DNA from: Thiobacter sp. AK1
GTDB lineage: Bacteria; Pseudomonadota; Gammaproteobacteria; Burkholderiales; Thiobacteraceae
Direction of reading: 5' to 3'
DNA length: 64,000 bases
NCBI RefSeq assembly: GCF_039822265.1
Contig: NZ_JBAJEX010000009.1
Location: 1-64,000 of the forward strand
Below, piece after piece: positions 1 through 64,000 of this stretch (positions are counted from its first letter, which is position 1; every line of letters begins with the position of its first letter). The position numbers were made by a program, and so were the translations under genes. The notes below the pieces were generated by a model. It did not search any database, had not been told where the DNA came from, and saw only the letters and a program-made list of their open reading frames with translations.

Positions 1-76
1 CCTAAAAGCCCCAGAAAACCAGGCACCCTAAGCATCAGGTACCCACACCTATCGGCTGTTCGTTTGTTAAAGAGCA
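1..76 (-). other. pre-16S rRNA leader with boxA
   Basis: On the minus strand, positions 76-64 read TGCTCTTTAACAA, the boxA antitermination element of rRNA operons. It is followed by CAGCCGATAGGTGTGGG, which resembles the conserved sequence after boxA in proteobacterial pre-16S leaders. The 16S gene itself would lie beyond the left edge and is not visible. The assignment rests on recognising boxA and its downstream context. Confidence 0.55.
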
Positions 77-112
77 AGCCGCCCCGCCCAAGGGACGAGG
101 CAAGCGGGAATC

Positions 113-189
<77 letters not shown>

Positions 190-201
190 CCGAGAAGCGG
201 A

Positions 202-231
202 ACTATAGCAAAGCCCTCGCCGGCTTGTCAA
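202..231 (-). promoter_or_regulatory. sigma-70 promoter of tRNA-fMet
   Basis: On the minus strand a perfect -35 box TTGACA (231-226) is followed after 18 nt by TATAGT (207-202), ending 12 nt before the tRNA 5' end. Position and strength fit a stable-RNA promoter. It may also feed the rRNA leader downstream. Confidence 0.75.
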
Positions 232-319
232 CACGTTGTGTTCGCCCACAATCAGCGGCCACCCCCTTGGGCCCGGGCCCGGTTTGACTCAGCCTGGCCT
301 CTGGCTGTAGGGTGGCTCC

Positions 320-589
320 ATGGAACGGGGCCCCATCGAAATCACCGTGGAGCAGCTGCGCAGCCTCATTGGGCTGCGCGTCCTCTACCGTAGCGAGCCG
401 CATGTGGTCATCGAGGTCATTGAAGACGAGCGCGCCCTTGTGCTGGCTCCCGAGGGCTGTGGCCCCAGCATCCAGGCGGACGCCTACGGCAATGCCAGAC
501 GCCGCGCCCGCACCTTGATCACCGTGCCGGTACTGTCCGCCGACCGCACTGCCTTGCATGCGGACTTTCTTGACCTGGATCTACCCTAG
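320..589 (+). CDS. conserved small protein of unknown function
   Basis: An 89-residue protein with no recognised motif. It is mixed in composition, with a predicted beta-rich first half (residues 8-45, alternating hydrophobic and charged) and an acidic C-terminus. No signal peptide or membrane segment is visible. The start used is the ATG at 320; the ribosome binding site is weak. It stands alone between the divergent tRNA promoter and the next gene. A second open frame overlaps it in another phase, so the choice rests on its better codon pattern and balanced protein composition. Function not recognised. Confidence 0.5.
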   Translation: MERGPIEITVEQLRSLIGLRVLYRSEPHVVIEVIEDERALVLAPEGCGPSIQADAYGNARRRARTLITVPVLSADRTALHADFLDLDLP

Positions 590-682
590 CATAAGCGGGG
601 CCCGTTCCGCTCTAGACAAAGCCCGGGGCACCGAGGGAAGATAGCCACGCAGCCGCACATCAACCCAAACACGGAGGAAAGC

Positions 683-1087
683 ATGGATTTTTCCAAATTT
701 GATTTCGGGAAACGCCTCAACGAATACATCGACGAGGTACTCCACCACGGAGGCGTCACGCGCTCGGAAAGCGACCTGACCGATGGCCAGCGGGCCTTCC
801 TCTACGCGGTGCGGCGCGAACTGGTGAAATACACCGATCCGACTCGCCAAGGCTATCCCCGCAACCAATTGGAGCAGTTGGAATCCTTTGCCCGGACTTT
901 GGGCGACCTGCACAACTCCTACCACGACATGGGCATGAGCAAGATCGCAGACTGCCTGTTCAACCGTTGGAAGATGGTGCGTGAGGATGTCAAGAAACTG
1001 GCTGCCGCAGGCGGTGTGAACCTGCCGGCCTGGGTGGACGTGATCGAGGTGGAACAAACCGACATGCCCGCCTTCTACGACGCCTGA
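683..1087 (+). CDS. hypothetical protein upstream of sat
   Basis: A soluble 134-residue protein, acidic and mostly helical by composition, with many aromatic and charged residues and one Cys in the C-terminal half. A strong Shine-Dalgarno (GGAGGAA) sits 6 nt before ATG 683. No catalytic motif, signal peptide or membrane span is visible. It precedes sat in the same orientation but is separated from it by a hairpin (1097-1116) and about 190 bp, so it is probably its own transcript. Function not recognised. Confidence 0.7.
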   Translation: MDFSKFDFGKRLNEYIDEVLHHGGVTRSESDLTDGQRAFLYAVRRELVKYTDPTRQGYPRNQLEQLESFARTLGDLHNSYHDMGMSKIADCLFNRWKMVREDVKKLAAAGGVNLPAWVDVIEVEQTDMPAFYDA

Positions 1088-1096
1088 TGCTCGCCG

Positions 1097-1130
1097 GCGC
1101 GCCCTCCCTGGCGCGCTCCAGCCCCTTTTT
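1097..1130 (+). terminator. possible terminator after the 134-aa gene
   Basis: A perfect 7-bp stem (GCGCGCC / GGCGCGC, 6-nt loop) spans 1097-1116. A run of five T is at 1126-1130, about 10 nt after the stem. That gap makes it a weak intrinsic terminator, or a simple mRNA-end hairpin. Confidence 0.4.
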
Positions 1131-1277
1131 CTTAGTTTTTCAGTCAGTTATTAGCCCTGTTAGGGTCAAGGCCGTCTAATCCGACCATAAAATAGTTGGA
1201 TAGGGAGGCCCGATTTTTCCGTGCTATGCTTCGAGCCTCCAAAAACACCACCCTTGACCATCCGGAGAGGAGATAAC

Positions 1278-2486
1278 ATGCCCAAGCTGGTCAATCCCCA
1301 CGGGGGCGGCAATCTCAAGCCCCTCCTGCTGTCGGGGGAGGCCCTTAAGGCCGAACTTGCCCGCGCCCAGTCCCTTCCCAAGATCCGCATGACCTCCCGG
1401 GAAACCGGTGATCTCATAATGATGGGCATCGGCGGCTTCACCCCGCTGGATGGCTTCATGACCAAAGCAGACTGGCAAGGCGTCTGCGATGGCTACAAGA
1501 TGGCAAATGGCCTGTTCTGGCCCATCCCTATCACGCTTTCCACCGACGACGAGGACGTCAAGGAAGGGGACGAGGTCGCTCTAGTCGATGGCGAAAGCGG
1601 CGAGATCATGGGCACCATGAAGGTGACGGACAAGTACACCATCGACAAGGCCCATGAGTGCATGATGGTCTATAAAACCACGGATCTCGAGCATCCGGGT
1701 GTAAAGATGGTGATGGCTCAGGGCAAATATAACCTCGCCGGACCCGTCAAGGTGCTCTCGGACGGTGGTTTCAAGGCTCGCTACGGAGATCAGTTCCTCA
1801 CTCCGGCGGAGACACGTGCCAAGTTCGAAGCTCTGGGTTGGACGCGGGTGGCAGCCTTCCAGACCCGCAACCCCATGCATCGCTCCCATGAGTATTTGGC
1901 CAAGATCGCGGTGGAAACCATGGATGGCGTGCTCATCCATTCCCTCCTGGGCAAGCTCAAGCCCGGCGACATTCCTGCCGAAGTCCGCACCGAGGCCATC
2001 AAAGTGTTGATCGACAATTATTTCGTGCCCAATACCGTGATCCAGGCCGGCTATCCTCTAGACATGCGCTATGCCGGGCCGCGCGAGGCACTGCTGCATG
2101 CTCTGTTCCGTCAGAATTATGGTTGCTCCCATCTGATCGTCGGGCGCGATCACGCGGGCGTGGGTGACTATTACGGTCCCTTCGACGCGCAAAAGATCTT
2201 CGACGAGATTCCGCCGGGCTCGCTGGAAACCCAGCCCCTCAAGATCGACTGGACGTTCTGGTGCAACAAATGTGGCGGCATGGCCTCCATGCGCACCTGC
2301 CCCCATTCCAAGGATGATCGCATCCTGTTGTCTGGCACCAAGGTGCGGGCCATGCTATCGGAAGGCAAGGATCTGCCCGTCGAGTTCTCCCGTCCCGAAG
2401 TGGCTCAGGTACTCAAGCGCTACTACGCGAGCCTGAGTGCCGAGGAAAACGTCAAGGTCGAGCTCAAGGGACACTCTGCCAAGTAG
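1278..2486 (+). CDS. sat: ATP sulfurylase (dissimilatory sulfate adenylyltransferase)
   Basis: Catalyses adenylylsulfate + PPi to ATP + sulfate, the substrate-level phosphorylation step of sulfite oxidation in sulfur oxidisers. The 402-residue length fits the homo-oligomeric Sat family. The nucleotide-binding motif [11 protein letters not shown] and the second HxxH-type motif [16 protein letters not shown] are both present, followed by a Cys-rich segment ([16 protein letters not shown]) typical of the prokaryotic dissimilatory enzyme. The start is ATG 1278, preceded by GGAGAGGAGA; an upstream in-frame ATG at 1221 has no such site. A terminator-like hairpin separates it from aprB, the next step in the same pathway. 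Confidence 0.96.
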
Positions 2487-2498
2487 TTTCGAAGGCCT

Positions 2499-2527
2499 GG
2501 CCGGCACTCGCAACAGCCGGCCTTTTT
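2499..2527 (+). terminator. sat-aprB intergenic terminator or attenuator
   Basis: A 7-bp perfect stem GGCCGGC / GCCGGCC with a 10-nt loop is followed directly by TTTTT (2523-2527). It lies between sat and aprB, so it could uncouple their expression or act as a partial terminator. Confidence 0.6.
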
Positions 2528-2557
2528 CAACTGTGTTGCATCAACTGGAGGAACAAA

Positions 2558-3025
2558 ATGCCAACCTATGTTCGCACCGACAAATGTGACGGGTGCAAGG
2601 GTCAGGACAAGACCGCTTGCATGTACATCTGCCCGCACGACTTGATGAAGCTCGACAAGGACGGCTCCGAAACGGGACATGCCATGAAGGCATTCAACCA
2701 GGAACCGGAGCAGTGCTGGGAGTGCTATTCCTGCGTCAAGATCTGCCCGCAGCAGGCCATCGAGGTGCGCCACTATGCGGACATCGTTCCTCTCGGCGGG
2801 TCCGTACAACCCCTGCGCGGTACCGATTCCATCATGTGGACTATCAAGTTCCGTAACGGCACCCTCAAGCGGTTCAAGTTTCCCATCCGCACCACGCCGG
2901 AAGGCTCGATCGATCCCTATGGTGGTAAGCCGATGCCAAAACTGGCCGACATCACCAAACCTGGCTTCTTCGTTTCGGTGGGTGGTTTCCGTGGCGGCAA
3001 CCCGGCTGAGCTGATTCGCAAGTAA
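2558..3025 (+). CDS. aprB: adenylylsulfate (APS) reductase beta subunit
   Basis: Iron-sulfur subunit of cytoplasmic APS reductase, which in this direction oxidises sulfite plus AMP to APS. The 155-residue protein carries two [4Fe-4S] motifs: C10-x2-C13-x7-C21-x3-C25 and C53-x2-C56-x2-C59-x3-C63. The spacing of the first, with the longer CKGQDKTAC loop, is characteristic of AprB. The C-terminal tail (about residues 100-155) is the extension that wraps AprA. SD GGAGG lies before ATG 2558. aprA follows after 72 bp. No aprM membrane anchor is found next to it. Confidence 0.96.
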   Translation: MPTYVRTDKCDGCKGQDKTACMYICPHDLMKLDKDGSETGHAMKAFNQEPEQCWECYSCVKICPQQAIEVRHYADIVPLGGSVQPLRGTDSIMWTIKFRNGTLKRFKFPIRTTPEGSIDPYGGKPMPKLADITKPGFFVSVGGFRGGNPAELIRK

Positions 3026-3097
3026 ATCGTTGGACATCAATTTGCGGGAGGGAGCGGGCCGCATGCCACGCTGAACCGCAGCAAGGAGACTCAAACA

Positions 3098-5119
3098 ATG
3101 GCTGGTGAATTTGGCAATCCCGAAGTCGTGCAAGAGGAAGTGGACATCCTCTTGATTGGTGGCGGTATGGCCTGCTGTGGCGCCGCCTATGAAGTCGTGC
3201 GCTGGGCAGAAGCCGCCAAGGCAGAGCTCGGCATCGATCTGAAGATCAAGCTGGTGGACAAGGCCGCCTTGGATCGCTCTGGCGCAGTGGCCCAGGGTCT
3301 GTCCGCGATCAACACCTACATCGGCCCGGAGCAGGACCCGGCCGACTATGCGCGTATGGTGTCCAACGACCTGATGGGCATCACCCGCGACGACCTGGCC
3401 TACGACTTGGGCCGCCATGTGGACGAGTCGGTGCACCTGTTCGAAGAGTGGGGCCTGCCCATCTGGAAGGTGGATGAGAACGGCGAGCGCCATGACGGCT
3501 CCAAAGGTCTGCCTGCTCTCAAGGATGGTGGCAAGCCCGTGCGTTCGGGCAAGTGGCAGATCATGATCAATGGCGAATCCTACAAATGGATCGTGGCCGA
3601 GGCCGCCAAGAAAGCCCTGGGCATGGACCGCATCCAAGAGCGCGTGTTCATCGTCAAGCTGGTGAACGATAAGAATGACAAAAACCGTATCGCCGGTGCG
3701 GTGGGCTTCTCAGTGCGCGAGCACAAGGTTTACGTGTACAAGGCCAAGGCGATCTTGCTGGCTGCCGGTGGCTGCGTGAACATCTTCCGCCCACGCTCGG
3801 TGGGTGAAGGAACGGGTCGCGCCTGGTATCCGGTTTGGAACGCCGGTTCCACCTACGCCATGGCCGCGGAAGCTGGCGCCGAGCTCACCATGATGGAGAA
3901 CCGCTTCGTTCCCGCTCGCTTCAAGGATGGTTATGGCCCGGTGGGTGCCTGGTTCCTCCTGTTCAAGGCCAAGGCGGTGAACGCGTTGGGCGAGGTCTAC
4001 ATGGAGAAGAACAAGGATCTCCTGAACGACTACCCGCCCTATGGGCAAGCCGCGGTGCCAGCATCCTGCCTGCGCAACCACCTGATGCTGAAGGAAATGA
4101 AGGAAGGCCGTGGCCCCATCTACATGGACACGGTGACCGCGCTGGCAAAACTGAAAGAAACCCTCTCGCCGCGTGAGGTGAAACACCTGGAAGCGGAAGC
4201 TTGGGAAGACTTCCTCGACATGTGCGTCGGTCAGTGTGGCATCTGGGTGGGCGAGAACATTGAGCCGGATAAGAAAAACTCCGAGCTCATGCCCACCGAG
4301 CCCTATCTGCTTGGCTCTCACTCCGGCTGCTGTGGTATCTGGGTGTCCGGCCCCGAAGACGTGGGAGCGCCTACTACCGAGGATCACCCCGAAAAGGACA
4401 AGATCCCCGCGCACCTGCCGCAAGGCTGGCATTGGGGCTATCGCTCCATGACCACCGTCAAGGGCCTGTTCACGGCGGGCGACGGCGTGGGGGCTTCCGG
4501 CCACAAGTTCTCCTCCGGTTCCCACGCGGAAGGTCGGATCGCCGCCAAGGCGATGGTCAAGTACTGCATCGACCACAAGGATCTGAAACCAGAACTCGAC
4601 ACCCCGGTGGAGCAACTGGTCGAGGAGATCTACAAGCCGGTGCGCAACTTCCTGCAGTACAAGGACTACACCACCGCCATCGACGTGAACCCGCACTACA
4701 TCACGCCGAAGATGCTCCAGTTCCGTCTGCAAAAGATCATGGACGAGTACGTGGCGGGTGTGGCCACCTACTACACCACCAACGAGCACATGCTCAAAGT
4801 GGCGGAAGAGAAGCTGGAAATGCTGAAAGAAGACGCGGAGAAGATGCGTGCCAAAGACCTGCACGAGCTGCTGCGTGCCTGGGAGAACTACCACCGCATC
4901 CTGACCGCGGAAGCCCACATGAAGCACATCCAGTTCCGGGAAGAGACCCGTTACCCGGGCTTCTACTACCGCGCCGACAAGAACTTCATCGACGAGAAGA
5001 ACTGGAAGTGCTTCGTCAACTCGGTCTATGACAAGAACACCAAGAAGTGGACGGTGTTCAAGCGTCAGCACTACGATCTGGTTGACAAGTCCAAGCTGTT
5101 CAAGACCGCGGCCCACTGA
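3098..5119 (+). CDS. aprA: adenylylsulfate (APS) reductase alpha subunit
   Basis: Flavoprotein subunit of APS reductase; sulfite adds to FAD and then reacts with AMP to give APS. The 673-residue length is typical. The N-terminal FAD-binding motif is DILLIGGGMACCGAA (about residues 15-29), and later segments such as GEGTGRAWYPVWNAGS and the SGCCGIWVSGP stretch fit the fumarate-reductase-like flavoprotein fold of AprA. SD AAGGAGA lies before ATG 3098. It is last of the sat-aprBA run and is followed by a strong terminator. The electron acceptor complex (AprM or QmoABC) is not encoded in this window. Confidence 0.97.
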   Translation: MAGEFGNPEVVQEEVDILLIGGGMACCGAAYEVVRWAEAAKAELGIDLKIKLVDKAALDRSGAVAQGLSAINTYIGPEQDPADYARMVSNDLMGITRDDLAYDLGRHVDESVHLFEEWGLPIWKVDENGERHDGSKGLPALKDGGKPVRSGKWQIMINGESYKWIVAEAAKKALGMDRIQERVFIVKLVNDKNDKNRIAGAVGFSVREHKVYVYKAKAILLAAGGCVNIFRPRSVGEGTGRAWYPVWNAGSTYAMAAEAGAELTMMENRFVPARFKDGYGPVGAWFLLFKAKAVNALGEVYMEKNKDLLNDYPPYGQAAVPASCLRNHLMLKEMKEGRGPIYMDTVTALAKLKETLSPREVKHLEAEAWEDFLDMCVGQCGIWVGENIEPDKKNSELMPTEPYLLGSHSGCCGIWVSGPEDVGAPTTEDHPEKDKIPAHLPQGWHWGYRSMTTVKGLFTAGDGVGASGHKFSSGSHAEGRIAAKAMVKYCIDHKDLKPELDTPVEQLVEEIYKPVRNFLQYKDYTTAIDVNPHYITPKMLQFRLQKIMDEYVAGVATYYTTNEHMLKVAEEKLEMLKEDAEKMRAKDLHELLRAWENYHRILTAEAHMKHIQFREETRYPGFYYRADKNFIDEKNWKCFVNSVYDKNTKKWTVFKRQHYDLVDKSKLFKTAAH

Positions 5120-5148
5120 GCGGTCGGCACACAGCCGAGCACGGGAAG

Positions 5149-5178
5149 CCGGGCGCCGCAAGGCGCCCGGTTTTCTTT
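5149..5178 (+). terminator. Rho-independent terminator of sat-aprBA
   Basis: A perfect 9-bp stem CCGGGCGCC / GGCGCCCGG with loop GCAA is followed by TTTTCTTT. This is a classical intrinsic terminator 30 bp after the aprA stop. Confidence 0.9.
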
Positions 5179-5298
5179 CGGCGCGACAAAACACTATTCA
5201 CGGCATGCTTTTGCCCACGGCAGAGGCATGATATGAATGTGCTTTAGCGTTCATCTCCGAATGGATGCTTTTTCTTGTAGCCCATGAGAGGTCGTGCC

Positions 5299-6219
5299 AT
5301 GGAAGATTTCGAAGTCAAGGATTCGCCGTTCCCCCCAAGCCCCGTCGTGCCGCAGCTTCTGCAGCCGGAAACCGTTATCCAGTTCCACTGCCACAAGGAC
5401 ATCGCGTGCTTCAATGCCTGCTGCAAGAACATCGACATCTCCCTCACGCCCTATGACATCCTGCGCCTCAAGAAGCGGCTCAACATGAGCTCGGGCGAAT
5501 TCCTCAAGGCCTACACGTTTCCCTACGAAATGGAGAAGGACGGCATCGCCGGGGTCAAGCTCAAGCCCGTGGAGGGTGGGACAGCATGCCGCTTCATGAC
5601 CGAGCAAGGGTGCAGCGTGTACGAAGACCGGCCCACCGCCTGCCGCTACTATCCGGTGGGGCTACTCTCCATCCGGCGCCAGGGCGAAAACTTCGATCGC
5701 GAGGCCTATGCCATCATCAAGGAGAACCACTGCCTTGGCCACAACGAAGCACGCCAGCTCACCATCGCCGAATACCGCAAGGAACAGGGTCTGGAAGAAT
5801 ACGACGAGTTGAGCCGCGGCTGGCGCCAGCTCATCCTGAAGAAGAAATCGGCGGGTCCGACCGTGGGCAAGCCGAGTAAGCGCAGTCTGCAGATGTTCTT
5901 CATGACCTGTTACGACCTGGATCAATTCCGGGATTTCGCCACCTCGGCGCAGTTCAATGACCTATACGAGGTGGAGCCCGAGACCCGGGAAAAGATCAAG
6001 ACCGATGACATTGCTCTCATGCAGTTCGGTTTTCGGCTGCTGCGGCAGGTCATGTTCAACGAGATGAGCATTCCCATCCGCCCCGATGCCCTGGAAAAAC
6101 GCCTGGCGCGCAAACGGGAACGAGAACAGATCCTGGATAGAATCGTCGAAAAGATCGGCCCGGTGGAAACCGTTCCTGTGGAAGAGCTGGAAGACAAGTA
6201 CAAGCACGCTTCGGACTGA
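5299..6219 (+). CDS. YkgJ-type cysteine cluster protein
   Basis: A cytoplasmic 306-residue protein with the YkgJ/Fli-B-like Cys cluster (zinc or iron-sulfur binding). The core reads [17 protein letters not shown], later [23 protein letters not shown], the usual C-x3-type pattern near residues 40-115. The exact chemistry of the family is unknown; some members help maturation or methylation of partner proteins. The start chosen is ATG 5299, with GAGAGGT 6 nt upstream, rather than ATG 5284. It is separated by 2 bp from the AAA+ ATPase gene and so is probably co-transcribed with norQ/norD-like genes. Confidence 0.8.
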
Positions 6220-6221
6220 AC

Positions 6222-7034
6222 ATGAACGCGCGAACGCTAGATACCGAGGCCTACTTCATCGAAAGAGAGCCCTATTACGAGCCGACCGGTGACGAAGTGG
6301 CGGTCTTCGAAGCCGCCTACCGCAACAAACTGCCGGTGTTGCTCAAGGGTCCCACCGGCTGCGGCAAGACCCGCTTCATGGAGTACATGGCCTGGCGCCT
6401 CAAGCGTCCGCTTATCACGGTATCCTGTCACGACGACCTCACCGCATCGGACCTGGTGGGTCGCTTTCTGGTGAAGGGAGGCGAGACCACCTGGGTCGAT
6501 GGCCCTCTCACCCGCGCGGTGCGGACCGGGGCCATTTGCTACCTGGACGAAATCGTCGAAGCCCGCAAAGACACCATGGTGGTGATCCACCCCCTCGCCG
6601 ATGACCGACGCACCTTGCCTATGGAAAAGCTCGGTCTCCTGGTGGAAGCCGACGATCGCTTCTGCCTCGCCGTCTCCTACAACCCTGGCTATCAGAGCGT
6701 ACTCAAGGACCTCAAGCAGAGCACGCGCCAGCGCTTCGTGGCGCTGGAATTCAGCTATCCCTCGCCGGAGCTGGAGCGCAAGATCGTGGTCACGGAAGCC
6801 GGTGTGGATGCCGCCACCGCGGAAAAGCTGGTGAAATTCGCCCACATGACCCGCAACCTCAAAGGCAGTGGGCTCGAAGAAGGAGCCAGCACCCGCCTAC
6901 TGGTCCATGCCGGCAAACTGATTGCCGCCGGCATCGCGCCAATCACCGCGTGCCGGACGGCCATCGCCGAGGCGATCACCGACGACGCAGAAATGCTGGC
7001 CGCCGTGCAGGAACTTTCCTCATCCTTGTTCTGA
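6222..7034 (+). CDS. CbbQ/NorQ/NirQ-type MoxR AAA+ ATPase
   Basis: A 270-residue AAA+ ATPase of the CbbQ/NirQ/NorQ/GvpN group. Walker A is GPTGCGKT (residues 43-50), Walker B is AICYLDEI (about 105-112), and a sensor segment AVSYNPGYQ follows. The family works with a VWA-domain partner to remodel or activate metalloenzymes (Rubisco for CbbQO, NO reductase for NorQD). Its partner is the next gene, a NorD/CbbO homologue. No Rubisco or nor structural genes lie nearby, so the client here may instead be APS reductase or another sulfur enzyme; that is inference from position only. Confidence 0.9.
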
Positions 7035-7129
7035 GTTTTGCCTCGTGCGGACCGAGGGCCGAGACAAGCAGCCATGCCGCCGCTCCAACATGACTTCCTT
7101 CCTGGCGTGACACAGCTGTGGTGAGCGCC

Positions 7130-9262
7130 ATGTCGGTTCAAGCGAGTCTCGACATCGCTGACATTCTCCCGTCCCTCGAGAAATGGCTGGACGTGGAATT
7201 CACGTTTTACCGGGTGGAAGAGCTCGCCGCCGACATCGCCCGGCGGCCGCGGGGTGAACAGAATTTCCTGCTCGACTGGATCCGTCGCATCGCCACCACC
7301 AACATCGAGATTGCCTACCAGTTCGCGCGGCGTGCTCCCGCCCTGCTGGGACGCATGGATTGGCGCATGATCGAAGCCTGGGCGCTGCACGCCATGGACA
7401 GCTACGACAAGAGCGGCCTACGCGCCGCGCTATTGGTGATCGAGGGCGTGGATGGCTTCGCCGCCCAACGTCATGCGCGGGTCGCCGGCGCCCTGTTCGA
7501 AGACATCGATGGCATTCTTTTCAACTTTGTGCGTGGCCTCTCCGGTCGCCGACTGAATCTGGCCCAAGGCGATGTGGCTTACACCGACAGCGAAACCCTG
7601 TTTCTGCCCACTGTCATTGCGGAACTGGAAACCTTGGAAGACAACTTCCGCCTCGCCAAGGCCACCGTCACCGTGCTCTGGGCTCAAACGCGCTTTGGCA
7701 CGTTCCACTTCGATCTGCAAAACGCCCTTTCAGCGCACCCGCGTCGCGAACAGGCGCTACGCGTATTCACGGCACTGGAAACCCTGCGCCTCGAAGCCTG
7801 CATTCGCCGCGAGCTGCCGGGGCTGTACCGCGACATGCAGTACCTCAAGGCCTTGCTGAACGAGGACCGCCTCTCGCCTACTTGGCAGATTTACGCAAAT
7901 ACGCTCGCCGATCCACACGCAAGCGTCGAGGACAGCCTGCGCCTACTCCCGCTGGCCATGGAGGAACCAGACCCGCCCCGTTTCTGCTACCAGGGCGAGA
8001 TCCGGCCCGAGGCCGTGGCCCAGTGCATGGCTGCCCGCATCCAACGGGAAAAGGCGCTACTGCGCGTGAAACTGGCGCAGCTCGCGGAAGAACACGGTCA
8101 TCCCCTCCCTGCCAAGGACGCCCCCACCCAAATACCAGTGCCCCACTTCCAACTCAAGCAGGAAGAGGACGCCGCTTCCGGCGCGGTGGAAATGGAACTC
8201 ATGCTGGATGGCGTACCCCTGCCTGCTCCGGAAGACGTAAAGGCTCTGCTCACTTCGATCCAGCTCGATCTCGGCCACATCCCGGATGAATACCTCACGC
8301 CAGCCGGCCCAGGCGAATACGATCCCAGCCTATACCAGGAGCAGACCCCGGATCCAAACGACGTCTGGCAGGGTGCCTATCACGAAATCGGCGCGACGCT
8401 TTACGACGAATGGGATTTTGGTCGACAGCATTACCGTAAGAATTGGTGCGTAATGCGCGAGAAAGACGTCACACCGGTGTACGACGACTTCGCGCGCGAG
8501 ACGCTCGCACGCTACAGCGGCGTGGTCAAACACCTGCGTCGCAGCTTCGAGGCCATGCGTGACGAGAACAAACTGTATAAGCGGCAACCCTATGGCGACG
8601 AGGTGGACATCGACGCCCTAGTGGAAGCCCTCGCGGATGCGCGCGATGGCCGCGAGATGTCCGATCGGCTGTTCACCCGCATGCACCGCGCCGAGCGCAA
8701 CATTGCCGTCATGTTCATGGTGGACATGAGCGGCTCGACTCGCGGCTGGATCAACGATGCCGAGCGCGAGACGCTGCTTCTCCTGTGCGAGGCGCTGGAG
8801 ACACTGGGGGACCGCTATGGTATCTATGGCTTCTCCGGTCAGACCCGCAAGCGCTGCGAACTCTACCGCATCAAGGAAATCGACGAGCCTTACGGCGAAC
8901 TCGTCAAGGCGCGCATTAGCGGCATCCGTCCCCAAGACTACACCCGTATGGGCTTCGCCATTCGACACCTCACCCGTTTGCTTAGCCGCGTGGAAGCCCG
9001 AACCAAACTGCTCATTACCCTCTCGGATGGCAAACCTGACGACTATTTCGATGTCTATCGCGGCCAGTATGGTATCGAGGACACGCGTCAGGCGCTAATC
9101 GAGGCCAAGCGGGCTGGTATTCATTCCTTCTGCATCACCATCGACCAAGAAGCGCGCGACTACCTGCCCCACATGTACGGCGCCGCGCACTACGCCATTA
9201 TCGACGACGTACGAAAACTTCCTTTAAAGGTCGCCGACATTTACCGACGGCTCACGACCTAA
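7130..9262 (+). CDS. NorD/CbbO-like VWA-domain protein
   Basis: A 710-residue partner of the preceding AAA+ ATPase. The C-terminal third is a von Willebrand A domain with a full MIDAS: DMSGS (near residue 540), the Thr of QDYTRMG and the Asp of TLSDGKPDD. The N-terminal two thirds are helical and match the adaptor part of NorD/CbbO proteins. ATG 7130 is preferred over the GTG at 7118 because it is the usual codon, though neither has a strong ribosome site. The stop codon TAA lies inside the likely target duplication of the IS element that follows, so the last residues could have been altered by the insertion. Confidence 0.88.
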   Translation: MSVQASLDIADILPSLEKWLDVEFTFYRVEELAADIARRPRGEQNFLLDWIRRIATTNIEIAYQFARRAPALLGRMDWRMIEAWALHAMDSYDKSGLRAALLVIEGVDGFAAQRHARVAGALFEDIDGILFNFVRGLSGRRLNLAQGDVAYTDSETLFLPTVIAELETLEDNFRLAKATVTVLWAQTRFGTFHFDLQNALSAHPRREQALRVFTALETLRLEACIRRELPGLYRDMQYLKALLNEDRLSPTWQIYANTLADPHASVEDSLRLLPLAMEEPDPPRFCYQGEIRPEAVAQCMAARIQREKALLRVKLAQLAEEHGHPLPAKDAPTQIPVPHFQLKQEEDAASGAVEMELMLDGVPLPAPEDVKALLTSIQLDLGHIPDEYLTPAGPGEYDPSLYQEQTPDPNDVWQGAYHEIGATLYDEWDFGRQHYRKNWCVMREKDVTPVYDDFARETLARYSGVVKHLRRSFEAMRDENKLYKRQPYGDEVDIDALVEALADARDGREMSDRLFTRMHRAERNIAVMFMVDMSGSTRGWINDAERETLLLLCEALETLGDRYGIYGFSGQTRKRCELYRIKEIDEPYGELVKARISGIRPQDYTRMGFAIRHLTRLLSRVEARTKLLITLSDGKPDDYFDVYRGQYGIEDTRQALIEAKRAGIHSFCITIDQEARDYLPHMYGAAHYAIIDDVRKLPLKVADIYRRLTT

Positions 9263-10328
9263 CAAGCCGTTGAAAAATCCCCCGCCGGCGCCTGCGTCGG
9301 CCATTACGATTGGAAGCCACCCGAGAACAACCGAGACGAGCACGATGAGAGGCAACCAAAACTTCCAGGGGGCGATGTTCAGCTACATCAGCCTTGAACA
9401 GCAAGTGCCGCAGGCCCACCCGCTACGCAAGCTGCGCGCCGTAGTCGATGCGCTGCTGGCGAGCATGGACAATGAATTCGAAGCGGTCTACGCCCGCCGT
9501 GGCCGCCCCTCGGTGCCGCCGGAGATGCTGTTGAAGGCCCTGCTGCTGCAGATTCTGTTTTCCATCCGCAGCGAGCGGCTGCTGGTCGAGGCGATCGACT
9601 ACAACCTGCTCTACCGCTGGTTCGTCGGCCTGAACATCGAGGACAAGGTCTGGGATCACTCCACCTTCGCCGATGCCCGGCTGTTCAAGAAAGCCCCAGG
9701 GGACAAGTCCCGCCTGTGCCACATGGGGCACATCCTCATGGAAAACCGCAACGGGCTGATCGTGGATGTCGAGATCACCCATGCCAGCGGCACCGCAGAG
9801 CGCGAAGCGGCGCTGGCGATGCTCGCGCGCCGGGGCAACAAGAACAAGCGCGCCACGGTCGGGGCCGATAAGGGCGACGACACCAAGGACTTCATCACAG
9901 GCTGCAGAAGGCTCAGGATCACGCCGCACGTGGCGGCCAAGGACAAGCACTCGGCGGTGGATGGCCGCATCAAGCGCCACGAGGGCGACAAGACCAGTCT
10001 GAAGGTGCGCAAGCGCATCAAGGAAGCCTTTGGCTGGATCAAGACCGTGGGCGGCCTGGCCAAGACCAAGCTGATCGGCCAGGCCAGGCTCACGGGCCAG
10101 GCGCTGCTTTGCTTTGCCACCTACAACCTGGTGCGCATGGGCTCCATCGGCGGCTGGTGGGACGCGCATCATGCGTGAACCGTGGGATCCGTGCGCCCGA
10201 AATGGGCAAAACGGCTTGCAAACAGGCCGAAATGCACGTCGCAATCGCTGCCCACCCGCGTCTGGGCGGCTCGTTTCTTCGAAATCAGTGTCGCTGCTGC
10301 GTTCGAAGAACACTTTTTCAACGGGCTG
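9263..10328 (+). mobile_element. IS5-like insertion sequence, internally deleted
   Basis: A 1066-bp element bounded by imperfect terminal inverted repeats: CAAGCCGTTGAAAAA at 9263-9277 and the complement of CAGCCCGTTGAAAAA at 10314-10328 (two mismatches). The flanks are CTAA (9259-9262) and TTAA (10329-10332), matching the YTAR target preference of IS5-type elements with one base changed. It sits exactly at the norD stop codon. Its transposase lacks an internal block of roughly 80 residues, so this copy is probably unable to move by itself. Confidence 0.85.
9345..10178 (+). pseudogene. IS5-family transposase with internal in-frame deletion
   Basis: A 277-residue open frame starting MRGNQNFQGAMFSY, the typical N-terminus of an IS5-family group whose full-length members are about 350-370 residues. 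Residues up to WDHSTF are directly followed by ARLFKKAPGDKS, whereas full-length relatives have a block of some 80 residues between these segments holding the first catalytic Asp. The second Asp (in GADKGDD) and the Glu (in KEAFGWIKT) remain. The frame is intact but the DDE triad is incomplete, so the protein should be catalytically dead. Recognition of the missing block is from knowledge of the family. Confidence 0.8.
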
Positions 10329-10368
10329 TTAAGCCTCCCCTTAACGAAACCGTCACTTGCGACCGGCC

Positions 10369-10395
10369 TAAAGTTCCGCGCCCCGTGACCGATGT
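10369..10395 (+). promoter_or_regulatory. candidate sigma-28 (FliA) promoter before the riboswitch
   Basis: TAAAGTTC (10369-10376), an 11-nt spacer and ACCGATGT (10388-10395) fit the flagellar sigma-28 consensus TAAAGTTT-N11-GCCGATAA with close matches in both boxes and exact spacing. A transcript would start near 10402 and enter a hairpin (10402-10430) and then the cyclic-di-GMP riboswitch. No other convincing promoter is seen between the IS end and the aptamer. Confidence 0.55.
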
Positions 10396-10436
10396 AAGCG
10401 ACGGGTCACGGCGCAAACACGCCGTACCCGAGAACG

Positions 10437-10531
10437 GACATCTACCAAGGGCAAAGCCGCCGAAAGGCGGCGACGCAAAAGCACCGGCCTAACGGAACTT
10501 AGCTCCCATGGCAGCGGGCTTGCTGGGTGTC
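10437..10531 (+). ncRNA. cyclic-di-GMP-I (GEMM) riboswitch aptamer
   Basis: The core follows the GEMM-I pattern: GGGCAAA, a P2 hairpin GCCGCC-GAAA-GGCGGC (10456-10471) with GNRA tetraloop, GACGCAAA, then CCGGCCTAA, and the P3 arm TGGCAGCGGGCTTGCTGGG containing the tetraloop receptor side. GACA (10437-10440) can pair with TGTC (10528-10531) as P1. It lies about 100 nt upstream of the DUF1631 start. The stretch after it has no T-run, but holds the tandem repeat CCGGTGCTCTCC (10562-10573 and 10575-10586), whose CTCC could mask the GGAG ribosome site at 10617-10620. Translational control is therefore more likely than termination. Confidence 0.9.
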
Positions 10532-10627
10532 GCGCCGACCGGCTGGTGCCGGGCGTCTCCTCCGGTGCTCTCCCCCGGTGCTCTCCTTGGCAGAGTGTTT
10601 ATGTCACCTAGGACCCGGAGAAGCAAC

Positions 10628-13081
10628 ATGGAAGGTGCCGACCCTAATGCACGCCTGAACGCCCTGGAAACCTGCCGCAACGAGCCTACCGCGGCAGAAC
10701 GTCGTCTGCTGGATCGCGGCATGCAGATTGCCTTGGGCACCCTCTCAGGCGCCCTCAAGGCGATGCTCGAAAAGGCAGAGGAGGAATTCTTCCAGCTCGC
10801 CCAGAAATCCACCGAGCGCGCCATGGAGCAGCTCCATCTGGAGGCCATGAGCCTAGTGCGCATGCGTGCCGAGGAAATCGAAAAGCGCTTCCGCGAGCAT
10901 TTGCAAGGGGGCATGCAGGCTGCCCTCTTGCCGCACAAGCGCAAGACAGGGCAGGTGCAGCCGCTGGAGAGCGATCAGTTCACCCTCGTGGATCCGGACG
11001 ATCTGGAAGAGTCCATCGCCAGCCAGGAGATAGCGGCGAAGATCAAACATACCTGCACGGAAGAGCTCGCCGCCTTGGAAAAACGGGTAGGCCTATTGCT
11101 GCACGATCCGGAATTCCAGCGGGTGAAGCACCCCTTCGATCCCGCGGTGCTGGCCGAAGCCTACATGGCGGCCTGCCGCGACACGGAGGCCCCCCTCAAG
11201 ATCCGGCTGCTTTTGGTCACCATGTGGGACAAGCACATGCAGGACGCGGTAGCCTCGACCTATCATGAGATCAATCAATACCTGATCGAGAAAGGCGTGC
11301 TGCCGCGCATCCGCCGCGAAATCCGCCGTGGCCACACCCACACGGCGGAAATCGCCGCCCTTGCCGCCCAGGCCGCGGTGGAGGCGGTGCAGGCCGCGCA
11401 AGCCGATGGTGATGTGTTTGCCGCCATGCAGCAATGGTTTGCGCGCGCCGCGCAGCGGGGCGCTCTGCCCCAGGCTGGGGGGATGCCCGCCGGGCTGGGC
11501 GCGGTTGCCGCCGGCTTGATTCCAGGCGGGATGCTCCCCAGCGCGACCCTGGCGCACGGGCCGGCCGACATCGCCGCGGGCGGGGCAAGCAAAAGCGCTA
11601 GCGAGGTAGCAGCCACACCGGCACCCGCCGCCTGCTCTCCGGTAATCCTCACCCAGCTCACCGAACTACAGCATGGACAAGGCGCGGAGCGCATCCCGGT
11701 GTTGGCGCAAGCCGCTGCCGGTGCGCCGGTGGCCGTGCTGCGCGAAATCCGTGAGGCGCTGCCAGTGGATAGTCTCGGGCCGGCCTCCGCCATGACCATC
11801 GAAGTGGTGGCCATGATATTCGACTACATCTTCGACGACGCGCGGGTACCCGACGCAGTGAAGGCCCTGATCGGCCGCCTTCAGATTCCTGTGCTCAAGG
11901 CAGCGATGATCGATCCGGCCTTCTTCTCGCGCAAAACCCATCCCACCCGACGTCTGCTCAATCTCATCGGCGAGGCGTCCATCGGCTGGCAGGGCACCTT
12001 TGACCATGATGATCCGCTCTATCGCCAGATCGAGCGCCTGGTGCAGACCATCCTCGACCAGTTCGAGGACGATCTCGCAGTGTTCGAGAACGCGCTCGCC
12101 GAGTTCCAGAGCTTCCTGGAAGAACAGGAACGGCAGGCCGAGGCCCTGGTGGCCGCCGCCACGCCCCTGATCGTGGCGCGGGAGCAGCGGGAATTGGCGG
12201 CAGAAGAAGCCCGCGAAGCGGCGCAGGCGGCCATCGAGCGTCGCGCCCGTGAAAGCGAACTGCCGGAAGCCGTGCGCGCCTTCCTGTGCGAAACCTGGAT
12301 GGAGGTGCTCTGTCGCGCGCGCATCGAAGCAGGTGGCGATGGCCCCGCGTGGCAGGAGGCGCTCGCCACCATGGACGAGCTGGTGTGGAGCACCCGACCC
12401 AAACCCACCCGCGAGGATCGGGAGCACCTCATCAAGATCCTACCTTCGCTGCTCAAGCGCTTGAAGAACGGCATGGAAGCCGCGGGAACATGCGAGGAAG
12501 TACGCGACCGCTTCCTGAGCCAGCTGGTGAAGTGCCACGCCAGCGCCGTTTCCGCTGGCTTCGCACAGGAGAGCGCCACGCCGGCGCCCGCGCCGCGGGA
12601 AACGGCAGTGGTGCTCAAATTCCCCAAACCCCAGGCCACGCCTGTCAAGCTGGAAATCCTCACGCCGGCCGACGACGAGGGGCAGGTGGAAGTGGAGGAA
12701 ATCACCATCAGCGGCGTGGGCTGGGCCGAGGAGGAGGCATTCGCCCCTACCGCCTCTGGGGCCGATGGCGCGGAAACGACGACGGCGCCGGAGATCGATG
12801 CGGAGATAGCACGCGAAGCAGTGGCCGCGCTTAAACCCGGCATGTGGGTGGAATTCCGCCACACCGGGATGGAACCCCTCCAGGCCAGGCTGAAGTGGAT
12901 CAGCCCGCTGCGCGGCGCCTATCTCTTCTGCGACCGTCAAGGCAAGCGCGGCGCCACGATGCCGCGGGAAAAGTTGGAAGCCGCGTTCCGCATCGGCACC
13001 GCCCGCTTGCTGGAGGATGTGCCGCTCATGGATCGCGCCGTGGACAATGTGATCGAAACGCTGAAGCAGGCCGCCGCCTGA
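10628..13081 (+). CDS. DUF1631 domain protein under riboswitch control
   Basis: An 817-residue cytoplasmic protein of the DUF1631 family, sometimes mislabelled thymidine phosphorylase. It is largely helical, with an Ala-rich low-complexity linker near the middle (around residues 280-340), a coiled-coil-like stretch rich in Glu/Arg/Gln around residues 490-540 and a conserved C-terminal beta module (MWVEFRHTG...QARLKWISP...YLFCDRQG) that resembles a PilZ-like or OB-like end domain. The start is ATG 10628 with GGAG 8 nt upstream; in-frame starts further up fall in the riboswitch leader. The family role is unknown. The leader suggests it answers to cyclic-di-GMP, perhaps in motility or attachment. 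The stop codon abuts that of the convergent ParA gene. Confidence 0.9.
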   Translation: MEGADPNARLNALETCRNEPTAAERRLLDRGMQIALGTLSGALKAMLEKAEEEFFQLAQKSTERAMEQLHLEAMSLVRMRAEEIEKRFREHLQGGMQAALLPHKRKTGQVQPLESDQFTLVDPDDLEESIASQEIAAKIKHTCTEELAALEKRVGLLLHDPEFQRVKHPFDPAVLAEAYMAACRDTEAPLKIRLLLVTMWDKHMQDAVASTYHEINQYLIEKGVLPRIRREIRRGHTHTAEIAALAAQAAVEAVQAAQADGDVFAAMQQWFARAAQRGALPQAGGMPAGLGAVAAGLIPGGMLPSATLAHGPADIAAGGASKSASEVAATPAPAACSPVILTQLTELQHGQGAERIPVLAQAAAGAPVAVLREIREALPVDSLGPASAMTIEVVAMIFDYIFDDARVPDAVKALIGRLQIPVLKAAMIDPAFFSRKTHPTRRLLNLIGEASIGWQGTFDHDDPLYRQIERLVQTILDQFEDDLAVFENALAEFQSFLEEQERQAEALVAAATPLIVAREQRELAAEEAREAAQAAIERRARESELPEAVRAFLCETWMEVLCRARIEAGGDGPAWQEALATMDELVWSTRPKPTREDREHLIKILPSLLKRLKNGMEAAGTCEEVRDRFLSQLVKCHASAVSAGFAQESATPAPAPRETAVVLKFPKPQATPVKLEILTPADDEGQVEVEEITISGVGWAEEEAFAPTASGADGAETTTAPEIDAEIAREAVAALKPGMWVEFRHTGMEPLQARLKWISPLRGAYLFCDRQGKRGATMPREKLEAAFRIGTARLLEDVPLMDRAVDNVIETLKQAAA

Positions 13082-13702
13082 TCAGCGGCGCACCCAATCC
13101 ACCAACGGCAGCCACTGCTCGAGCTCGCGCTCGCTCTGGGCGCGCGGCAGGTCGAACAAGGTTTCCCCCAGCGCAGCCGCTTGCACATACACCTGGGTGT
13201 CGCGTAGCCAACCGATCACCGGCAACTCGTATTTCTCGAAGAAATGCTGCAGCGTAGCAGCCGCGCGCGTGCGGGGATCCACGCGCATTCCCACCACGCC
13301 GATGTGCACCGCGTGTTTGCGCACGGCCTTGTGTTCCTTTAGGTCCTGGAAGAAGTCCGCCACCGCCCAGATATCGAACAAGGAAGGCGGTACCGGCACC
13401 AGCACCTTGTCCGCCGCCTTCAGGGCATTGGCCAGTGTCTTGCCATGAATACCAGCCGGTGCATCGAGGATCAGGAAATCCGTTGCCGGGGCTTTAGTGA
13501 GGTCCCCATCGCGGGCATCCCAGGCCTCGATACGCGGCAAATGAGGAGAACGGATAGACAGCCAGTGCAGGCTGGACTGCTGACGGTCCATGTCACCGAG
13601 GATCACACGGTCGCCGCGCCAGGCAAAGAAACCCGCAAGATTGGTGGCCAGGGTCGTCTTGCCGCTGCCACCCTTGGGGTTGACGATCAGGATGCTTTGC
13701 AT
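13082..13702 (-). CDS. ParA-family ATPase
   Basis: A 206-residue P-loop ATPase with deviant Walker A KGGSGKTT (residues 10-17), switch-type DMDRQQSS and Walker-B-like FLILDAPAG. Such small solitary ParA/MinD-like proteins position cargo on the nucleoid or cell pole. No parB gene is adjacent, so this is not a plasmid-type partition pair. The start is the ATG at 13702, because the Walker A motif follows directly; the open frame continues upstream into recR. It lies 11 bp after recR on the same strand and its stop codon touches that of the convergent DUF1631 gene. Its cargo is unknown. Confidence 0.85.
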   Translation of the reverse strand: MQSILIVNPKGGSGKTTLATNLAGFFAWRGDRVILGDMDRQQSSLHWLSIRSPHLPRIEAWDARDGDLTKAPATDFLILDAPAGIHGKTLANALKAADKVLVPVPPSLFDIWAVADFFQDLKEHKAVRKHAVHIGVVGMRVDPRTRAAATLQHFFEKYELPVIGWLRDTQVYVQAAALGETLFDLPRAQSERELEQWLPLVDWVRR

Positions 13703-13713
13703 GCCGCCTCCCG

Positions 13714-14313
13714 TCAGGAAAGCTCCCGCCGCTCCAGGATAGCCTGGGCCAGGGTCCCAGCGTCCGTGTATTCCAGCTCGCCGCCTACGGGCACGCCGCG
13801 CGCGATCCGGGTCACTCTCAAGCCACGCCCCTTGAGCAGCTCGCCGATGTAATGGGCGGTGGCTTCCCCTTCCGCCGTGAAATTGGTGGCGAGCAGCACC
13901 TCGCGTACCTGGCCGTCTTCCACACGCTTGAGCAGGCGCTCCAGGTGCAGCTCCCGCGGACCCACGCCGTCCAGGGGTGACAGCCGGCCCATCAGGACGA
14001 AATACATGCCGCGGTAGATCTGGGTCTGCTCCATCATCATGAGATCCGCTGGCATCTCCACCACACACAGGGTACTCGCGTCACGGGTACCCGAGCGACA
14101 CAGGCGACAGACTTCGTCTTCGGTGAAACTGTTGCACAGCCGACAGTGGCGCACTTGAGCCAAGGCGGTGGCCAGGGCTGTGGACAAGCGCGCCGCCCCT
14201 TCCCGATCATACTGCAACAAATGATAGGCCATGCGTTGGGCCGACTTCGGACCAACCCCGGGCAAGCAGCGCAAGGCCTCGATGAGTGCGTCGAGGGTGG
14301 AAGGGTTATTCAA
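13714..14313 (-). CDS. recR: recombination mediator RecR
   Basis: Acts with RecFO to load RecA on gapped DNA. It contains the helix-hairpin-helix ([20 protein letters not shown]), the zinc finger with four Cys ([16 protein letters not shown]) and a Toprim domain ([12 protein letters not shown] to [11 protein letters not shown]). Starting at TTG 14313 gives 199 residues, the normal family length. A GTG at 14364 would add 17 unusual residues, so TTG is preferred, though its ribosome site is weak. It follows ybaB and dnaX in the classic dnaX-ybaB-recR order. Confidence 0.93.
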
Positions 14314-14373
14314 TTCGATCGACCCGCACGATTCACGAACACGAACCCGGCTCGCCAGGGGCACCGAGCAGGC

Positions 14374-14700
14374 TCAGAACGGCATCTTGAATCCCGGCGG
14401 CAGACCCAGGCTCGCGGTGAGGGCGCCGAGTTTTTCCTGACTGGTGGCCTCGATCTTGCGTACCGCGTCGTTCACTGCGGCGGCGATCAGATCCTCCAGC
14501 ATTTCCTTGTCATCCGTGAGCAAGCTGGGATCGATGCTGACGCGCTTCACGTCATGACGTCCGGTCATCACCACCTTCACCATGCCCGCGCCGGCCTGGC
14601 CCTCCACCTCCATGGCTGCCAGCTGCTCCTGCATCTTTTTCATGTTTTCCTGCATCATCTGGGCCTGTTTCATCAGGTTGCCCAAGCCACCCTTGATCAT
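14374..14700 (-). CDS. ybaB: YbaB/EbfC nucleoid-associated protein
   Basis: A 108-residue dimeric DNA-binding protein. It begins [20 protein letters not shown], a typical helical YbaB N-terminus rich in Met and Gln, and ends with the [10 protein letters not shown] motif of the family. It sits between dnaX and recR with short gaps, the conserved order in proteobacteria. Confidence 0.94.
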
Positions 14701-14712
14701 CGCTTTCTCCTA

Positions 14713-16338
14713 TTACTGAATCGGTTTGATGCTGGATTCGATCACCCGGGCATCGAACTGCTCCACCAGCTCCCGCACGAAGGGATCCTGCTCGATGGCT
14801 TCCACTGCCCGCGCCTGACGTGCAGCGCGCTCGCCTTGCTGTTGCTGGGCGGGGGTGATGCCGCTTGGCGCGCCAACCGTGATGACGAGCTTCACCGGCT
14901 CGCCGAAATGCGCCGTAAGCGCGCCACAGAGCTTATCCTGATAAGGCTTTTCGCTCAGGTGCCGGTGCTCGGAAGGCACCACCAGTCGCAACACGCCCTG
15001 TTCGAAGGATTCGAGCACGCAGTGCTCCGCCAGCATGCGCGCCATGCCCGACAGACGCAGCCGCTCCACCAGAGCGATCCAGTCGCCATCGAAGGCTCGA
15101 GCCTTGGCAGGGGGTGTGGCGGCCACGGCGGCAGGGCGCGCCGGGTTCGCCACGGCGTGAGGGGTGTGCGCCGCAGACGCGGGCATTTCAGTTTTTTTTT
15201 GAGCCGGCACACCAGCCGCCCTAGCGGCAGGCGCCTGCGCCAGATCGCCGGGCGACTCGGGCCGAAAGGCCAGCATGCGCAGCAAGGTCATGGTGAAACC
15301 CGCGTATTCGTCGGGCGCCAGGTGCAAGTCGCGCCGCCCGAGCAGCACGATCTGGTAATGGAGTTGCACTTCCTCCGGGGATAAGGTCTGCGCGAGCCCC
15401 AGGATCCGTTCCCGCTCTGGCAGATCGTCGGCCAGCGCTTCCGGCGTGGTTTGGGCCAAGGCCACCTGGTGCAGCAACACGCCCAGATCCTGAAGGGCGC
15501 CGTCGAAGGACAGGCTGCGCTCGGCCATGCGGTCCGCCACCCCAATCAGCGCCGCGCCTTCGCGCCGCAACAGGGCGTCCAGCAGATCGAACAGGTAGCC
15601 CTGATCCACCACTCCCAGCATGGCGCGCACCTCGGCCTCCAGCACCCGTCCGCTGCCGTGGGCGATGGCCTGGTCGGTGAGACTCAAGGCATCCCGCATA
15701 GACCCTTGGGCGGCACGCGCCAAAAGCCGCAAGGCAGGCGCTTCGAAGGCGATCCCCTCCTCGCAGAGCACCCGCTCCAGATGGCCAACGATGGCCGACT
15801 GGGACATTTGCTTGAGGTTAAACTGCAGGCAGCGCGACAGCACGGTCACCGGAATCTTCTGGGGATCGGTGGTGGCAAGGATGAACTTCACGTGCTCCGG
15901 CGGTTCCTCCAGTGTCTTCAGCATGGAATTGAACGCCGCCTTGGACAGCATGTGCACCTCGTCGATGAGGTACACCTTGAACCGGCCCACGGTGGGAGCG
16001 TATTGGGCGTTGTCCAGCACCTCGCGCATGTTGTCGATGCCGGTGTTGGAGGCGGCATCGAGTTCGATCATGTCCACGAAGCGGCCGCGGTCGATCTCGG
16101 TGCAGGCGGCGCACACGCCGCAGGGCTTGGAGGTAATGCCGGTCTCGCAGTTGAGGCATTTGGCCAGGATGCGCCCCAGGGTGGTCTTGCCCACCCCGCG
16201 CGTGCCGGTGAACAGATAGGCGTGATGTAGGCGTTGCTGGTCCAACGCATTGGACAAGGCGCGCACCACATGCTCCTGGCCCACCATTTCGGCGAAGCTC
16301 TTGGGGCGCCACTTGCGCGCGAGGACTTGATAAGGCAT
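14713..16338 (-). CDS. dnaX: DNA polymerase III tau/gamma subunits
   Basis: Clamp-loader ATPase. A 541-residue full-length tau has Walker A GTRGVGKTT (residues 45-53), a Cys zinc module (CLNCETG...CGVCAAC), DExx box LIDEVHML and sensor 1 ATTDPQKIPVTVLSRC. The Ala/Pro-rich linker after about residue 370 precedes the tau-specific tail. An A9 run spans codons 380-382 (GCT CAA AAA AAA ACT); a shift to the -1 frame there meets TGA at once, giving a protein of about 383 residues equivalent to gamma. It is first in the dnaX-ybaB-recR group and downstream of the SRP RNA on the same strand. Confidence 0.95.
   Translation of the reverse strand: MPYQVLARKWRPKSFAEMVGQEHVVRALSNALDQQRLHHAYLFTGTRGVGKTTLGRILAKCLNCETGITSKPCGVCAACTEIDRGRFVDMIELDAASNTGIDNMREVLDNAQYAPTVGRFKVYLIDEVHMLSKAAFNSMLKTLEEPPEHVKFILATTDPQKIPVTVLSRCLQFNLKQMSQSAIVGHLERVLCEEGIAFEAPALRLLARAAQGSMRDALSLTDQAIAHGSGRVLEAEVRAMLGVVDQGYLFDLLDALLRREGAALIGVADRMAERSLSFDGALQDLGVLLHQVALAQTTPEALADDLPERERILGLAQTLSPEEVQLHYQIVLLGRRDLHLAPDEYAGFTMTLLRMLAFRPESPGDLAQAPAARAAGVPAQKKTEMPASAAHTPHAVANPARPAAVAATPPAKARAFDGDWIALVERLRLSGMARMLAEHCVLESFEQGVLRLVVPSEHRHLSEKPYQDKLCGALTAHFGEPVKLVITVGAPSGITPAQQQQGERAARQARAVEAIEQDPFVRELVEQFDARVIESSIKPIQ
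15192..15200 (-). other. A9 slippage site in dnaX
   Basis: Nine consecutive A on the coding strand inside dnaX. Slipping into the -1 frame reads AAC TGA, so the gamma product would end within two codons. Long A-runs of this kind cause transcriptional slippage in Thermus dnaX and ribosomal frameshifting in E. coli dnaX. No strong stem-loop was confirmed 3' of it. Confidence 0.5.
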
Positions 16339-16432
16339 AAGGAGATTCTACCCCAGATCTTGCTCGGGCCCAGATCATGCGCGGGGTCGAGCGCCGCGCC
16401 CACCGGGGGCGCGGCAACGCGGGAATGGGGGT

Positions 16433-16528
16433 GGCGAGCCTTATCCCCGGCACTTGCAGTGAGCGGCTATGGCTGCTTCCTTCCGGACCTGACCAGGTTC
16501 ACCGCCTTGCAATGCGGGGAGGCCCGCC
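16433..16528 (-). ncRNA. ffs: signal recognition particle 4.5S RNA
   Basis: On the minus strand the conserved SRP core ACCTGGTCAGGTCCGGAAG, continuing into GAAGCAGCC, appears in the apical loop. The 5' end GGCGGGCC pairs with the 3' end GGCTCGCC to close a hairpin of about 96 nt, the size of bacterial 4.5S RNA. It lies directly upstream of dnaX, a common proteobacterial position. Confidence 0.95.
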
Positions 16529-16602
16529 ATGATAAGACTGGGCGCGCATCATCCCGCATCGGCGGGCGGAAATCAACCGCCCGCCCCCGGGCGCGCCCAT
16601 GG

Positions 16603-17502
16603 CTACGCCTGAGGCTGCATTTCCGTGCCGCGAATGCGGTCCAGATAGCGGCCGCGATAGATCACCCGCCGCCGGGCAGGGCTGTCGTCGAAGCCGGAGC
16701 GGTCGTGCAGCACGTTGTTGCAAATGAGCCCCATGCCGGGTTCGAGGCGCGCCGTCAGCACGAAGGGGGAATCTTCCGCGAGGATGGACTCTAGGGCCGC
16801 CACGGCGGCACGCACGGCGGCGCCTTCGCGCCACTGGATGCTACGCGTGCGGGCGGTATAACGCATGTGTAGCGCGCCGCTGTCCGGCAGTACGGAAAAC
16901 ACCGGGCCGGTCTGGGCCGGGCGCGCCACGCCACTTTCGTCCATGCGGGCGGGAATGGTCATCACGTCGGGCTCGCTCAGCACGCGCACGTACTCCGGGT
17001 CGCGGTCGCGCAACAGGATATACACGACCTCGTGGTCGAGCAGCCGGTTCTCGCCGCCGCGCTCAGCAGCCTGCACGCAATGCAGAATCATGCCGCAGAT
17101 GCGATTTTCGGGCGGGTTGTAATAGCCATCGGTATGCCAGCGGATGGGGCGGTTAGTGTAGGGAATGTACTCGCCCCGCATGCCGTCCTGTTCCTCCGCC
17201 ACGGTCAGGGTGCTAATGGCATCCTCATCGGCAAGCAGGTTGCGGTCCAGGCGCGCAAGCCCGAATTGCTGCCCCAGCCGGCGCGGCAGGGCCTTGTCGG
17301 CTTCCAGATGGCCACTCACATAGATCGCCATGTTGGCGCGCCGGCAGCGGTCGAGGATGGCCGCGTGCTCCGCCGCTGTGAGCTGGCGCGGATCACCGAC
17401 CGTCACCACCAGCTCGTCCACGGAACGGGGATAGGCCGCGAGCTTGGCATCGCGCCAGGCGCGGTAGGCCGTCTCGTCACCGAGGTCGAAGGGCCCTGCC
17501 AT
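16603..17502 (-). CDS. TauD/TfdA-like Fe(II)/2-oxoglutarate dioxygenase
   Basis: A 299-residue oxygenase-fold protein. The HxD iron motif lies in RWHTDGYYN, the distal His in NNVLHDRSGF and the 2-oxoglutarate-binding Arg in RRRVIYRGRYL, so the active site appears complete. TauD relatives release sulfite from sulfonates; the substrate here is not known. The ATG at 17502 overlaps the stop of the upstream 190-residue gene (TGATG), so the two are translationally coupled. It is last in a six-gene minus-strand run divergent from dsr, which suggests a sulfur-linked role, but TauD-type chemistry in dsr neighbourhoods is not something I can name from established work. Confidence 0.82.
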   Translation of the reverse strand: MAGPFDLGDETAYRAWRDAKLAAYPRSVDELVVTVGDPRQLTAAEHAAILDRCRRANMAIYVSGHLEADKALPRRLGQQFGLARLDRNLLADEDAISTLTVAEEQDGMRGEYIPYTNRPIRWHTDGYYNPPENRICGMILHCVQAAERGGENRLLDHEVVYILLRDRDPEYVRVLSEPDVMTIPARMDESGVARPAQTGPVFSVLPDSGALHMRYTARTRSIQWREGAAVRAAVAALESILAEDSPFVLTARLEPGMGLICNNVLHDRSGFDDSPARRRVIYRGRYLDRIRGTEMQPQA

Positions 17503-18074
17503 CACGCCGCCTTGGGGAAGAAGCCATTGATCAGTTTTTTCACGGTTTCGATCGCCTCCGGCGCCTGGAACTCGATTACCTGATCGATGATCCAGATCTG
17601 GTCCTGCGCCTCCATCCGCTCGCGGATCATGTTCGCGAGATAGCGCTTGACCGCGAAATTGGGTTCGTCCGCGGGAAAATCGAAGGTGGCGTAATCCGCC
17701 CCGCGTCGGTTGAGGAAATCCAGGAACTCCGCCGCGTAATCACGGCTATGTTCCTCATCCGGTGCCAGATCCCGAATGTTCTGGTCCACATAGTCCGCCA
17801 GCCTGGCACCAGCCGCAGCGATCAGTCCCGCCCGTCTTTCCTCGTCCACGCGCCCGTAGAGCATGCGGTCGGCGATGTGCAGCATGAAGGCGCACATTTC
17901 AGCAATGATGCCGAAGCCGCGTCCCAGATGGACGATGTCGTAGTCGGCCTTGGATATGTCGTCCACGGCCTTGGACGCCTGCTTCCACATGTTGAGGGCG
18001 AGCACGCTTGCCGTCTCGTCGTTGGCACGGCCGGCGTCCTTCTTGAACCAAGTGGTCTTGATGCGTATCGCCAT
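17502..18074 (-). CDS. uncharacterised helical protein in the dsr-divergent run
   Basis: A 190-residue soluble, acidic, mostly helical protein starting MAIRIKTTWFKKDAG. No catalytic motif or membrane segment is recognised. It is coupled to the TauD-like gene by a TGATG overlap and lies 1 bp after the rhodanese gene stop, so it is part of the same transcript. It may be an adaptor or regulator for the dioxygenase; that is only inferred from position. Confidence 0.75.
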   Translation of the reverse strand: MAIRIKTTWFKKDAGRANDETASVLALNMWKQASKAVDDISKADYDIVHLGRGFGIIAEMCAFMLHIADRMLYGRVDEERRAGLIAAAGARLADYVDQNIRDLAPDEEHSRDYAAEFLDFLNRRGADYATFDFPADEPNFAVKRYLANMIRERMEAQDQIWIIDQVIEFQAPEAIETVKKLINGFFPKAA

Positions 18075-18075
18075 C

Positions 18076-18924
18076 TCATTCTCCGGTGGCCACGGGCCGG
18101 GCGGGATCGGCGATCCATTCGCTCCAGGACCCGGGATAAAGCTTCGCGCCCTTAAGTCCCGCCACCTCCATGGCCAGCAGATCGTGGCAGGCCGTCACGC
18201 CCGAGCCGCACATCAGAATCACCTGATCCGGGCGGCGCCCCGCCAGCAGGCTTTCGTAGTGGGCCCGCAATTCCTCGGGAAGAAGAAAGGTGCCCCCCAG
18301 ATCCAAGTTGTCGTCGAAAGGCACATTGATTGCACCCGGTACGTGACCCGCCACCGGGTCGATGGGTTCCATCTCCCCGGTGAAACGCATCTCTGGCCGG
18401 GCATCCAGGATCAGGCGATCACCCGTGCGGCTGGCTTCCAGCACGACCTGGGTGTCCACCCGCAGCGACTCGCGCAGGTTGGGCACGAACACCGCCGGGG
18501 TCACCTCGGGTCGCTCACTGGTGACAGGCCGTCCCTCCCTCTGCCATTTAGGGAAGCCACCGTCGAGCAGGGCCACCGCGTCATGCCCCATCCAGCGCAG
18601 CATCCACCAAAGCCGCACCGCCATGGAACCGAAGCTGTCGTCATAAACCACCACCTGTTTGGTGCGGTCGATGCCCCAACGTCCGAGGGTCTGGGCGAAG
18701 ACGCCCGGCTCCGGCAGGGGATGGCGACCATTGCGGCCATTTCTCGGTCCCGACAGGTCTTCGTCCAAGTGGGCGTAACGCGCCCCCGGCAAGTGGCTGG
18801 CCGCGTAGGCCCGTCGTCCCGCCTCCGTGTCGCTCAGGGTGAAGCGGCAATCCACGATCACCCAGGCGGGATCGTGCAAGTGAGCCGCCAAGGCCTCGGT
18901 GCTGATCAATGTGTTGTAGGTCAT
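18076..18924 (-). CDS. two-domain rhodanese (thiosulfate/3-mercaptopyruvate sulfurtransferase)
   Basis: Transfers sulfane sulfur to thiol or cyanide acceptors. A 282-residue tandem rhodanese has the CH2A motif DCRFTLSDTEAGRRAY in the N-terminal domain and the active-site loop CGSGVTA in the C-terminal domain. The CGSGVTA loop is typical of SseA-like mercaptopyruvate sulfurtransferases rather than CRKGVTA thiosulfate sulfurtransferases. The start is ATG 18924 (MTYNTLIST); a TTG 12 nt upstream is less likely. There is no signal peptide, so it is cytoplasmic. It lies in the dsr-divergent run and could feed or sense sulfane sulfur for the Dsr pathway. Confidence 0.9.
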   Translation of the reverse strand: MTYNTLISTEALAAHLHDPAWVIVDCRFTLSDTEAGRRAYAASHLPGARYAHLDEDLSGPRNGRNGRHPLPEPGVFAQTLGRWGIDRTKQVVVYDDSFGSMAVRLWWMLRWMGHDAVALLDGGFPKWQREGRPVTSERPEVTPAVFVPNLRESLRVDTQVVLEASRTGDRLILDARPEMRFTGEMEPIDPVAGHVPGAINVPFDDNLDLGGTFLLPEELRAHYESLLAGRRPDQVILMCGSGVTACHDLLAMEVAGLKGAKLYPGSWSEWIADPARPVATGE

Positions 18925-18980
18925 GCCCTGTTCCAAGAAAAAAGCCGGCTCGCGCCGGCCTTTCGCCGCGCCACGCGCGC

Positions 18981-19313
18981 TCAGTAGCCGCCCTTACCGA
19001 AGGGCTTGGGCAGACCGGCGATACGCACCGCCTGACGCGCCGGCTGCATGGGGAACAGATCATACAGCCGCTTCTTCCAGTCAATGCCGGGCTTGAGCTC
19101 GTCCATTTCCTTGACCAGGTTACGGAAATTGGGCGTATGCCCCTTTTCCCGATATTCATTGCGCAGATGCTCAATGACCATCCAATGCTCGTCCGTGAGC
19201 TCAATGCCCTCCGCAGCGGCGATCACCTTGGCGGCTTCCTCCGTCATGATCGGCTCGAGCAGGAATTTCTCGTCATCGTATTCGTACTCGACACCGTCGA
19301 TCACATAACCCAT
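18981..19313 (-). CDS. DsrC/TusE-family protein lacking both redox cysteines (RspA-like)
   Basis: A 110-residue DsrC paralogue, the same length as the true DsrC at 24226. It keeps the DsrC core (TDEHWMVIEHLRNEY, KKRLYDLFP, AGLPKP) but contains no cysteine at all. The position of CysB is Val96, and the penultimate CysA region reads FGKGGY instead of TGC(I/V). It cannot carry persulfide or trisulfide. Cys-less DsrC relatives have been grouped as RspA (regulatory sulfur-related proteins), with a suspected regulatory or DNA-binding role. SD GGAG lies before ATG 19313. Confidence 0.88.
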   Translation of the reverse strand: MGYVIDGVEYEYDDEKFLLEPIMTEEAAKVIAAAEGIELTDEHWMVIEHLRNEYREKGHTPNFRNLVKEMDELKPGIDWKKRLYDLFPMQPARQAVRIAGLPKPFGKGGY

Positions 19314-19389
19314 AGATCAGCTCCTTCTGACACAGGTTTATCAATGCACCGGCTACTCCGGCGCGTTTCCCAATTGTTCGCGGGGGCGC

Positions 19390-20022
19390 TCAGGAAACGG
19401 GCGTGATGGACTTGTGCGGGATGAAAATCCCGCAGCCCAGCTTGCGATTGGTGCCCAGCCCCCGCTGCTGGATCATGATGGCATGCTCGATGGGCAGGCC
19501 GTGCAGCATGACACTATAGCCATATTCCGTCCCGCGCTCCGTGGTCAGGGCCTGACGTCGCCCCAAGATGAAACGGGTATCGACTTTGAGCTCATCCAGT
19601 AAGCGGATGATATCGTCGGCGAAGGCTTTTTCGTCGGCGCTGCCCGTGGTGACCAAGTGGGCATAAAGCGGCGTATGTAAGGTCAGGGGTCGCACCTTCC
19701 CCGCGCCGATCTGGAACCGTTCGCCGGCAAGTTCGAAACTGCGCCCACTTAGTTGCAGGATGTCTTCTACCCGCTCGCGCGGCACCCGGATGACGAGCTT
19801 GGCCCGGCGGTTGAGCATGAGCCGCCCGCCGCCCACGTCCGCACCCTGAATCGGGTGGATGGCCAAGAGGTCCTCTTGCGCGATCCAGGGCGCGAGCTCC
19901 CGCAACGCCCGATAGAGCAGCAACCCATGGTCCTGGGGCAAACCCCGCCCTTTCAGCTCGAACTGAACGTCGGTGACCGCGGCCTCGTCCACCACAGGCG
20001 CGACAAAGCCCTCATCTGCCAA
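19390..20022 (-). CDS. Cas6/Cmx6-like (type I-MYXAN) RNA-binding protein
   Basis: A 210-residue RAMP-type protein. The first ferredoxin-like half has LPQDHGLLLYRAL and AIHPIQGADVGGGRL; the second has LTLHTPLYAHLVTT and ends with the Gly-rich RGLGTNRKLGCGIFIPHK. This is the order of motifs in Cas6/Cmx6 proteins, which cut CRISPR precursor RNA. No CRISPR array or other cas gene is present, so it probably has another RNA target or role. Start codon unclear: TTG 20022 is given. AAGGAGA (20044-20038) is perfectly spaced for an ATA at 20031, and a TTG at 20058 overlaps the upstream gene. Confidence 0.82.
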   Translation of the reverse strand: MADEGFVAPVVDEAAVTDVQFELKGRGLPQDHGLLLYRALRELAPWIAQEDLLAIHPIQGADVGGGRLMLNRRAKLVIRVPRERVEDILQLSGRSFELAGERFQIGAGKVRPLTLHTPLYAHLVTTGSADEKAFADDIIRLLDELKVDTRFILGRRQALTTERGTEYGYSVMLHGLPIEHAIMIQQRGLGTNRKLGCGIFIPHKSITPVS

Positions 20023-20027
20023 CCAGC

Positions 20028-20258
20028 CTATTTTGTCTCTCCTTGGCCGCGCGCCCAATCGGTAAGGATCTGGCCCCAGTAGGCCGCGGTGGGCGCGTCG
20101 ATGTCGAACACGGTAAAACGTTTCCCTTCGCGGATGCGCAGCCGCAAACTCACATAGCCGGCCGCGTGCTCCACCTGCTGCACCTCCACTTCCTGACGAA
20201 ACGGCTGGCAGGTGAATTTGGCCAGGCTAGTGATCTGATCCGATTGCAAAATCCACAA
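20028..20258 (-). CDS. small protein heading the dsr-divergent run
   Basis: A 76-residue protein starting MWILQSDQITSLAKF, with a central beta-strand-like part (YVSLRLRIREGKRFTVFDI) and a Trp-rich helix at the end. Function is not recognised; there are no Cys or metal motifs. Its last codons contain the AAGGAGA that may serve as ribosome site of the Cas6-like gene, so the two are coupled. It is the first gene on the minus strand facing dsrA across a 312-bp gap. Confidence 0.65.
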   Translation of the reverse strand: MWILQSDQITSLAKFTCQPFRQEVEVQQVEHAAGYVSLRLRIREGKRFTVFDIDAPTAAYWGQILTDWARGQGETK

Positions 20259-20365
20259 CCTATGCTAGAGTTTCGGCTTTCGCGATAAGGTAATGGCTCC
20301 CTTGCGTCGAATCAAGGTAGCCGGCGGCCTTTGGCCCGCTTTTAACCAATCGGGGGAAGCCCGTA

Positions 20366-20437
20366 TACCCCTTTTGGGTAGGTCCGGGCTAACTATTCAG
20401 AATAGTAGCGACCTAAAATCGCGGGGCATAAGATTTT
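20366..20437. promoter_or_regulatory. palindrome cluster in the dsr divergent control region
   Basis: The gap 20259-20570 between the divergent runs holds no gene. Its middle contains a nested dyad, 20380-20414: AGGTC ... GACCT outside and the perfect ACTATTC-A-GAATAGT (20392-20406) inside. It is flanked by TACCC-N5-GGGTA (20366-20380) and AAAATC-N11-GATTTT (20415-20437). These are plausible operators for a regulator of dsr or of the minus-strand run, or an RNA leader fold. No sigma-70 promoter could be fixed with confidence. Confidence 0.4.
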
Positions 20438-20570
20438 CGCCACGAAGCGCGGGTCCGGCCTTCGGGCCCGCCGGGTTCCCAAGCAAAGCGGCGCCAGCTT
20501 GGCCGGTTTGGGCGAGTCGCGCAGTATCCTTGGGTTGTCAGTTCAACGCTTGAGAAGTGGAGAAAACGCC

Positions 20571-21875
20571 ATGGCAAAACAAATGATCGAAACGCCTTTG
20601 CTCGACCAACTGGAAAGTGGCCCCTGGCCCAGCTTCGTGACGGGCCTCAAGCGCCTCGCGAAGGAAAAGGACATGATGGTTGACCTGCTGGGTCAGCTGG
20701 AAACCTCCTATCGCACCCGGAAAGGCTACTGGAAAGGCGGTACCGTCGGCGTGTTTGGCTACGGCGGCGGCGTGATTCCGCGCTTCACCGAGCTCAAAGA
20801 CGAAAACGACCAGCCCCTCTTCCCGGATGCCGCCGAGTTCCACACCCTGCGCGTGCAGCCGCCCGCGGGCATGCACTACACTTCCGATCTGCTGCGCTGG
20901 ATGTGTGACGTGTGGGACAAGTATGGTTCCGGCCTGATCGCCTTCCACGGCCAGTCCGGCGACATCATGTTCCAGGGCATCAAGACCGAGAACGTGCAGG
21001 CGGCCTTCGACGAGCTCAACGAGCATGGCTTCGATTTGGGCGGTGCCGGTCCGGCGCTGCGCACCTCCATGTCCTGCGTGGGTGCTGCCCGCTGTGAAAT
21101 GTCCTGCTATGACGAGGCACGCGCCCTGCGTACCGTCATCAACAACAACCTGGACGACATGCACCGTCCGGCCCTGCCCTACAAGTTCAAGTTCAAGTTC
21201 TCCGGCTGCCCCAACGACTGCGTGAACGCCATCCAACGTTCCGACATGGCCACCATCGGCACCTGGCGCGACAACATCCAGGTGAACGAAGGCCTGGTGC
21301 AGGAGTGGGTGGCCAAGCATGGCAAGACTGAGCTCGTCAACCAGGTCATCAACATGTGCCCGACCAAAGCCATCCGGCTGGTGCCGAAGGATCAGGTCGC
21401 CAAGGGGGATGGTTACTCCGTCGCCGCGGTCGATGCCCAGGATTGCATGGAAATCGACAACCACAACTGCGTGCGCTGCATGCACTGCCTGAACGTGATC
21501 CCGGGCGGTCTGCTGCCCGGCAAGGACAAGGGCGTGACCATCCTGGTGGGCGGCAAGGGCGTGCTGAAGATCGGTGCCACCATGGGCACCGTGATCATCC
21601 CGTTCATGAAGCTCGAATCCGACGAGGATTTCGAGAAGCTGAACGAGCTGGCCCGCAACATCCTCGACTTCTTCGCCGAGAACGCGCTGGAGCACGAGCG
21701 TACCGGCGAGATGATCGATCGTATTGGTCTGGTGAACTTCCTCGAGGGCATCGGCCTCGACGTGGATCCGCACATGATCCTCGAGCCGCGTTCCAACCCC
21801 TACGTGCGGACCGACGGCTGGGACGAAGAAGTCGCCAAGTGGAACGAGCGCAAGGCTGCCGCCAAGGCGGGCTGA
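20571..21875 (+). CDS. dsrA: reverse dissimilatory sulfite reductase alpha subunit
   Basis: Siroheme [4Fe-4S] enzyme that here oxidises DsrC-bound sulfur to sulfite. The 434-residue protein carries the siroheme/cluster motif CVGAARCEMSCYDE, the second Cys pair around FSGCPNDC and CPTK, and an inserted ferredoxin domain with CVRCMHCLNVIPG. The true start is ATG 20571 (MAKQMIETPL) with GTGGAG upstream; the open frame extends 72 nt further up without a ribosome site. It is first of the dsr operon, followed by a hairpin and then dsrB. DsrEFH and DsrL in the operon mark the oxidative type. Confidence 0.97.
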   Translation: MAKQMIETPLLDQLESGPWPSFVTGLKRLAKEKDMMVDLLGQLETSYRTRKGYWKGGTVGVFGYGGGVIPRFTELKDENDQPLFPDAAEFHTLRVQPPAGMHYTSDLLRWMCDVWDKYGSGLIAFHGQSGDIMFQGIKTENVQAAFDELNEHGFDLGGAGPALRTSMSCVGAARCEMSCYDEARALRTVINNNLDDMHRPALPYKFKFKFSGCPNDCVNAIQRSDMATIGTWRDNIQVNEGLVQEWVAKHGKTELVNQVINMCPTKAIRLVPKDQVAKGDGYSVAAVDAQDCMEIDNHNCVRCMHCLNVIPGGLLPGKDKGVTILVGGKGVLKIGATMGTVIIPFMKLESDEDFEKLNELARNILDFFAENALEHERTGEMIDRIGLVNFLEGIGLDVDPHMILEPRSNPYVRTDGWDEEVAKWNERKAAAKAG

Positions 21876-21891
21876 GCTTAACGGTATGAGC

Positions 21892-21911
21892 GCCCACCCG
21901 GGAGGGTGGGC
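21892..21911 (+). other. dsrA-dsrB intercistronic hairpin
   Basis: Perfect 8-bp stem GCCCACCC / GGGTGGGC with a GGGA loop, without a following T-run. It is probably an mRNA processing or stability element, not a terminator. Confidence 0.6.
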
Positions 21912-21946
21912 CTGCAACCCCAGGCATAAACAAGAGAGGAAACCTT

Positions 21947-23017
21947 ATGGCAGAACTTCGCCAACCGATCGAATCCGGGGCGCCGGATCCCAAACCGTAC
22001 ATGCACCCGGTGATGGTCAAGAACTATGGGAAGTGGGTATTCCATTCCCATCCTCGCCCCGGCGTGCTCTACCACCGTGCCGAAAGTGGCGACGAGATCT
22101 GGACCGTGAAGGCCGGTACCCAGCGCCAGATGGATACCTATACCATCCGCAAGCTGGCCGAGATCGCCGACAAGTATGGTGACGGCTATGTGCGCTTCAC
22201 CGCCCGTTCCAACATCGAATACATGGTGGCGGACGAGAAGAAGGTGGAGCCCCTCATCAAAGCCCTCACCGAGGCCGGCTTCCCGGTCGGTGGCACCGCC
22301 AACTCCGTATCCATGGTGGCCCATACCCAGGGCTGGCTGCACTGCGACATCCCCGGCACCGACGCTTCCGGCGTGGTCAAGGCCTTGATGGACGAGCTCT
22401 ACGATGAGTTCGTGAAGTGCGAAATGCCCAATCGCGTCAAGCTCTCCACCTCCTGCTGCGAAATCAACTGCGGCGGGCAGGCGGACATTGCCGTCATCGT
22501 CCAACACACCAAGCCGCCCAAGATCAATCACGATCTGGTGGCCAACGTGTGTGAGCGGCCGGCCGTGGTGGCGCGCTGCCCGGTGGCCGCCATCCGTCCG
22601 GCGCTGGTGAACGGCAAGCCCTCCCTGGAAGTGGACGAAAAGAAATGCATCTGCTGCGGTGCTTGCTATCCCCCCTGCCCGCCGATGCAGATCAACGACC
22701 CGGAGCACTCTAAGATCGCCATCTGGGTGGGCGGCAAGAACTCCAACGCCCGTTCCCGTCCGACCTTCCACAAGCTGGTGGCGGCGGGCCTGCCCAACAA
22801 CGCCCCGCGCTGGCCGGAGGTGTCGGCCGTGGTGAAGAAGATCCTCTCGGTGTACAAGGCGGATGCCCGTCCCTGGGAGCGTATGCGTGACTGGATCGAC
22901 CGTATCGGTTGGCCCCGTTTCTTCGAGAAGACCGGGCTGCCCTTCACCAAGTATCACATTGATGATTGGAAGGGCCACCGCGTCACGTTCAACGCTTCGG
23001 CGCACATCCGCTTCTAA
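21947..23017 (+). CDS. dsrB: reverse dissimilatory sulfite reductase beta subunit
   Basis: Second subunit of the alpha2-beta2 DsrAB complex, holding the catalytically active siroheme. The 356-residue protein has the siroheme-cluster motif CCEINCGGQADIAV, the CPVAAI segment and a ferredoxin insert CICCGACYPPCP. It starts at ATG 21947 after GAGAGGA. The sequence MAELRQPIESGAPDPKPYMH is typical of DsrB N-termini. The protein binds the C-terminal arm of DsrC in a channel between DsrA and DsrB. Confidence 0.97.
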   Translation: MAELRQPIESGAPDPKPYMHPVMVKNYGKWVFHSHPRPGVLYHRAESGDEIWTVKAGTQRQMDTYTIRKLAEIADKYGDGYVRFTARSNIEYMVADEKKVEPLIKALTEAGFPVGGTANSVSMVAHTQGWLHCDIPGTDASGVVKALMDELYDEFVKCEMPNRVKLSTSCCEINCGGQADIAVIVQHTKPPKINHDLVANVCERPAVVARCPVAAIRPALVNGKPSLEVDEKKCICCGACYPPCPPMQINDPEHSKIAIWVGGKNSNARSRPTFHKLVAAGLPNNAPRWPEVSAVVKKILSVYKADARPWERMRDWIDRIGWPRFFEKTGLPFTKYHIDDWKGHRVTFNASAHIRF

Positions 23018-23029
23018 TCGTAGTTGCAT

Positions 23030-23056
23030 CCCCCGGCCCTCGTCCGAGGGCGGGGG
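23030..23056 (+). other. dsrB-dsrE intercistronic hairpin
   Basis: CCCCC-G-GCCCTC pairs with GAGGGC-GGGGG around a GTCC loop with one bulged G. No T-run follows. It separates the enzyme genes dsrAB from the sulfur-relay genes dsrEFHC. Confidence 0.55.
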
Positions 23057-23096
23057 TGATGCCATTAAAAAACACTACAAATATCAGGGGTTTTGG

Positions 23097-23456
23097 ATGA
23101 AATTTGGCATTCTGGTGAACGAGGGTCTTTACCAGCACCAGGCAAGCGATACCGCCTATCAGTTTGCCAAGGCTGCGATCGAGAAAGGCCACGAGGTCCC
23201 CCGCGTCTTCTTCTATCACGACGGGGTGTACAACTCCAGCCGCCTGACCGAGCCGCCGCAGGACGATCGTCACATCGTCAATCGCTGGCAAAAGCTCGCG
23301 AAGGAGCACAACATCGATCTGGTGGTGTGCGTGGCGGCCGCGCTGCGCCGCGGCATCAAGGACGAGAACCTGGCAGAAGGCTTTCGTATCTCCGGTCTCG
23401 GCCAGCTGGTTGAGGTCGGTATCCAGGCCGATCGTCTGGTGGTGTTTGGCGACTGA
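23097..23456 (+). CDS. dsrE: sulfur-relay protein DsrE
   Basis: A 119-residue subunit of the hexameric DsrE2F2H2 sulfurtransferase that hands sulfane sulfur from TusA to DsrC. The conserved active cysteine lies in LVVCVAAALRRG. The start is ATG 23097 (MKFGILVNEG); ribosome site GGGG is weak but well spaced. Its stop overlaps an ATG of the dsrF frame (TGATG). DsrEFH presence is diagnostic of sulfur-oxidising Dsr systems. Confidence 0.95.
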   Translation: MKFGILVNEGLYQHQASDTAYQFAKAAIEKGHEVPRVFFYHDGVYNSSRLTEPPQDDRHIVNRWQKLAKEHNIDLVVCVAAALRRGIKDENLAEGFRISGLGQLVEVGIQADRLVVFGD

Positions 23457-23467
23457 TGGGGGAAGAC

Positions 23468-23875
23468 ATGACGGAAGCAACGGGTGGTATCGACTTCGAG
23501 GACGAAGGCTCCGGCATCGTCAAGAAGTTCATGTTCGTCAACCGCAAGGCTCCCTATGGCACGATCTACGCGCTGGAAGGGCTGGAAGTGGTGCTCATCA
23601 GTGCCGCCTTCGATCAGGATGTGAGCCTCGTGTTCCTTGACGATGGCGTGTATCAGATCGTCAAGGGCCAGCACACCAAGGCCATCGACGTCAAGAACTT
23701 CTCCCCCACCTACCGGGCGCTGGAAGGCTACGACATCGAGAAGCTTTACGTGTTGAAGGAATCGCTGGAAGAGCGGGGCCTGACCGTGGACGATCTGCTG
23801 GTGGACGTGCAAGTGCTCGACGCCGCCGGCATGGCCAAGCTGATGGCCGAGCAAGACGTCGTGCTGAGCTTCTGA
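23468..23875 (+). CDS. dsrF: sulfur-relay protein DsrF
   Basis: A 135-residue member of the DsrEFH complex, with the family signature FMFVNRKAPYGTIYALEGLEV and FSPTYRALEGY. It lacks the DsrE catalytic Cys, as expected for DsrF. ATG 23468 has GGGGGAAG upstream; an ATG at 23456 overlapping the dsrE stop would add four residues. Tight spacing to dsrE and dsrH shows co-translation. Confidence 0.94.
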   Translation: MTEATGGIDFEDEGSGIVKKFMFVNRKAPYGTIYALEGLEVVLISAAFDQDVSLVFLDDGVYQIVKGQHTKAIDVKNFSPTYRALEGYDIEKLYVLKESLEERGLTVDDLLVDVQVLDAAGMAKLMAEQDVVLSF

Positions 23876-23888
23876 GGGGAGGAACGGA

Positions 23889-24194
23889 ATGCTGCACATC
23901 GTGAACAAATCCCCGTTCGAAAACCGGACGCTGGAGAACTGCCTGCGGGTGATCGTGCACGAGGAGGGGGCAGCGCTGCTGCTTACCGAAGACGGCGTGT
24001 ATGCGGCCACCAAGGGCAACATCGCGGAGAATTCGCTCAAGGCGGTCATGGGCAAGATCAAAGTTTATGCCCTGTGGCCCGACCTGGAAGCGCGTGGCAT
24101 GCAAGATCGCGTGATCGACGGCATCAAGCTGGTGGATTACGGCGGTTTTGTGGATTTGGTGGCGGAGCATCGTAACAACCAGTCCTGGTTGTAG
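23889..24194 (+). CDS. dsrH: sulfur-relay protein DsrH
   Basis: A 101-residue third subunit of DsrEFH (TusB-like). It begins MLHIVNKSPFENRTLENCLR, the standard DsrH start, and SD GGGAGGA precedes it. Cys20 lies in ENCLR, close to the Cys seen in other DsrH proteins. The protein is acidic and cytoplasmic. Confidence 0.95.
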   Translation: MLHIVNKSPFENRTLENCLRVIVHEEGAALLLTEDGVYAATKGNIAENSLKAVMGKIKVYALWPDLEARGMQDRVIDGIKLVDYGGFVDLVAEHRNNQSWL

Positions 24195-24225
24195 TGCTTC
24201 ATATTTTTCAAGTAAGGAGATCGAA

Positions 24226-24558
24226 ATGAGCTTCGAAATCAACGGCAAAGTGTACGAAACCGACGAAGAAGGTTACCTGGTCAACCTGGCCGACTGGAAC
24301 GAGGAAGTGGCCAAGCACCTGGCCGCGGAAGAAAAGGTCGAGCTGACCGACGCCCACTGGGAAGTGATCAACTTCCTGCGTGAGTACTACAACGACTATC
24401 AGATCGCTCCCGCCATCCGCGTGCTGACCAAGGCCATCGGCAAGAAGCTCGGGCCCGAGAAAGGCAACAGCAAATACCTGTATGAGCTGTTCCCCTATGG
24501 TCCGGCCAAGCAGGCGTGCAAGATCGCCGGTCTGCCCAAGCCGACCGGCTGCATCTAA
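24226..24558 (+). CDS. dsrC: sulfur carrier DsrC
   Basis: The 110-residue physiological substrate of DsrAB and partner of DsrEFH and DsrMKJOP. Both functional cysteines are present in the mobile C-terminal arm: CysB at 98 (AKQACK) and CysA at 109, exactly ten residues apart, ending TGCI. It starts at ATG 24226 with SD AAGGAGA; the open frame upstream belongs to the dsrH region. A very stable hairpin follows the gene, which fits a stabilised abundant dsrC message. Confidence 0.97.
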   Translation: MSFEINGKVYETDEEGYLVNLADWNEEVAKHLAAEEKVELTDAHWEVINFLREYYNDYQIAPAIRVLTKAIGKKLGPEKGNSKYLYELFPYGPAKQACKIAGLPKPTGCI

Positions 24559-24574
24559 GGTGCGTTGACGCGGT

Positions 24575-24601
24575 AGCTGCGCAGGTGCAACCTGCGCAGC
24601 T
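24575..24601 (+). other. dsrC-dsrM intercistronic hairpin
   Basis: A perfect 12-bp stem AGCTGCGCAGGT / ACCTGCGCAGCT with a GCA loop, 17 bp after dsrC. No T-run, so probably a 3'-end protector for upstream mRNA or a partial Rho pause. Confidence 0.65.
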
Positions 24602-24636
24602 CGCCGTGAACCTGCGATTTGGTTCCGAGGCTGGTG

Positions 24637-25371
24637 ATGACAACAACGACGGTATTTTTTGCGGCCCTGTTTTACGTGGCAACCGCCATTCTGGTGCTGG
24701 GCCTGGCGCGTAAGATCTATCAGTACGCCAAGACCCCTGCCCCCCTCAAGATTCCCACCACACCGGCGCCCACCACCAAGGCCGGTGTGATCATGCGCAT
24801 GGGACGCGAAGTCGTCCTGTTCGAGAGCCTGTTCAAGTCCAACAAATGGATCTGGATTTTCGGCTGGCTGTTCCATGTGGGCTTAGCCGTCGTCCTGTTC
24901 CGCCATCTGCGCTATTTCCAATACCCCGTGTGGGACATCGTGTCCTTCGAGTTCGTGCAAGCTGCCGGCAAGTACGCCTCCTTTGCCATGGTGGCCGGTC
25001 TGATCGGGCTGTGGGCACGCCGCTTTCTAGTGGACCGTGTTCGCTACATCACCACCCTGTCCGACCATCTGATTTTGCTCCTCTTGATCGGCATCGGTCT
25101 TACTGGCATGGGCATGACCTTCGTCTCCCACACCGACGTCGTCGGTCTCAAGATCTTCATGCTGGGACTCATGCGTTTCGAGATCAATCCGCTGCCGGAA
25201 GACCCGCTGTTGATGGCCCATCTGGCCCTGGTGGCCACGCTGATGATCATCTTCCCGATCAGCAAACTGCTGCACGCGCCCGGCGTGTTCTTCAGCCCCA
25301 GCCGCAATCAGGTGGATGATCCGCGCGAGCATCGTCACCTGGCGCCTTGGGCTACCGAACTGGAAAAATGA
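24637..25371 (+). CDS. dsrM: DsrM, membrane cytochrome b subunit of DsrMKJOP
   Basis: A 244-residue NarI-like membrane protein with about five transmembrane helices (for example FFAALFYVATAILVLGLA and LILLLLIGIGLTGMGMTFV) and His residues placed for two heme b groups (FHVGLAVVLFRHLR, MAHLALVAT). It transfers electrons between the quinone pool and DsrK. The start is ATG 24637 (MTTTTVFF); the ribosome site is weak. dsrK follows after 23 bp. Confidence 0.93.
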   Translation: MTTTTVFFAALFYVATAILVLGLARKIYQYAKTPAPLKIPTTPAPTTKAGVIMRMGREVVLFESLFKSNKWIWIFGWLFHVGLAVVLFRHLRYFQYPVWDIVSFEFVQAAGKYASFAMVAGLIGLWARRFLVDRVRYITTLSDHLILLLLIGIGLTGMGMTFVSHTDVVGLKIFMLGLMRFEINPLPEDPLLMAHLALVATLMIIFPISKLLHAPGVFFSPSRNQVDDPREHRHLAPWATELEK

Positions 25372-25394
25372 CGAGACAGGTTTAGGGGATCAAC

Positions 25395-26936
25395 GTGGCC
25401 GGACCGACCTTCGAGACACCGAAACTGCTAGACGATACCGCAACCCTGCCGATTCCTTCCGTCAAGCCGGGGGCGATGCAGGGCGTCCAGTCCTTCATTG
25501 CGGGAGACAAGATCCAAGAACAGCTCGGCTACCCGGGCGAACTCCTTCCCAACTGGAAGGAACGCGCCATTGAGCGCATGGGCGAGCTGCTCCAGAAATA
25601 CCGCGGCCTACAGGTCTTCCTCGACGCCTGCGTCCATTGCGGTGCCTGCACGGACAAGTGCCATTACTACCTGGGCACCGCCGATCCCAACAACATGCCA
25701 GTGGCGCGGCAAGAACTCGTGCGGAAGGTGTATCGCCGCTATTTCACCTTTGCCGGCAAATACTTCCCCAAGCTGGTGGGTGCGATCGACCTCACCGAGG
25801 AAGTGTTGGACCAGTGGTATAGCTACTTCTATCAGTGCTCGGAATGCCGTCGCTGCTCGGTGTACTGCCCCTATGGCATCGACACCGCAGAGATCACCAT
25901 GGCCGCACGGGAGATCATGGACTCCGTCGGACGTGGCCAGAAGTACTCCAACGAGATCCTGGGCAAGCTGCATCGCATCGGTAACAACCTGGGTCTGCCA
26001 GGACCTGCCCTGGAAGACACCCTGGCCGGTCTCGAAGAGGACATCCTCGCCGACACTGGCGTGCCCGTGCGCCTACCCATCGACCAGAAAGGTGCCGAGG
26101 TGCTGCTGGTCACGCCCTCAGCGGATTTCTTCTCCGAGCCCCATGTGGAGAGCCTAATCGGCTATGCCAAGGTATTCCACGCCGCCGGCATCAGCTGGAC
26201 GCTTTCCTCCACGGCTTCCGAAGCAGGCAACTTCGGCCTCTTCATCGGTAGCTACGAAAACATGCGCAAAGCCGCCTTGCGCATCCGCGAGGCGGCCCTG
26301 GAGTTGGGTGTCAAACGCATCGTGGTGGGCGAATGTGGCCATGCCTGGCGCGTCGCCTACAGCTTCTGGAACACCCTGATCGGTGTCGGCGCCGGCGCTG
26401 AAGACCCCTTCGGTAAAGCGCTGCAGCAACAGCTGGATCATCGTTACAAGCAGCCTTCCCACATCTGCGAAGTGACTTGGGATTTGATCCAGAAAGGCGC
26501 CATCAAGTTGGACAAGTCGGCCAACGATCATCGCATCGTGACCTTCCACGATTCCTGCAACGTCGCTCGGGCCTCGCGCATGGGCGACATCCCCGGCGGG
26601 CAGTTCATCATCCCCCGCGAAATCATCAAGGCCTCCTGTAACCACTTCTACGATATGGCGCCGGAAACCATCTACGAAGGCACCTTCTGCTGCGGAGGAG
26701 GTGGCGGCCTGCTCACGGACGACCTGATGGAAGTCCGCGTCAAGGGTGCCCTTCCGCGGATGCAGGCGTTGAAGCAGGTGGTCGATGACAGGAAGGTCAA
26801 CTTCATGGCCACCATCTGCGCCATCTGCAAGGCGCAGTTCACCAAGGTTCTCCCCTACTACGGCTTCCCTATGAGCATGGTGGGTGGAGTGCATCAGCTG
26901 GTGAGCACCGCGATCCAGCTGGGCTCCAACGAATAA
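25395..26936 (+). CDS. dsrK: DsrK, HdrD-like iron-sulfur subunit of DsrMKJOP
   Basis: A 513-residue cytoplasmic iron-sulfur protein thought to act on the DsrC disulfide or trisulfide. It has two ferredoxin-type motifs, CVHCGACTDKCHYY and CSECRRCSVYCPYG, and the CCG-type cluster motif in GTFCCGGGGG plus TICAICKAQF at the C-terminus. The start is GTG 25395 with AGGGGA upstream. It is between dsrM and dsrL, the standard order in sulfur oxidisers. Confidence 0.96.
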   Translation: MAGPTFETPKLLDDTATLPIPSVKPGAMQGVQSFIAGDKIQEQLGYPGELLPNWKERAIERMGELLQKYRGLQVFLDACVHCGACTDKCHYYLGTADPNNMPVARQELVRKVYRRYFTFAGKYFPKLVGAIDLTEEVLDQWYSYFYQCSECRRCSVYCPYGIDTAEITMAAREIMDSVGRGQKYSNEILGKLHRIGNNLGLPGPALEDTLAGLEEDILADTGVPVRLPIDQKGAEVLLVTPSADFFSEPHVESLIGYAKVFHAAGISWTLSSTASEAGNFGLFIGSYENMRKAALRIREAALELGVKRIVVGECGHAWRVAYSFWNTLIGVGAGAEDPFGKALQQQLDHRYKQPSHICEVTWDLIQKGAIKLDKSANDHRIVTFHDSCNVARASRMGDIPGGQFIIPREIIKASCNHFYDMAPETIYEGTFCCGGGGGLLTDDLMEVRVKGALPRMQALKQVVDDRKVNFMATICAICKAQFTKVLPYYGFPMSMVGGVHQLVSTAIQLGSNE

Positions 26937-26975
26937 AGCACGAAATCAGACGATCACGACGTAAGGAGAAGTCAG

Positions 26976-28925
26976 ATGGCAGCCCCGAACCAACCGAAGA
27001 CCGAAGGCTTGACGTTCCGCCGCTTCAAGGAAGGCCAGAGCCGCAAAGACCGGCGTTTGAGCGAATGGATTTTCCAAGGTGACGAATCGCACAAGTGCCC
27101 GGAATACGTCCTGTCCACGCCGCCCTGCCAGGGCAGCTGCCCCTCCGGTGAGGACATCCGGGGCTGGCTCAATATCGTGCGCGGCATCGAAAAACCCACG
27201 GGTGGCATGGGCTGGCAGGAGTATGCCTTCCGTCGTCTCACCGACGCCAACCCCTTCCCCGCGGTGATGGGTCGGGTCTGCCCCGCGCCTTGTGAGAAGG
27301 GCTGCAACCGTAACATGGTGGAAGATCACGTGGGCATCAACTCCGTGGAGCACTTCATCGGCAACTGGGCCCTGGAGCACAAGCTCGGCTTCGGCGAACC
27401 GGGCCCCGACACCGGCAAGAAAGTGGCCATCGTCGGTGGCGGCCCTGCTGGTCTGGCCGCGGCCTATCAGCTGCGCCGCAAGGGGCATGCCGTCACCATC
27501 TTCGATGAGCACGCGGAACTGGGCGGCATGATGCGCTACGGCATCCCCGGCTTCCGCACCCCGCGGGAAGTGCTGGATGGCGAAATCCAGCGCATTCTCG
27601 ATCTGGGTGTGGAGGTGCGACTGAACACCCGCGTGGGCCGCGACGTCACTCTGGAACAGCTCGACAAGGACTACGACGCGATCTTCTTTGCCATGGGCGC
27701 CCAATCCGGTCGCACCCTGCCGGTGCCCGGGTCGGATGCGCCCAACTGCGTGACCGCCATGGCTTTCCTGCGCGCCTTCAACGAAGGCCGCCTGCAGTAT
27801 GTGGGCAAGCGCGTCGTGGTGATCGGCGGCGGCGATACCTCCATCGACGTGGCGACCGTTGCGCGCCGTCTCGGCAACATCACCAAGATCAACGAAAGCG
27901 ATCGGCCCGAGTACGTGCTGCAGGGCCATGTCGCCCACGACGTGGCCGCGGTCTCCGCACGCGAGGGCGCCGAGGTGATTCTGATCTCGCGCGCCACCAT
28001 CGACAAGATGAATGCCAACAAGGCTGAAGTGGAGCACGCCTTGGCGGAAGGCATCGAAATCCGTGGCGGCGTCACACCGGTGGAAGTGATCAAAGGGCCG
28101 GATGGCCGCGCCACGCATCTGCGTGTGGCCGAGTTCGAAATGGTCAACGGTGAAACCAAGATCAAACCGGGCACCGAGACCGACATTCCGGCCGACCTCA
28201 TCGTCTCCGCCATCGGCCAAGCCGTGGACTTCACCGGTCTGGAGGAACTCAATAACGGCAAAGGCCTGATGAGCGCCGACAAGTTCTATCGTGTGCCGGG
28301 CAAGGAGAAATGGTTCGTGGGCGGCGACGTGCTGCGTCCGCATCTGCTGACGACAGCCATCGGCCATGCCGCCATCGCCGTGGACGGCATGGACGCCTAC
28401 CTGCGCGGGCAAGAGCTGGAGAAGCGGCCCAAGGTGGACGTGCGCCACTTTGACGAGGTGCGCAAGTGGATCGAGAGCGGCCATGAATACCGTGAGGTGC
28501 ATGGCTACTACGAGGGCACGTCCTTCGACAAGGGCATTCTGCACAACTTCGAGGACCGCTCCCAGAAGTACATCATTCCCGCCAACGAGCTGTTTTTGGG
28601 GCATTTCCCCTACACGCCGCGTAACAAGCGCAAGGAGATCATCCTCACCGCCGAGCAGGCCCTGGGCAACTTCCAGGAACGGCTGCTACCCCTGTCGGAA
28701 CAGGAGACGGTGGCAGAGGCGAAGCGCTGCATGTCCTGCGGTTTGTGCTTCGAATGCGACAACTGCGTGATCTACTGCCCGCAGACTGCCGTGTTCAAGG
28801 TGCCCAAGAAGGACAACCCGACCACCGGGCGTTACGTGGATACCGACTACACCAAGTGCATCGGTTGCCACATCTGCGCCGACGTGTGCCCCACCGGCTA
28901 CATCAAGATGGGCATGGGTGAGTGA
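26976..28925 (+). CDS. dsrL: DsrL, NAD(P)H:acceptor iron-sulfur flavoprotein
   Basis: A 649-residue relative of the small subunit of glutamate synthase; it passes electrons from DsrAB to NAD(P)+ during sulfur oxidation. The order is: N-terminal Cys domain (CPEYVLSTPPCQGSCPSG), FAD motif VAIVGGGPAGLAAAY, NAD(P) motif VVVIGGGDTSIDVA, and a C-terminal ferredoxin domain with CMSCGLCFECDNCVIYCP and CIGCHICADVCPTGY. SD AAGGAGA. The ferredoxin tail is the feature that separates DsrL from plain GltD. Its stop overlaps the dsrJ start. Confidence 0.96.
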   Translation: MAAPNQPKTEGLTFRRFKEGQSRKDRRLSEWIFQGDESHKCPEYVLSTPPCQGSCPSGEDIRGWLNIVRGIEKPTGGMGWQEYAFRRLTDANPFPAVMGRVCPAPCEKGCNRNMVEDHVGINSVEHFIGNWALEHKLGFGEPGPDTGKKVAIVGGGPAGLAAAYQLRRKGHAVTIFDEHAELGGMMRYGIPGFRTPREVLDGEIQRILDLGVEVRLNTRVGRDVTLEQLDKDYDAIFFAMGAQSGRTLPVPGSDAPNCVTAMAFLRAFNEGRLQYVGKRVVVIGGGDTSIDVATVARRLGNITKINESDRPEYVLQGHVAHDVAAVSAREGAEVILISRATIDKMNANKAEVEHALAEGIEIRGGVTPVEVIKGPDGRATHLRVAEFEMVNGETKIKPGTETDIPADLIVSAIGQAVDFTGLEELNNGKGLMSADKFYRVPGKEKWFVGGDVLRPHLLTTAIGHAAIAVDGMDAYLRGQELEKRPKVDVRHFDEVRKWIESGHEYREVHGYYEGTSFDKGILHNFEDRSQKYIIPANELFLGHFPYTPRNKRKEIILTAEQALGNFQERLLPLSEQETVAEAKRCMSCGLCFECDNCVIYCPQTAVFKVPKKDNPTTGRYVDTDYTKCIGCHICADVCPTGYIKMGMGE

Positions 28926-29404
28926 TGATGCGCGGGCCCGCCAAACTCGGTCGGCGCTCGGTGTGGAAATGGGCAGCGGGCCTCGCTGCCCTGCTCGCCC
29001 TCAGTTTGGGCGCCGTCGCTGGTGGCAGTGGTGACGGCGCGACGATGTCGAGCCGGACGCCCAAGCCCACCCTCGTCATCGAAAAGGGCGAGCGCTGTGT
29101 CGAAGACACGGCCTACATGCGCCGCAATCACATGAAGCTCCTGATGCACCAGCGGGACGACACCGTCCACAAGGGCATCCGGACTGAAAAACACAGCCTG
29201 CAAAACTGCATCAACTGTCACGCCAGCAGCAAGAATAACAGCGTGTTGGGTACCGATGAGAACTTCTGCCAGAGCTGCCACAGCTATGCAGCAGTGAAGC
29301 TGGACTGCTGGGATTGCCACGCCAGCAAGCCCAAGCAGCAAGCCACTGCACCGGCACCGGCCCTCGCGGTCGGCATGGCGGCAACTGCCGGAGGCAAGCA
29401 ATGA
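28925..29404 (+). CDS. dsrJ: DsrJ, periplasmic triheme cytochrome c
   Basis: A 159-residue cytochrome with an N-terminal membrane anchor (WAAGLAALLALSLGAV, about residues 16-31) and three CxxCH heme sites: CINCH, CQSCH and CWDCH. In DsrJ one heme has unusual His/Met/Cys ligation; a Cys near the N-terminus (GERCVED) is the likely ligand. The ATG at 28925 overlaps the dsrL stop (TGATGATG). A Pro/Ala-rich tail follows the third heme. Confidence 0.93.
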   Translation: MMRGPAKLGRRSVWKWAAGLAALLALSLGAVAGGSGDGATMSSRTPKPTLVIEKGERCVEDTAYMRRNHMKLLMHQRDDTVHKGIRTEKHSLQNCINCHASSKNNSVLGTDENFCQSCHSYAAVKLDCWDCHASKPKQQATAPAPALAVGMAATAGGKQ

Positions 29405-30147
29405 ACGAGAAGAACGCAAACCCGATCGATCAGGATCGCCGCCAGTTCCTGACCGCTTCAGCGGCCATGGCCGGGGTGGCCATCGCCCCCGGCGTACTCC
29501 TCTACAACATCGCCCATGGCAAGCCGGCGGACCAGCCGGTGAGCAACGCGGTGCGTTGGGGTATGCTGATCGACACTAACCAGTGCCGGGAAGGCTGTGA
29601 CGCCTGTGTCAAGGCGTGCGGTGAGGAAAATGGCTTCGGTCACGGCACTCGAGAAACCGATTCCCAGTGGATCCGCAAGGTAGAGCTCAAAGACATGCGC
29701 AGCGGACAGACCAAGTCGCTGCCGGTCATGTGCCAGCATTGCGCCGAGCCGCCTTGCGTGGATGTCTGCCCCACCGGTGCCTCTTTCAAGCGTGCCGATG
29801 GCATCGTCCTGGTGGATCGCCACATCTGCATCGGCTGCCGCTACTGCATGATGGCCTGCCCTTACAAGGCGCGCTCCTTCGTGCACGAGCGCATAACCGA
29901 CCAGAACCCGGACGTCCCGCGCGGTATAGGCTGCGTGGAGTCCTGCACCATGTGTGTGCACCGGGTGGATCGGGACCAGCAGCCGGCTTGCGTGGAAGCC
30001 TGCGCCAAGGCCGGTCACGGCGCCATCATCTTCGGCAACCTGAATGACCCCAACAGCGAGATCGCCAAGCGCATCGCGCAGTATGCCACCATGGAGTTAC
30101 GCGCCGACTTGAAACTCAATCTCGGTGTTCGTTATCAAGGGTTCTGA
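29401..30147 (+). CDS. dsrO: DsrO, periplasmic iron-sulfur protein
   Basis: A 248-residue protein with a twin-arginine signal (DRRQFLTASAAMAGVAIAPG) for Tat export. Four ferredoxin-type Cys groups follow: CREGCDACVKAC, CQHCAEPPCVDVCP, CIGCRYCMMACP and CVESCTMCVHR, as in DMSO-reductase B-like subunits. It connects DsrJ to DsrP. The start overlaps the dsrJ stop by 4 nt (ATGA). Confidence 0.94.
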   Translation: MNEKNANPIDQDRRQFLTASAAMAGVAIAPGVLLYNIAHGKPADQPVSNAVRWGMLIDTNQCREGCDACVKACGEENGFGHGTRETDSQWIRKVELKDMRSGQTKSLPVMCQHCAEPPCVDVCPTGASFKRADGIVLVDRHICIGCRYCMMACPYKARSFVHERITDQNPDVPRGIGCVESCTMCVHRVDRDQQPACVEACAKAGHGAIIFGNLNDPNSEIAKRIAQYATMELRADLKLNLGVRYQGF

Positions 30148-30149
30148 AC

Positions 30150-31355
30150 ATGCATATCACCTACCGCGAGGTCGAGGGCCGCAGTCCGCGCTACTGGGCA
30201 CTGCTCGGTCTCATCGGCCTGTTCGTCCTGATTGGCCTGGGCGCAGCCTGGTACATGGAACATCACGGCCACATCGTCACCGGCATGACCAACCAGATCG
30301 TCTGGGGCATGCCCCATGTGTTCGCAGTGTTCCTCATCGTGGCGGCCTCCGGCGCGCTCAACGCGGCCTCGATCGCCTCGGTGTTTGGCAAGACGGCCTA
30401 CAAGCCCCTGGCGCGTCTATCCGGCCTGGTGGCGGTGGCCTTGCTCGCCGGCGGCCTGATGGTGCTGATGCTGGATCTGGGGCGCCCAGACCGCGTGGTC
30501 GTGGCGGCCACCTACTATAACTTCAAGTCGGTGTTCGCTTGGAACGTGTTCCTGTACACGGGCTTCTTCACCTTCGTCGCGCTCTATTTGTGGACCATGA
30601 TGGACAGCACGGTCGGCGCCTACGGCAAATACGCGGGCATGGCGGCCTTCATCTGGCGCCTGGTGTTGACCACCGGTACCGGCTCCATCTTCGGCTTCCT
30701 GGTGGCGCGTGAGTCCTACAGCTCGGCCCTGTTGGCACCCATGTTCATTGTGCTGTCGTTCTCTTACGGCATGGCAGTGTATCTGCTGGTGCTGATCGCC
30801 TCCTATGTCTGGACCGGCCGGCCGCTGGGTGAGGCCCTCCTCAACCGCCTGGCCAAGCTGCTGGGTTGGTTCATCGCCGGCGCGCTCTACTTCGTGGTCG
30901 TGTTCCACATGACCAACCTCTACTTCACCAAATATCACGGCTTTGAAAAGTTCATCCTGGTAGAAGGCGGCGTCTACACGCAAATGTTCTGGATCGGCCA
31001 GATCCTGCTAGGCTCCGTGGTGCCCATGCTGATCCTGTTCAATCCGAAACTGCGTGCCTCGCGTGGCCTGCTGGTCACCGCCTGCCTGCTGGTGGTGCTG
31101 GGAGGACTCGCGCAAATGTACGTGACCATCATCGGCGGCCAAGCCTGGCCCTTGGACATTTTCCCGGGCTGGGAAGAACGTAGCACCTTCTTCGATGGTG
31201 TCGTCCACCCCTACAGCCCGTCACTGCCCGAGGTGCTCCTGGGTATAGGTGGTGTGGCCGTGGCGCTGGCCATCGTCACCATCGGCGTGAAAGTGCTGCG
31301 CTTCCTGCCGGAGAGCCTCTCCGATGCGGACGTGGATCCCCACGCCGCGAAGTAA
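30150..31355 (+). CDS. dsrP: DsrP, NrfD-type membrane subunit
   Basis: A 401-residue integral membrane protein of the NrfD/PsrC family with about ten transmembrane helices (for example YWALLGLIGLFVLIGLGAAW). It should exchange electrons with quinone on the periplasmic side. It begins 2 bp after dsrO. It is followed by a 116-bp gap with two hairpins (GGAGGAGGCA pairing with TGCCTTCCTCC, and GGGCCA-N6-TGGCCC near 31436-31453) before dsrN. Confidence 0.95.
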   Translation: MHITYREVEGRSPRYWALLGLIGLFVLIGLGAAWYMEHHGHIVTGMTNQIVWGMPHVFAVFLIVAASGALNAASIASVFGKTAYKPLARLSGLVAVALLAGGLMVLMLDLGRPDRVVVAATYYNFKSVFAWNVFLYTGFFTFVALYLWTMMDSTVGAYGKYAGMAAFIWRLVLTTGTGSIFGFLVARESYSSALLAPMFIVLSFSYGMAVYLLVLIASYVWTGRPLGEALLNRLAKLLGWFIAGALYFVVVFHMTNLYFTKYHGFEKFILVEGGVYTQMFWIGQILLGSVVPMLILFNPKLRASRGLLVTACLLVVLGGLAQMYVTIIGGQAWPLDIFPGWEERSTFFDGVVHPYSPSLPEVLLGIGGVAVALAIVTIGVKVLRFLPESLSDADVDPHAAK

Positions 31356-31471
31356 TCCATACTGGAGGAGGCATGCTTCCGTCTTCCCGCGCCGACCGGC
31401 GTTTGCCTTCCTCCTCTCCCCATGAGACAGAGGGGCCGGGCCACTGACCTGGCCCCATCTAAAGCGCAGCC

Positions 31472-32875
31472 ATGAGCCGCCTGCTCCTCTCCGCTGCACA
31501 CAAGTCTTCGGGCAAGACTACGGTCAGCATCGGCCTGTGTGCGGCGTTGCGCAGCCGTGGGCTCAGGGTGCAACCCTTCAAGAAAGGGCCGGATTACATC
31601 GATCCCATGTGGCTCAGCCAGGCTGCGGCTCGGCCGTGCTACAACCTGGATTTCTACATCCAGAGTCAGGAGGAAATCCTCGCCACCTTCACCAGCCACG
31701 CCTCGCATGCCGACCTGGCCTTGGTGGAAGGCAATAAGGGGCTCTATGATGGCCTCGATCTGGATGGTAGCAACAGCAATGCGGCGCTGGCCAAGCTGCT
31801 CGCCCTACCCGTGGTGCTGGTGCTGGACACGCGCGGCGTGATTCGTGGCGTGGCGCCGTTGCTTCTGGGCTATCAGGCCTTCGACCCGGCGGTGAACATC
31901 GCCGGCGTGATCCTTAACAACGTGGGCGGCAGCCGCCACGAGGCCAAGCTGCGCGCGGTCGTGGAGCACTACACCGACATTCCCGTGCTGGGCGCGGTCC
32001 ATCACGATACGGAGATGCAAATCCTAGAACGTCATCTGGGGCTGGTGCCCGCCAATGAAGCAGAAGCGGCGCAGGCGCAAATCCAGGCAATCGGCCAGCG
32101 CATCGCCAAGCAGGTGGATCTGGATCGTCTGCTTGCCGTGGCCGCCGCTGCGCCGCCTCTGGTGGCCCCCACGACACCACGCGCCAGCCTCAAGACGGGA
32201 GAAACGGTGCGAGTGGCCATCGCCCGGGATCGCGCCTTCGGTTTTTATTATGCCGACGATCTCGATGCACTGCGCGCGGCCGGTGCCGAACTGCTGCCCT
32301 TCGACGCTTTGCACGATCCCTGCCTGCCCGAAGCCGATGCCCTGTTCATAGGGGGCGGCTTCCCAGAAAGTTTCGCCGGCGAGCTCGCCGCCAACCGCAG
32401 CCTGCGCCAAGACATCCGCCGCGCCATCGAAGCCGGCCTGCCCACCTACGCCGAATGTGGTGGGCTCATGTACCTCGCCCGTAGTCTCACCAGCCAGGGC
32501 ACCACCCACGAGATGGTGGGCATCATTCCGGGCGACGTGGTGATGCACGCTAAGCCCGTGGGACGCGGCTACGTTCGGCTCAAGCCGACGCAAGCATGGC
32601 CCTGGCTTGCGCCAGGCGAAGAGATGGGATCGATTCAGGCCCATGAATTTCATTACTCGAGTCTGGAAAACCTGCCGCCCGGCCTCACCTATGCCTACGC
32701 AGTGCAGCGGGGCCATGGCATCGACGGCCGTTACGACGGTTTCGTGTACAAGAACCTGCTCGCCTCTTATACCCATCTCCGGGGCACTGCCGCATTCGAC
32801 TGGCCGGTGCGTTTCCTGGAATGGGTGAGACGTTGCCACATCCATCATCAACCCCGTCGCGCCTCTGCCGGTTAA
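31472..32875 (+). CDS. dsrN: DsrN, cobyrinate a,c-diamide synthase-like amidotransferase
   Basis: A 467-residue protein related to CbiA/CobB, thought to amidate siroheme to the siroheme amide used by DsrAB. The N-terminal P-loop SAAHKSSGKTT and the C-terminal class I glutamine amidotransferase domain with nucleophile Cys in YAECGGLMYL and catalytic His in QAHEFHYSS are both intact. Placement after dsrP and before dsrR matches Allochromatium-type operons. Confidence 0.92.
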   Translation: MSRLLLSAAHKSSGKTTVSIGLCAALRSRGLRVQPFKKGPDYIDPMWLSQAAARPCYNLDFYIQSQEEILATFTSHASHADLALVEGNKGLYDGLDLDGSNSNAALAKLLALPVVLVLDTRGVIRGVAPLLLGYQAFDPAVNIAGVILNNVGGSRHEAKLRAVVEHYTDIPVLGAVHHDTEMQILERHLGLVPANEAEAAQAQIQAIGQRIAKQVDLDRLLAVAAAAPPLVAPTTPRASLKTGETVRVAIARDRAFGFYYADDLDALRAAGAELLPFDALHDPCLPEADALFIGGGFPESFAGELAANRSLRQDIRRAIEAGLPTYAECGGLMYLARSLTSQGTTHEMVGIIPGDVVMHAKPVGRGYVRLKPTQAWPWLAPGEEMGSIQAHEFHYSSLENLPPGLTYAYAVQRGHGIDGRYDGFVYKNLLASYTHLRGTAAFDWPVRFLEWVRRCHIHHQPRRASAG

Positions 32876-32901
32876 ACGCGACGCATCGATAAGGAGTCAC
32901 C

Positions 32902-33279
32902 ATGTTCACCGTCACCCACCAGGCCGCTGTCCAAATCGCCAAGGCCGCCGAACTCAGCGGCGCCCAAGGCTTGGGCCTGCGCATCGCCGCCAAAATCACG
33001 CCAGAAGGTGATATCGAGTTCGGCATGGGCTTCGACGAGGCGCGCATCGAGGACATGGAAATCGTCTGCCAGGCGGGTGTGAACGTCCTGATCGGTCCCA
33101 AGAGCTGGGAAATCCTCAAGGGCGCCACCATGGACTACATGGAACTCGCGCCGGGTCAGTTTGGCTTCGTCTTCATTCCGCCCCGCCAAGAAGAACCGAC
33201 GCCCTCGGGTGGCGGCTGCAGCGCCCCAGGCTGTGGGTCCGGCGGCTGTGGTTCCGGCAGCGGCGGCAGCTGCGGCTGA
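32902..33279 (+). CDS. dsrR: DsrR, A-type (IscA-like) scaffold-fold protein
   Basis: A 125-residue protein of the HesB/IscA fold. DsrR proteins lack the three cluster-binding Cys of IscA and have been linked to control of dsr expression. Here the folded part (residues 1-100) likewise has only one Cys (IVCQAG). The C-terminus is unusual: a Gly/Ser tail with four Cys (GGGCSAPGCGSGGCGSG, then SCG) that could bind metal. SD AAGGAG precedes ATG 32902. The next gene starts 4 bp later. Confidence 0.88.
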   Translation: MFTVTHQAAVQIAKAAELSGAQGLGLRIAAKITPEGDIEFGMGFDEARIEDMEIVCQAGVNVLIGPKSWEILKGATMDYMELAPGQFGFVFIPPRQEEPTPSGGGCSAPGCGSGGCGSGSGGSCG

Positions 33280-33283
33280 AACA

Positions 33284-34753
33284 ATGGACAAGTTCGACCT
33301 CATCATCATCGGCAGCGGACCCGGCGGCTATAAGGCCGCCCTCACCGCTGCCCGGCTGGGGGCCAAGGTTGCCCTCATCGAGAAAGCCCTGCCTGGCGGC
33401 AACTGCCTCAACTTGGGCTGCATCCCAAAAAAAACGCTGCTGCATCTCGCTTCCATCATCGAGGACGTGCAACATCTCAACGGACGAGGACTGGTGGGCG
33501 AGATCCGCGGAGACTTCCGCGCTGCCATGCGTCACAAGGACGACGTGGTGGCGGGCATTCGCAACAACTTCCCGGTCTGGTTGCGGCGCTTGGGTGTCGC
33601 CGTCATCACTGGTAGGGCACGCTTCATCGGGCCTTACGAGATCGCAGTAGATCCCACTTCGGAACATGAGCAAGAACCGGTGCGCACCTTGAGCGCGCCA
33701 CGGATCATCATCGCAACGGGGTCCGAACCCAAGCCACTTGCGCAATGCCCCACCGACGGCCACTTCATCCTGAACACGCGCGATTTCATGTCCATGACCG
33801 AGGACCAGCCCCGTTCCATGCTATTCGTGGGTGGTGGTATGGCGAACGTGGAGTTGGCTTATCTCATGCACCAGTTTGGAACGGATGTGCTCATCGTGGA
33901 GCGGGAGCCAAGCCTGCTGCCCAATGCGCGCATCCCCGAACACGCCATCAACACGCTGGTACGCAAATTCAACCGCATTGGCCTTGAGTTCCGCACGGAG
34001 ACCTCGGTGGCAGCCTGCCACGTCGAAGAGGCCGGCGTAGCGGTGAGCTTCGACGATGGAAGCGAAGGCCGCTTCGACAAGATCCTGGTGGCAGTGGGAC
34101 GGCGTCCCCTCACCGCCGGCCTCGATCTAGACAAGGCTGGCGTGAAGGTCAACGAGGAAGGCTTCATCATCACCTCCAGCTATCTGGAGACCAACGTCCC
34201 GGGTATCTATGCCATCGGCGACGTCAAACCGGGACCCATGACGGCCAATGCCGCCCTCCATGACGCCAAGATCGCGGCCACCAATGCCCTCACTGGCAAT
34301 GAGCTCACCTTCAACTACTTCATGGTACCGACGGTGCTGCACTCGGCCATGGAGATCGCCGCCGTCGGTCTCACCGAGGAACAGGCGGAAGCCGCGGGCT
34401 TCGAGCCAGAGGCCGCCCGCACCAGCTTCGGTGGATCCGGCAAGGCGCGCGCCTACCATGACACGGAAGGCTTCATCGAGGTGGTGCACGATGCGGAGAC
34501 GGGCCAGCTGCTGGGTGGCTGCATCGTCGGACCAGAAGCAGGCGAACAGATCCAAATGATGACCGCGGCCTGCCAGTCTGAGCAGGGGCTCTGGTTCTTC
34601 AAGGAACTCTCCTACAGCCATCCCTCTTGGGCCGAAGAGTTCGAGACCGCCATCGAGCCCTGCACCTCGGCTTTTTCGCGGTCCGCCAAGGAAGTATTCC
34701 GCCCGGGCATCTTTCGCCCTCTGCGTACCAAGAAGGCGGTGCGCAATTCCTGA
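33284..34753 (+). CDS. dihydrolipoamide dehydrogenase-like flavoprotein
   Basis: A 489-residue pyridine nucleotide-disulfide oxidoreductase. FAD motif LIIIGSGPGGYKAAL at the N-terminus, redox disulfide CLNLGCIPKK, NAD motif LFVGGGMANVELAY and GIYAIGD second FAD site are present. The C-terminal interface motif SHPSWAEEFE keeps a His and Glu like the base pair of Lpd enzymes. It follows dsrR by 4 bp and is probably part of the dsr transcript. It may serve a lipoate-dependent sulfur pathway or another thiol partner; no lipoate-binding protein is nearby, so the partner is unknown. Confidence 0.88.
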   Translation: MDKFDLIIIGSGPGGYKAALTAARLGAKVALIEKALPGGNCLNLGCIPKKTLLHLASIIEDVQHLNGRGLVGEIRGDFRAAMRHKDDVVAGIRNNFPVWLRRLGVAVITGRARFIGPYEIAVDPTSEHEQEPVRTLSAPRIIIATGSEPKPLAQCPTDGHFILNTRDFMSMTEDQPRSMLFVGGGMANVELAYLMHQFGTDVLIVEREPSLLPNARIPEHAINTLVRKFNRIGLEFRTETSVAACHVEEAGVAVSFDDGSEGRFDKILVAVGRRPLTAGLDLDKAGVKVNEEGFIITSSYLETNVPGIYAIGDVKPGPMTANAALHDAKIAATNALTGNELTFNYFMVPTVLHSAMEIAAVGLTEEQAEAAGFEPEAARTSFGGSGKARAYHDTEGFIEVVHDAETGQLLGGCIVGPEAGEQIQMMTAACQSEQGLWFFKELSYSHPSWAEEFETAIEPCTSAFSRSAKEVFRPGIFRPLRTKKAVRNS

Positions 34754-34811
34754 TTTTCATGCACCCGGCGTTGGGTGCCCCAAGTAGATCATCCACTTGA
34801 ATCGAAGTCAC

Positions 34812-36233
34812 ATGGATTTCCTACCCATTTTCCTGAACATCCGCGGCAAACATTGTTTGGTCGTCGGCGGCGATGAAATCGCGGCACGCAAGGCTGCGCT
34901 ACTCCTCAACGCGGGCGCACACGTCACCGTGGCTGCGCCGCAACTGGCCGAGGCTTTCGAGCAGCTGCCCCATCGCGAACGACTGCATCACCAACCGCGT
35001 GAATTCACGTCGGAACTGCTAGACGATGTGGAGTTGGTCATATGCGCGCTGTCGGACGAAACCAAGGCACGGGAAGTCTCGGAAGCCGCACGCGCCCGCC
35101 ACCTACCCGTCAATGTGGTGGATACGCCCCACTTATGCAGTTTCGTCATGCCTTCCATCATCGACCGCTCGCCCATTCTCATCGCGGTGGGTTCCGGTGG
35201 CGCTTCACCCGTGTTGGCGCGGTTGCTGCGGGCGCGGTTGGAGTCCATGATCCCCTCTGCCTACGGACGGCTATCGGCCCTGGCCGCACGCTTCCGCGAC
35301 CAGGTGAAGGCCAAGTTCAAGCGACCGGAAAACCGACGCATGTTCTGGGAGAAAGTCTTCCAGGGGCCGGTGGCGGAAATGATGTTTGCCGGACAGGACG
35401 AAGCCGCAGCTACGACCCTCAAGGCCATGATCGAGGGCGAAATAGAGCCAGATACGCCCATCGGCGAGGTGTATCTGGTAGGAGGTGGTCCGGGCAATCC
35501 GGATCTGCTCACCTTCCGCGCCCTGCGCCTGATGCAGCAGGCCGACGTGGTCGTCTATGACAACCTGGTCTCACCAGCGGTGCTGGACATGGTCCGCCGC
35601 GACGCTGATCGCATCTATGTGGGCAAGAAGCGCGCCGACCACGCGCTCCCACAGGAGGAAATCAACGAGCTGCTGGTGAGGCTTGCCAAGGAAGGGAAAC
35701 GCGTGCTGCGTCTGAAGGGCGGCGATCCCTTCATCTTCGGTCGTGGCGGCGAGGAAATCGAAACCCTGGCGGAACACCGCATTCCTTTCCAGGTCGTGCC
35801 AGGCATCACCGCCGCCTCCGGCGTGGCCTCCTATGCCGGCATTCCCCTCACCCATCGCGACCATGCCCAGGCCTGCGTGTTCGTGACGGGGCATCTCAAG
35901 GACGGCAGCATGAATCTCGACTGGGACATGCTCGCGCGGCCGCATCAGACCATCGTCATCTACATGGGATTACATGGCCTGCCGGTGTTGTGCCAGAAAC
36001 TCATGGAGCATGGACTCGCTGCAGACACCCCCGCTGCCATCGTGCAGCAGGGCACGACCTCCAAGCAGCGCGTGGTCATCGGCACACTGGCGACACTGCC
36101 GGCGCTGGCGGAAGCCGCTCACCTCCAAGCCCCGACGCTAATCATCGTCGGCACCGTCGTCACGCTCCACGACAAGCTGAAATGGTTCAATCCCAAGGAA
36201 TCCCACGACGGCCTAGCGGATTCGGACAGGTAA
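34812..36233 (+). CDS. cysG: multifunctional siroheme synthase CysG
   Basis: Makes siroheme from uroporphyrinogen III: C-terminal SAM methyltransferase ([40 protein letters not shown]) plus N-terminal NAD-dependent dehydrogenase/ferrochelatase ([34 protein letters not shown]). The 473-residue length is normal for the fused enzyme. ATG 34812 ([10 protein letters not shown]) is chosen by homology; an upstream in-frame codon at 34797 adds five residues. Its place behind dsr supplies the cofactor for DsrAB. Confidence 0.95.
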
Positions 36234-36380
36234 TCACGTGCCGATCAGTCCTGGTCGTGGCCGTCACGGTCGTCGCGACTATCCCATTTGCCGATCGGCA
36301 TCGTCGGGACAAGCACCGCGCTGGGGCATCCGCGCAAAAACATCGATTGGCATGGCGCCGTAGCCTGGACGGCGCGGGAG

Positions 36381-37049
36381 TCAGTTCCCGTCGGCGGAAC
36401 GGGGTGCGGTGAGACGGTGCTCCACGGCGAATACCGCCGCTTCCACCCGCGAGGAGAGATTGAGCTTGGCGAGGATGTGGCGCACGTGCAACTTCACCGT
36501 GTCGTGGCTGATGTCCAACGCCCGGGCGATGGCCTTATTGGATTCGCCGCGGGATAGGTGCATGAGGATCTGCCGCTCGCGCTGCGTGAGCTGAGCCAGC
36601 AGGGAATCGGGCGTGCCCTCTTTCTGGTCGAGCAGGTTGACCAGCTTGGCGGTCATCTTCGGCGCCACCACCGTCTCCCCACGTGCGGCCCGCTGCAAGG
36701 CGTCTTCCACGTCGTCCGGCTCCATGTCCTTGAGCAGGTAGCCGCGCGCCCCGACGCGCAGGGCCGCGGCGAGATCCTCCTGGGCATCGCTCACGGTGAG
36801 TACCAAGATGGGCACCGTGCAGCCCTCGGCGCGCAGTTCACCGATCAGGGTGATGCCATCCACGCCCGGCATGTTGAGGTCGAACACGGCCACATCTGGC
36901 TGGTGAGTCCTGATGAGCTCGCGTGCTTCCTGGGGATTACCCGTCATGGCGACCACCTTGATGCGACCATGACGTTCGATGAGTTCCGCCAACCCTTTGC
37001 GGAATAGGGTGTGGTCATCGACCAGAATGACACGAATTGGCTCGCTCAT
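36381..37049 (-). CDS. NarL/FixJ-type response regulator
   Basis: A 222-residue regulator with receiver domain (acidic pocket VDDH, phospho-acceptor Asp in VFDLNMPGVDG, Lys in LLKDMEPDD) and a LuxR-type helix-turn-helix (LTQREREILMHLSRGESNKAIA). Its ATG overlaps the end of the kinase gene by 4 nt, so they form a two-component pair. Convergent to cysG; the 147-bp gap between them holds no gene and no clear terminator. Possible targets include dsr, but no binding site was identified. Confidence 0.9.
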   Translation of the reverse strand: MSEPIRVILVDDHTLFRKGLAELIERHGRIKVVAMTGNPQEARELIRTHQPDVAVFDLNMPGVDGITLIGELRAEGCTVPILVLTVSDAQEDLAAALRVGARGYLLKDMEPDDVEDALQRAARGETVVAPKMTAKLVNLLDQKEGTPDSLLAQLTQRERQILMHLSRGESNKAIARALDISHDTVKLHVRHILAKLNLSSRVEAAVFAVEHRLTAPRSADGN

Positions 37050-38257
37050 CGTGCCCCCACTCGACGCGGCCGCGGCGCCGGAAACTCCAGATGCACACGC
37101 GTGCCTTGACCGGGGCGGCTTTCCACGATCACTTCACCGCCCAGCCGCTGAGCACGCTCCTTCATGATGCTCATGCCCAGATGCATGCTGGGCCCATTGC
37201 TACCCTGCGTTTTGAGCCCGATGCCATCGTCGGTGACGGTGAGTGCGTAGCGGTCACCGATGAATTCGATGGTGAGGCTCACGTGCTGCGCAGCGGAATG
37301 CTTGCTGATGTTGTTGAGGGCTTCCTGCACGATGTGGAACACCTGGACTTCCTGATCAGGGGTGAGGTTCACGTCCGGCGCACGGTTGATGAAGTCGACC
37401 TTGATGCCGGTGCGGTTGCAAAAGTTGTGCATCAGGTCCTCCAGCGCCGGCAAGAGGCCCCGCGGATCCATCTTCTGGCGGAACTGGGTGAGCAGTTCAC
37501 GCAGACCGGAGTAGGCAGATTCCAAGGCATCGTCCACTTCGCCCAGGTAACGCTCAGTGGACAGCTCGTCCCCCTCGCGCACTGCCTCGCGCAGCATGGC
37601 CAGCCGCATCTTCATGTAAGCCAGCGTCTGGGCCAGGGAATCGTGGATTTCCGCCGCCAGCATCTGGCGCTCGTCCATTAGGGTGATGCGCAGGTTCTCG
37701 CGTGTGAGTCGCGCGTTCTCCAGCGCCATCCCCAGGTGCTCGCTGATGGACAAAAACAACAGCGCCACCTCCTCTGGGATGCTGCGGTCGCAGGGCATGA
37801 ACAGGTTATAGACGCCCATGGTCTTGCCCTTGTGCCGCAGCGGTACGGCGATGACGTTCTTGCATCCCTCGCCGAAATAATCGAGCAGCGTCACCTCGTG
37901 ACAGTTGCCCGCCGCCTCTCCCCGCTGGATGGCGAAATGCTGAGCGGCTCGGCCACACACCCCACAGCCGATCGGCACGAGATATTCGCGGTCGATCACC
38001 TCCTGGGGCAGACCAATAGCGCCCACCAGGCGCATGTGCTGGCCATCCGAAGAGACCACGCGCACGGCCCCAGCCGTGGCCCCGGCGAGCCGGATCATGG
38101 TTTGCAGGAAGCGCTCCAGCAGCTGCTCCAGATCCGCATCGCTGGAGAGGCTGGTGGCGATCTCGGAATAAACCCGCAACGCAGGCAGCTTATAGCCGCC
38201 CCGTTCTTCCTCGGGTTCGCGGGGAGGCGCGGGCTTTTTCGCGTGGCTCATGGACAT
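37046..38257 (-). CDS. GAF-domain sensor histidine kinase (NarX/HisKA_3 type)
   Basis: A 403-residue soluble kinase without membrane segments. It has an N-terminal GAF domain (about residues 30-185) followed by HisKA_3 with phospho-His in AAEIHDSLAQTLA and a HATPase domain (QEALNNISKHS, DDGIGL). The GAF domain carries four Cys (GCGVCG, GNCHE, EGCKN) in a pattern that could hold a redox or iron-sulfur sensor; this is inference. The partner regulator overlaps its 3' end. Located between dsr-cysG and a thioredoxin-like gene. Confidence 0.9.
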   Translation of the reverse strand: MSMSHAKKPAPPREPEEERGGYKLPALRVYSEIATSLSSDADLEQLLERFLQTMIRLAGATAGAVRVVSSDGQHMRLVGAIGLPQEVIDREYLVPIGCGVCGRAAQHFAIQRGEAAGNCHEVTLLDYFGEGCKNVIAVPLRHKGKTMGVYNLFMPCDRSIPEEVALLFLSISEHLGMALENARLTRENLRITLMDERQMLAAEIHDSLAQTLAYMKMRLAMLREAVREGDELSTERYLGEVDDALESAYSGLRELLTQFRQKMDPRGLLPALEDLMHNFCNRTGIKVDFINRAPDVNLTPDQEVQVFHIVQEALNNISKHSAAQHVSLTIEFIGDRYALTVTDDGIGLKTQGSNGPSMHLGMSIMKERAQRLGGEVIVESRPGQGTRVHLEFPAPRPRRVGAR

Positions 38258-38435
38258 CTCGCAAACTGGCCGGGCGATTCTAACACCAGGGCCTGTCCAT
38301 GCAAACGGCGGTGCGACGGATTTGGCTTTCCAGACAGATAGTTAGGTCGGCATCAGGGCAATTGTCCTGTATCTCATGCCACCCGAGTCTGTCCGTTATC
38401 ATAGAATAGCCTCGATCCTTTGAGTGGAGCTTGCC

Positions 38436-39503
38436 ATGACCCGTTCCCCGCTATTGCCCCGTTTCTTTCTGAGTGGTGTCCTGCTCGTCCTGGCAACCCT
38501 GGCCGGCGAGACCTGGGCCGCCGAACAACGGGGGCGCTACTTCGGCGCCAAGGCCACCGAATACCCGGCCTGGTTCAAGGAGAGTTTCCTGAACCTGCGC
38601 GAGGACATTGCCGAAGCCGCCGCCGCCAACAAGCGGGTGCTCATCGTCTTCCACCAGGACAACTGCCCCTACTGCAATCTGCTGGTGGAGCGCAATCTGT
38701 CCCAGAAGGATATCGTCGACCTGATGCAAGCCCGCTTCGATACCGTGGCCATCAACATGTGGGGAGACCGCGAGGTCACGGACTACTCGGGCAGCCGCAT
38801 GACGGAAAAACAATTTGCCGCCGCCCTCAAGGTGCAGTTCACACCCACTTTGCTCTTCTTCGACGAGCAGGGGCAGGTGGTGCTCAGGCTCAATGGCTAT
38901 CTGCCGCCCCAACGCTTCAAGCTGGCGCTGGAATACGTGGCGAACCGCAAGGAAAAAGAGCTGCCGTTCCGGGAATTCATGGCGCGCCATGAACCCCCGC
39001 CCGCGTCCGGCACGCTCCATGGGGAGGATTTCTTCGCCGCCCCTCCCCATGATCTGCGCCGCGTGAGGCAGCCTATCGCCGTGTTCTTCGAACAGAAAGA
39101 CTGCCCGGCCTGCGACATGCTGCACGACAAGGTCCTGACCGATGCCGAGACGCGCCAGGTGGTGAAGAAACTTTACAACCTCCAGCTGGACATGTGGTCC
39201 GACACCCCGGTGATCCTGCCGGATGGGCGCAAGACCACTGCCCGCGAGTGGGCACGCCAGTTGGATGTGAAATACGCCCCCACCATCGTCATCATGGATG
39301 CCAGGGGCAAGGAAATCATCCGCTCGGAAGCCTTCTTCAAGGTCTTCCACACCCAGGGCATGTTCGCCTACGCGGTGACTGGCGCCTATCGCAAGGAGCC
39401 GAGTTTCCAGCGCTATCTCTCGGCCCGCGCCGAAGCCCTGCGCGAGCAGGGGCGCGACGTGGACATCTGGCGCTTTGCCGACGAGCCGCCTGGCCCGCGC
39501 TGA
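38436..39503 (+). CDS. exported tandem thioredoxin-like protein (SoxW/DsbD-C-like)
   Basis: A 355-residue protein with signal peptide (FFLSGVLLVLATLAGETWA, about residues 10-28). Two thioredoxin-fold domains follow, each with its own CxxC: NCPYCN in domain 1 (about residue 77) and DCPACD in domain 2 (about residue 223). This double arrangement resembles fused SoxW-like periplasmic thioredoxins, which keep partner cysteines reduced. ATG 38436 has GTGGAG upstream. It is divergent from the NarX-like kinase and convergent with the QseC-like kinase. Confidence 0.82.
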   Translation: MTRSPLLPRFFLSGVLLVLATLAGETWAAEQRGRYFGAKATEYPAWFKESFLNLREDIAEAAAANKRVLIVFHQDNCPYCNLLVERNLSQKDIVDLMQARFDTVAINMWGDREVTDYSGSRMTEKQFAAALKVQFTPTLLFFDEQGQVVLRLNGYLPPQRFKLALEYVANRKEKELPFREFMARHEPPPASGTLHGEDFFAAPPHDLRRVRQPIAVFFEQKDCPACDMLHDKVLTDAETRQVVKKLYNLQLDMWSDTPVILPDGRKTTAREWARQLDVKYAPTIVIMDARGKEIIRSEAFFKVFHTQGMFAYAVTGAYRKEPSFQRYLSARAEALREQGRDVDIWRFADEPPGPR

Positions 39504-39514
39504 CGCTGGTACAT

Positions 39515-40864
39515 TCAGGGTGAGACGGCAGAAAACTGCACGCCCACCCGTAGCCCCCTTCCCGCCTCGCCGTCCTCGATCCAGGCCTGGGCGCCGTGCA
39601 GCTCGGCGATGCGCCGCACGATGGACAGCCCCAGTCCGCTGCCCGCCTCGCCGCTACCCAGCACACGATGGAAGCGTTGCCAAACCGCCACGCGCTGGGC
39701 TTGAGGAATGCCGGGCCCCTCGTCGGTGACCGAGAACACCGCCGCGTCGGCGTGTTTTGCCACCCTTACCTGCACCGTACTGCCGGGCGGGCTGTAGCGC
39801 ACGGCATTGTCGATCAGGTTGCGCATGAGGATGCGCAGCCACTCGGGTGCGCCGCGGACCATCATCTCCGGCCCATCCTCGAGCTCCAGTTCCACACCCT
39901 TGCGTATCGCCACCGGCGCCACGTCGGCGATGGCCTGGGCGGCCAGTTCCCGCAACGAACAGAGGGTTGCGCTTGGGGGTGGGCCGGCCTCCAGGCGGGC
40001 AAGCAGCAGCAACTGCTCCACCAGATGTGCCGCGCGATCGCATCCGGCCAGCACCTGATCTAGCGCATGGAGACGTTCCGCCTCGGCGGCGGCTGCGCGC
40101 GCCACCTGAGCCTGGGTGCGGATGGCGGCGAGCGGGGTGCGCAGTTCGTGGGCCGCATCGGCGGTGAAGCGGCGCTCGTTTTCCAGCAGGGCACGCATGC
40201 GGGCAAATAGGGTATTGAGCGCCGCCACCAATGGTGCCACCTCCGCCGGTACCGGCTTGGCCAGCGCTTCGAGATTGGCCGGATCGCGGCGCTCCACCTC
40301 CTGGCGCAGCCCAGCCAGAGGCTTGAGTCCCTGGCGCACGCCCCACAGGATCAATAGCGCCAACACGGGCAGGGCGATTAGTAGCGGGGGTAATAGACCC
40401 GCCGCCACCTTGCGTGCTGCTTCCGCCCGCACGCCTGCGTCCTCGCCCACCTGCACCAGCAGACTGCGATCTTCGTTCCAGGCAGAAAAAACGCGCCAGT
40501 GCGTGCCATCCGTGAAACAGTCGGCATAGCCCCCTCGAGGCGGGCACAGGGGTACATCCGGTGCGTTGGCGGAATGCAAGTGGAGCTGCCCGGCCGCATC
40601 CCAGACCTGGAAGACCACGTAGCGACCATGACGGTGCAGCACCGGCACGTGCTCGGTGTCGATTTCTTCGGGCTCGTGCGCAAGTTGCGCCATGAGCAGG
40701 GCGGCGGACTGGGCGAGATGGGCATCCAGCACCTCGTCGATCTCATGGCGCGCGCCGCGGTAGCTCAGGAGGGATGCGGCGCCCCAGGCGAGCAAGCTCG
40801 CGCCCATGAGCCACAGGAGCAGACGCCGTCGCAGCGAGATAGACTGGGTGAGCGTATCGAGCAT
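39515..40864 (-). CDS. QseC/PmrB-like sensor histidine kinase
   Basis: A 449-residue membrane kinase with TM1 near residues 15-35 (WLMGASLLAWGAASLL), a periplasmic sensor part, TM2 (LLPPLLIALPVLALLILWG), HAMP, HisKA with ADAAHELRTPLAAI and HATPase (DNAVRYSPPG, DEGPGIP, GSGLGLSIV). The start is ATG 40864 (MLDTLTQS); a GTG at 40903 is possible. Its cognate regulator is upstream but 514 bp away instead of overlapping, because REP-like repeats lie between them. Confidence 0.9.
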   Translation of the reverse strand: MLDTLTQSISLRRRLLLWLMGASLLAWGAASLLSYRGARHEIDEVLDAHLAQSAALLMAQLAHEPEEIDTEHVPVLHRHGRYVVFQVWDAAGQLHLHSANAPDVPLCPPRGGYADCFTDGTHWRVFSAWNEDRSLLVQVGEDAGVRAEAARKVAAGLLPPLLIALPVLALLILWGVRQGLKPLAGLRQEVERRDPANLEALAKPVPAEVAPLVAALNTLFARMRALLENERRFTADAAHELRTPLAAIRTQAQVARAAAAEAERLHALDQVLAGCDRAAHLVEQLLLLARLEAGPPPSATLCSLRELAAQAIADVAPVAIRKGVELELEDGPEMMVRGAPEWLRILMRNLIDNAVRYSPPGSTVQVRVAKHADAAVFSVTDEGPGIPQAQRVAVWQRFHRVLGSGEAGSGLGLSIVRRIAELHGAQAWIEDGEAGRGLRVGVQFSAVSP

Positions 40865-40944
40865 TGGCCAAGTGCGTGAGGCGTTTCCCTTATCGCCACG
40901 CACGCGGCGATCCAGGACGCGGCCTCGAAGCCAGATTATCCATT

Positions 40945-41093
40945 ATTGAGCGTTACGTAAGTCGTTCACAGGCTGCGTAAGTCAAGCGTCATTCCCGCGA
41001 AAGCGGGAATCCAGTGTATTCCTCGCCTTGTTCCTGGGTCCCCGCTTTCGCGGGGACGACACAAGGGTGTCACCTACTTACGTCATGCTCAAT
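40945..41093. repeat. REP doublet (REPIN-like palindromic element)
   Basis: A 149-bp palindrome. Outer arms: ATTGAGCGTTACGTAAGT (40945-40962) and ACTTACGTCATGCTCAAT (41076-41093), two mismatches. Inside are two inverted REP-like units, TTCCCGC-GAAA-GCGGGAA (40992-41009) and GTCCCCGC-TTTC-GCGGGGAC (41038-41057). The two units differ only by paired changes that keep the stems. It sits between the kinase and regulator genes. Confidence 0.75.
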
Positions 41094-41178
41094 GGACCGG
41101 CGCGCGCCCAATGAACTGCACGGCACATGACGTTCATCGCCGATTTTTGAGAAGCATCCGCGCCTGCGCGAGCAGGCC

Positions 41179-41343
41179 GGGATGCCCGCTTGCGCGGCAA
41201 TGATGCCGTTAGCGTCATGTCGGCCAGATCACGCGCGATGGGCACACATCAGCCCGGGCGCCGGAGCCGCCAGCCGCAAGCCAGCACACGGCGCAAGCGG
41301 TGGCGACGCAGTCCTTGCTTTCCACTTGCGCGGGAATATTGAT
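41179..41343. repeat. decayed REP-like units
   Basis: Two diverged copies of the same REP unit are seen in inverted orientation: GGGATGCCCGCTTGCGCGG, continuing CAATGATG (about 41179-41204), and CACTTGCGCGGGAATATTGA (about 41324-41343). The rest of 41094-41378 shows no gene or other signal. Confidence 0.45.
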
Positions 41344-41378
41344 CCAATCGCGTAGCTCGGCACCCACTTTCGTCAATC

Positions 41379-42056
41379 TCAATAATCCCCCGCGGATGCC
41401 TCGCGGGGCATGAGATAGCCCACGCCTCGCACGGTGCGGATCACCTCCGGCGCGAGCTTGCGACGTAGGTGGTGCACGTGCACCTCGATGGCGTTGCTTT
41501 CCACCTCCTCACCCCAGCCGTAGAGACGCTCTTCTAGTCGTGCGCGCGACAGGACGCGCCCGGCATTCAGCATGAGCTCCTGCAGCAGGGCGAATTCGCG
41601 CGCGGACACCGCCACCTCGCGGCCCTGGAATTCCACGCGATGGGCGGCGGGATCGAGCATAACCGCACCCACCTGCAAAACGGGGCTCGCCATGCCGTGC
41701 CGCCGCCGCAGCAGGGCCCGCAGCCGAGCCGCCAGTTCCGCCAGGTCGAAGGGTTTGACCAAGTAGTCGTCGGCACCGGCATCCAGTCCCCGCACGCGAT
41801 CTTCCACGTGATCGCGCGCGGTCAGGATGAGCACGGGCACATCGCTGCCGCGACCACGCAGCCGATTTAGGACGTCCATGCCACCCAGGCGTGGCAGCCC
41901 GAGATCCAGCACCACGCCGTCATACTCGGTGCTCTTCAGGGCGTGCTCCGCCGCTTCGCCATCACGCACCCAATCCACGGCGAAGCCGTTCTGGGCCAAC
42001 CCCGCCTGGATGCCATCACCGAGCAGGTTGTCATCTTCGACGAGCAGAATACGCAT
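41379..42056 (-). CDS. QseB/PmrA-like OmpR-family response regulator
   Basis: A 225-residue regulator with receiver domain (EDDNLLGDG, phospho-Asp in VLDLGLPRLGG, Lys in YLVKPFDLAE) and OmpR-type winged helix (SAREFALLQELMLNAGRVL, IEVHVHHLRRKL, RTVRGVGYLM). ATG 42056 is preferred over a GTG one codon upstream. It pairs with the QseC/PmrB-like kinase across the REP-filled gap. A PmrA/QseB-type box (CTTAAA-N5-CTTAAA) occurs in its upstream region. Confidence 0.92.
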   Translation of the reverse strand: MRILLVEDDNLLGDGIQAGLAQNGFAVDWVRDGEAAEHALKSTEYDGVVLDLGLPRLGGMDVLNRLRGRGSDVPVLILTARDHVEDRVRGLDAGADDYLVKPFDLAELAARLRALLRRRHGMASPVLQVGAVMLDPAAHRVEFQGREVAVSAREFALLQELMLNAGRVLSRARLEERLYGWGEEVESNAIEVHVHHLRRKLAPEVIRTVRGVGYLMPREASAGDY

Positions 42057-42232
42057 CACCCCCCCGTTGGGCGTTCATGGACCGCGCCGGGCGCGCAAAG
42101 TGCCGGTCAATTATGCCCCAGGGTGCGCGCCCGCTTGCCAGAAACGGGGCCAGCCGCAACAATCGCGACACGACCCCTTTCCGGGACAGCGCCATGATGC
42201 CCCAATTCCCCCCGCAAGCCTCGCACATCTCA

Positions 42233-42249
42233 CTTAAACCGCGCTTAAA
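42233..42249 (+). promoter_or_regulatory. PmrA/QseB-type box CTTAAA-N5-CTTAAA
   Basis: Two direct hexamers CTTAAA at 42233-42238 and 42244-42249, 5 nt apart, match the half-site and spacing of PmrA/QseB recognition sites. It lies in the 211-bp divergent gap, 18 nt before the RimK-like ATG and about 180 nt from the regulator start. It may mediate autoregulation or control of the rimK-pel side. Confidence 0.45.
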
Positions 42250-42267
42250 CCCGCGCCCAGATGAGCC

Positions 42268-43731
42268 ATGCGCAGTCTGATCGTAGTGGACGATCCCCGG
42301 CTCTGGCCGCTTGCCCTGCCCGGCGTGAGCGTGCTGGCGGCGCACCGCTATCTGACCGACCCGGCCAGTGCCGGCAAGGGGCCGGTGCAGGTGTTCAATC
42401 TCTGCCAATCCTACCGTTACCAGAGCTTCGGCTATTACGTCTCGCTGCTGGCCGAGGCGCGCGGCCACCGACCCCTACCACGGGTGAGCACCCTAGAGGA
42501 CTTGCACAGTCCCGCCCTGGTGCGGCTGCTGACGGAGGAGGTGCAAGCCCTCATCGAACGCGTGCTGGCGCGGCTCGAGGGGGACCGCTTTGCCTTGCCG
42601 ATCTATTTCGGTCGACATCCCCTGCGCCGCTATGCGCCCCTGGCCCATCGCTTGTTCGCGCTGATGCCAGCGCCGCTGTTGAGCGCCGACTTCATGCGCC
42701 GCAAGGGCCAATGGCATCTAATACGGCTACGGCCGATGGCAGCGGCCGATGTTCCGAGTGCCCACCGCGAGTTTCTGCTCAAGGCATTACGCGATTATTT
42801 TGCGGGCCGCGGCCACGTGCACCGACGCCCGGCGCCGCGGCTAAATCTCGCCATCCTGCACGATCCCGCCAATCCAGAGCCTCCCTCCAATGCCCGGGCC
42901 ATGGAAAAGTTCCAGCGCGCGGCAAGGCAACTGCGTATCCACCCCTCGTTCATCACACGCGAGGATTTCCACCGAATCAGTGAATTCGATGCACTGTTCA
43001 TCCGTGATACCACCTATGCTAACCACTACACCTACCGCTTTGCCCGCGCGGCGGCGGCGGAAGGGCTGGTGGTGATCGACGATCCAGATTCCATCCTGCG
43101 CTGCAACAACAAGGTATTCCTGGCCGAGCTGCTCGCCCGCCACCGCATTCCCATGCCACGCACCCTGGTCGTGCACCGCAACAATGCCCAGCGCATCGTG
43201 ACGGAGTTGGGACTGCCCTGTGTGCTCAAGCAGCCGGATAGTTCCTTCTCCCGCGGGGTGCTGAAAATCGCCAGCGAGGCCGAATTGGCGCGCACCCTGC
43301 CTGCCCTGTTCGCCGAGTCGGACCTGGTCATCGCCCAGGAATGGTTGCCCACCACCTTCGACTGGCGTGTCGGCATCCTCGATGGGCGCGTGCTATTCGT
43401 GGCTCAGTACGTGTTCCCGCAGGGACACTGGCAGGTGATTCTGCGGGATGCACAACGCCGCAAGCTGGTGGAAGGCCCCACACGGGCGGTGCCAGTGGAG
43501 GCCACGCCTGCGGCCGTGGTCAGGCTCGCCCTGCGCGCCGCCAATCTGATCGGCGACGGCTTTTACGGCGTGGACCTGAAACAGGTGGGCAATCGCGTAG
43601 TGGTGATCGAGGTGAACGATAATCCCAACGTGGACGCGGGCAACGAGGACGGCGTCGTGGGCGATGCGCTCTACCGTCAGCTCATGGAGGTGTTCCTGGC
43701 GCGGGTGACGGCCCGGCTGTGCACCGCCTGA
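42268..43731 (+). CDS. RimK-family ATP-grasp ligase
   Basis: A 487-residue protein with an N-terminal RimK-like ATP-grasp-associated domain (about residues 1-200, CQSYRYQSFGYYVSLLAEARG) and a C-terminal ATP-grasp fold (LPCVLKQPDSSFSRGV, metal site VVVIEVNDNPNVDAG). Such ligases add amino acids, often Glu, to protein or peptide carboxylates. The substrate is unknown. It is 37 bp upstream of pelA and may be co-transcribed, but it is not a standard pel gene. Confidence 0.85.
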   Translation: MRSLIVVDDPRLWPLALPGVSVLAAHRYLTDPASAGKGPVQVFNLCQSYRYQSFGYYVSLLAEARGHRPLPRVSTLEDLHSPALVRLLTEEVQALIERVLARLEGDRFALPIYFGRHPLRRYAPLAHRLFALMPAPLLSADFMRRKGQWHLIRLRPMAAADVPSAHREFLLKALRDYFAGRGHVHRRPAPRLNLAILHDPANPEPPSNARAMEKFQRAARQLRIHPSFITREDFHRISEFDALFIRDTTYANHYTYRFARAAAAEGLVVIDDPDSILRCNNKVFLAELLARHRIPMPRTLVVHRNNAQRIVTELGLPCVLKQPDSSFSRGVLKIASEAELARTLPALFAESDLVIAQEWLPTTFDWRVGILDGRVLFVAQYVFPQGHWQVILRDAQRRKLVEGPTRAVPVEATPAAVVRLALRAANLIGDGFYGVDLKQVGNRVVVIEVNDNPNVDAGNEDGVVGDALYRQLMEVFLARVTARLCTA

Positions 43732-43768
43732 GAACACGACGCCTGCTCGCCGACGTTACAATTCATTC

Positions 43769-46471
43769 ATGCGCCACCTGTCAATGCCGCTTTTCTTCCT
43801 CTGGGCGTGGTTTGTCGCCGGGCCTGTGCACGCCTTGAGCGTGGCGTTCTACTACGGTGGGGAATGGCTGCCGGAACTCGCCGCCTTCGACATCGCCGTG
43901 GTGGAACCGCGCCACGGCTTCGCGCCCGACGCGGCGCGCCGGCCCGGCTTCGAGCCCTTCGCCTACGTGAGCGTGGGCGAGCTAAGCGGGGATCATCCCG
44001 CAGTCAAAGGTCTGCCCACGATCTGCCGTCTCGCGTACAACCCTGCCTGGAACAGCATCGTGCTCGATCATTCGCGCGCCGAGTGCCGTGGCTACTGGCT
44101 CACGCAGGTCTTCGCGCCCCTCTGGAACGCTGGCTGGCGCGGCTTTTTCCTCGACACCATGGATAGCTACCAGCTCGCCAAGCAAGCCGCTGCCACTGAA
44201 CAGCAGGCCGGGCTCACGACTCTGATACGCGAACTCAAGGCACGTCATCCCGGCCTGCGGCTGATGCTCAACCGCGGCTTTGAACTCCTGCCCCAGATCG
44301 CGCCCCTGGTGGAGGCGGTGGCCGCGGAATCCCTGTTTGGTCGCTATGAGCCGGCCAGCCGCAGCTATGCCGAGGTGCCGGCCGCAGATCGGGAGTGGCT
44401 GCTTGCCCGGTTCAAGGAAGTGCGGGAACGCTATGGGCTGCCGGTGGTGGCCATCGACTACGCACCGCCCGAAGCGCGGGAGCGGGCGCGGGCCATCGCC
44501 CGGCGCATCGCGGAGTTGGGGGTCGTCCCCTGGGTGAGCGACGGCGAGCTCCTCAGTTTGGGCGTGGGCGTGCGCGAGGCCCTGCCACGCACCCTGCTCG
44601 TCCTCTACGACGCCCGCGAGGCACCGGATCTCAACTACCTTGAGGCACATCGCTTCCTAGAGCTACCTGCCCAGTATCTCGGGCTGCGTGTGCGCTACCA
44701 GGAAATGACCAGCCCGCTTTCCACGGAACCGCAGGCCGGGCGGCTGGCAGGCGTGGTGGTGTGGGGAACGGGCGAGCTCGCAAATCCACAGCCCGTGCTG
44801 GAATGGCTCGGGGCACGGCGCAAGGAAGGCATTCCCATTCTGCTCATGGGCACCCTGCCCTTCGACCCTGCGCCGGCCTTGGGCACACGCCGGGTCAACC
44901 TACCTGGCGGCACGGGCTTGCACTCAAGCCTCGCCCAGTTCGAAGCACCACTCCCCCGCCGGCTGGTGACTTCAGTCCAGGGGCTTCAGGCAGACGGCAT
45001 CGATGCCTGGGTGCAAGGTGGTGGCGGGGCGTTGGTGGGGCTTGCGTCCTGGGGTGGATTCGCGCTTGCCCCGGCCCTCATCGAAGCCGTGCCTGGCGTG
45101 GACCAATACCGCTGGCTGATCCCGCCCTTCGCCCTGCTCAGGACAGCGCTCCGACTCCCCGATTGGCCGGTGCCAGACGTCACCACGGAAACCGGCCGGC
45201 GCCTGCTCACCATCCATGTGGACGGCGACGGCTTCGTCTCCCGTGCCGAATTGCCCGGGCGTCCTTGGGCCGGTGAAGTCTTGCTAGGTTTCCTTAAGAA
45301 GCACCCCCTGCCCCATGGCATCTCGGTGATCGAGGGCGAAATCGGTCCCACCGGCCTCTATCCCCAACACAGCGCTGAGTTGGAGGGCATTGCCCGCCGT
45401 ATTTTCGCCCTGCCCTGGGTGGAAGCCGCCAGCCACAGCTTCAGCCATCCCTTCCGCTGGGCCGAGGCCACGGCGCAGGCTGGAGAAGGCGAGGGGCGCT
45501 ACACCCTGCCCATTGCGGGCTATGTCTTCGATGCGCGGCGGGAAATCCTGGGTAGCCGCGAGTACCTGGCCCACCTCCTGCCCGCCGGCAAGACAGTGCG
45601 GTTGTTTTTCTGGACCGGAGACTGCGCCCCCACCGTGGAGCAGCTGCGCCTGACCCGCGAAGCAGGACTGCTCAACATCAACGGCGGTGACACCATCATC
45701 TCCCGCACCTGCCCAAGTCTCACCTGTGTGGCGCCCTATAGCCTCGCCAAAGACGGCGAACTTCAGGTATATGCGCCGGTGTCCAACGAAAACCTGTTCA
45801 CCAATCTTTGGACTGGCCCGTTCTGGGGCTACCGGCGGGTGATCGAAACCTTCGAGCGCACGGAAACACCCCATCGCCTCAAACCCGTGGGGATTTATTA
45901 CCACTTCTATTCCGCCACCAAGCCGGCGGCGCTCAAGGCCCTGGAAGAGGTCTATGGCTGGGCTCAAAGCCAGCCCCTGCATCCGGTGTTCATAAGTGAA
46001 TACGTGGAGAAGGTGCGGGATTTCCTCGATTACGCCATCGCCCGCGAAGGGGAAGCCTGGATCTTGCGCGGGCGCGGTGCGCTCGCCACCGTGCGGTTGG
46101 AAGAGGGCCTAGCCAGCCCCGATCTGGGAGCCAGCCAAAACGTAGCGGGTTTCAAGCGCGCACTTGGCCGCACCTACGTGCATCTAACCGGAACGCAGGC
46201 GCGTATAGTGTTGGCAAAGGCCGAGGCGCGGGCCACTCTGCCCCACCTGGAGGAGGCCAACGCCCGTATCACGCTATTTAAGCGGGAAGGCAGGGATCTC
46301 AGGCTCAGTCTCTTAGGCCACGTTCCCGTCGAGGCCGGACTCTTCGTGCCCGAAGACTGCAAACTCCGCGCCGAGCCGGCCGCACGCCTCGGGCCTCGGG
46401 TAGAGGGCGTGCAAATCATCAAAAGCAAGCATGCTACGCTCACGCTCACCGTCCACTGTCCGCGCCCATGA
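43769..46471 (+). CDS. pelA: PelA, Pel polysaccharide deacetylase/hydrolase
   Basis: A 900-residue periplasmic protein that deacetylates and trims Pel (GalN/GalNAc polymer). A signal peptide (MPLFFLWAWFVAGPVHA) is followed by a GH114/166-type hydrolase domain (VAFYYGGEW, GWRGFFLDTMDSYQLA), a middle domain and a polysaccharide deacetylase domain with metal-site residues in TIHVDGDGFVS and SHSFSHPF. The length is close to Pseudomonas PelA. First gene of the pelABCDEFG run; the pelB frame starts inside its last 41 bp. Confidence 0.93.
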   Translation: MRHLSMPLFFLWAWFVAGPVHALSVAFYYGGEWLPELAAFDIAVVEPRHGFAPDAARRPGFEPFAYVSVGELSGDHPAVKGLPTICRLAYNPAWNSIVLDHSRAECRGYWLTQVFAPLWNAGWRGFFLDTMDSYQLAKQAAATEQQAGLTTLIRELKARHPGLRLMLNRGFELLPQIAPLVEAVAAESLFGRYEPASRSYAEVPAADREWLLARFKEVRERYGLPVVAIDYAPPEARERARAIARRIAELGVVPWVSDGELLSLGVGVREALPRTLLVLYDAREAPDLNYLEAHRFLELPAQYLGLRVRYQEMTSPLSTEPQAGRLAGVVVWGTGELANPQPVLEWLGARRKEGIPILLMGTLPFDPAPALGTRRVNLPGGTGLHSSLAQFEAPLPRRLVTSVQGLQADGIDAWVQGGGGALVGLASWGGFALAPALIEAVPGVDQYRWLIPPFALLRTALRLPDWPVPDVTTETGRRLLTIHVDGDGFVSRAELPGRPWAGEVLLGFLKKHPLPHGISVIEGEIGPTGLYPQHSAELEGIARRIFALPWVEAASHSFSHPFRWAEATAQAGEGEGRYTLPIAGYVFDARREILGSREYLAHLLPAGKTVRLFFWTGDCAPTVEQLRLTREAGLLNINGGDTIISRTCPSLTCVAPYSLAKDGELQVYAPVSNENLFTNLWTGPFWGYRRVIETFERTETPHRLKPVGIYYHFYSATKPAALKALEEVYGWAQSQPLHPVFISEYVEKVRDFLDYAIAREGEAWILRGRGALATVRLEEGLASPDLGASQNVAGFKRALGRTYVHLTGTQARIVLAKAEARATLPHLEEANARITLFKREGRDLRLSLLGHVPVEAGLFVPEDCKLRAEPAARLGPRVEGVQIIKSKHATLTLTVHCPRP

Positions 46472-47774
46472 GCGGCCGCGGCTTGCCTCGCCGCTCATCG
46501 TGCTCGCCCTCACCCTCGGAATGGCCGCCACCCTGGTGCTGCTCTTCCCCCGCGAGGATTTGGTGCTGCGTCTTGCGGCGGCGCCCGAAGGCCCCCTGTC
46601 TGCTGCCTATCTGCGGGCCCTGCTGAAAACCGATCCTGACAATCCCCATTTGCGCCTGCTGGTGGCAGGCAATCTCCTGCGGGCGCAACGTTATGCGGAG
46701 ATGGAGGCAACGCTCGAACCAGCGCTTGCCAGCCCCGAACCCGCCCTGCGGCGGGAGGCCTTGTGGCTGTTGTGGCAAGCAGAAAATGCGCAGTCCCTGA
46801 AACCCATGGCAGGGCCGCTCGCCCGTCGGCACGCCGCACGCGCAAAGGAACTCGCCCTCGTGCTGGCGGCGCTGGAGCGGGACCCGCAGCGGCTTGCCCA
46901 ACTTGCTGGCCAGCTTCTGGCTCTGGGGGAGGCTAGCCGCGCCATGGCCCTATTCCGGGAACTTGAGCAAGAGGCGCCAGGCCAGCTGCTTACGCATCTG
47001 GAGCGGGCCGCGGCGCTCGCCCTGGCGCGGGGCGACTACCCAGCGGCGGCGGAAATACACATGGCAGCGCGGCACGAAGCCCAGACTCCCGCCGCACGTC
47101 GGCATTATTTCCTCGCCGCGCTACGCGACCTGGAAAGTGGCAACCGGGTGCAGGATGCGCTTGCGCTGGGGGAGCGTGAGCTGGGCGATCTCGCCGACGA
47201 TCGCGAAGTGCTGCTCGCGTTGGTGAGGCTGGCCCGGGCGGCCCAGCGTCCCGAGCGGGCGGAGGTCTATGTGCGCCGCCTGCTGCGCATGAGCTTGCTT
47301 TGGCAATGGCAGCGGGCGGTGGCAGGCCTCGACTTCGAGGTGCGCCGTGTCGCGGCCAATGGGCCGGCCGCGCCCTTTGACGATGCCGTCTTAAGCCTGG
47401 CCTACACCGTGTTTCTCGAAAACCGCAAGCTGGAGGACGCCTGGCGGGTCGCAGCCTCGGCGGTACGCCAGGCCCCGGACAACCTGGTCTGGCGCCAACG
47501 GCTGGCTCAAGTGGCGGAGTGGCTTACTCGACCCGATGAGGCGCTGGAGCAGTGGCTGGTGATCGCCCGCCAAAGCGGCAGCGCTCAGGCCTGGGAGAAC
47601 GTACGCCGCCTGGGAACGAGCCTGTTGCGCGACGATGCGCTCGAAGCCTATCTGCGCCACCGGCTCGCCACCCGCTTCGACGTCGCCCTGGCCCTTGAGC
47701 TTGCAGGAGCGCCAGGGAAGACCTGGAGCGGCGCGCGCCACCTTGGAAGAAGCCTGGCGGCGCGCGCCCGATAG
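46431..47774 (+). CDS. pelB: PelB N-terminal part (frame broken near 47712)
   Basis: The first 430 or so residues of PelB, the TPR/beta-barrel exporter of Pel. It has an N-terminal membrane segment (LIVLALTLGMAATLVLLF) and helical TPR-like repeats. The frame then runs into 20 foreign residues and a stop. The true continuation is in the +1 frame: removing one C at 47712-47713 (GCGCCAGGG) joins ALELAGA to QGRPGAARATLEEAW without a gap. Either a real one-base insertion or a sequencing error; if real, the Pel secretion pore is lost. Confidence 0.85.
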   Translation: MLRSRSPSTVRAHERPRLASPLIVLALTLGMAATLVLLFPREDLVLRLAAAPEGPLSAAYLRALLKTDPDNPHLRLLVAGNLLRAQRYAEMEATLEPALASPEPALRREALWLLWQAENAQSLKPMAGPLARRHAARAKELALVLAALERDPQRLAQLAGQLLALGEASRAMALFRELEQEAPGQLLTHLERAAALALARGDYPAAAEIHMAARHEAQTPAARRHYFLAALRDLESGNRVQDALALGERELGDLADDREVLLALVRLARAAQRPERAEVYVRRLLRMSLLWQWQRAVAGLDFEVRRVAANGPAAPFDDAVLSLAYTVFLENRKLEDAWRVAASAVRQAPDNLVWRQRLAQVAEWLTRPDEALEQWLVIARQSGSAQAWENVRRLGTSLLRDDALEAYLRHRLATRFDVALALELAGAPGKTWSGARHLGRSLAARAR

Positions 47775-50031
47775 GCGATTGGCGCAGGCCGCTGCAGAGC
47801 TTTCGGAACGCCTGGGCGAGCTCGAAGCGGCAGTGGACTGGTGGCACCACGCACTTGGGGAGAAGCCGACCCCCGAACAGGCGGTACGCCTGGCGACCTT
47901 ACAGATTCTGCTCGGACGCGACGACGCTGCGCGCCGTAGCCTGGAAGCGGCGCGCAATCAGGAGACGGCGCCCGCTAGCTATTGGCGGCTGCGAGCGGCT
48001 CTCGCCAGCCGCGCCGGCGATCGGACAGCCGCCCGCTTCGCCCTGGAACGGCTGCTGGCGCAGGCCGATGCGGAGCCGGTGGATCTCAACGATCTGGAAT
48101 GGCTACTCGCCGAGGAAGAACCGCTGGCTGCAGCGCGCGTGGCCGTCCTGCGCTGGCAACGCTTCCACGACCAGGCCGCGCTCATACGCGCGCTGGAACG
48201 CTACCAGGCCTCCGCCCGCTTCGAGGAGGCGCAGACCCTGCTTGGCGGGCTTGATCCGGCCACCCGCGAGCGCCTCGAACAAGATCCTCGCTACTGTCTG
48301 CTGGCCGCGCGCCAGGCATGGCAGATGCGTCAAATCGTCGAGGCGCGCCGCCTGTACACCCAAGCGGAAAGACTCGCCCCGCAGAATGTCGAAGTGGCCG
48401 AAGCCCTGCTCTGGTTCGCCATCGAGAACGCCGACACGGCCGCCGTCCGCCGCCTACTCGCCCGCCACGAAACGCAGCTCGCCGGACTTGAGCGAAACGA
48501 CGTGCGGATCGCGGCCCATGCGCTCCTGAACGAAGCCGGCGTGGCCTGGCGGCTGGCCGCAGCCGAGCTACCCCGCCGCCGGGAGGATCCCCTCTGGCTC
48601 ATCACCGCGGCGGATTTGTTGGAACAGCTCGACCGCCACGACGAAGCCTGGCAGTTGCGACGCCATGCCCTGCGCCAAATCGAGCGGGTCGCGCCGGAAG
48701 CCAGGCTTATCGCCCGTGCGCGCCTGGCCGCAAGTCTCACACCCGGGGATCAGGCCCGCGCTGCCCTGACCGCCGCGGTGCTAGACGACCCGGAACGGGC
48801 AAGCCCCCTGCTGCTCGCCCACTGGATCAACGCCGGCGAGTTTAGCCTGGCCCGCGCCTGGCTTTACGGGCGCTTGGCGCAGGCAACGCTTCGCCCACGG
48901 TGGGCGGAGCTGGCCGTGGCCTTGGCCGACGACGACCGCGAAAGCCTCGCCCGTCTGCTCGCCCAGCCGGAAGACTTACCGCGGCGCGATGCCGTGGAAG
49001 GGGCGCGCCGCCTGTTCGAGCCCGAGGCAGCCAGTCTCGCCTTCGCCGCCCAGAGTCGGCTCGGCACCGACGACGAACTGCAAGGGCAGCTCGACGAGCT
49101 GTTGCGCGCCGGGGGTCACCATGCCTCGCTAACGGGGGAGGCGCTGCGCTTTCCCGCATTCGACGAAACTCAAACCCGGCTGGGTGCCCAGGGGACCTTC
49201 TTGCCCCACCTCAAGCTCGCGCTGGAGCTCACCTCCATCCAACGCAGCCTCAAGGACACCACCGCCCTGGGCAAGGTGGTAAACGAGCGCCGCGCCCTGC
49301 TCACCGCGGTTGCCAAGCGTGGTGAGGACGACTGGGAACTGTCCCTCGGCCGACGCGAGGCATTCGCCCAGCGCACGCCCCTCTCCTTCGCCTACCGGCG
49401 GCGGCGCGGTCACTGGGAAGCGGTCCTGGAAGCGGGCCACGCCCAGCCTGCGGAAGAATCCACCGCCTTGCGCGTGGCGGGCGAGAAAGACAGCCTCGCG
49501 CTTCGCCTCAGCATTGAGCCGGTGCGTCCCTTCGCTTTCTCCGCTCGGGCCGCCGCCCAGCGCTATCGCGCCCAGACGGGTAGCCTCCTGGGCCAGGGCC
49601 GCGAATGGGAAGTCCACGCCACCACCTGGCTGCGCCGGGAAGATCCCGACTGGCTGCTCGACCTGTTCGCAAGCCGCCACCAGTACCGGCCGCGGGCCGT
49701 GGGCGATGCCGCGCTCGCCCCCCTGCTGCCGCCGGCTAGCACTGCTTTCGACGCGAATTTTTTCCTGCCGCGGGACTTCACCCTTTGGGGACTCACCCTG
49801 AGTAGCCGCCTCGCCTTGCTGGACAGCGGCACTCGAGCGCTGCGACCCTTCTGGTCCTTGAGTCTCACCCGGCACAGTGAGGACGGTTTCGGTTACGATG
49901 CCCTGCTCGGTGTCGCAGCCAGCCCCCTCGGCGCCGATCACCTGGCGCTTGGCGGCCAGTGGGCCCGCGCCCAGGGCACCACGCCGGGGACGACACGCCG
50001 GCTGTTGCTGCGCTACCGCCTCGATTTCTGA
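47710..50031 (+). CDS. pelB: PelB C-terminal part: TPR repeats and outer-membrane barrel
   Basis: The remainder of PelB, in frame +1 relative to the first part. Further TPR-like helices (for example LEEAWRRAPDRRLAQAAAEL) are followed from about 49150 by a 16-strand-type beta-barrel ending in ...LLLRYRLDF, with the terminal Phe typical of outer-membrane proteins. Joined to the first part the protein would be about 1200 residues, the normal PelB size. An ATG at 47635 opens this frame, but the residues before 47713 are out-of-frame for PelB. Confidence 0.85.
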   Translation, partial: RQGRPGAARATLEEAWRRAPDRRLAQAAAELSERLGELEAAVDWWHHALGEKPTPEQAVRLATLQILLGRDDAARRSLEAARNQETAPASYWRLRAALASRAGDRTAARFALERLLAQADAEPVDLNDLEWLLAEEEPLAAARVAVLRWQRFHDQAALIRALERYQASARFEEAQTLLGGLDPATRERLEQDPRYCLLAARQAWQMRQIVEARRLYTQAERLAPQNVEVAEALLWFAIENADTAAVRRLLARHETQLAGLERNDVRIAAHALLNEAGVAWRLAAAELPRRREDPLWLITAADLLEQLDRHDEAWQLRRHALRQIERVAPEARLIARARLAASLTPGDQARAALTAAVLDDPERASPLLLAHWINAGEFSLARAWLYGRLAQATLRPRWAELAVALADDDRESLARLLAQPEDLPRRDAVEGARRLFEPEAASLAFAAQSRLGTDDELQGQLDELLRAGGHHASLTGEALRFPAFDETQTRLGAQGTFLPHLKLALELTSIQRSLKDTTALGKVVNERRALLTAVAKRGEDDWELSLGRREAFAQRTPLSFAYRRRRGHWEAVLEAGHAQPAEESTALRVAGEKDSLALRLSIEPVRPFAFSARAAAQRYRAQTGSLLGQGREWEVHATTWLRREDPDWLLDLFASRHQYRPRAVGDAALAPLLPPASTAFDANFFLPRDFTLWGLTLSSRLALLDSGTRALRPFWSLSLTRHSEDGFGYDALLGVAASPLGADHLALGGQWARAQGTTPGTTRRLLLRYRLDF

Positions 50032-50075
50032 CTCGTAAGAACGAAGAACCAACCGCCACCCAAACGAGGATCATC

Positions 50076-50606
50076 ATGAGATGGAAGACCCTGCTACTTT
50101 TGGCCTGCTTTTTTCCCTGGCTGCTGGCCGCCTGCGCGACGGTCGAACGGTCCCCTGCGCCGACCCTTGAGCCCCAGGCGACGTGGGCGATCGCACCCTT
50201 CGCCAATTACACGGAAACACCGCTGGCGGGCAGCCGCGCCCAGGCGGTGGCCAGCCAGTGGATCGCCGCGCGCGTCTCGCCGCGGGTGGTGACCCCCCCA
50301 CCGGCATGGCTGGACGAGAGCCTGTTCGAGAAAGCCCAACCGCGCAGCCTCCAGGAACTGCTGCAATGGGCCAAAGGCCAGGGCGCGCGCTATCTGCTCA
50401 CCGGTAGTGTTTCGGAATGGCGCTACAAGGTGGGCGTGGATGGCGAGCCAGCGGTGGGCCTGACGGTGACCGTGTACGACGTCGCCAGTGGCGCGCGCCT
50501 GTATAGCGCCGTGGGTGGCAAGAGCGGCTACGCCCGCGAGTCAGTCGCGGCCGTGGCGCAAAAACTCACCGCAGAATTGCTCGCACCCTTGGCCACCGCA
50601 CCCTGA
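50076..50606 (+). CDS. pelC: PelC outer-membrane lipoprotein
   Basis: A 176-residue lipoprotein with signal peptide and lipobox LLAAC (Cys near residue 20). PelC forms a dodecameric ring under the PelB barrel that funnels the polymer. The middle contains the YLLTGSVSEW and VTVYDVASGARL strands typical of the family. ATG 50076 follows the pelB stop by 44 bp. Confidence 0.9.
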   Translation: MRWKTLLLLACFFPWLLAACATVERSPAPTLEPQATWAIAPFANYTETPLAGSRAQAVASQWIAARVSPRVVTPPPAWLDESLFEKAQPRSLQELLQWAKGQGARYLLTGSVSEWRYKVGVDGEPAVGLTVTVYDVASGARLYSAVGGKSGYARESVAAVAQKLTAELLAPLATAP

Positions 50607-50613
50607 AGTCCCC

Positions 50614-51909
50614 ATGTGGGAAGCCCTGAAAAACCGCTGGGCGGGGTTTGCCAGCCAACCCGCTGCCGCGGGGGAAACCCTGGCCGCGCCCCTGTTGGCC
50701 GTAGGTCTGGGGCTGTGGCTATCGCCGCTCGATCCCTTCTGGACACGCGCCGGTTTCCCCTGGGCGTGGCTTGCGCCGGTGCTGGTGAGTTTGCGCTATG
50801 GATCCTTGGCGGGCCTTGCGGCAAGCGGCGTGCTGGTGCTGGCCTGGCTACTTCTCGCCGCGGGAGGCTGGCCATTGGCCCCTTTTCCGCGCCTGTATTT
50901 CCTGGGCGGCTTCATCCTGGTCATGCTCACAGGAGAATTCACCAGCCTGTGGCTGGCGCGCGCGCGTCGCGCGGAAACCCTGCAGGCCTATCTAGACGAG
51001 CGTCTCGAACGTCTCACCGAACAGTACTATTTGCTGCGCCTATCCCATGACAAGTTGGAGCAGGAACTTCTCACGCGGCCCATGACTCTGCGTGACGCCC
51101 TGGGCCGCCTGGTGTCGGAGCAGAGCCCGGAGACGCACGCCCAAGCTCTGATGGACCTGCTGGCCCAGTACTGCCAACTGGAGCGCGCCGCCCTCTATGC
51201 CATTCATGATGGCGTGCTGGTGCTGGAGCCATTGGCGCGGGTGGGCGAACCTTTCCCGCTTGATCCCCTCGACCCCCTGGTGCGCCATGCTCTAGACAAC
51301 GAGCGTCTCGCCCATGTGCGGCACGTCACGGGTGAGACCGGCAGCCGCTACCGGGTAGTGGCGCCAGCCGCCGCGCAGGGCGAGGGCGTCACCCTGCTTT
51401 TGGTGGTGGAACGGCTCCCTTTCCTCGCGCTGCACGAGGAAACCCTGCAGAGTTTGGAACTGTTGCTCAACTATTATGCCGATGGCATGGCCATGACCCG
51501 CCTGGCTGCGCCCATATTGGCCCGCTATCCCGAATGCCCGCCATCCTTTGCTCTGGAACTCGAGCGGCTCTATCGCCTGGCCACGGTCAATGGCATCGCT
51601 TCCAGCCTCATGGTGTTCCGTTTCAGCACCGAGGCGGTGGCCGCTGACCTGCCCCACGTGCTAGCGCGCCAATCCCGCGGCTTGGATCTGGAATGGTTCG
51701 TGGCGGCGCCGATCCCGCGCCTTTTGGTGATCCTGCCGCTCACCGGCGAGGCGGGAGCGGAAGGCTACGCGCGGCGCATCGAACATTGGTTTGCCGAACG
51801 CGGCAGCGGCCGCCTGTCGGAGGTGGGTGTGACGCTGGAACGCTTCTGCCTCGACGCGCCGCCGCTAAAGGTGCTCGCTCGGGTGCTGGAGACGCAGGGT
51901 GCAAACTAA
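50614..51909 (+). CDS. pelD: PelD, cyclic-di-GMP receptor of the Pel machine
   Basis: A 431-residue inner-membrane protein with about four N-terminal helices (residues 20-110), a GAF domain (about 150-310) and a degenerate GGDEF domain. The I-site motif RxxD is seen as RGLD in RQSRGLDLEW, so cyclic-di-GMP binding is likely conserved. Binding switches on Pel synthesis through PelF. It starts 7 bp after pelC. Confidence 0.92.
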   Translation: MWEALKNRWAGFASQPAAAGETLAAPLLAVGLGLWLSPLDPFWTRAGFPWAWLAPVLVSLRYGSLAGLAASGVLVLAWLLLAAGGWPLAPFPRLYFLGGFILVMLTGEFTSLWLARARRAETLQAYLDERLERLTEQYYLLRLSHDKLEQELLTRPMTLRDALGRLVSEQSPETHAQALMDLLAQYCQLERAALYAIHDGVLVLEPLARVGEPFPLDPLDPLVRHALDNERLAHVRHVTGETGSRYRVVAPAAAQGEGVTLLLVVERLPFLALHEETLQSLELLLNYYADGMAMTRLAAPILARYPECPPSFALELERLYRLATVNGIASSLMVFRFSTEAVAADLPHVLARQSRGLDLEWFVAAPIPRLLVILPLTGEAGAEGYARRIEHWFAERGSGRLSEVGVTLERFCLDAPPLKVLARVLETQGAN

Positions 51910-52873
51910 GCTCCTCGCCTATGCCACCGTCCTGGAAGGGTCGGCCTGGGGTGGTGTCATCCTGGCCAGCAGCGACAGCGCCGGCTTCGTCGCCTTCTCT
52001 TTGCTGCACGCCGCAGCCGCGCTGGTGGCGAGCCTGGCGCTCACCACCCTGCTCGCGCCAGGTTCGCGCCGAGCACGACTGTCCCTGTTGCCCCTCGCCT
52101 TCGCCCTGCTGTTTGCACTGCCCCTGATCGGCATCCCCCTCATCCTGCTTTGGCTTCTCGGGGTGCGTCGGCTGCGCGCGCGGCACCGGGCCGCGACCTT
52201 TGCCGAGGTGAGCGTGCCACCGTTCGACATCCATCTCACCACGCGACCGCGGTTTCGTTTCACCGGTGCCGGTGGCATGCTGGCCAATGCCCGCGTGCCA
52301 GTGGATACGCGGGTGGGTGCTCTGCTGGCCTTATCACAGGTGCCCGGCCGCATTGCCACACCACTTTTGCGCCGCGTGCTCGCTTGCAGCAACGAGGATG
52401 TGCGCCTGCTCGCCTATGGTTTGCTGGACGCGCAGGAAAAACGTCTCAACGCCGCCATCCACGAAGCCCTAAGCCGTTACGCGGTAGGCGGGGCCGAGCG
52501 ACTGGCTGCCGCCGAACGGCTGACCGAGCTCTACTGGGAGCTGGTCTATCACGGCCTGGCCGTGGGCGATGTGCGCCGCCACGCCTTGGAAAGCTGCCTC
52601 GCTTACGCAGAGGAGGTGCTGGCCGTCCGACCCCATGCCGAGATGAAGCTCTACAAGGCGCGGGCGCTACACGCCCTGGGCCAGCTCGAGCAAGCCGCGG
52701 CGCTATACCGCGAGCTAGACGAGCTGCCGCCAAGCCGTGTGCTGCCCTATCTCGCGGAACTGGCTTACGACCAGGGTGACTACGCTACGGCCCGTCAGCT
52801 AATCGGCCGCCTCGACCGGCTCGCTACCGTGCCCCGCCTGGCAGCCGTGGTGCGTTACTGGAGCGCGGCATGA
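51899..52873 (+). CDS. pelE: PelE, membrane-TPR scaffold protein
   Basis: A 324-residue protein with two or three N-terminal membrane helices (ALLFALPLIGIPLILLWLLG) and a helical TPR-like cytosolic part (AEMKLYKARALHALGQLEQA). PelE links PelD, PelF and PelG. The start GTG 51899 overlaps the pelD end by 11 nt and its stop overlaps the pelF start. Confidence 0.88.
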   Translation: MQTKLLAYATVLEGSAWGGVILASSDSAGFVAFSLLHAAAALVASLALTTLLAPGSRRARLSLLPLAFALLFALPLIGIPLILLWLLGVRRLRARHRAATFAEVSVPPFDIHLTTRPRFRFTGAGGMLANARVPVDTRVGALLALSQVPGRIATPLLRRVLACSNEDVRLLAYGLLDAQEKRLNAAIHEALSRYAVGGAERLAAAERLTELYWELVYHGLAVGDVRRHALESCLAYAEEVLAVRPHAEMKLYKARALHALGQLEQAAALYRELDELPPSRVLPYLAELAYDQGDYATARQLIGRLDRLATVPRLAAVVRYWSAA

Positions 52874-54369
52874 GGGCAGACATTACCTTGCTCCTGGAAG
52901 GCACTTATCCCTTCGTGAGTGGAGGCGTGTCGAGTTGGGTGCACCAGATCATCCGCGCCTTCCCGGAGTGGCGTTTTCACCTCGTGTTCCTGGGCAGCCG
53001 ACGTGAAGATTACGGCCCCATGCGCTACGAGCTTCCCTCCAACGTGGCTGGGCTGGAAACCCACTACCTGTTTGAACCGGAAGCGCCCCCTCCCCTCGAA
53101 GTGTTGGAACCGTCGCCTCAGGTGATGGCCGAGGTCGAGGCCCTGCACACATCCTTTCTCGCCGGGGTCCCGCCAGCGCAGGCCATGGCGCGCATGGCCA
53201 GCATGTATCCCACCCTGCTACAAGGCGATCACCTCACCCGCGAGCATTTCTTGCGTTCCCGCGCGGCATGGGAGACGATTTGCAGCCGCTACAAGCGCTT
53301 CTGCACCGACCCCTCTTTCGTGGACTACTTCTGGACGGTGCGCATCATGCATGCGCCCCTGTGGAAACTCGCCGCCATCGCGCGGAACCTGCCTGCCAGC
53401 CGCGTCTATCACACCATCTCCACCGGTTACGCAGGATTTCTTGGCGCTTTGGCGAAAGCACACCACCGGCGGCCATTGATCCTGTCGGAGCATGGCATCT
53501 ACACCAAGGAGCGCAAGATCGATCTCCTCCAGGCGCAGTGGATCAAAGATAACCGCAATGTCTTCCAGCGCGATCCCACGGAAGTGTCCTACTACCGCTC
53601 CCTTTGGATCCGCTTCTTCGAATGGCTGGGGCGCGCCTGTTACGAGGCGGCCCAGCCCATCATTGCTCTATACGAGGCCAACCGTCAGCGTCAGATCCAG
53701 GACGGCGCCAACCCCGCCCGCACCCGCCTCATTCCCAATGGCGTCAATCTCGCCCGCTTTGCTCCGCTGCGTGCGCAACGCTCCACCCGCGTTCCACCCG
53801 TGCTGTGTTTGATCGGGCGAGTCGTACCCATCAAAGATGTGAAGACCTTCATCCGCGCCATGCGCCGCGTGGTGAACGTATTGCCGGAAGCGGAAGGTTG
53901 GATCGCGGGCCCCGAGGACGAGGACCCGGGCTACGCCCAGGAATGCCGCAACCTGGTGGCAAGCCTGGGCCTCACAGAAAAGGTACGCTTTCTTGGTTTC
54001 CAAAAAGTGGATGAGCTATTGCCCAAGATTGGACTCACGGTGCTCTCCTCCATCAGCGAGGCACTGCCGCTGGTGATCCTGGAAGGCTATGCGGCGGGCG
54101 TGCCCACGCTGGCCACCGATGTGGGTTCCTGCCGCCAGCTGGTGGAAGGGCTCACCCCTGAGGACCGCGCCCTGGGCCCGTCGGGCGCTATCGTCGGTAT
54201 CGCCGATCCCACCGCGCTGGCCGATGCCGCACTCGCCCTACTCACGGACGAGGCCCGCTGGCAGGCGGCCTCCCGTGCGGCCATCGCGCGCGTGGAAACT
54301 TACTATGCCGACCAGATGATGTTCGACGCCTACCGCAAAGTGTACAGCGAAGCCATGGAGCGGGGTTGA
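52870..54369 (+). CDS. pelF: PelF, GT4 glycosyltransferase polymerising Pel
   Basis: A 499-residue cytosolic GT-B glycosyltransferase using UDP-GalNAc. The N-terminal LLEGTYPFVSGGVSSWVHQ loop, the VLCLIGRVVPIKDVKTFI acceptor region and the E-x7-E motif (SSISEALPLVILE) are all present. ATG 52870 overlaps the pelE stop (ATGA), and its own stop overlaps the pelG start. Confidence 0.95.
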   Translation: MRADITLLLEGTYPFVSGGVSSWVHQIIRAFPEWRFHLVFLGSRREDYGPMRYELPSNVAGLETHYLFEPEAPPPLEVLEPSPQVMAEVEALHTSFLAGVPPAQAMARMASMYPTLLQGDHLTREHFLRSRAAWETICSRYKRFCTDPSFVDYFWTVRIMHAPLWKLAAIARNLPASRVYHTISTGYAGFLGALAKAHHRRPLILSEHGIYTKERKIDLLQAQWIKDNRNVFQRDPTEVSYYRSLWIRFFEWLGRACYEAAQPIIALYEANRQRQIQDGANPARTRLIPNGVNLARFAPLRAQRSTRVPPVLCLIGRVVPIKDVKTFIRAMRRVVNVLPEAEGWIAGPEDEDPGYAQECRNLVASLGLTEKVRFLGFQKVDELLPKIGLTVLSSISEALPLVILEGYAAGVPTLATDVGSCRQLVEGLTPEDRALGPSGAIVGIADPTALADAALALLTDEARWQAASRAAIARVETYYADQMMFDAYRKVYSEAMERG

Positions 54370-55739
54370 TGGCAGGCATCGGCTTCGAATTGCGCAAGCT
54401 GCTCGCCCGCAACACCCTCGGCGGTGTGCTGCAGGCCTACGCCTACGCGGGCATGATCGGCTCCGGTCCCTGGGTGTTGTCCATCATCGGCATTCTCCTG
54501 GTGGGTGTGCTAGCGAGCGGCATCGTGGTGCCGCCCAGTCTCGTCACCCAGTTCCAGACCACCGTCACCTACCTCATCGCCTTCAGTTTGATCCTCACCG
54601 GTGGCTTGCAGCTTGCCTTCACCCGCTACGTCTCCGACCGCCTGTTCGAGCAACGAGACGAGCTGGTGCTACCCAATCTGCACGGCGTGCTGGGGCTGAC
54701 GCTGGCTGGCGCAGCCGCCCTGTCCACCCTCGCCCTGGCCACTCTGTTCGAAGGCGTGAGTTTCGCCTACCGCGTCCTGGTGGTGATGGCCTTCACGGAA
54801 CTGGCCGGGGTATGGGTGTTGGCGGTGCTGCTGTCGGGACTGAAACGCTACAAGGCCATCGTGCTGTTGTTCGCCGTGGCCTACTCGCTGGTAGTGGGCC
54901 TGGCCTATGCCCTCGCTCCTTTCGGTCTGGAAGGACTGCTCGCTGCCTTTGCCTTGGGGCAACTGGTGTTGCTCGGCGGCATGTGGTGGACGGTGGCCCG
55001 GGCCTATCCCAGCCCGCGCAGCGTGAGCTACCACTGCCTACGTCGGCGCACCTTCTATCCCAGCCTGCTCGTCACTGGCACCCTCTACAATCTCGCCGTA
55101 TGGGCAGACAAGTTTCTATTCTGGGCTTGGCCAGAGACCTCGGAGCCGGTGATCGGCCCGCTGCGCGGCTCCCTCATCTACGATCTACCGGTGTTCCTCG
55201 CTTATCTTTCCATCGTGCCAGGAATGGCGGTATTCCTCGTGCGCATCGAAACCGATTTCGCGGAGTATTACGACAAGTTCTTCACCGCCGTCCGCGAGGG
55301 CGCCTCGCTGGAATACATCCAGGACATGCGAGACGAAATGGTCTATGCCGTGCGGCAGGGATTGGGGGAAATCGCCAAGATCCAGTTCATCGCCGTGCTG
55401 GCCACCTTCGTGGCCGGCCCAAGCCTGCTCGCACTGCTCGGCATATCCGGGTTATATCTACCCTTGCTGCAGATTCAAGTAGTGGGCGCAAGCCTGCAAG
55501 TCATGTTGCTGGCCATCCTCAACGTCCTGTTCTATCTCGATCGCCGACGCATCGTGGTGGCCCTGACTGCGATCTTCCTTCTGGCCAATACCCTTTTCAC
55601 CGTACTTACCCTCAAGCTGGGTGCCCCCTTCTACGGCTACGGCTTCGCCATCGCGCTGCTGACCACCGTCGCCCTCGGCCTCATCCTCCTCGACCGTAAG
55701 CTCGACCGGCTCGAATACGAGACTTTCATGTTCCAGTGA
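54369..55739 (+). CDS. pelG: PelG, Wzx-like membrane transporter
   Basis: A 456-residue integral membrane protein with about 12 helices, a member of the MOP flippase superfamily. It begins MAGIGFELRKLL, the standard PelG start, with ATG 54369 overlapping the pelF stop (TGATG). It moves Pel across the inner membrane with PelD, PelE and PelF. A strong terminator follows. Confidence 0.94.
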   Translation: MAGIGFELRKLLARNTLGGVLQAYAYAGMIGSGPWVLSIIGILLVGVLASGIVVPPSLVTQFQTTVTYLIAFSLILTGGLQLAFTRYVSDRLFEQRDELVLPNLHGVLGLTLAGAAALSTLALATLFEGVSFAYRVLVVMAFTELAGVWVLAVLLSGLKRYKAIVLLFAVAYSLVVGLAYALAPFGLEGLLAAFALGQLVLLGGMWWTVARAYPSPRSVSYHCLRRRTFYPSLLVTGTLYNLAVWADKFLFWAWPETSEPVIGPLRGSLIYDLPVFLAYLSIVPGMAVFLVRIETDFAEYYDKFFTAVREGASLEYIQDMRDEMVYAVRQGLGEIAKIQFIAVLATFVAGPSLLALLGISGLYLPLLQIQVVGASLQVMLLAILNVLFYLDRRRIVVALTAIFLLANTLFTVLTLKLGAPFYGYGFAIALLTTVALGLILLDRKLDRLEYETFMFQ

Positions 55740-55796
55740 AGCAGCCTAGCCCGCCACACCAATCCCTGCGTATGTCTCGCGGGCACGCTGAAATGC

Positions 55797-55823
55797 AAAA
55801 TGGGGCCAATGGCCCCATTTTTT
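55797..55823 (+). terminator. terminator of the pel operon
   Basis: Stem AAAATGGGGCC / GGCCCCATTTT around an AAT loop (11 bp), with six T at 55818-55823. It is symmetrical and can act in both directions. Confidence 0.9.
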
Positions 55824-55826
55824 GAA

Positions 55827-55838
55827 TGGCGGAGAGGG
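55827..55838 (-). other. candidate attachment-site remnant (tRNA-Ser 3' end)
   Basis: TGGCGGAGAGGG is the complement of CCCTCTCCGCCA, the 3' end common in bacterial tRNA-Ser genes. No tRNA body is attached. It lies between the pel terminator and the integrase gene, where the left end of an integrated element is expected. Only 12 bp support this. Confidence 0.3.
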
Positions 55839-55962
55839 CGTCCGCACAATCATTATCCAAAGCGGTTTCTCACGGTCCATCTGTCAACCATAAGTGTATA
55901 ATCTATATCGCTATTTCTGTCTTGTATGGTCCTCTTACGATCTGCACAATCCGACCGTTACG

Positions 55963-55984
55963 GGTAAGACAAACGGTAAGACAA
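55963..55984 (+). repeat. GGTAAGACAA direct repeats before the integrase
   Basis: GGTAAGACAA occurs at 55963-55972 and 55975-55984, 12 bp apart. A third, inverted copy of the core GGTAAGAC lies just after the gene (57160-57167). They are possible integrase arm sites or operators. Confidence 0.4.
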
Positions 55985-55991
55985 CGCACCC

Positions 55992-57155
55992 ATGGGACGT
56001 ATCCATATCTTGACTGCGAGGCAAGTCGAAACACTCCCGGACGGCAATCACGCGGACGGTGGAAATCTGTTTCTTCGCGTCCGGGGCGGCAGCCGTGCCT
56101 GGGTATTCCGGTACAAGAGCAACGGCGTGGTCAGGGAGCTTGGCCTTGGAAGCGCCGTCAGCCGCAGCCTGGCTCAGGCCAGGAAGCTTGCCGCAGAGAT
56201 GCGGTTGCTCATAGCGAATGGCCAGGACCCCGCCTCGGCACTGGGCCGCGACAACCGCAGCGAGCATGTTCCGTCGTTCGCTGAGGTTGCGACCCTGGTC
56301 ATCGAATCTAAGCGTCAGGGATGGAAAAACGCCAAGCACGCGAGCCAATGGGAAAACACCCTGAGCACTTACGTGTTCCCCGTTTTCGGAGACAAGAAAG
56401 TTGATGAGGTGGACGTGCAAGACGTCCTGCGAGCATTGCAAAGCATCTGGACGGAGAAGCACGAGACGGCCAGCCGCGTACGACAGCGCATTGAAGCGAT
56501 CCTGGACGCCGCGTGCGCCGCCGGCTGGCGTCGCGGCGACAACCCAGCCCGTTGGCGGGGACACCTTCAGCATCTTCTGCCAGCGCTCAGCAAGAAATCG
56601 CTCGTACGCCACATGCCGGCGATCCCTTACGAGAACCTCCCCGCCTTTTGGCAGGAGCTTCAAGCCAAGTCCGGCATGGCCGCTCTGGCCCTGCGATTTC
56701 TGATCCTCACCGCCGCGCGAACTGGCGAGGTGCTGGGAGCAACGTGGGACGAAATTGACATGAGCAACGCCCTCTGGAGGATCCCTGCGCAACGCATGAA
56801 AACCAGGCGCGCCCACGAAGTGCCGCTATCTGACCTTGCCCTGGAGACGTTGCGCCGCACCCCCGTGATCGACGGCTGCCCATACGTGTTCCCAGGCGCA
56901 AGAGGCGGACAAATGTCCAACATGGCAATGCTTGAATTGCTGCGCGGTATGCGCCCTGGGATGACCGTGCACGGGTTCCGTTCCACATTCCGAGACTGGG
57001 CCGGGGACATGACCCATCATCCACGCGACGTTATCGAGGCCGCGCTGGCACACCAGCTTCAAGGCGTCGAGTCGGCTTACCGGCGCAAGACGGCGCTTGA
57101 GAAGCGCCGGTCACTCATGGCAGACTGGGCGCGCTACGTTGCCAGTGGTGTCTGA
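55992..57155 (+). CDS. tyrosine recombinase/integrase (P4-type)
   Basis: A 387-residue site-specific integrase. N-terminal arm-binding domain (TARQVETLPDGNHADGGNL), SAM-like core-binding domain, and catalytic domain with Arg in TAARTGEVLGATW, the H-x2-R box HGFRSTFRDW, His in AALAHQL and nucleophile Tyr in GVESAYRRKT. All catalytic residues are present, so it is likely active. It starts at ATG 55992 without a clear ribosome site. It marks the left end of a mobile element that carries the conjugation genes to the right. Confidence 0.93.
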   Translation: MGRIHILTARQVETLPDGNHADGGNLFLRVRGGSRAWVFRYKSNGVVRELGLGSAVSRSLAQARKLAAEMRLLIANGQDPASALGRDNRSEHVPSFAEVATLVIESKRQGWKNAKHASQWENTLSTYVFPVFGDKKVDEVDVQDVLRALQSIWTEKHETASRVRQRIEAILDAACAAGWRRGDNPARWRGHLQHLLPALSKKSLVRHMPAIPYENLPAFWQELQAKSGMAALALRFLILTAARTGEVLGATWDEIDMSNALWRIPAQRMKTRRAHEVPLSDLALETLRRTPVIDGCPYVFPGARGGQMSNMAMLELLRGMRPGMTVHGFRSTFRDWAGDMTHHPRDVIEAALAHQLQGVESAYRRKTALEKRRSLMADWARYVASGV

Positions 57156-57259
57156 AACGGTCTTACCAAGCCCGCCGTTCAGGGTTGGGAGTGGGCCACA
57201 CCACCCGAGCCCAGCGCTTTCCCGACTTTTTCTAGGTCCATCAGACCTCAGCGCGGGTA

Positions 57260-57289
57260 CTCCAGCCGTAGCCTGTGGATCGGCTGGAG
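57260..57289. repeat. subterminal hairpin beyond iscB 3' end
   Basis: CTCCAGCC / GGCTGGAG perfect 8-bp dyad with a 14-nt loop, 18 bp past the iscB stop. No T-run on either strand. IS200/IS605-type elements carry such hairpins near their right end, so this may mark the end of the iscB element. Confidence 0.4.
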
Positions 57290-57306
57290 CGGAAGCGCCG
57301 CCTCCT

Positions 57307-58584
57307 TTACGCATACGCATATCCGTCTGCCTTTTGTATAACGGTCAGATATTTCGGATGGGCTTCGGCTTTGCGGCTCGGCCCGATCACCAAGAAAGAC
57401 GGCCGGAAGCGGATGGCCACCCGTCCCACAAAAGCCGGCAGTCCTGGTTTTGCGCACCGCACCAGATCTCCGGTCTGAAATCCCAGATACGACTTGCCCC
57501 CGGCCTTATGCCCAACCGGGAAGCCGTGGCGGTTCAATCGCGCCCGTTGCCGCTCGCCGTGGCCGGCCGCCTTTGCCTGTAACGGCGGCATCGCCGGCTC
57601 GAGCCGGACACCGGTCCCCGATTCGCCCACACAGGCCGCGTCGATCCAGTGCGCCTTGGGATAGCCTAGCCGGGCCCGATTCCACTTCGTCCGTCCGCCG
57701 GTGCCGACCTCGACAGCGAGGCCCGTAGCCTGGAGCCGTTCCCAGAGCGCCCAGCGGGTGCTGTTGACGGCAGCAGCGTCTTTCAGCGGAGCCTTGCGCT
57801 GGGCCTCGATGCGCGCCAGACGCTTTGGGTCGTGCGCCAGGAAGTCGGCCACGTCCCGATTGCCCTTCTTCTGGTTGCAGGGAACGCAGGCCAGCGTGAG
57901 ATTCGATACGCGGTCCGAGCCGCCCAGACTTCGGGGATGGATGTGGTCGATCGTGAGTGGCACGTTCTCCTTGCCGCAGTAGGCGCAGCGCCGTCCCCAC
58001 TTCTCCAACAGGTATTCGCGCACCTCGTAGCCGAAGAGCGTGCCCTGCTGGTATTCGACCCCGGAAATCTCCGGGTTCTGGAGCTTCTGGGTATCGAAGC
58101 GGTGGAGCATCGTCGAGACACCCTTCACCGGCGTCCAACGGCGCAGCCGTTCCACCCAGGTCATCGCGGTATCGACCCGGTGTTGCAGGCTGGGCGCGAG
58201 CCAGCCAACGTGGCGCCGACGGTTGTCGAAACGCGGGGCGCGGTAGCGCAGTTTCGACCGCCGAAAGCGTCGATGCGCCCGGCGCTGCTCCAGAGCCTTA
58301 CGGATGGCCGCGCCACGGTGCTGGAGTTCGGCGGCCCAGAGAACTGTCTGGCCCCGGCGGGCGCATTCGGCCACAACAGCGAGACCCGTGACTTTGCTCC
58401 CTGGGGCGATCTTCAGGCGAGTCTCCTGCACGGTGCCGCACTCCCGGTCCTTCAGGATGACGGCGAAGGGATAGCGGCGAAACACCGCCGCCTTGCCCCG
58501 GCGGAGCAACTGCCTGGCCCTGGCCGGATGGCAGGGCATCAGCGGTCGCCGGTTTTTGTCGAGTACCAGGACCCGGTTGTGCAT
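57307..58584 (-). CDS. iscB: IscB RNA-guided HNH/RuvC nuclease with inactivated RuvC
   Basis: A 425-residue IscB, ancestor-type relative of Cas9. PLMP domain (RRPLMPCHPARARQLLRRG), bridge helix (LEQRRAHRRFRRSKLR), split RuvC, HNH with Zn Cys200/203/233/236 and site IDHI (D213-H214), N228 and N237, and a C-terminal target-adjacent domain (GFQTGDLVR). RuvC-I reads KIAPGSKVTG with Ala60 where the family has catalytic Asp; RuvC-II reads TMLHRFDTQ with Met159 where it has Glu; RuvC-III HWIDAA (D315) remains. It should therefore nick only by HNH or only bind. Start ATG 58584, SD AAGGAGT. No tnpA is adjacent. Confidence 0.93.
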   Translation of the reverse strand: MHNRVLVLDKNRRPLMPCHPARARQLLRRGKAAVFRRYPFAVILKDRECGTVQETRLKIAPGSKVTGLAVVAECARRGQTVLWAAELQHRGAAIRKALEQRRAHRRFRRSKLRYRAPRFDNRRRHVGWLAPSLQHRVDTAMTWVERLRRWTPVKGVSTMLHRFDTQKLQNPEISGVEYQQGTLFGYEVREYLLEKWGRRCAYCGKENVPLTIDHIHPRSLGGSDRVSNLTLACVPCNQKKGNRDVADFLAHDPKRLARIEAQRKAPLKDAAAVNSTRWALWERLQATGLAVEVGTGGRTKWNRARLGYPKAHWIDAACVGESGTGVRLEPAMPPLQAKAAGHGERQRARLNRHGFPVGHKAGGKSYLGFQTGDLVRCAKPGLPAFVGRVAIRFRPSFLVIGPSRKAEAHPKYLTVIQKADGYAYA

Positions 58585-58815
58585 TGGACTACTCCTTTCC
58601 TTCTCGGCTTGCGCCGGTAATGTGCGCCTCGGCAAGGTTGGCAAGGCTTGTCGGGAGACGGACACCGCTTGCATCACTCCCAGCTCGCTTTTAATCCGCC
58701 TCGACAGAGCCCGAAACTGGCACACGCATTTCGGGGTGTCTTGGCCTTGCCAACGTAGCCCCGATACTCCGGGACTGAGCCTGGTCAACCCAGAGCCAGC
58801 AAGTTGCCTCACAAG
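58585..58815 (-). ncRNA. probable omega RNA of IscB
   Basis: The gene-free leader upstream of iscB can fold strongly. GTTGGCAAGGC (58754-58744) pairs perfectly over 11 bp with GCCTTGCCAAC (58647-58637). Nested inside are GACACC/GGTGTC (58740-58735 with 58666-58661) and a hairpin CCCGAAA/TTTCGGG (58735-58729 with 58716-58710). IscB omega RNAs lie 5' of the gene with the guide at their 5' end. The guide would then come from about 58815-58840, beside the end of the conjugation gene. The exact 5' boundary is not fixed. Confidence 0.6.
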
Positions 58816-58838
58816 CTCCGCCTATGACCCGTCAGGGT

Positions 58839-59222
58839 TTAGGGGGAGTGGTTGACCCCTTCCGTTGGCGGGCTGCCATCCCGGCACAGGTTCAGCTCAT
58901 AGTTGACGGCGAACTCGACCAGCTTCCCGTCTTTCGTGGGCACGTTCGCCTGCGTCAGTCGCACATTGAGCCGTTTGCACCCCTCCTGCTTGAAGCTCTT
59001 GATGGTGGTCACCTCTGCCATGACCGGCGCGCTCGATTTGGTCGTCTCCCGGAATTTGTCCGCGATCGGGCCGACGATCTCGCCCTGGGCGCGTCCGTCC
59101 GGAGCGTCGATGGCTTGCAGGAGCAACGGCTTGGCGCTGGTGTATTCGGCGGCGTGCGCGGAACCTGCGAGACAGATGGCGGCCGCCAAAGCCACCGCTT
59201 TTTGGCGCCTGTTACTGAACAC
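58839..59222 (-). CDS. exported small protein of the conjugation cluster
   Basis: A 127-residue protein with signal peptide (AVALAAAICLAGSAHAA) and two Cys (GCKRL, NLCRD) that may form a disulfide. Family not recognised. GTG 59222 overlaps the end of the upstream gene by 11 nt, so it belongs to the same operon. The last residues (TEGVNHSP) lie next to the iscB element's upstream edge, so the C-terminus could have been changed by its insertion. Confidence 0.7.
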   Translation of the reverse strand: MFSNRRQKAVALAAAICLAGSAHAAEYTSAKPLLLQAIDAPDGRAQGEIVGPIADKFRETTKSSAPVMAEVTTIKSFKQEGCKRLNVRLTQANVPTKDGKLVEFAVNYELNLCRDGSPPTEGVNHSP

Positions 59223-60087
59223 CGCTGGCTCCTTCTTCGTTCGACGTGTTTGCGCTGCTCGCTGCTGCCGTGGCTTTCTTTTTCTCTTCCTGCTCTTTCA
59301 ATTGGTTTTCCTGTTGCGGCGTTGGAATTACTTGCGCACTCCGTTCAAATCTCACGGCGGCAACGGTAGCGCTTCCGCTGTCATCTTTTTTGATGCCATT
59401 AACGAGCCCATCCAGCACGGCGTCCATAGCAGCATCGATCAGCGCTTCTGGTGTTTCAGGTGTATTGGCAGCAGAAATGACGGTAAAGGCTCTTTTGTTG
59501 TGGTCATCCGCAAAGACCCGCACATGTGCATTTGCTACGCCCGGCACTCGCTTTCCATCGTCGATGGCTTTGCCAATAATCGATGCAATGATGTTTCCGA
59601 CAATTGCAACGACTACCCCCTCACCGTAAGAAGACACCCCACCAAACGAGTTAGCGGCTTGCAGTAGGTTGCTCGTTTCGCCAGCGGAAAGACCACGAGG
59701 AGAAGTCTTGTTCACATCCTTACTGGACAAATCAGACTGCGCTTTGATTGCTGGCGCTATTGGTGGGAGGCCGACACCGTATGCTTCATTAGAATATACA
59801 TAGCTCGCCTTACCGTCTTTTGGAATTGTAATTCCGCTTTCCAAAACAAGCGTGGATTGCGCTGAAGCTTTCTTGTCAACTACCACATAGCCATTTTTCA
59901 TCAGACCTTGTGTGAGCCTGTTATACATCGCGTCGTTACATACCGGGCATTTCACCCATACCGCACCTTTCTTTGATAGCGATTGAATGTTCTCGTGTAC
60001 TCCATGGTACACAGTCAGCACTTCTGCATGCGATGGCGCAATGACCACCATAGCAACGAACGCCAGCAACGAGCGCAGATCTTTCAC
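59212..60087 (-). CDS. exported protein of unknown function, possibly TraT-like
   Basis: A 291-residue protein with signal peptide (SLLAFVAMVVIAPSHA), a CPVC motif, a Gly/Ile-rich membrane-like segment (EGVVVAIVGNIIASIIGKAI) and an Ala/Glu-rich charged tail. The order of a strand-rich part, a hydrophobic segment and a second strand part recalls surface-exclusion TraT proteins, but there is no lipobox and the match is weak. GTG 60087 has GAAGGAGGG upstream and overlaps the stop of the small ribbon-helix-helix gene (GTGA). Confidence 0.7.
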   Translation of the reverse strand: MKDLRSLLAFVAMVVIAPSHAEVLTVYHGVHENIQSLSKKGAVWVKCPVCNDAMYNRLTQGLMKNGYVVVDKKASAQSTLVLESGITIPKDGKASYVYSNEAYGVGLPPIAPAIKAQSDLSSKDVNKTSPRGLSAGETSNLLQAANSFGGVSSYGEGVVVAIVGNIIASIIGKAIDDGKRVPGVANAHVRVFADDHNKRAFTVISAANTPETPEALIDAAMDAVLDGLVNGIKKDDSGSATVAAVRFERSAQVIPTPQQENQLKEQEEKKKATAAASSANTSNEEGASGVQ

Positions 60088-60233
60088 TTCAATCCCTCCT
60101 TCTTCGCCATTTCCCTTATCGCCATCTCGATGATGGACGCCTGGCTCACGCCCTTGGTGTCAGCCAGCAGCTTCAGCAGCTTGAGCGCGTCTTCCGAGAG
60201 GCGAAAGCTCGTTGGTTGTTTCATGGCGCTCAT
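60084..60233 (-). CDS. small ribbon-helix-helix (CopG-like) protein
   Basis: A 49-residue protein (46 if the second ATG at 60224 is used), MKQPTSFRLSEDALKLL then LADTKGVSQASIIEMAIRE. This is the beta-helix-helix plan of Arc/CopG repressors: a short polar strand with alternating residues and two helices. The stop overlaps the next gene start (GTGA). A perfect inverted repeat lies directly upstream, as expected for autoregulation. No Shine-Dalgarno is visible, so translation may be coupled or leaderless. Confidence 0.7.
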   Translation of the reverse strand: MSAMKQPTSFRLSEDALKLLKLLADTKGVSQASIIEMAIREMAKKEGLK

Positions 60234-60254
60234 TGTAGCGCAGTCCGCGCTACA
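60234..60254. promoter_or_regulatory. perfect operator-like dyad before the RHH gene
   Basis: TGTAGCGC-AGTCC-GCGCTACA, an 8-bp perfect inverted repeat with 5-bp spacer, ends at the base before ATG 60233. Size and symmetry fit a ribbon-helix-helix dimer-of-dimers site. It lies 17 bp from the traN-like stop and could also be read as an mRNA hairpin. Confidence 0.55.
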
Positions 60255-60271
60255 GCGCAAGGCCTATCTGC

Positions 60272-61969
60272 TTACTGGCTCCCGCGCTGGTAGTAGTTTT
60301 GCATCTTCTGCTGCACAACACCCTGGACGTTTTGCGTCATGCCCTGGAGATTTGGCATCCTGATGTTCGCCATGACTTCCGACATGAACTCGGAGAGATC
60401 GATCCTGGCAAAGTCGATTCTCTCGAACTCCGCCTGCGTAAAGCCAGCGCAGCTTGGGCCTTCCGCGCTTCCCCATCCCTTACCGATCTGCGCCCTGCCT
60501 TGCTCGTTGATGATCCGGGCGAGGCGGCTGTTGTAGCAGCAATATGACTTGGTCTTTTCAATGCAAATTTTGACGATGGGTAGTTTCTTTGAGCAATAAG
60601 TGCCCACCTCATGGCAGAGATTCTGCCCGCGACGCATGGCGAGGATTTGTTCATCCTGATCGCAGGAGAGCAAGTCCTGGATGACCATGATGGCAACCTG
60701 GATGGCAAATGAAGTTGGATCGAACGCGAAGTTAAAACCTCCAAAACTTCCAAGATTTATAACATCGAAGCCGAAATTTATCGTTTGCCCAAAGATTTGA
60801 AACCCTGGTGCAATCGCTCCTGTCGATACCGTTAGCCCATAAAGACTGAACGATGGTGAATAGGAACTCCACGATGGCGCACCAAACATGGCGCTCATGC
60901 CTTGCTGCAATAGTTCGGGGGCGTTATTGTATAGGGCGTCGTACACATACTTGCTGCCCGCGCTAAAGGCTTCCGACCCCACTTGCATACCAATCTGGAA
61001 GAGCAGATTGTTGCTATACGCACCCCCTCCCCCACTCTTCTTGCAGCAGTTGGCCAGGCCAAACAGCTTGATCTTGCATTGTGAGCCGAAGCCCTTGAAT
61101 AACTCCATCGAGTTCGGGTCCATGTAGGTGCCGGCTTCCCTCGCTGCCTCCATGAGAGCCATGGAGCGGGCGAAATCGGGATCGTTTTCATATCCCTTGT
61201 CGAAGCACTTCCCGTCCTGACAGAAAAGCTGCCCGGAGCAGTCCGTGACCGTGCTAGTCTTCGGTGGCGCGGACATGCACTTGTAGGTTTTCGTCTCGAA
61301 CGTGCATTGCCCGTTCACCATGTCCGCCGGATCGCACTGGGAGGATTCGAGCGTGCAGTTCGGGTTCGATGCGTAGCCATCGCACTCAGACGAGTCCGTC
61401 CTTCCCGTGAGGCAGGCGTATGTCTCCTGCTTTTTGTAACACCCGTCGGGGGCGACTTGGGCAGGATCGATGCCAGGGGGGAGCGAACTATCCGGCGTCG
61501 TCTGCACGCACCGACTTTCCGCCAGGGAGCAATTCGGATTTCCGCTCAGGCTCTGGCATTGCGACGTGTCGTAGTTGCTGGAGACCAGGGTGTACGTATC
61601 ATCGAGCCTGATCGTGTTCGCCGGCGTCGGCATCGATGGATCGTTGCAGCGCCAGGTCTGCGTGTATTTCATGCAGCCTGTGTTAAACAACGTGTCCATC
61701 TGGGCGCACTGGGAATTCGTCTGCCAACACTGCGGCTGGGCGTCTATGAAAGGCTGGCAGTAGTTGATGGCGTTATCGTCGATACAGGTGTACGTGTCCC
61801 GGACTTCCCAGCATCCGCCGACGTCTTGCAGCGTCACCGTGACCCCGGAGATGGTTTTCGCCGGGGTCGTATCGACGCATGACGAAGCTGTTTTTGTGCA
61901 GGTTGCGCCAAACGCGCCATTTGCCAACAGAAGCATCCAAGGCAGCAACAGGCGAATCGTTCTGATCAC
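60272..61969 (-). CDS. traN: TraN C-terminal protein (mating-pair stabilisation)
   Basis: A 565-residue Cys-rich exported protein with its own signal peptide (LLLPWMLLLANGAFGA). Its C-terminal half carries the F-type TraN signature: CKIKLFGLANCCKKSG, YCSKK...KSYCCYNSRLARIINEQGR and GWGSAEGPSCAGFT. The N-terminal part has repeated Cys blocks (CWEVRDTYTCIDD, CNDPS, CYKKQETYACL). GTG 61969 overlaps the stop of the preceding gene (GTGA) and has GGGAGGG upstream. F TraN is a single protein of about 600 residues; here its N-terminal region is the separate gene just upstream. Confidence 0.85.
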   Translation of the reverse strand: MIRTIRLLLPWMLLLANGAFGATCTKTASSCVDTTPAKTISGVTVTLQDVGGCWEVRDTYTCIDDNAINYCQPFIDAQPQCWQTNSQCAQMDTLFNTGCMKYTQTWRCNDPSMPTPANTIRLDDTYTLVSSNYDTSQCQSLSGNPNCSLAESRCVQTTPDSSLPPGIDPAQVAPDGCYKKQETYACLTGRTDSSECDGYASNPNCTLESSQCDPADMVNGQCTFETKTYKCMSAPPKTSTVTDCSGQLFCQDGKCFDKGYENDPDFARSMALMEAAREAGTYMDPNSMELFKGFGSQCKIKLFGLANCCKKSGGGGAYSNNLLFQIGMQVGSEAFSAGSKYVYDALYNNAPELLQQGMSAMFGAPSWSSYSPSFSLYGLTVSTGAIAPGFQIFGQTINFGFDVINLGSFGGFNFAFDPTSFAIQVAIMVIQDLLSCDQDEQILAMRRGQNLCHEVGTYCSKKLPIVKICIEKTKSYCCYNSRLARIINEQGRAQIGKGWGSAEGPSCAGFTQAEFERIDFARIDLSEFMSEVMANIRMPNLQGMTQNVQGVVQQKMQNYYQRGSQ

Positions 61970-63228
61970 TCTGCCCTCCCCTCCAAGGTGGCGCAGCCGT
62001 TCTGTGTTGACACGGCCAGGAAGACATACTCCGTCGCGCTGACCGCCCCTTGAATCACCGTGGGGCCGCTTGCGATGAGCCTGTATTGCGACGCATAGAC
62101 CGGGTAGTTGTTGTCCAGACAGGAGCCGTCCGGCTGCAACGTAAAGCCGCTTGGGCACCCGGCGCCAGGCGCTGTACCGTCACAGGCATACCCGACGATC
62201 CCTTCTGACGATACGATCTGTCTCAGATTCGTGCACTGAGCTTGGCCGCACTGGGACACGATTGTCGCGCGACCCAGGCCGTAGCCCCTCCCATTCAGCA
62301 AGATAGAAACGTAGTCGCAGGCCGAACTTACACTTGGATCATTCCAAATTGCGCAGATCGCCATCCAATAGTCGCCAAGATAGAACGGACAGTCGGGTCT
62401 TATCCCGACGATCCTCCTGTAATCAAGCGGGGCCGGCATGGTATCCACATACACGCCGTTGATCATCATCTTATTCATCCCGAGACTAAAGGCGTACCGA
62501 GAGTTCGACACGAACACATCGGTTGGTATGGTGCACCACGACCCGCCGATTTCCATGCAGCGGTCGCCCATCTTGAAACTATATGCACGCAAGACGTTGG
62601 CAAATTGCGTTTTGCTGCATTGCTGCGTTGAGTACGATTTCTGGGTCTGTTCACACTGGAAGTTCGCATCCGTATCGATGGTGATGACCCGACCCATCGT
62701 GCATTGCTGCTCCCCGATTTCCTTGATTGAGGAGCACGTTTCGGTGGTGTATTGCGCAGGCGTTGTTTCTGTGCGGGTCGTGCATTGCGTGCTCGAACCG
62801 CCAACATTCACCCCGAACTGCTGCGCGGCAGCTTCAGCGTTTTGGTTGATCGCCCTTGCCCTCGCGAACATCGGGTCGTGCTTGGTGATGTTGAATTGCG
62901 GCCTGATCTGTGGATTTCGGGCCAGGAAGTTCACCGCCTCGCATTCCTGCCGCTTGATGGGATCGGGGTCGGGTGTCGCCGTCGCGCAGGTCTGCATCTT
63001 CGTGACGCCAAAGCTCGCTGTCTGCCCTTGACCGCCAGCGAAATATCCGGCTTCAGGCGGGTTCGTGCCATAGCCCGGAATTTTGTCCTGCACCGCTCCG
63101 GAATTGATGTTTCCGTAGCTCGACACCGTCTTCCCGGCCGCAAAACCCTTGGCATCATTGAAGATGGATGTCTGGTCGGCGATGGCTGCGCCGGCCCAGA
63201 ACAGCATCAAAATCGCCACTGCACGCAT
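61966..63228 (-). CDS. TraN N-terminal-like exported protein
   Basis: A 420-residue protein with signal peptide (AVAILMLFWAGAAIA). The segment DKIPGYGTNPPEAGYFAGG corresponds to IPGYNANPDETKYYGG near the start of F-plasmid TraN, and Cys-rich blocks follow (CTTRTETTPAQYTTETC, CGQAQC). The C-terminal signature of TraN is absent and lies in the next gene. The ATG at 63228 overlaps the trbC stop (TAATG), so trbC and both traN parts form one transcript. It probably sits at the outer membrane with the second part. Confidence 0.78.
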   Translation of the reverse strand: MRAVAILMLFWAGAAIADQTSIFNDAKGFAAGKTVSSYGNINSGAVQDKIPGYGTNPPEAGYFAGGQGQTASFGVTKMQTCATATPDPDPIKRQECEAVNFLARNPQIRPQFNITKHDPMFARARAINQNAEAAAQQFGVNVGGSSTQCTTRTETTPAQYTTETCSSIKEIGEQQCTMGRVITIDTDANFQCEQTQKSYSTQQCSKTQFANVLRAYSFKMGDRCMEIGGSWCTIPTDVFVSNSRYAFSLGMNKMMINGVYVDTMPAPLDYRRIVGIRPDCPFYLGDYWMAICAIWNDPSVSSACDYVSILLNGRGYGLGRATIVSQCGQAQCTNLRQIVSSEGIVGYACDGTAPGAGCPSGFTLQPDGSCLDNNYPVYASQYRLIASGPTVIQGAVSATEYVFLAVSTQNGCATLEGRAE

Positions 63229-63962
63229 TAGTTGATCCCTCTGACGATCTTGCTGCGATAACCCCTAGCCTCCGCCGCCCAGGCTGGGCTCTTGCGCTCG
63301 ATGTAGTCGAGCGCGTAATCCAAAGACACGTCGCCTGACACCTTCACAAAGGTGTCGGTCTTGGCGCACCCGTTGTCGAGCACGTTGGATGCCTCGGACC
63401 GCGCCAGTACGACCGCCGGGACCCTGGTCACGCTGAACTGCTGGAATGCCGGCGGGTGGATGGCAACGGGGACATTTCGGTTGCCGATGATGGACTGGAT
63501 TTCCTCTCCCATCTTCATCATGGAGTCACCTTTCAGTCCGCGAAAAACAAGCGTCGCCCCTGCTCGCTCCGCCTGCTCTGCGGCGCGAACCAGCGCTTCG
63601 CGCGGCATGGACAGCGAGACGAACACCAAAAGGTCGGCCTTGCCGCCGCCTTGCGCTGGCTGCTGACCAAGATGCCGATACTTCTCCGCAATGCTGGCGA
63701 TGTCTGGTGAGGGCGCCGCCGGTTTCGGGATGGCGTCTACTTTCGGCACGGATGGGGAAGCGGCCTGATTCATGCCAGAGGACGGCACCCGCTCTAGCGC
63801 TTCTCGCGCTTTCTGTTGGGCTTTTGCTATATCCTCCGCTGTTGGCATGGGCACTGCCGCCGCCCTCTGTTCGCGCAAAAAGGGCTCCTGCGCTAGCGTC
63901 GCGCCCGACGCCAGCGACAGGAACACGAGGGGGAGGATGACTTGGAATACTCGTAATCGCAT
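63228..63962 (-). CDS. trbC: TrbC, F-type pilus assembly protein
   Basis: A 244-residue periplasmic protein with signal peptide (VILPLVFLSLASGATLA) and the TrbC core LLVFVSLSMPREALVRAAEQ, followed by LVFRGLKGDS and VPVAIHPPAFQQFSVTRVPA, a thioredoxin-like fold without CxxC. It works in F-type (type IV secretion) pilus assembly. ATG 63962 is used, with GGTGG upstream. It is followed by the traN pair, in the F-plasmid order traU-trbC-traN. Confidence 0.9.
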   Translation of the reverse strand: MRLRVFQVILPLVFLSLASGATLAQEPFLREQRAAAVPMPTAEDIAKAQQKAREALERVPSSGMNQAASPSVPKVDAIPKPAAPSPDIASIAEKYRHLGQQPAQGGGKADLLVFVSLSMPREALVRAAEQAERAGATLVFRGLKGDSMMKMGEEIQSIIGNRNVPVAIHPPAFQQFSVTRVPAVVLARSEASNVLDNGCAKTDTFVKVSGDVSLDYALDYIERKSPAWAAEARGYRSKIVRGIN

Positions 63963-63963
63963 T

Positions 63964-64000
63964 TCAGCCACCAAACTTGACTGCGCCTTGGCAGCAATTG
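63964..64000 (-). CDS. C-terminal end of the gene upstream of trbC, probably traU
   Basis: Reading in from the window edge, the minus strand encodes ...NCCQGAVKFGG and stops at TGA 63966-63964, 1 bp before the trbC ATG. A paired-Cys C-terminus and position before trbC fit TraU in F-type clusters. Only 11 residues are visible. Confidence 0.4.
   Translation of the reverse strand, partial: NCCQGAVKFGG

What the first reader, a model, noticed from the sequence alone, without database searches (positions are those of the whole stretch)
57307..58584. IscB with two RuvC catalytic residues lost but HNH intact: a predicted natural nickase
Seen: codon 60 is GCC (Ala) in KIAPGSKVTG and codon 159 is ATG (Met) in TMLHRFDTQ. 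Known: IscB proteins have catalytic Asp and Glu at these places (IDPG-type RuvC-I and the QELxRFDTQ-type RuvC-II). The HNH site (D213-H214, N228, N237), zinc cysteines, PLMP and target-adjacent domains are conserved and the frame is open, so selection has kept the protein. Inference: it nicks one strand only, or acts as a guided binder, similar in spirit to nuclease-dead TnpB regulators.
Basis: partly seen in the sequence, partly recalled or inferred. Interest (0 to 1): 0.88.

Follow-up and report, generated by a model that had tools for sequence, protein, structure and literature searches.

The report
Natural RNA-guided nickase family (IscB)
A small RNA-guided DNA-cutting protein from a bacterial mobile element has lost one of its two cutting centres while selection has kept the other, and relatives with the same loss in other bacteria suggest that nature already makes single-strand-cutting versions of this ancestor of Cas9.

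Summary
The window IscB (57307-58584, minus) has Ala60 and Met159 where IscB has the catalytic RuvC Asp and Glu; of 84 strongly conserved columns it departs at only these two. It is not a one-off: ten genes in eight genomes carry S-T-[M/L]-L-H-R-F-D-T-Q in RuvC-II. Nine are full-length, six of these also lost Asp60, and all ten keep the HNH catalytic and zinc residues. Three copies sharing both losses evolve under purifying selection (omega 0.16-0.19). The RuvC-II/HNH part sits in different IscB backbones, so it appears to have moved by recombination. The window copy is a complete element: omega RNA, guide equal to its left flank, presumed TAM ATGGAC; the vacant site is on plasmid pSTJ2. Best reading: an RNA-guided target-strand nickase aimed at its own vacant site, perhaps homing by nick. 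Nicking is inferred, not measured. A RuvC-inactive, HNH-active IscB beside a Cas12 is in print (PMC10910872); my searches listed no free-standing family. New variant of a known kind.

The parts
57307..58584 (-). iscB CDS, 425 aa; Pfam RRXRR plus HNH; NCBIfam guided_IscB equivalog, 457 bits (cut-off 175)
58405..58407 (-). codon 60, GCC = Ala, at the RuvC-I catalytic Asp (OgeuIscB D61)
58108..58110 (-). codon 159, ATG = Met, at the RuvC-II catalytic Glu (OgeuIscB E193), inside the derived motif TMLH (158-161)
57820..58149 (-). RuvC-II/HNH part (residues 146-255) shared by the RuvC-dead group across different backbones
57820..58014 (-). HNH region (residues 191-255) with D213, H214, N228, N237 and four zinc cysteines intact
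57640..57651 (-). RuvC-III residues H312 to D315, His and Asp kept
58617..58856 (-). omega RNA (HEARO, RF02033), full length 1-211, 119.4 bits; folds better than shuffles (z -2.67)
58857..58872 (-). 16-nt guide region CCCGCCAACGGAAGGG, the left flank of the insertion (guide length assumed 16)
57242..58856 (-). whole element, left end GTCAAC to right end ...GGTCTG, 1615 bp
   Evidence: vacant site in L159 and L203; consistent with twin copies L175/L179 and the paralogous right flank in L205
57260..57289 (-). right-end hairpin, CTCCAGCCG ... CGGCTGGAG, read by eye
   Evidence: similar in L096, L138, L016
57236..57241 (-). presumed TAM ATGGAC, first bases of the right flank
58839..59222 (-). interrupted target gene (conjugation-linked hypothetical)
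57179..57241 (-). severed 3' end of the target gene, reads MDLEKVGKALGSGGVAHSQP and stop; L159 continues GMDLEQIGKALMR and stop
55992..57155 (+). tyrosine (phage-type) integrase beside the element
60272..62158 (-). TraN (PF06986) of an F-type conjugation system beside the element

Best explanation
The gene encodes an IscB whose RuvC nuclease is inactive and whose HNH nuclease is intact. With its own omega RNA it should bind the vacant insertion site (guide CCCGCCAACGGAAGGG followed by ATGGAC) and cut only the strand that pairs with the guide. Shown by sequence: loss of both RuvC acids; HNH residues, omega RNA, guide and element ends kept; the RuvC-II loss shared by a group of IscBs at different sites, of which those comparable evolve under purifying selection. 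Inferred: that RuvC is dead, the nick, its strand, and its role, which is to promote recombination that copies the element back into vacant sites (homing by nick rather than by double-strand break), probably at lower cost to the host or conjugative carrier.
For: Only two of 84 conserved columns changed, both RuvC acids. In 106 full-length IscBs D60 is lost in 10 and E159 in 10, whereas H214, N228, N237, H312 and D315 are kept in 106 of 106. D60 is lost in 6 of 9 motif-bearing proteins against 4 of 97 others (Fisher p 9e-6, not corrected for kinship), as expected if RuvC is already dead. L171/L172/L178, which all have A60 and M159, show omega 0.16-0.19 overall and 0.09-0.14 in RuvC-II/HNH. Apart from columns 60 and 159 the nine depart at 0-4 of the other conserved columns (8 in all, mean 0.9) against a mean of 1.8 in the rest, which include more distant proteins. 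HEARO reaches Rfam's gathering score for 8 of 9 full-length members (not L171). The vacant site is in L159 and in pSTJ2. Precedent: RuvC Asp-to-Ala IscB/HEARO variants, one called a putative nickase, work in base editors (PMC9755519; PMC13180657, passages).
Against: No cleavage was measured. RuvC-III H312 and D315 do not drift (106 of 106 full-length; the truncated L181 has D315E), although a dead RuvC should free them; they may be structural, or the pocket may still do something. TMLH/TLLH is a fixed new motif (H161 in 9 of 9 full-length, 0 of 97 others), which could mean a rebuilt site. In the window's genome only two Y1 transposase matches were found, both in long frames of 315 aa, so how the element moves is unknown. 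Recent movement was seen only for a D60H element (L175/L179), not for a Glu-less one. Three of six search patterns favour intact HNH or RuvC-III.
Confidence: 0.68

Rival explanations
1. RNA-guided binder: the protein binds its guide target without cutting and acts as a roadblock or repressor, like the TnpB-derived TldR proteins.
For: Loss of RuvC parallels TldR (recalled; TldR papers seen in search listings only). Dead copies persist with omega RNA.
Against: HNH catalytic and zinc residues are kept in 10 of 10 members while D60 is lost in at least three lineages. The nine guides differ and are each element's own flank. The window guide has no second exact site in its genome, and matches with up to 3 mismatches (55 on both strands) are no commoner than for the reversed control (64).
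Confidence: 0.15
2. The RuvC pocket has been rebuilt: H161 of the new motif with H312 and D315 forms an altered metal site, and both strands are still cut.
For: H161 is fixed in the nine and absent from 97 others; H312 and D315 are kept.
Against: Asp60 is replaced by Ala or Thr in 6 of 9; in OgeuIscB a Mg ion sits near D61 and E193 (PMC9640706, passages). No coordinates of the model were available to me to measure the pocket.
Confidence: 0.1
3. Decaying pseudogene: the catalytic changes are the first steps of loss.
For: The window's genome has one copy only and no clear dedicated transposase.
Against: Open frame, few other departures, omega 0.16-0.19 among double-loss members, shared motif in 8 genomes, omega RNA and ends intact.
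Confidence: 0.04
4. Part of the published Cas12-linked system in which an IscB with inactive RuvC and active HNH accompanies an inactive Cas12 and an HTH protein.
For: Same RuvC-dead, HNH-intact state (PMC10910872, passages).
Against: No Cas12 among the seven neighbouring proteins scanned with Pfam or the five with PADLOC, no direct repeat of 22 nt or more within 120 nt at 48000-64000, and the element sits alone inside a conjugation-linked gene. I did not have that paper's IscB sequence for a tree, and ORFs further away were not scanned.
Confidence: 0.03

Closest known systems
IscB (HEARO ORF), RNA-guided endonuclease of OMEGA elements
   Same: RRXRR/PLMP, RuvC and HNH parts; omega RNA upstream; guide equal to left flank; motif on the right flank; closest live relatives 76% (A. 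caldus pTcM1) and 74% (Methylacidimicrobium) identical
   Different: Both RuvC acids lost; derived TMLH/TLLH motif; predicted to nick, not to make a double-strand break
Cas12-associated IscB with inactivated RuvC (PMC10910872)
   Same: RuvC inactivated, HNH active, suggested by its authors to be a nickase (passages)
   Different: That one sits in a Cas12/HTH locus; the present group is free-standing as far as scanned, each member with its own guide
IsrB, the OMEGA nickase
   Same: One nuclease, RNA-guided, transposon-encoded (PMC9581776, passages)
   Different: IsrB lacks HNH and works through RuvC; here RuvC is dead and HNH remains, so the other strand should be cut
TldR, nuclease-dead TnpB regulators
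   Same: Natural loss of RuvC residues in a transposon-derived guided protein (recalled)
   Different: TldR has no second nuclease (recalled) and regulates flagellin expression (start of the abstract of PMC13418256 in the listing); here HNH is kept and guides differ
Engineered RuvC Asp-to-Ala IscB/HEARO variants
   Same: The same Asp-to-Ala change (MG35-1 D59A, PMC9755519; OrufIscB D61A, PMC13180657)
   Different: Those are laboratory mutants; here the change is natural, with the Glu lost too

Membership tests
IscB | PLMP/RRXRR, split RuvC and inserted HNH domain | tested here: met
   Pfam RRXRR 231.9 bits and HNH families; NCBIfam guided_IscB 457.2 bits, cut-off 175; AlphaFold2 model mean pLDDT 84.9, best PDB match IscB 8csz, E 1.2e-25
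IscB | HEARO/omega RNA upstream with guide at its 5' end matching the flank | tested here: met
   RF02033 full length; guide matches the vacant site in L159/L203 with 1 mismatch in 16
IscB | RuvC catalytic Asp (I) and Glu (II) plus H/D (III) | tested here: not met
   A60 and M159; H312 and D315 present
IscB | HNH catalytic residues and zinc cysteines | tested here: met
IscB | RNA-guided double-strand cleavage | not testable with these tools
   needs purified protein and RNA
Cas12-linked IscB system | Neighbouring inactive Cas12, HTH protein and CRISPR array | tested here: not met
   no Cas12 among neighbouring ORFs scanned; no array-like direct repeats at 48000-64000; ORFs further away were not scanned
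IsrB | No HNH domain, active RuvC | tested here: not met
   HNH present, RuvC acids lost
TldR-like regulator | Conserved guide across members (recalled criterion) | tested here: not met
   nine 16-nt guides, at most 7 positions alike in any pair

The most novel reading that the evidence does not exclude
A mobile family of RNA-guided HNH-only nickases has arisen from IscB. Its RuvC-II/HNH cassette (motif S-T-[M/L]-L-H) spreads between IscB backbones by recombination, and its members home into vacant sites, often inside conjugative elements, by nicking instead of breaking DNA.
Probability: 0.45. Interest if true: 0.85.

Novelty: new variant of a known kind. Interest (0 to 1): 0.72.

Why it matters
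TnpB is proposed to keep its element by a double-strand break at the vacant site (PMC8612924, passages) and to drive it through plasmids, an advantage lost when its RuvC is inactivated (PMC11870625, passages). A selected IscB family without RuvC would show that a guided nick can suffice, or that IscB has another job. Both are directly testable with compact proteins that nature seems already to have turned into nickases, which are also of use for base editing.

Tried and rejected
Pseudogene: rejected on omega, low number of other departures and the shared motif. Assembly or sequencing error: rejected, since the RuvC-II change recurs in eight genomes. Domesticated regulator with a fixed target: not supported, guides differ and the window guide has no second exact site. 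Cas12-linked system: no sign near the gene. A tolerated vacant site beside the L138 element: the right flank has a 90% paralogous copy upstream, but the guide does not match there, so it is not a vacant target. One simple clade for the whole protein: the N-terminal tree rejects it, the RuvC-II/HNH tree does not. The motif pattern gave no exact hit in viral contigs. For the 110-aa RuvC-II/HNH part in plasmids, one of 114 records was above 80% identity, the live pTcM1 copy (six rows listed). I could not measure the RuvC pocket: no model coordinates were in the Python box. The second class search returned mostly genomes already seen.

Full report
OBSERVATION. The frame 57307-58584 (minus) is open for 425 residues. 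Codon 60 is GCC and codon 159 is ATG. Alignment to OgeuIscB shows that these stand where the RuvC Asp61 and Glu193 stand, named as catalytic in PMC9640706 (passages). HNH D213, H214, N228, N237, the four cysteines and RuvC-III H312/D315 are present. In the first alignment of 87 proteins, 81 of the 86 relatives scored over 300 bits and were used; the window departs at 2 of 84 columns conserved at >=93%: 60 and 159. Against the 97 full-length proteins without the motif there are 88 such columns and three departures, the third being G383P.

SAMPLE AND ITS BIAS. Relatives came from one scan of genome contigs (80 loci kept of 82), plasmids (90 records with a match, of which I fetched 17 iscB regions), viral contigs (41 loci) and whole-genome searches. 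151 proteins passed the first filter, 120 after removing identical cores, 106 were full-length: 48 from genome contigs, 29 from the genome search, 17 from plasmids, 11 viral and the window. Three of the six peptide patterns used lie in the HNH or RuvC-III parts, which favours sequences conserved there; the plasmid and whole-genome searches did not use these patterns.

A GROUP, NOT A ONE-OFF. The codon pattern for T-x-L-H-R-F-D-T-Q, searched in the 168 loci then held, hit L138 and L165 besides the window's own copies. Searching 31 genomes of the order of G1024 (the genome of L018, titled Acidithiobacillus marinus) gave 10 genomes with an IscB at E <= 1e-60, six of them with the motif. In all there are ten genes in eight genomes: window; L138 (G325); L165 (G1024); L170 (G1032); L171 (G1037); L172 and L178 (G1030); L173 and the truncated L181 (G1026); L174 (G1034). 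Residue 159 is Met or Leu in all ten. Residue 60 is Ala in five, Thr in one and Asp in three of the nine with an N-terminus. HNH D213, H214, N228, N237 and the four cysteines are kept in ten of ten; D315 is Glu in L181 only. H161 is present in 9 of 9 full-length members and in 0 of 97 others. IscBs that keep the RuvC-II Glu occur in the same genome in three of the eight (G1024, G1030, G1032).

OTHER RUVC LOSSES. Among the other 97 full-length proteins L108 (D60A), L152 (D60G), L175 and L176 (D60H) and L036 (E159K) have one RuvC loss; the more distant L071 has D60G. H214 is kept in 106 of 106. So RuvC loss recurs, and loss of the HNH histidine was not seen in this sample.

SELECTION. L171, L172 and L178 share A60 and M159. 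Pairwise Nei-Gojobori omega is 0.16-0.19 for the whole gene and 0.09-0.14 for residues 146-255, with synonymous distances of 0.33-0.53 in that part; that the double loss preceded their split is inferred from its being shared. Window against L138 gives 0.18, but synonymous sites are near saturation (dS 1.45). Contrary details: L173 against the truncated L181 gives 0.34 overall and 0.61 in the RuvC-III part. Excluding columns 60 and 159, the nine members depart at 1, 4, 1, 0, 1, 0, 0, 0, 1 conserved columns, against a mean of 1.8 in the other 97, which include more distant proteins.

CASSETTE. In residues 146-255 the members are 76-93% identical to each other, 65-76% to six Glu-keeping IscBs of the Acidithiobacillus order, but also 73-83% to the live L096 and L016, so the cassette probably came from an L096-like source. 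In the N- and C-terminal parts they follow different live lineages: the window goes with L096/L016/L169, L138 and L181 do so in the C-terminal part only (L181 has no N-terminus), and the other seven go with Acidithiobacillus live copies. Trees of chosen rows (41, 39 and 41 of the 105 then held) agree: residues 146-255 without the motif columns need two changes of state (shuffles 9.1), the N-terminal tree five (shuffles 8.3) and the C-terminal tree four (9.1). With 35 chosen rows, one clade is rejected for the N-terminus (log-likelihood 145 lower, p-AU 9e-7) and not for residues 146-255 (p-AU 0.088). Support inside that tree is modest and the live L096 nests among the members, so either L096 regained a live motif by recombination or the group's root is unresolved.

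ELEMENT ANATOMY. The HEARO RNA lies at 58617-58856. The vacant site is in L159 (G029) and in plasmid pSTJ2 of Sulfuricystis multivorans (L203): CCCGCCGACGGAAGGG directly followed by ATGGACTTGGAGCAG. The window has CCCGCCAACGGAAGGG, then the element, then ATGGACCTAGAAAAA. The element therefore spans 57242-58856 and severs the last 20 codons of a gene in a TraN-bearing conjugative region. Two further results agree: twin copies L175/L179 match over 1699 bp up to and including ...CTGATG and then diverge, and in L205 a paralogous copy of the right flank starts at ATGG. Right flanks begin with ATGG or ATGC in five of nine members (window, L138, L165, L170, L171); in L172 ATGG comes after TAAA; L173, L174 and L178 show no ATG directly after the stop codon, so their right ends, and the TAM as a rule, are not settled. 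Among the other copies printed, L096, L016, L169, L175 and L176 show ATG, and L166, L177 and L180 do not.

CONTEXT. Conjugation genes lie beside the window element (TraN), L178 (TraF, TraH, TraG_N), L165 (TraG_N) and L172 (TrbI); L171 has a weak DotD match. L138, L170, L173 and L174 showed none among the one to four neighbours scanned for each. Whether live IscBs sit in such clusters as often was not tested. Of nine genomes searched for Y1 transposases six had a match; the window's genome has two, in frames of 315 aa, so the mobilising enzyme is unknown.

MECHANISM. Shown by sequence: RuvC acids lost, HNH residues kept, RNA, guide and ends intact, selection acting. From the literature: the IscB HNH is thought to cut the guide-paired strand (PMC9640706), and RuvC Asp-to-Ala forms of IscB relatives work in base editors (PMC9755519; PMC13180657; passages). 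Inferred: the nick promotes copying of the element into vacant sites. The published idea for TnpB uses a double-strand break (PMC8612924), and inactivating TnpB RuvC removed its plasmid advantage (PMC11870625); TnpB has no HNH (recalled), so that result does not decide the matter here.

NOVELTY. An IscB with inactive RuvC and active HNH, beside a Cas12, is in print, as is a phage Cas9 of that kind (PMC10910872, passages). Apart from that paper, the listings of searches (each a capped list) showed none that I recognised as describing a free-standing RuvC-dead IscB family; IscB together with Acidithiobacillus gave no paper. I did not look at the original OMEGA/IscB paper (recalled, Altae-Tran 2021) or at any supplement, which may list such proteins. 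I call it a new variant of a known kind.

Noticed in passing
L175 and L179 (G1042:C1): An IscB element with RuvC-I Asp60 changed to His exists as two identical 1699-bp copies about 13.5 kb apart with different flanks, in a genome with no Y1 transposase match: recent movement with a probably impaired RuvC and an unknown mobiliser.
   Followed up: partly
L002 (G028): One genome of the window's order holds 24 matching stretches to the IscB query at 36-52% identity, several of them fragments: an expansion of a distant lineage.
   Followed up: no
window 60272-63228: TraN similarity is spread over two overlapping frames (PF06986 in one, a sub-cut-off TraN match in the other); plasmid pSTJ2 has a similar pair of overlapping genes, so it may be conserved rather than a frameshift.
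   Followed up: partly
window 10440-10527: A c-di-GMP-I riboswitch; further on PelG and a DUF3492 glycosyltransferase at 52870-55739.
   Followed up: no
L181 (G1026:C105): A second RuvC-dead copy in the same genome as L173, cut by the contig end, with D315E and faster change in its RuvC-III part.
   Followed up: no
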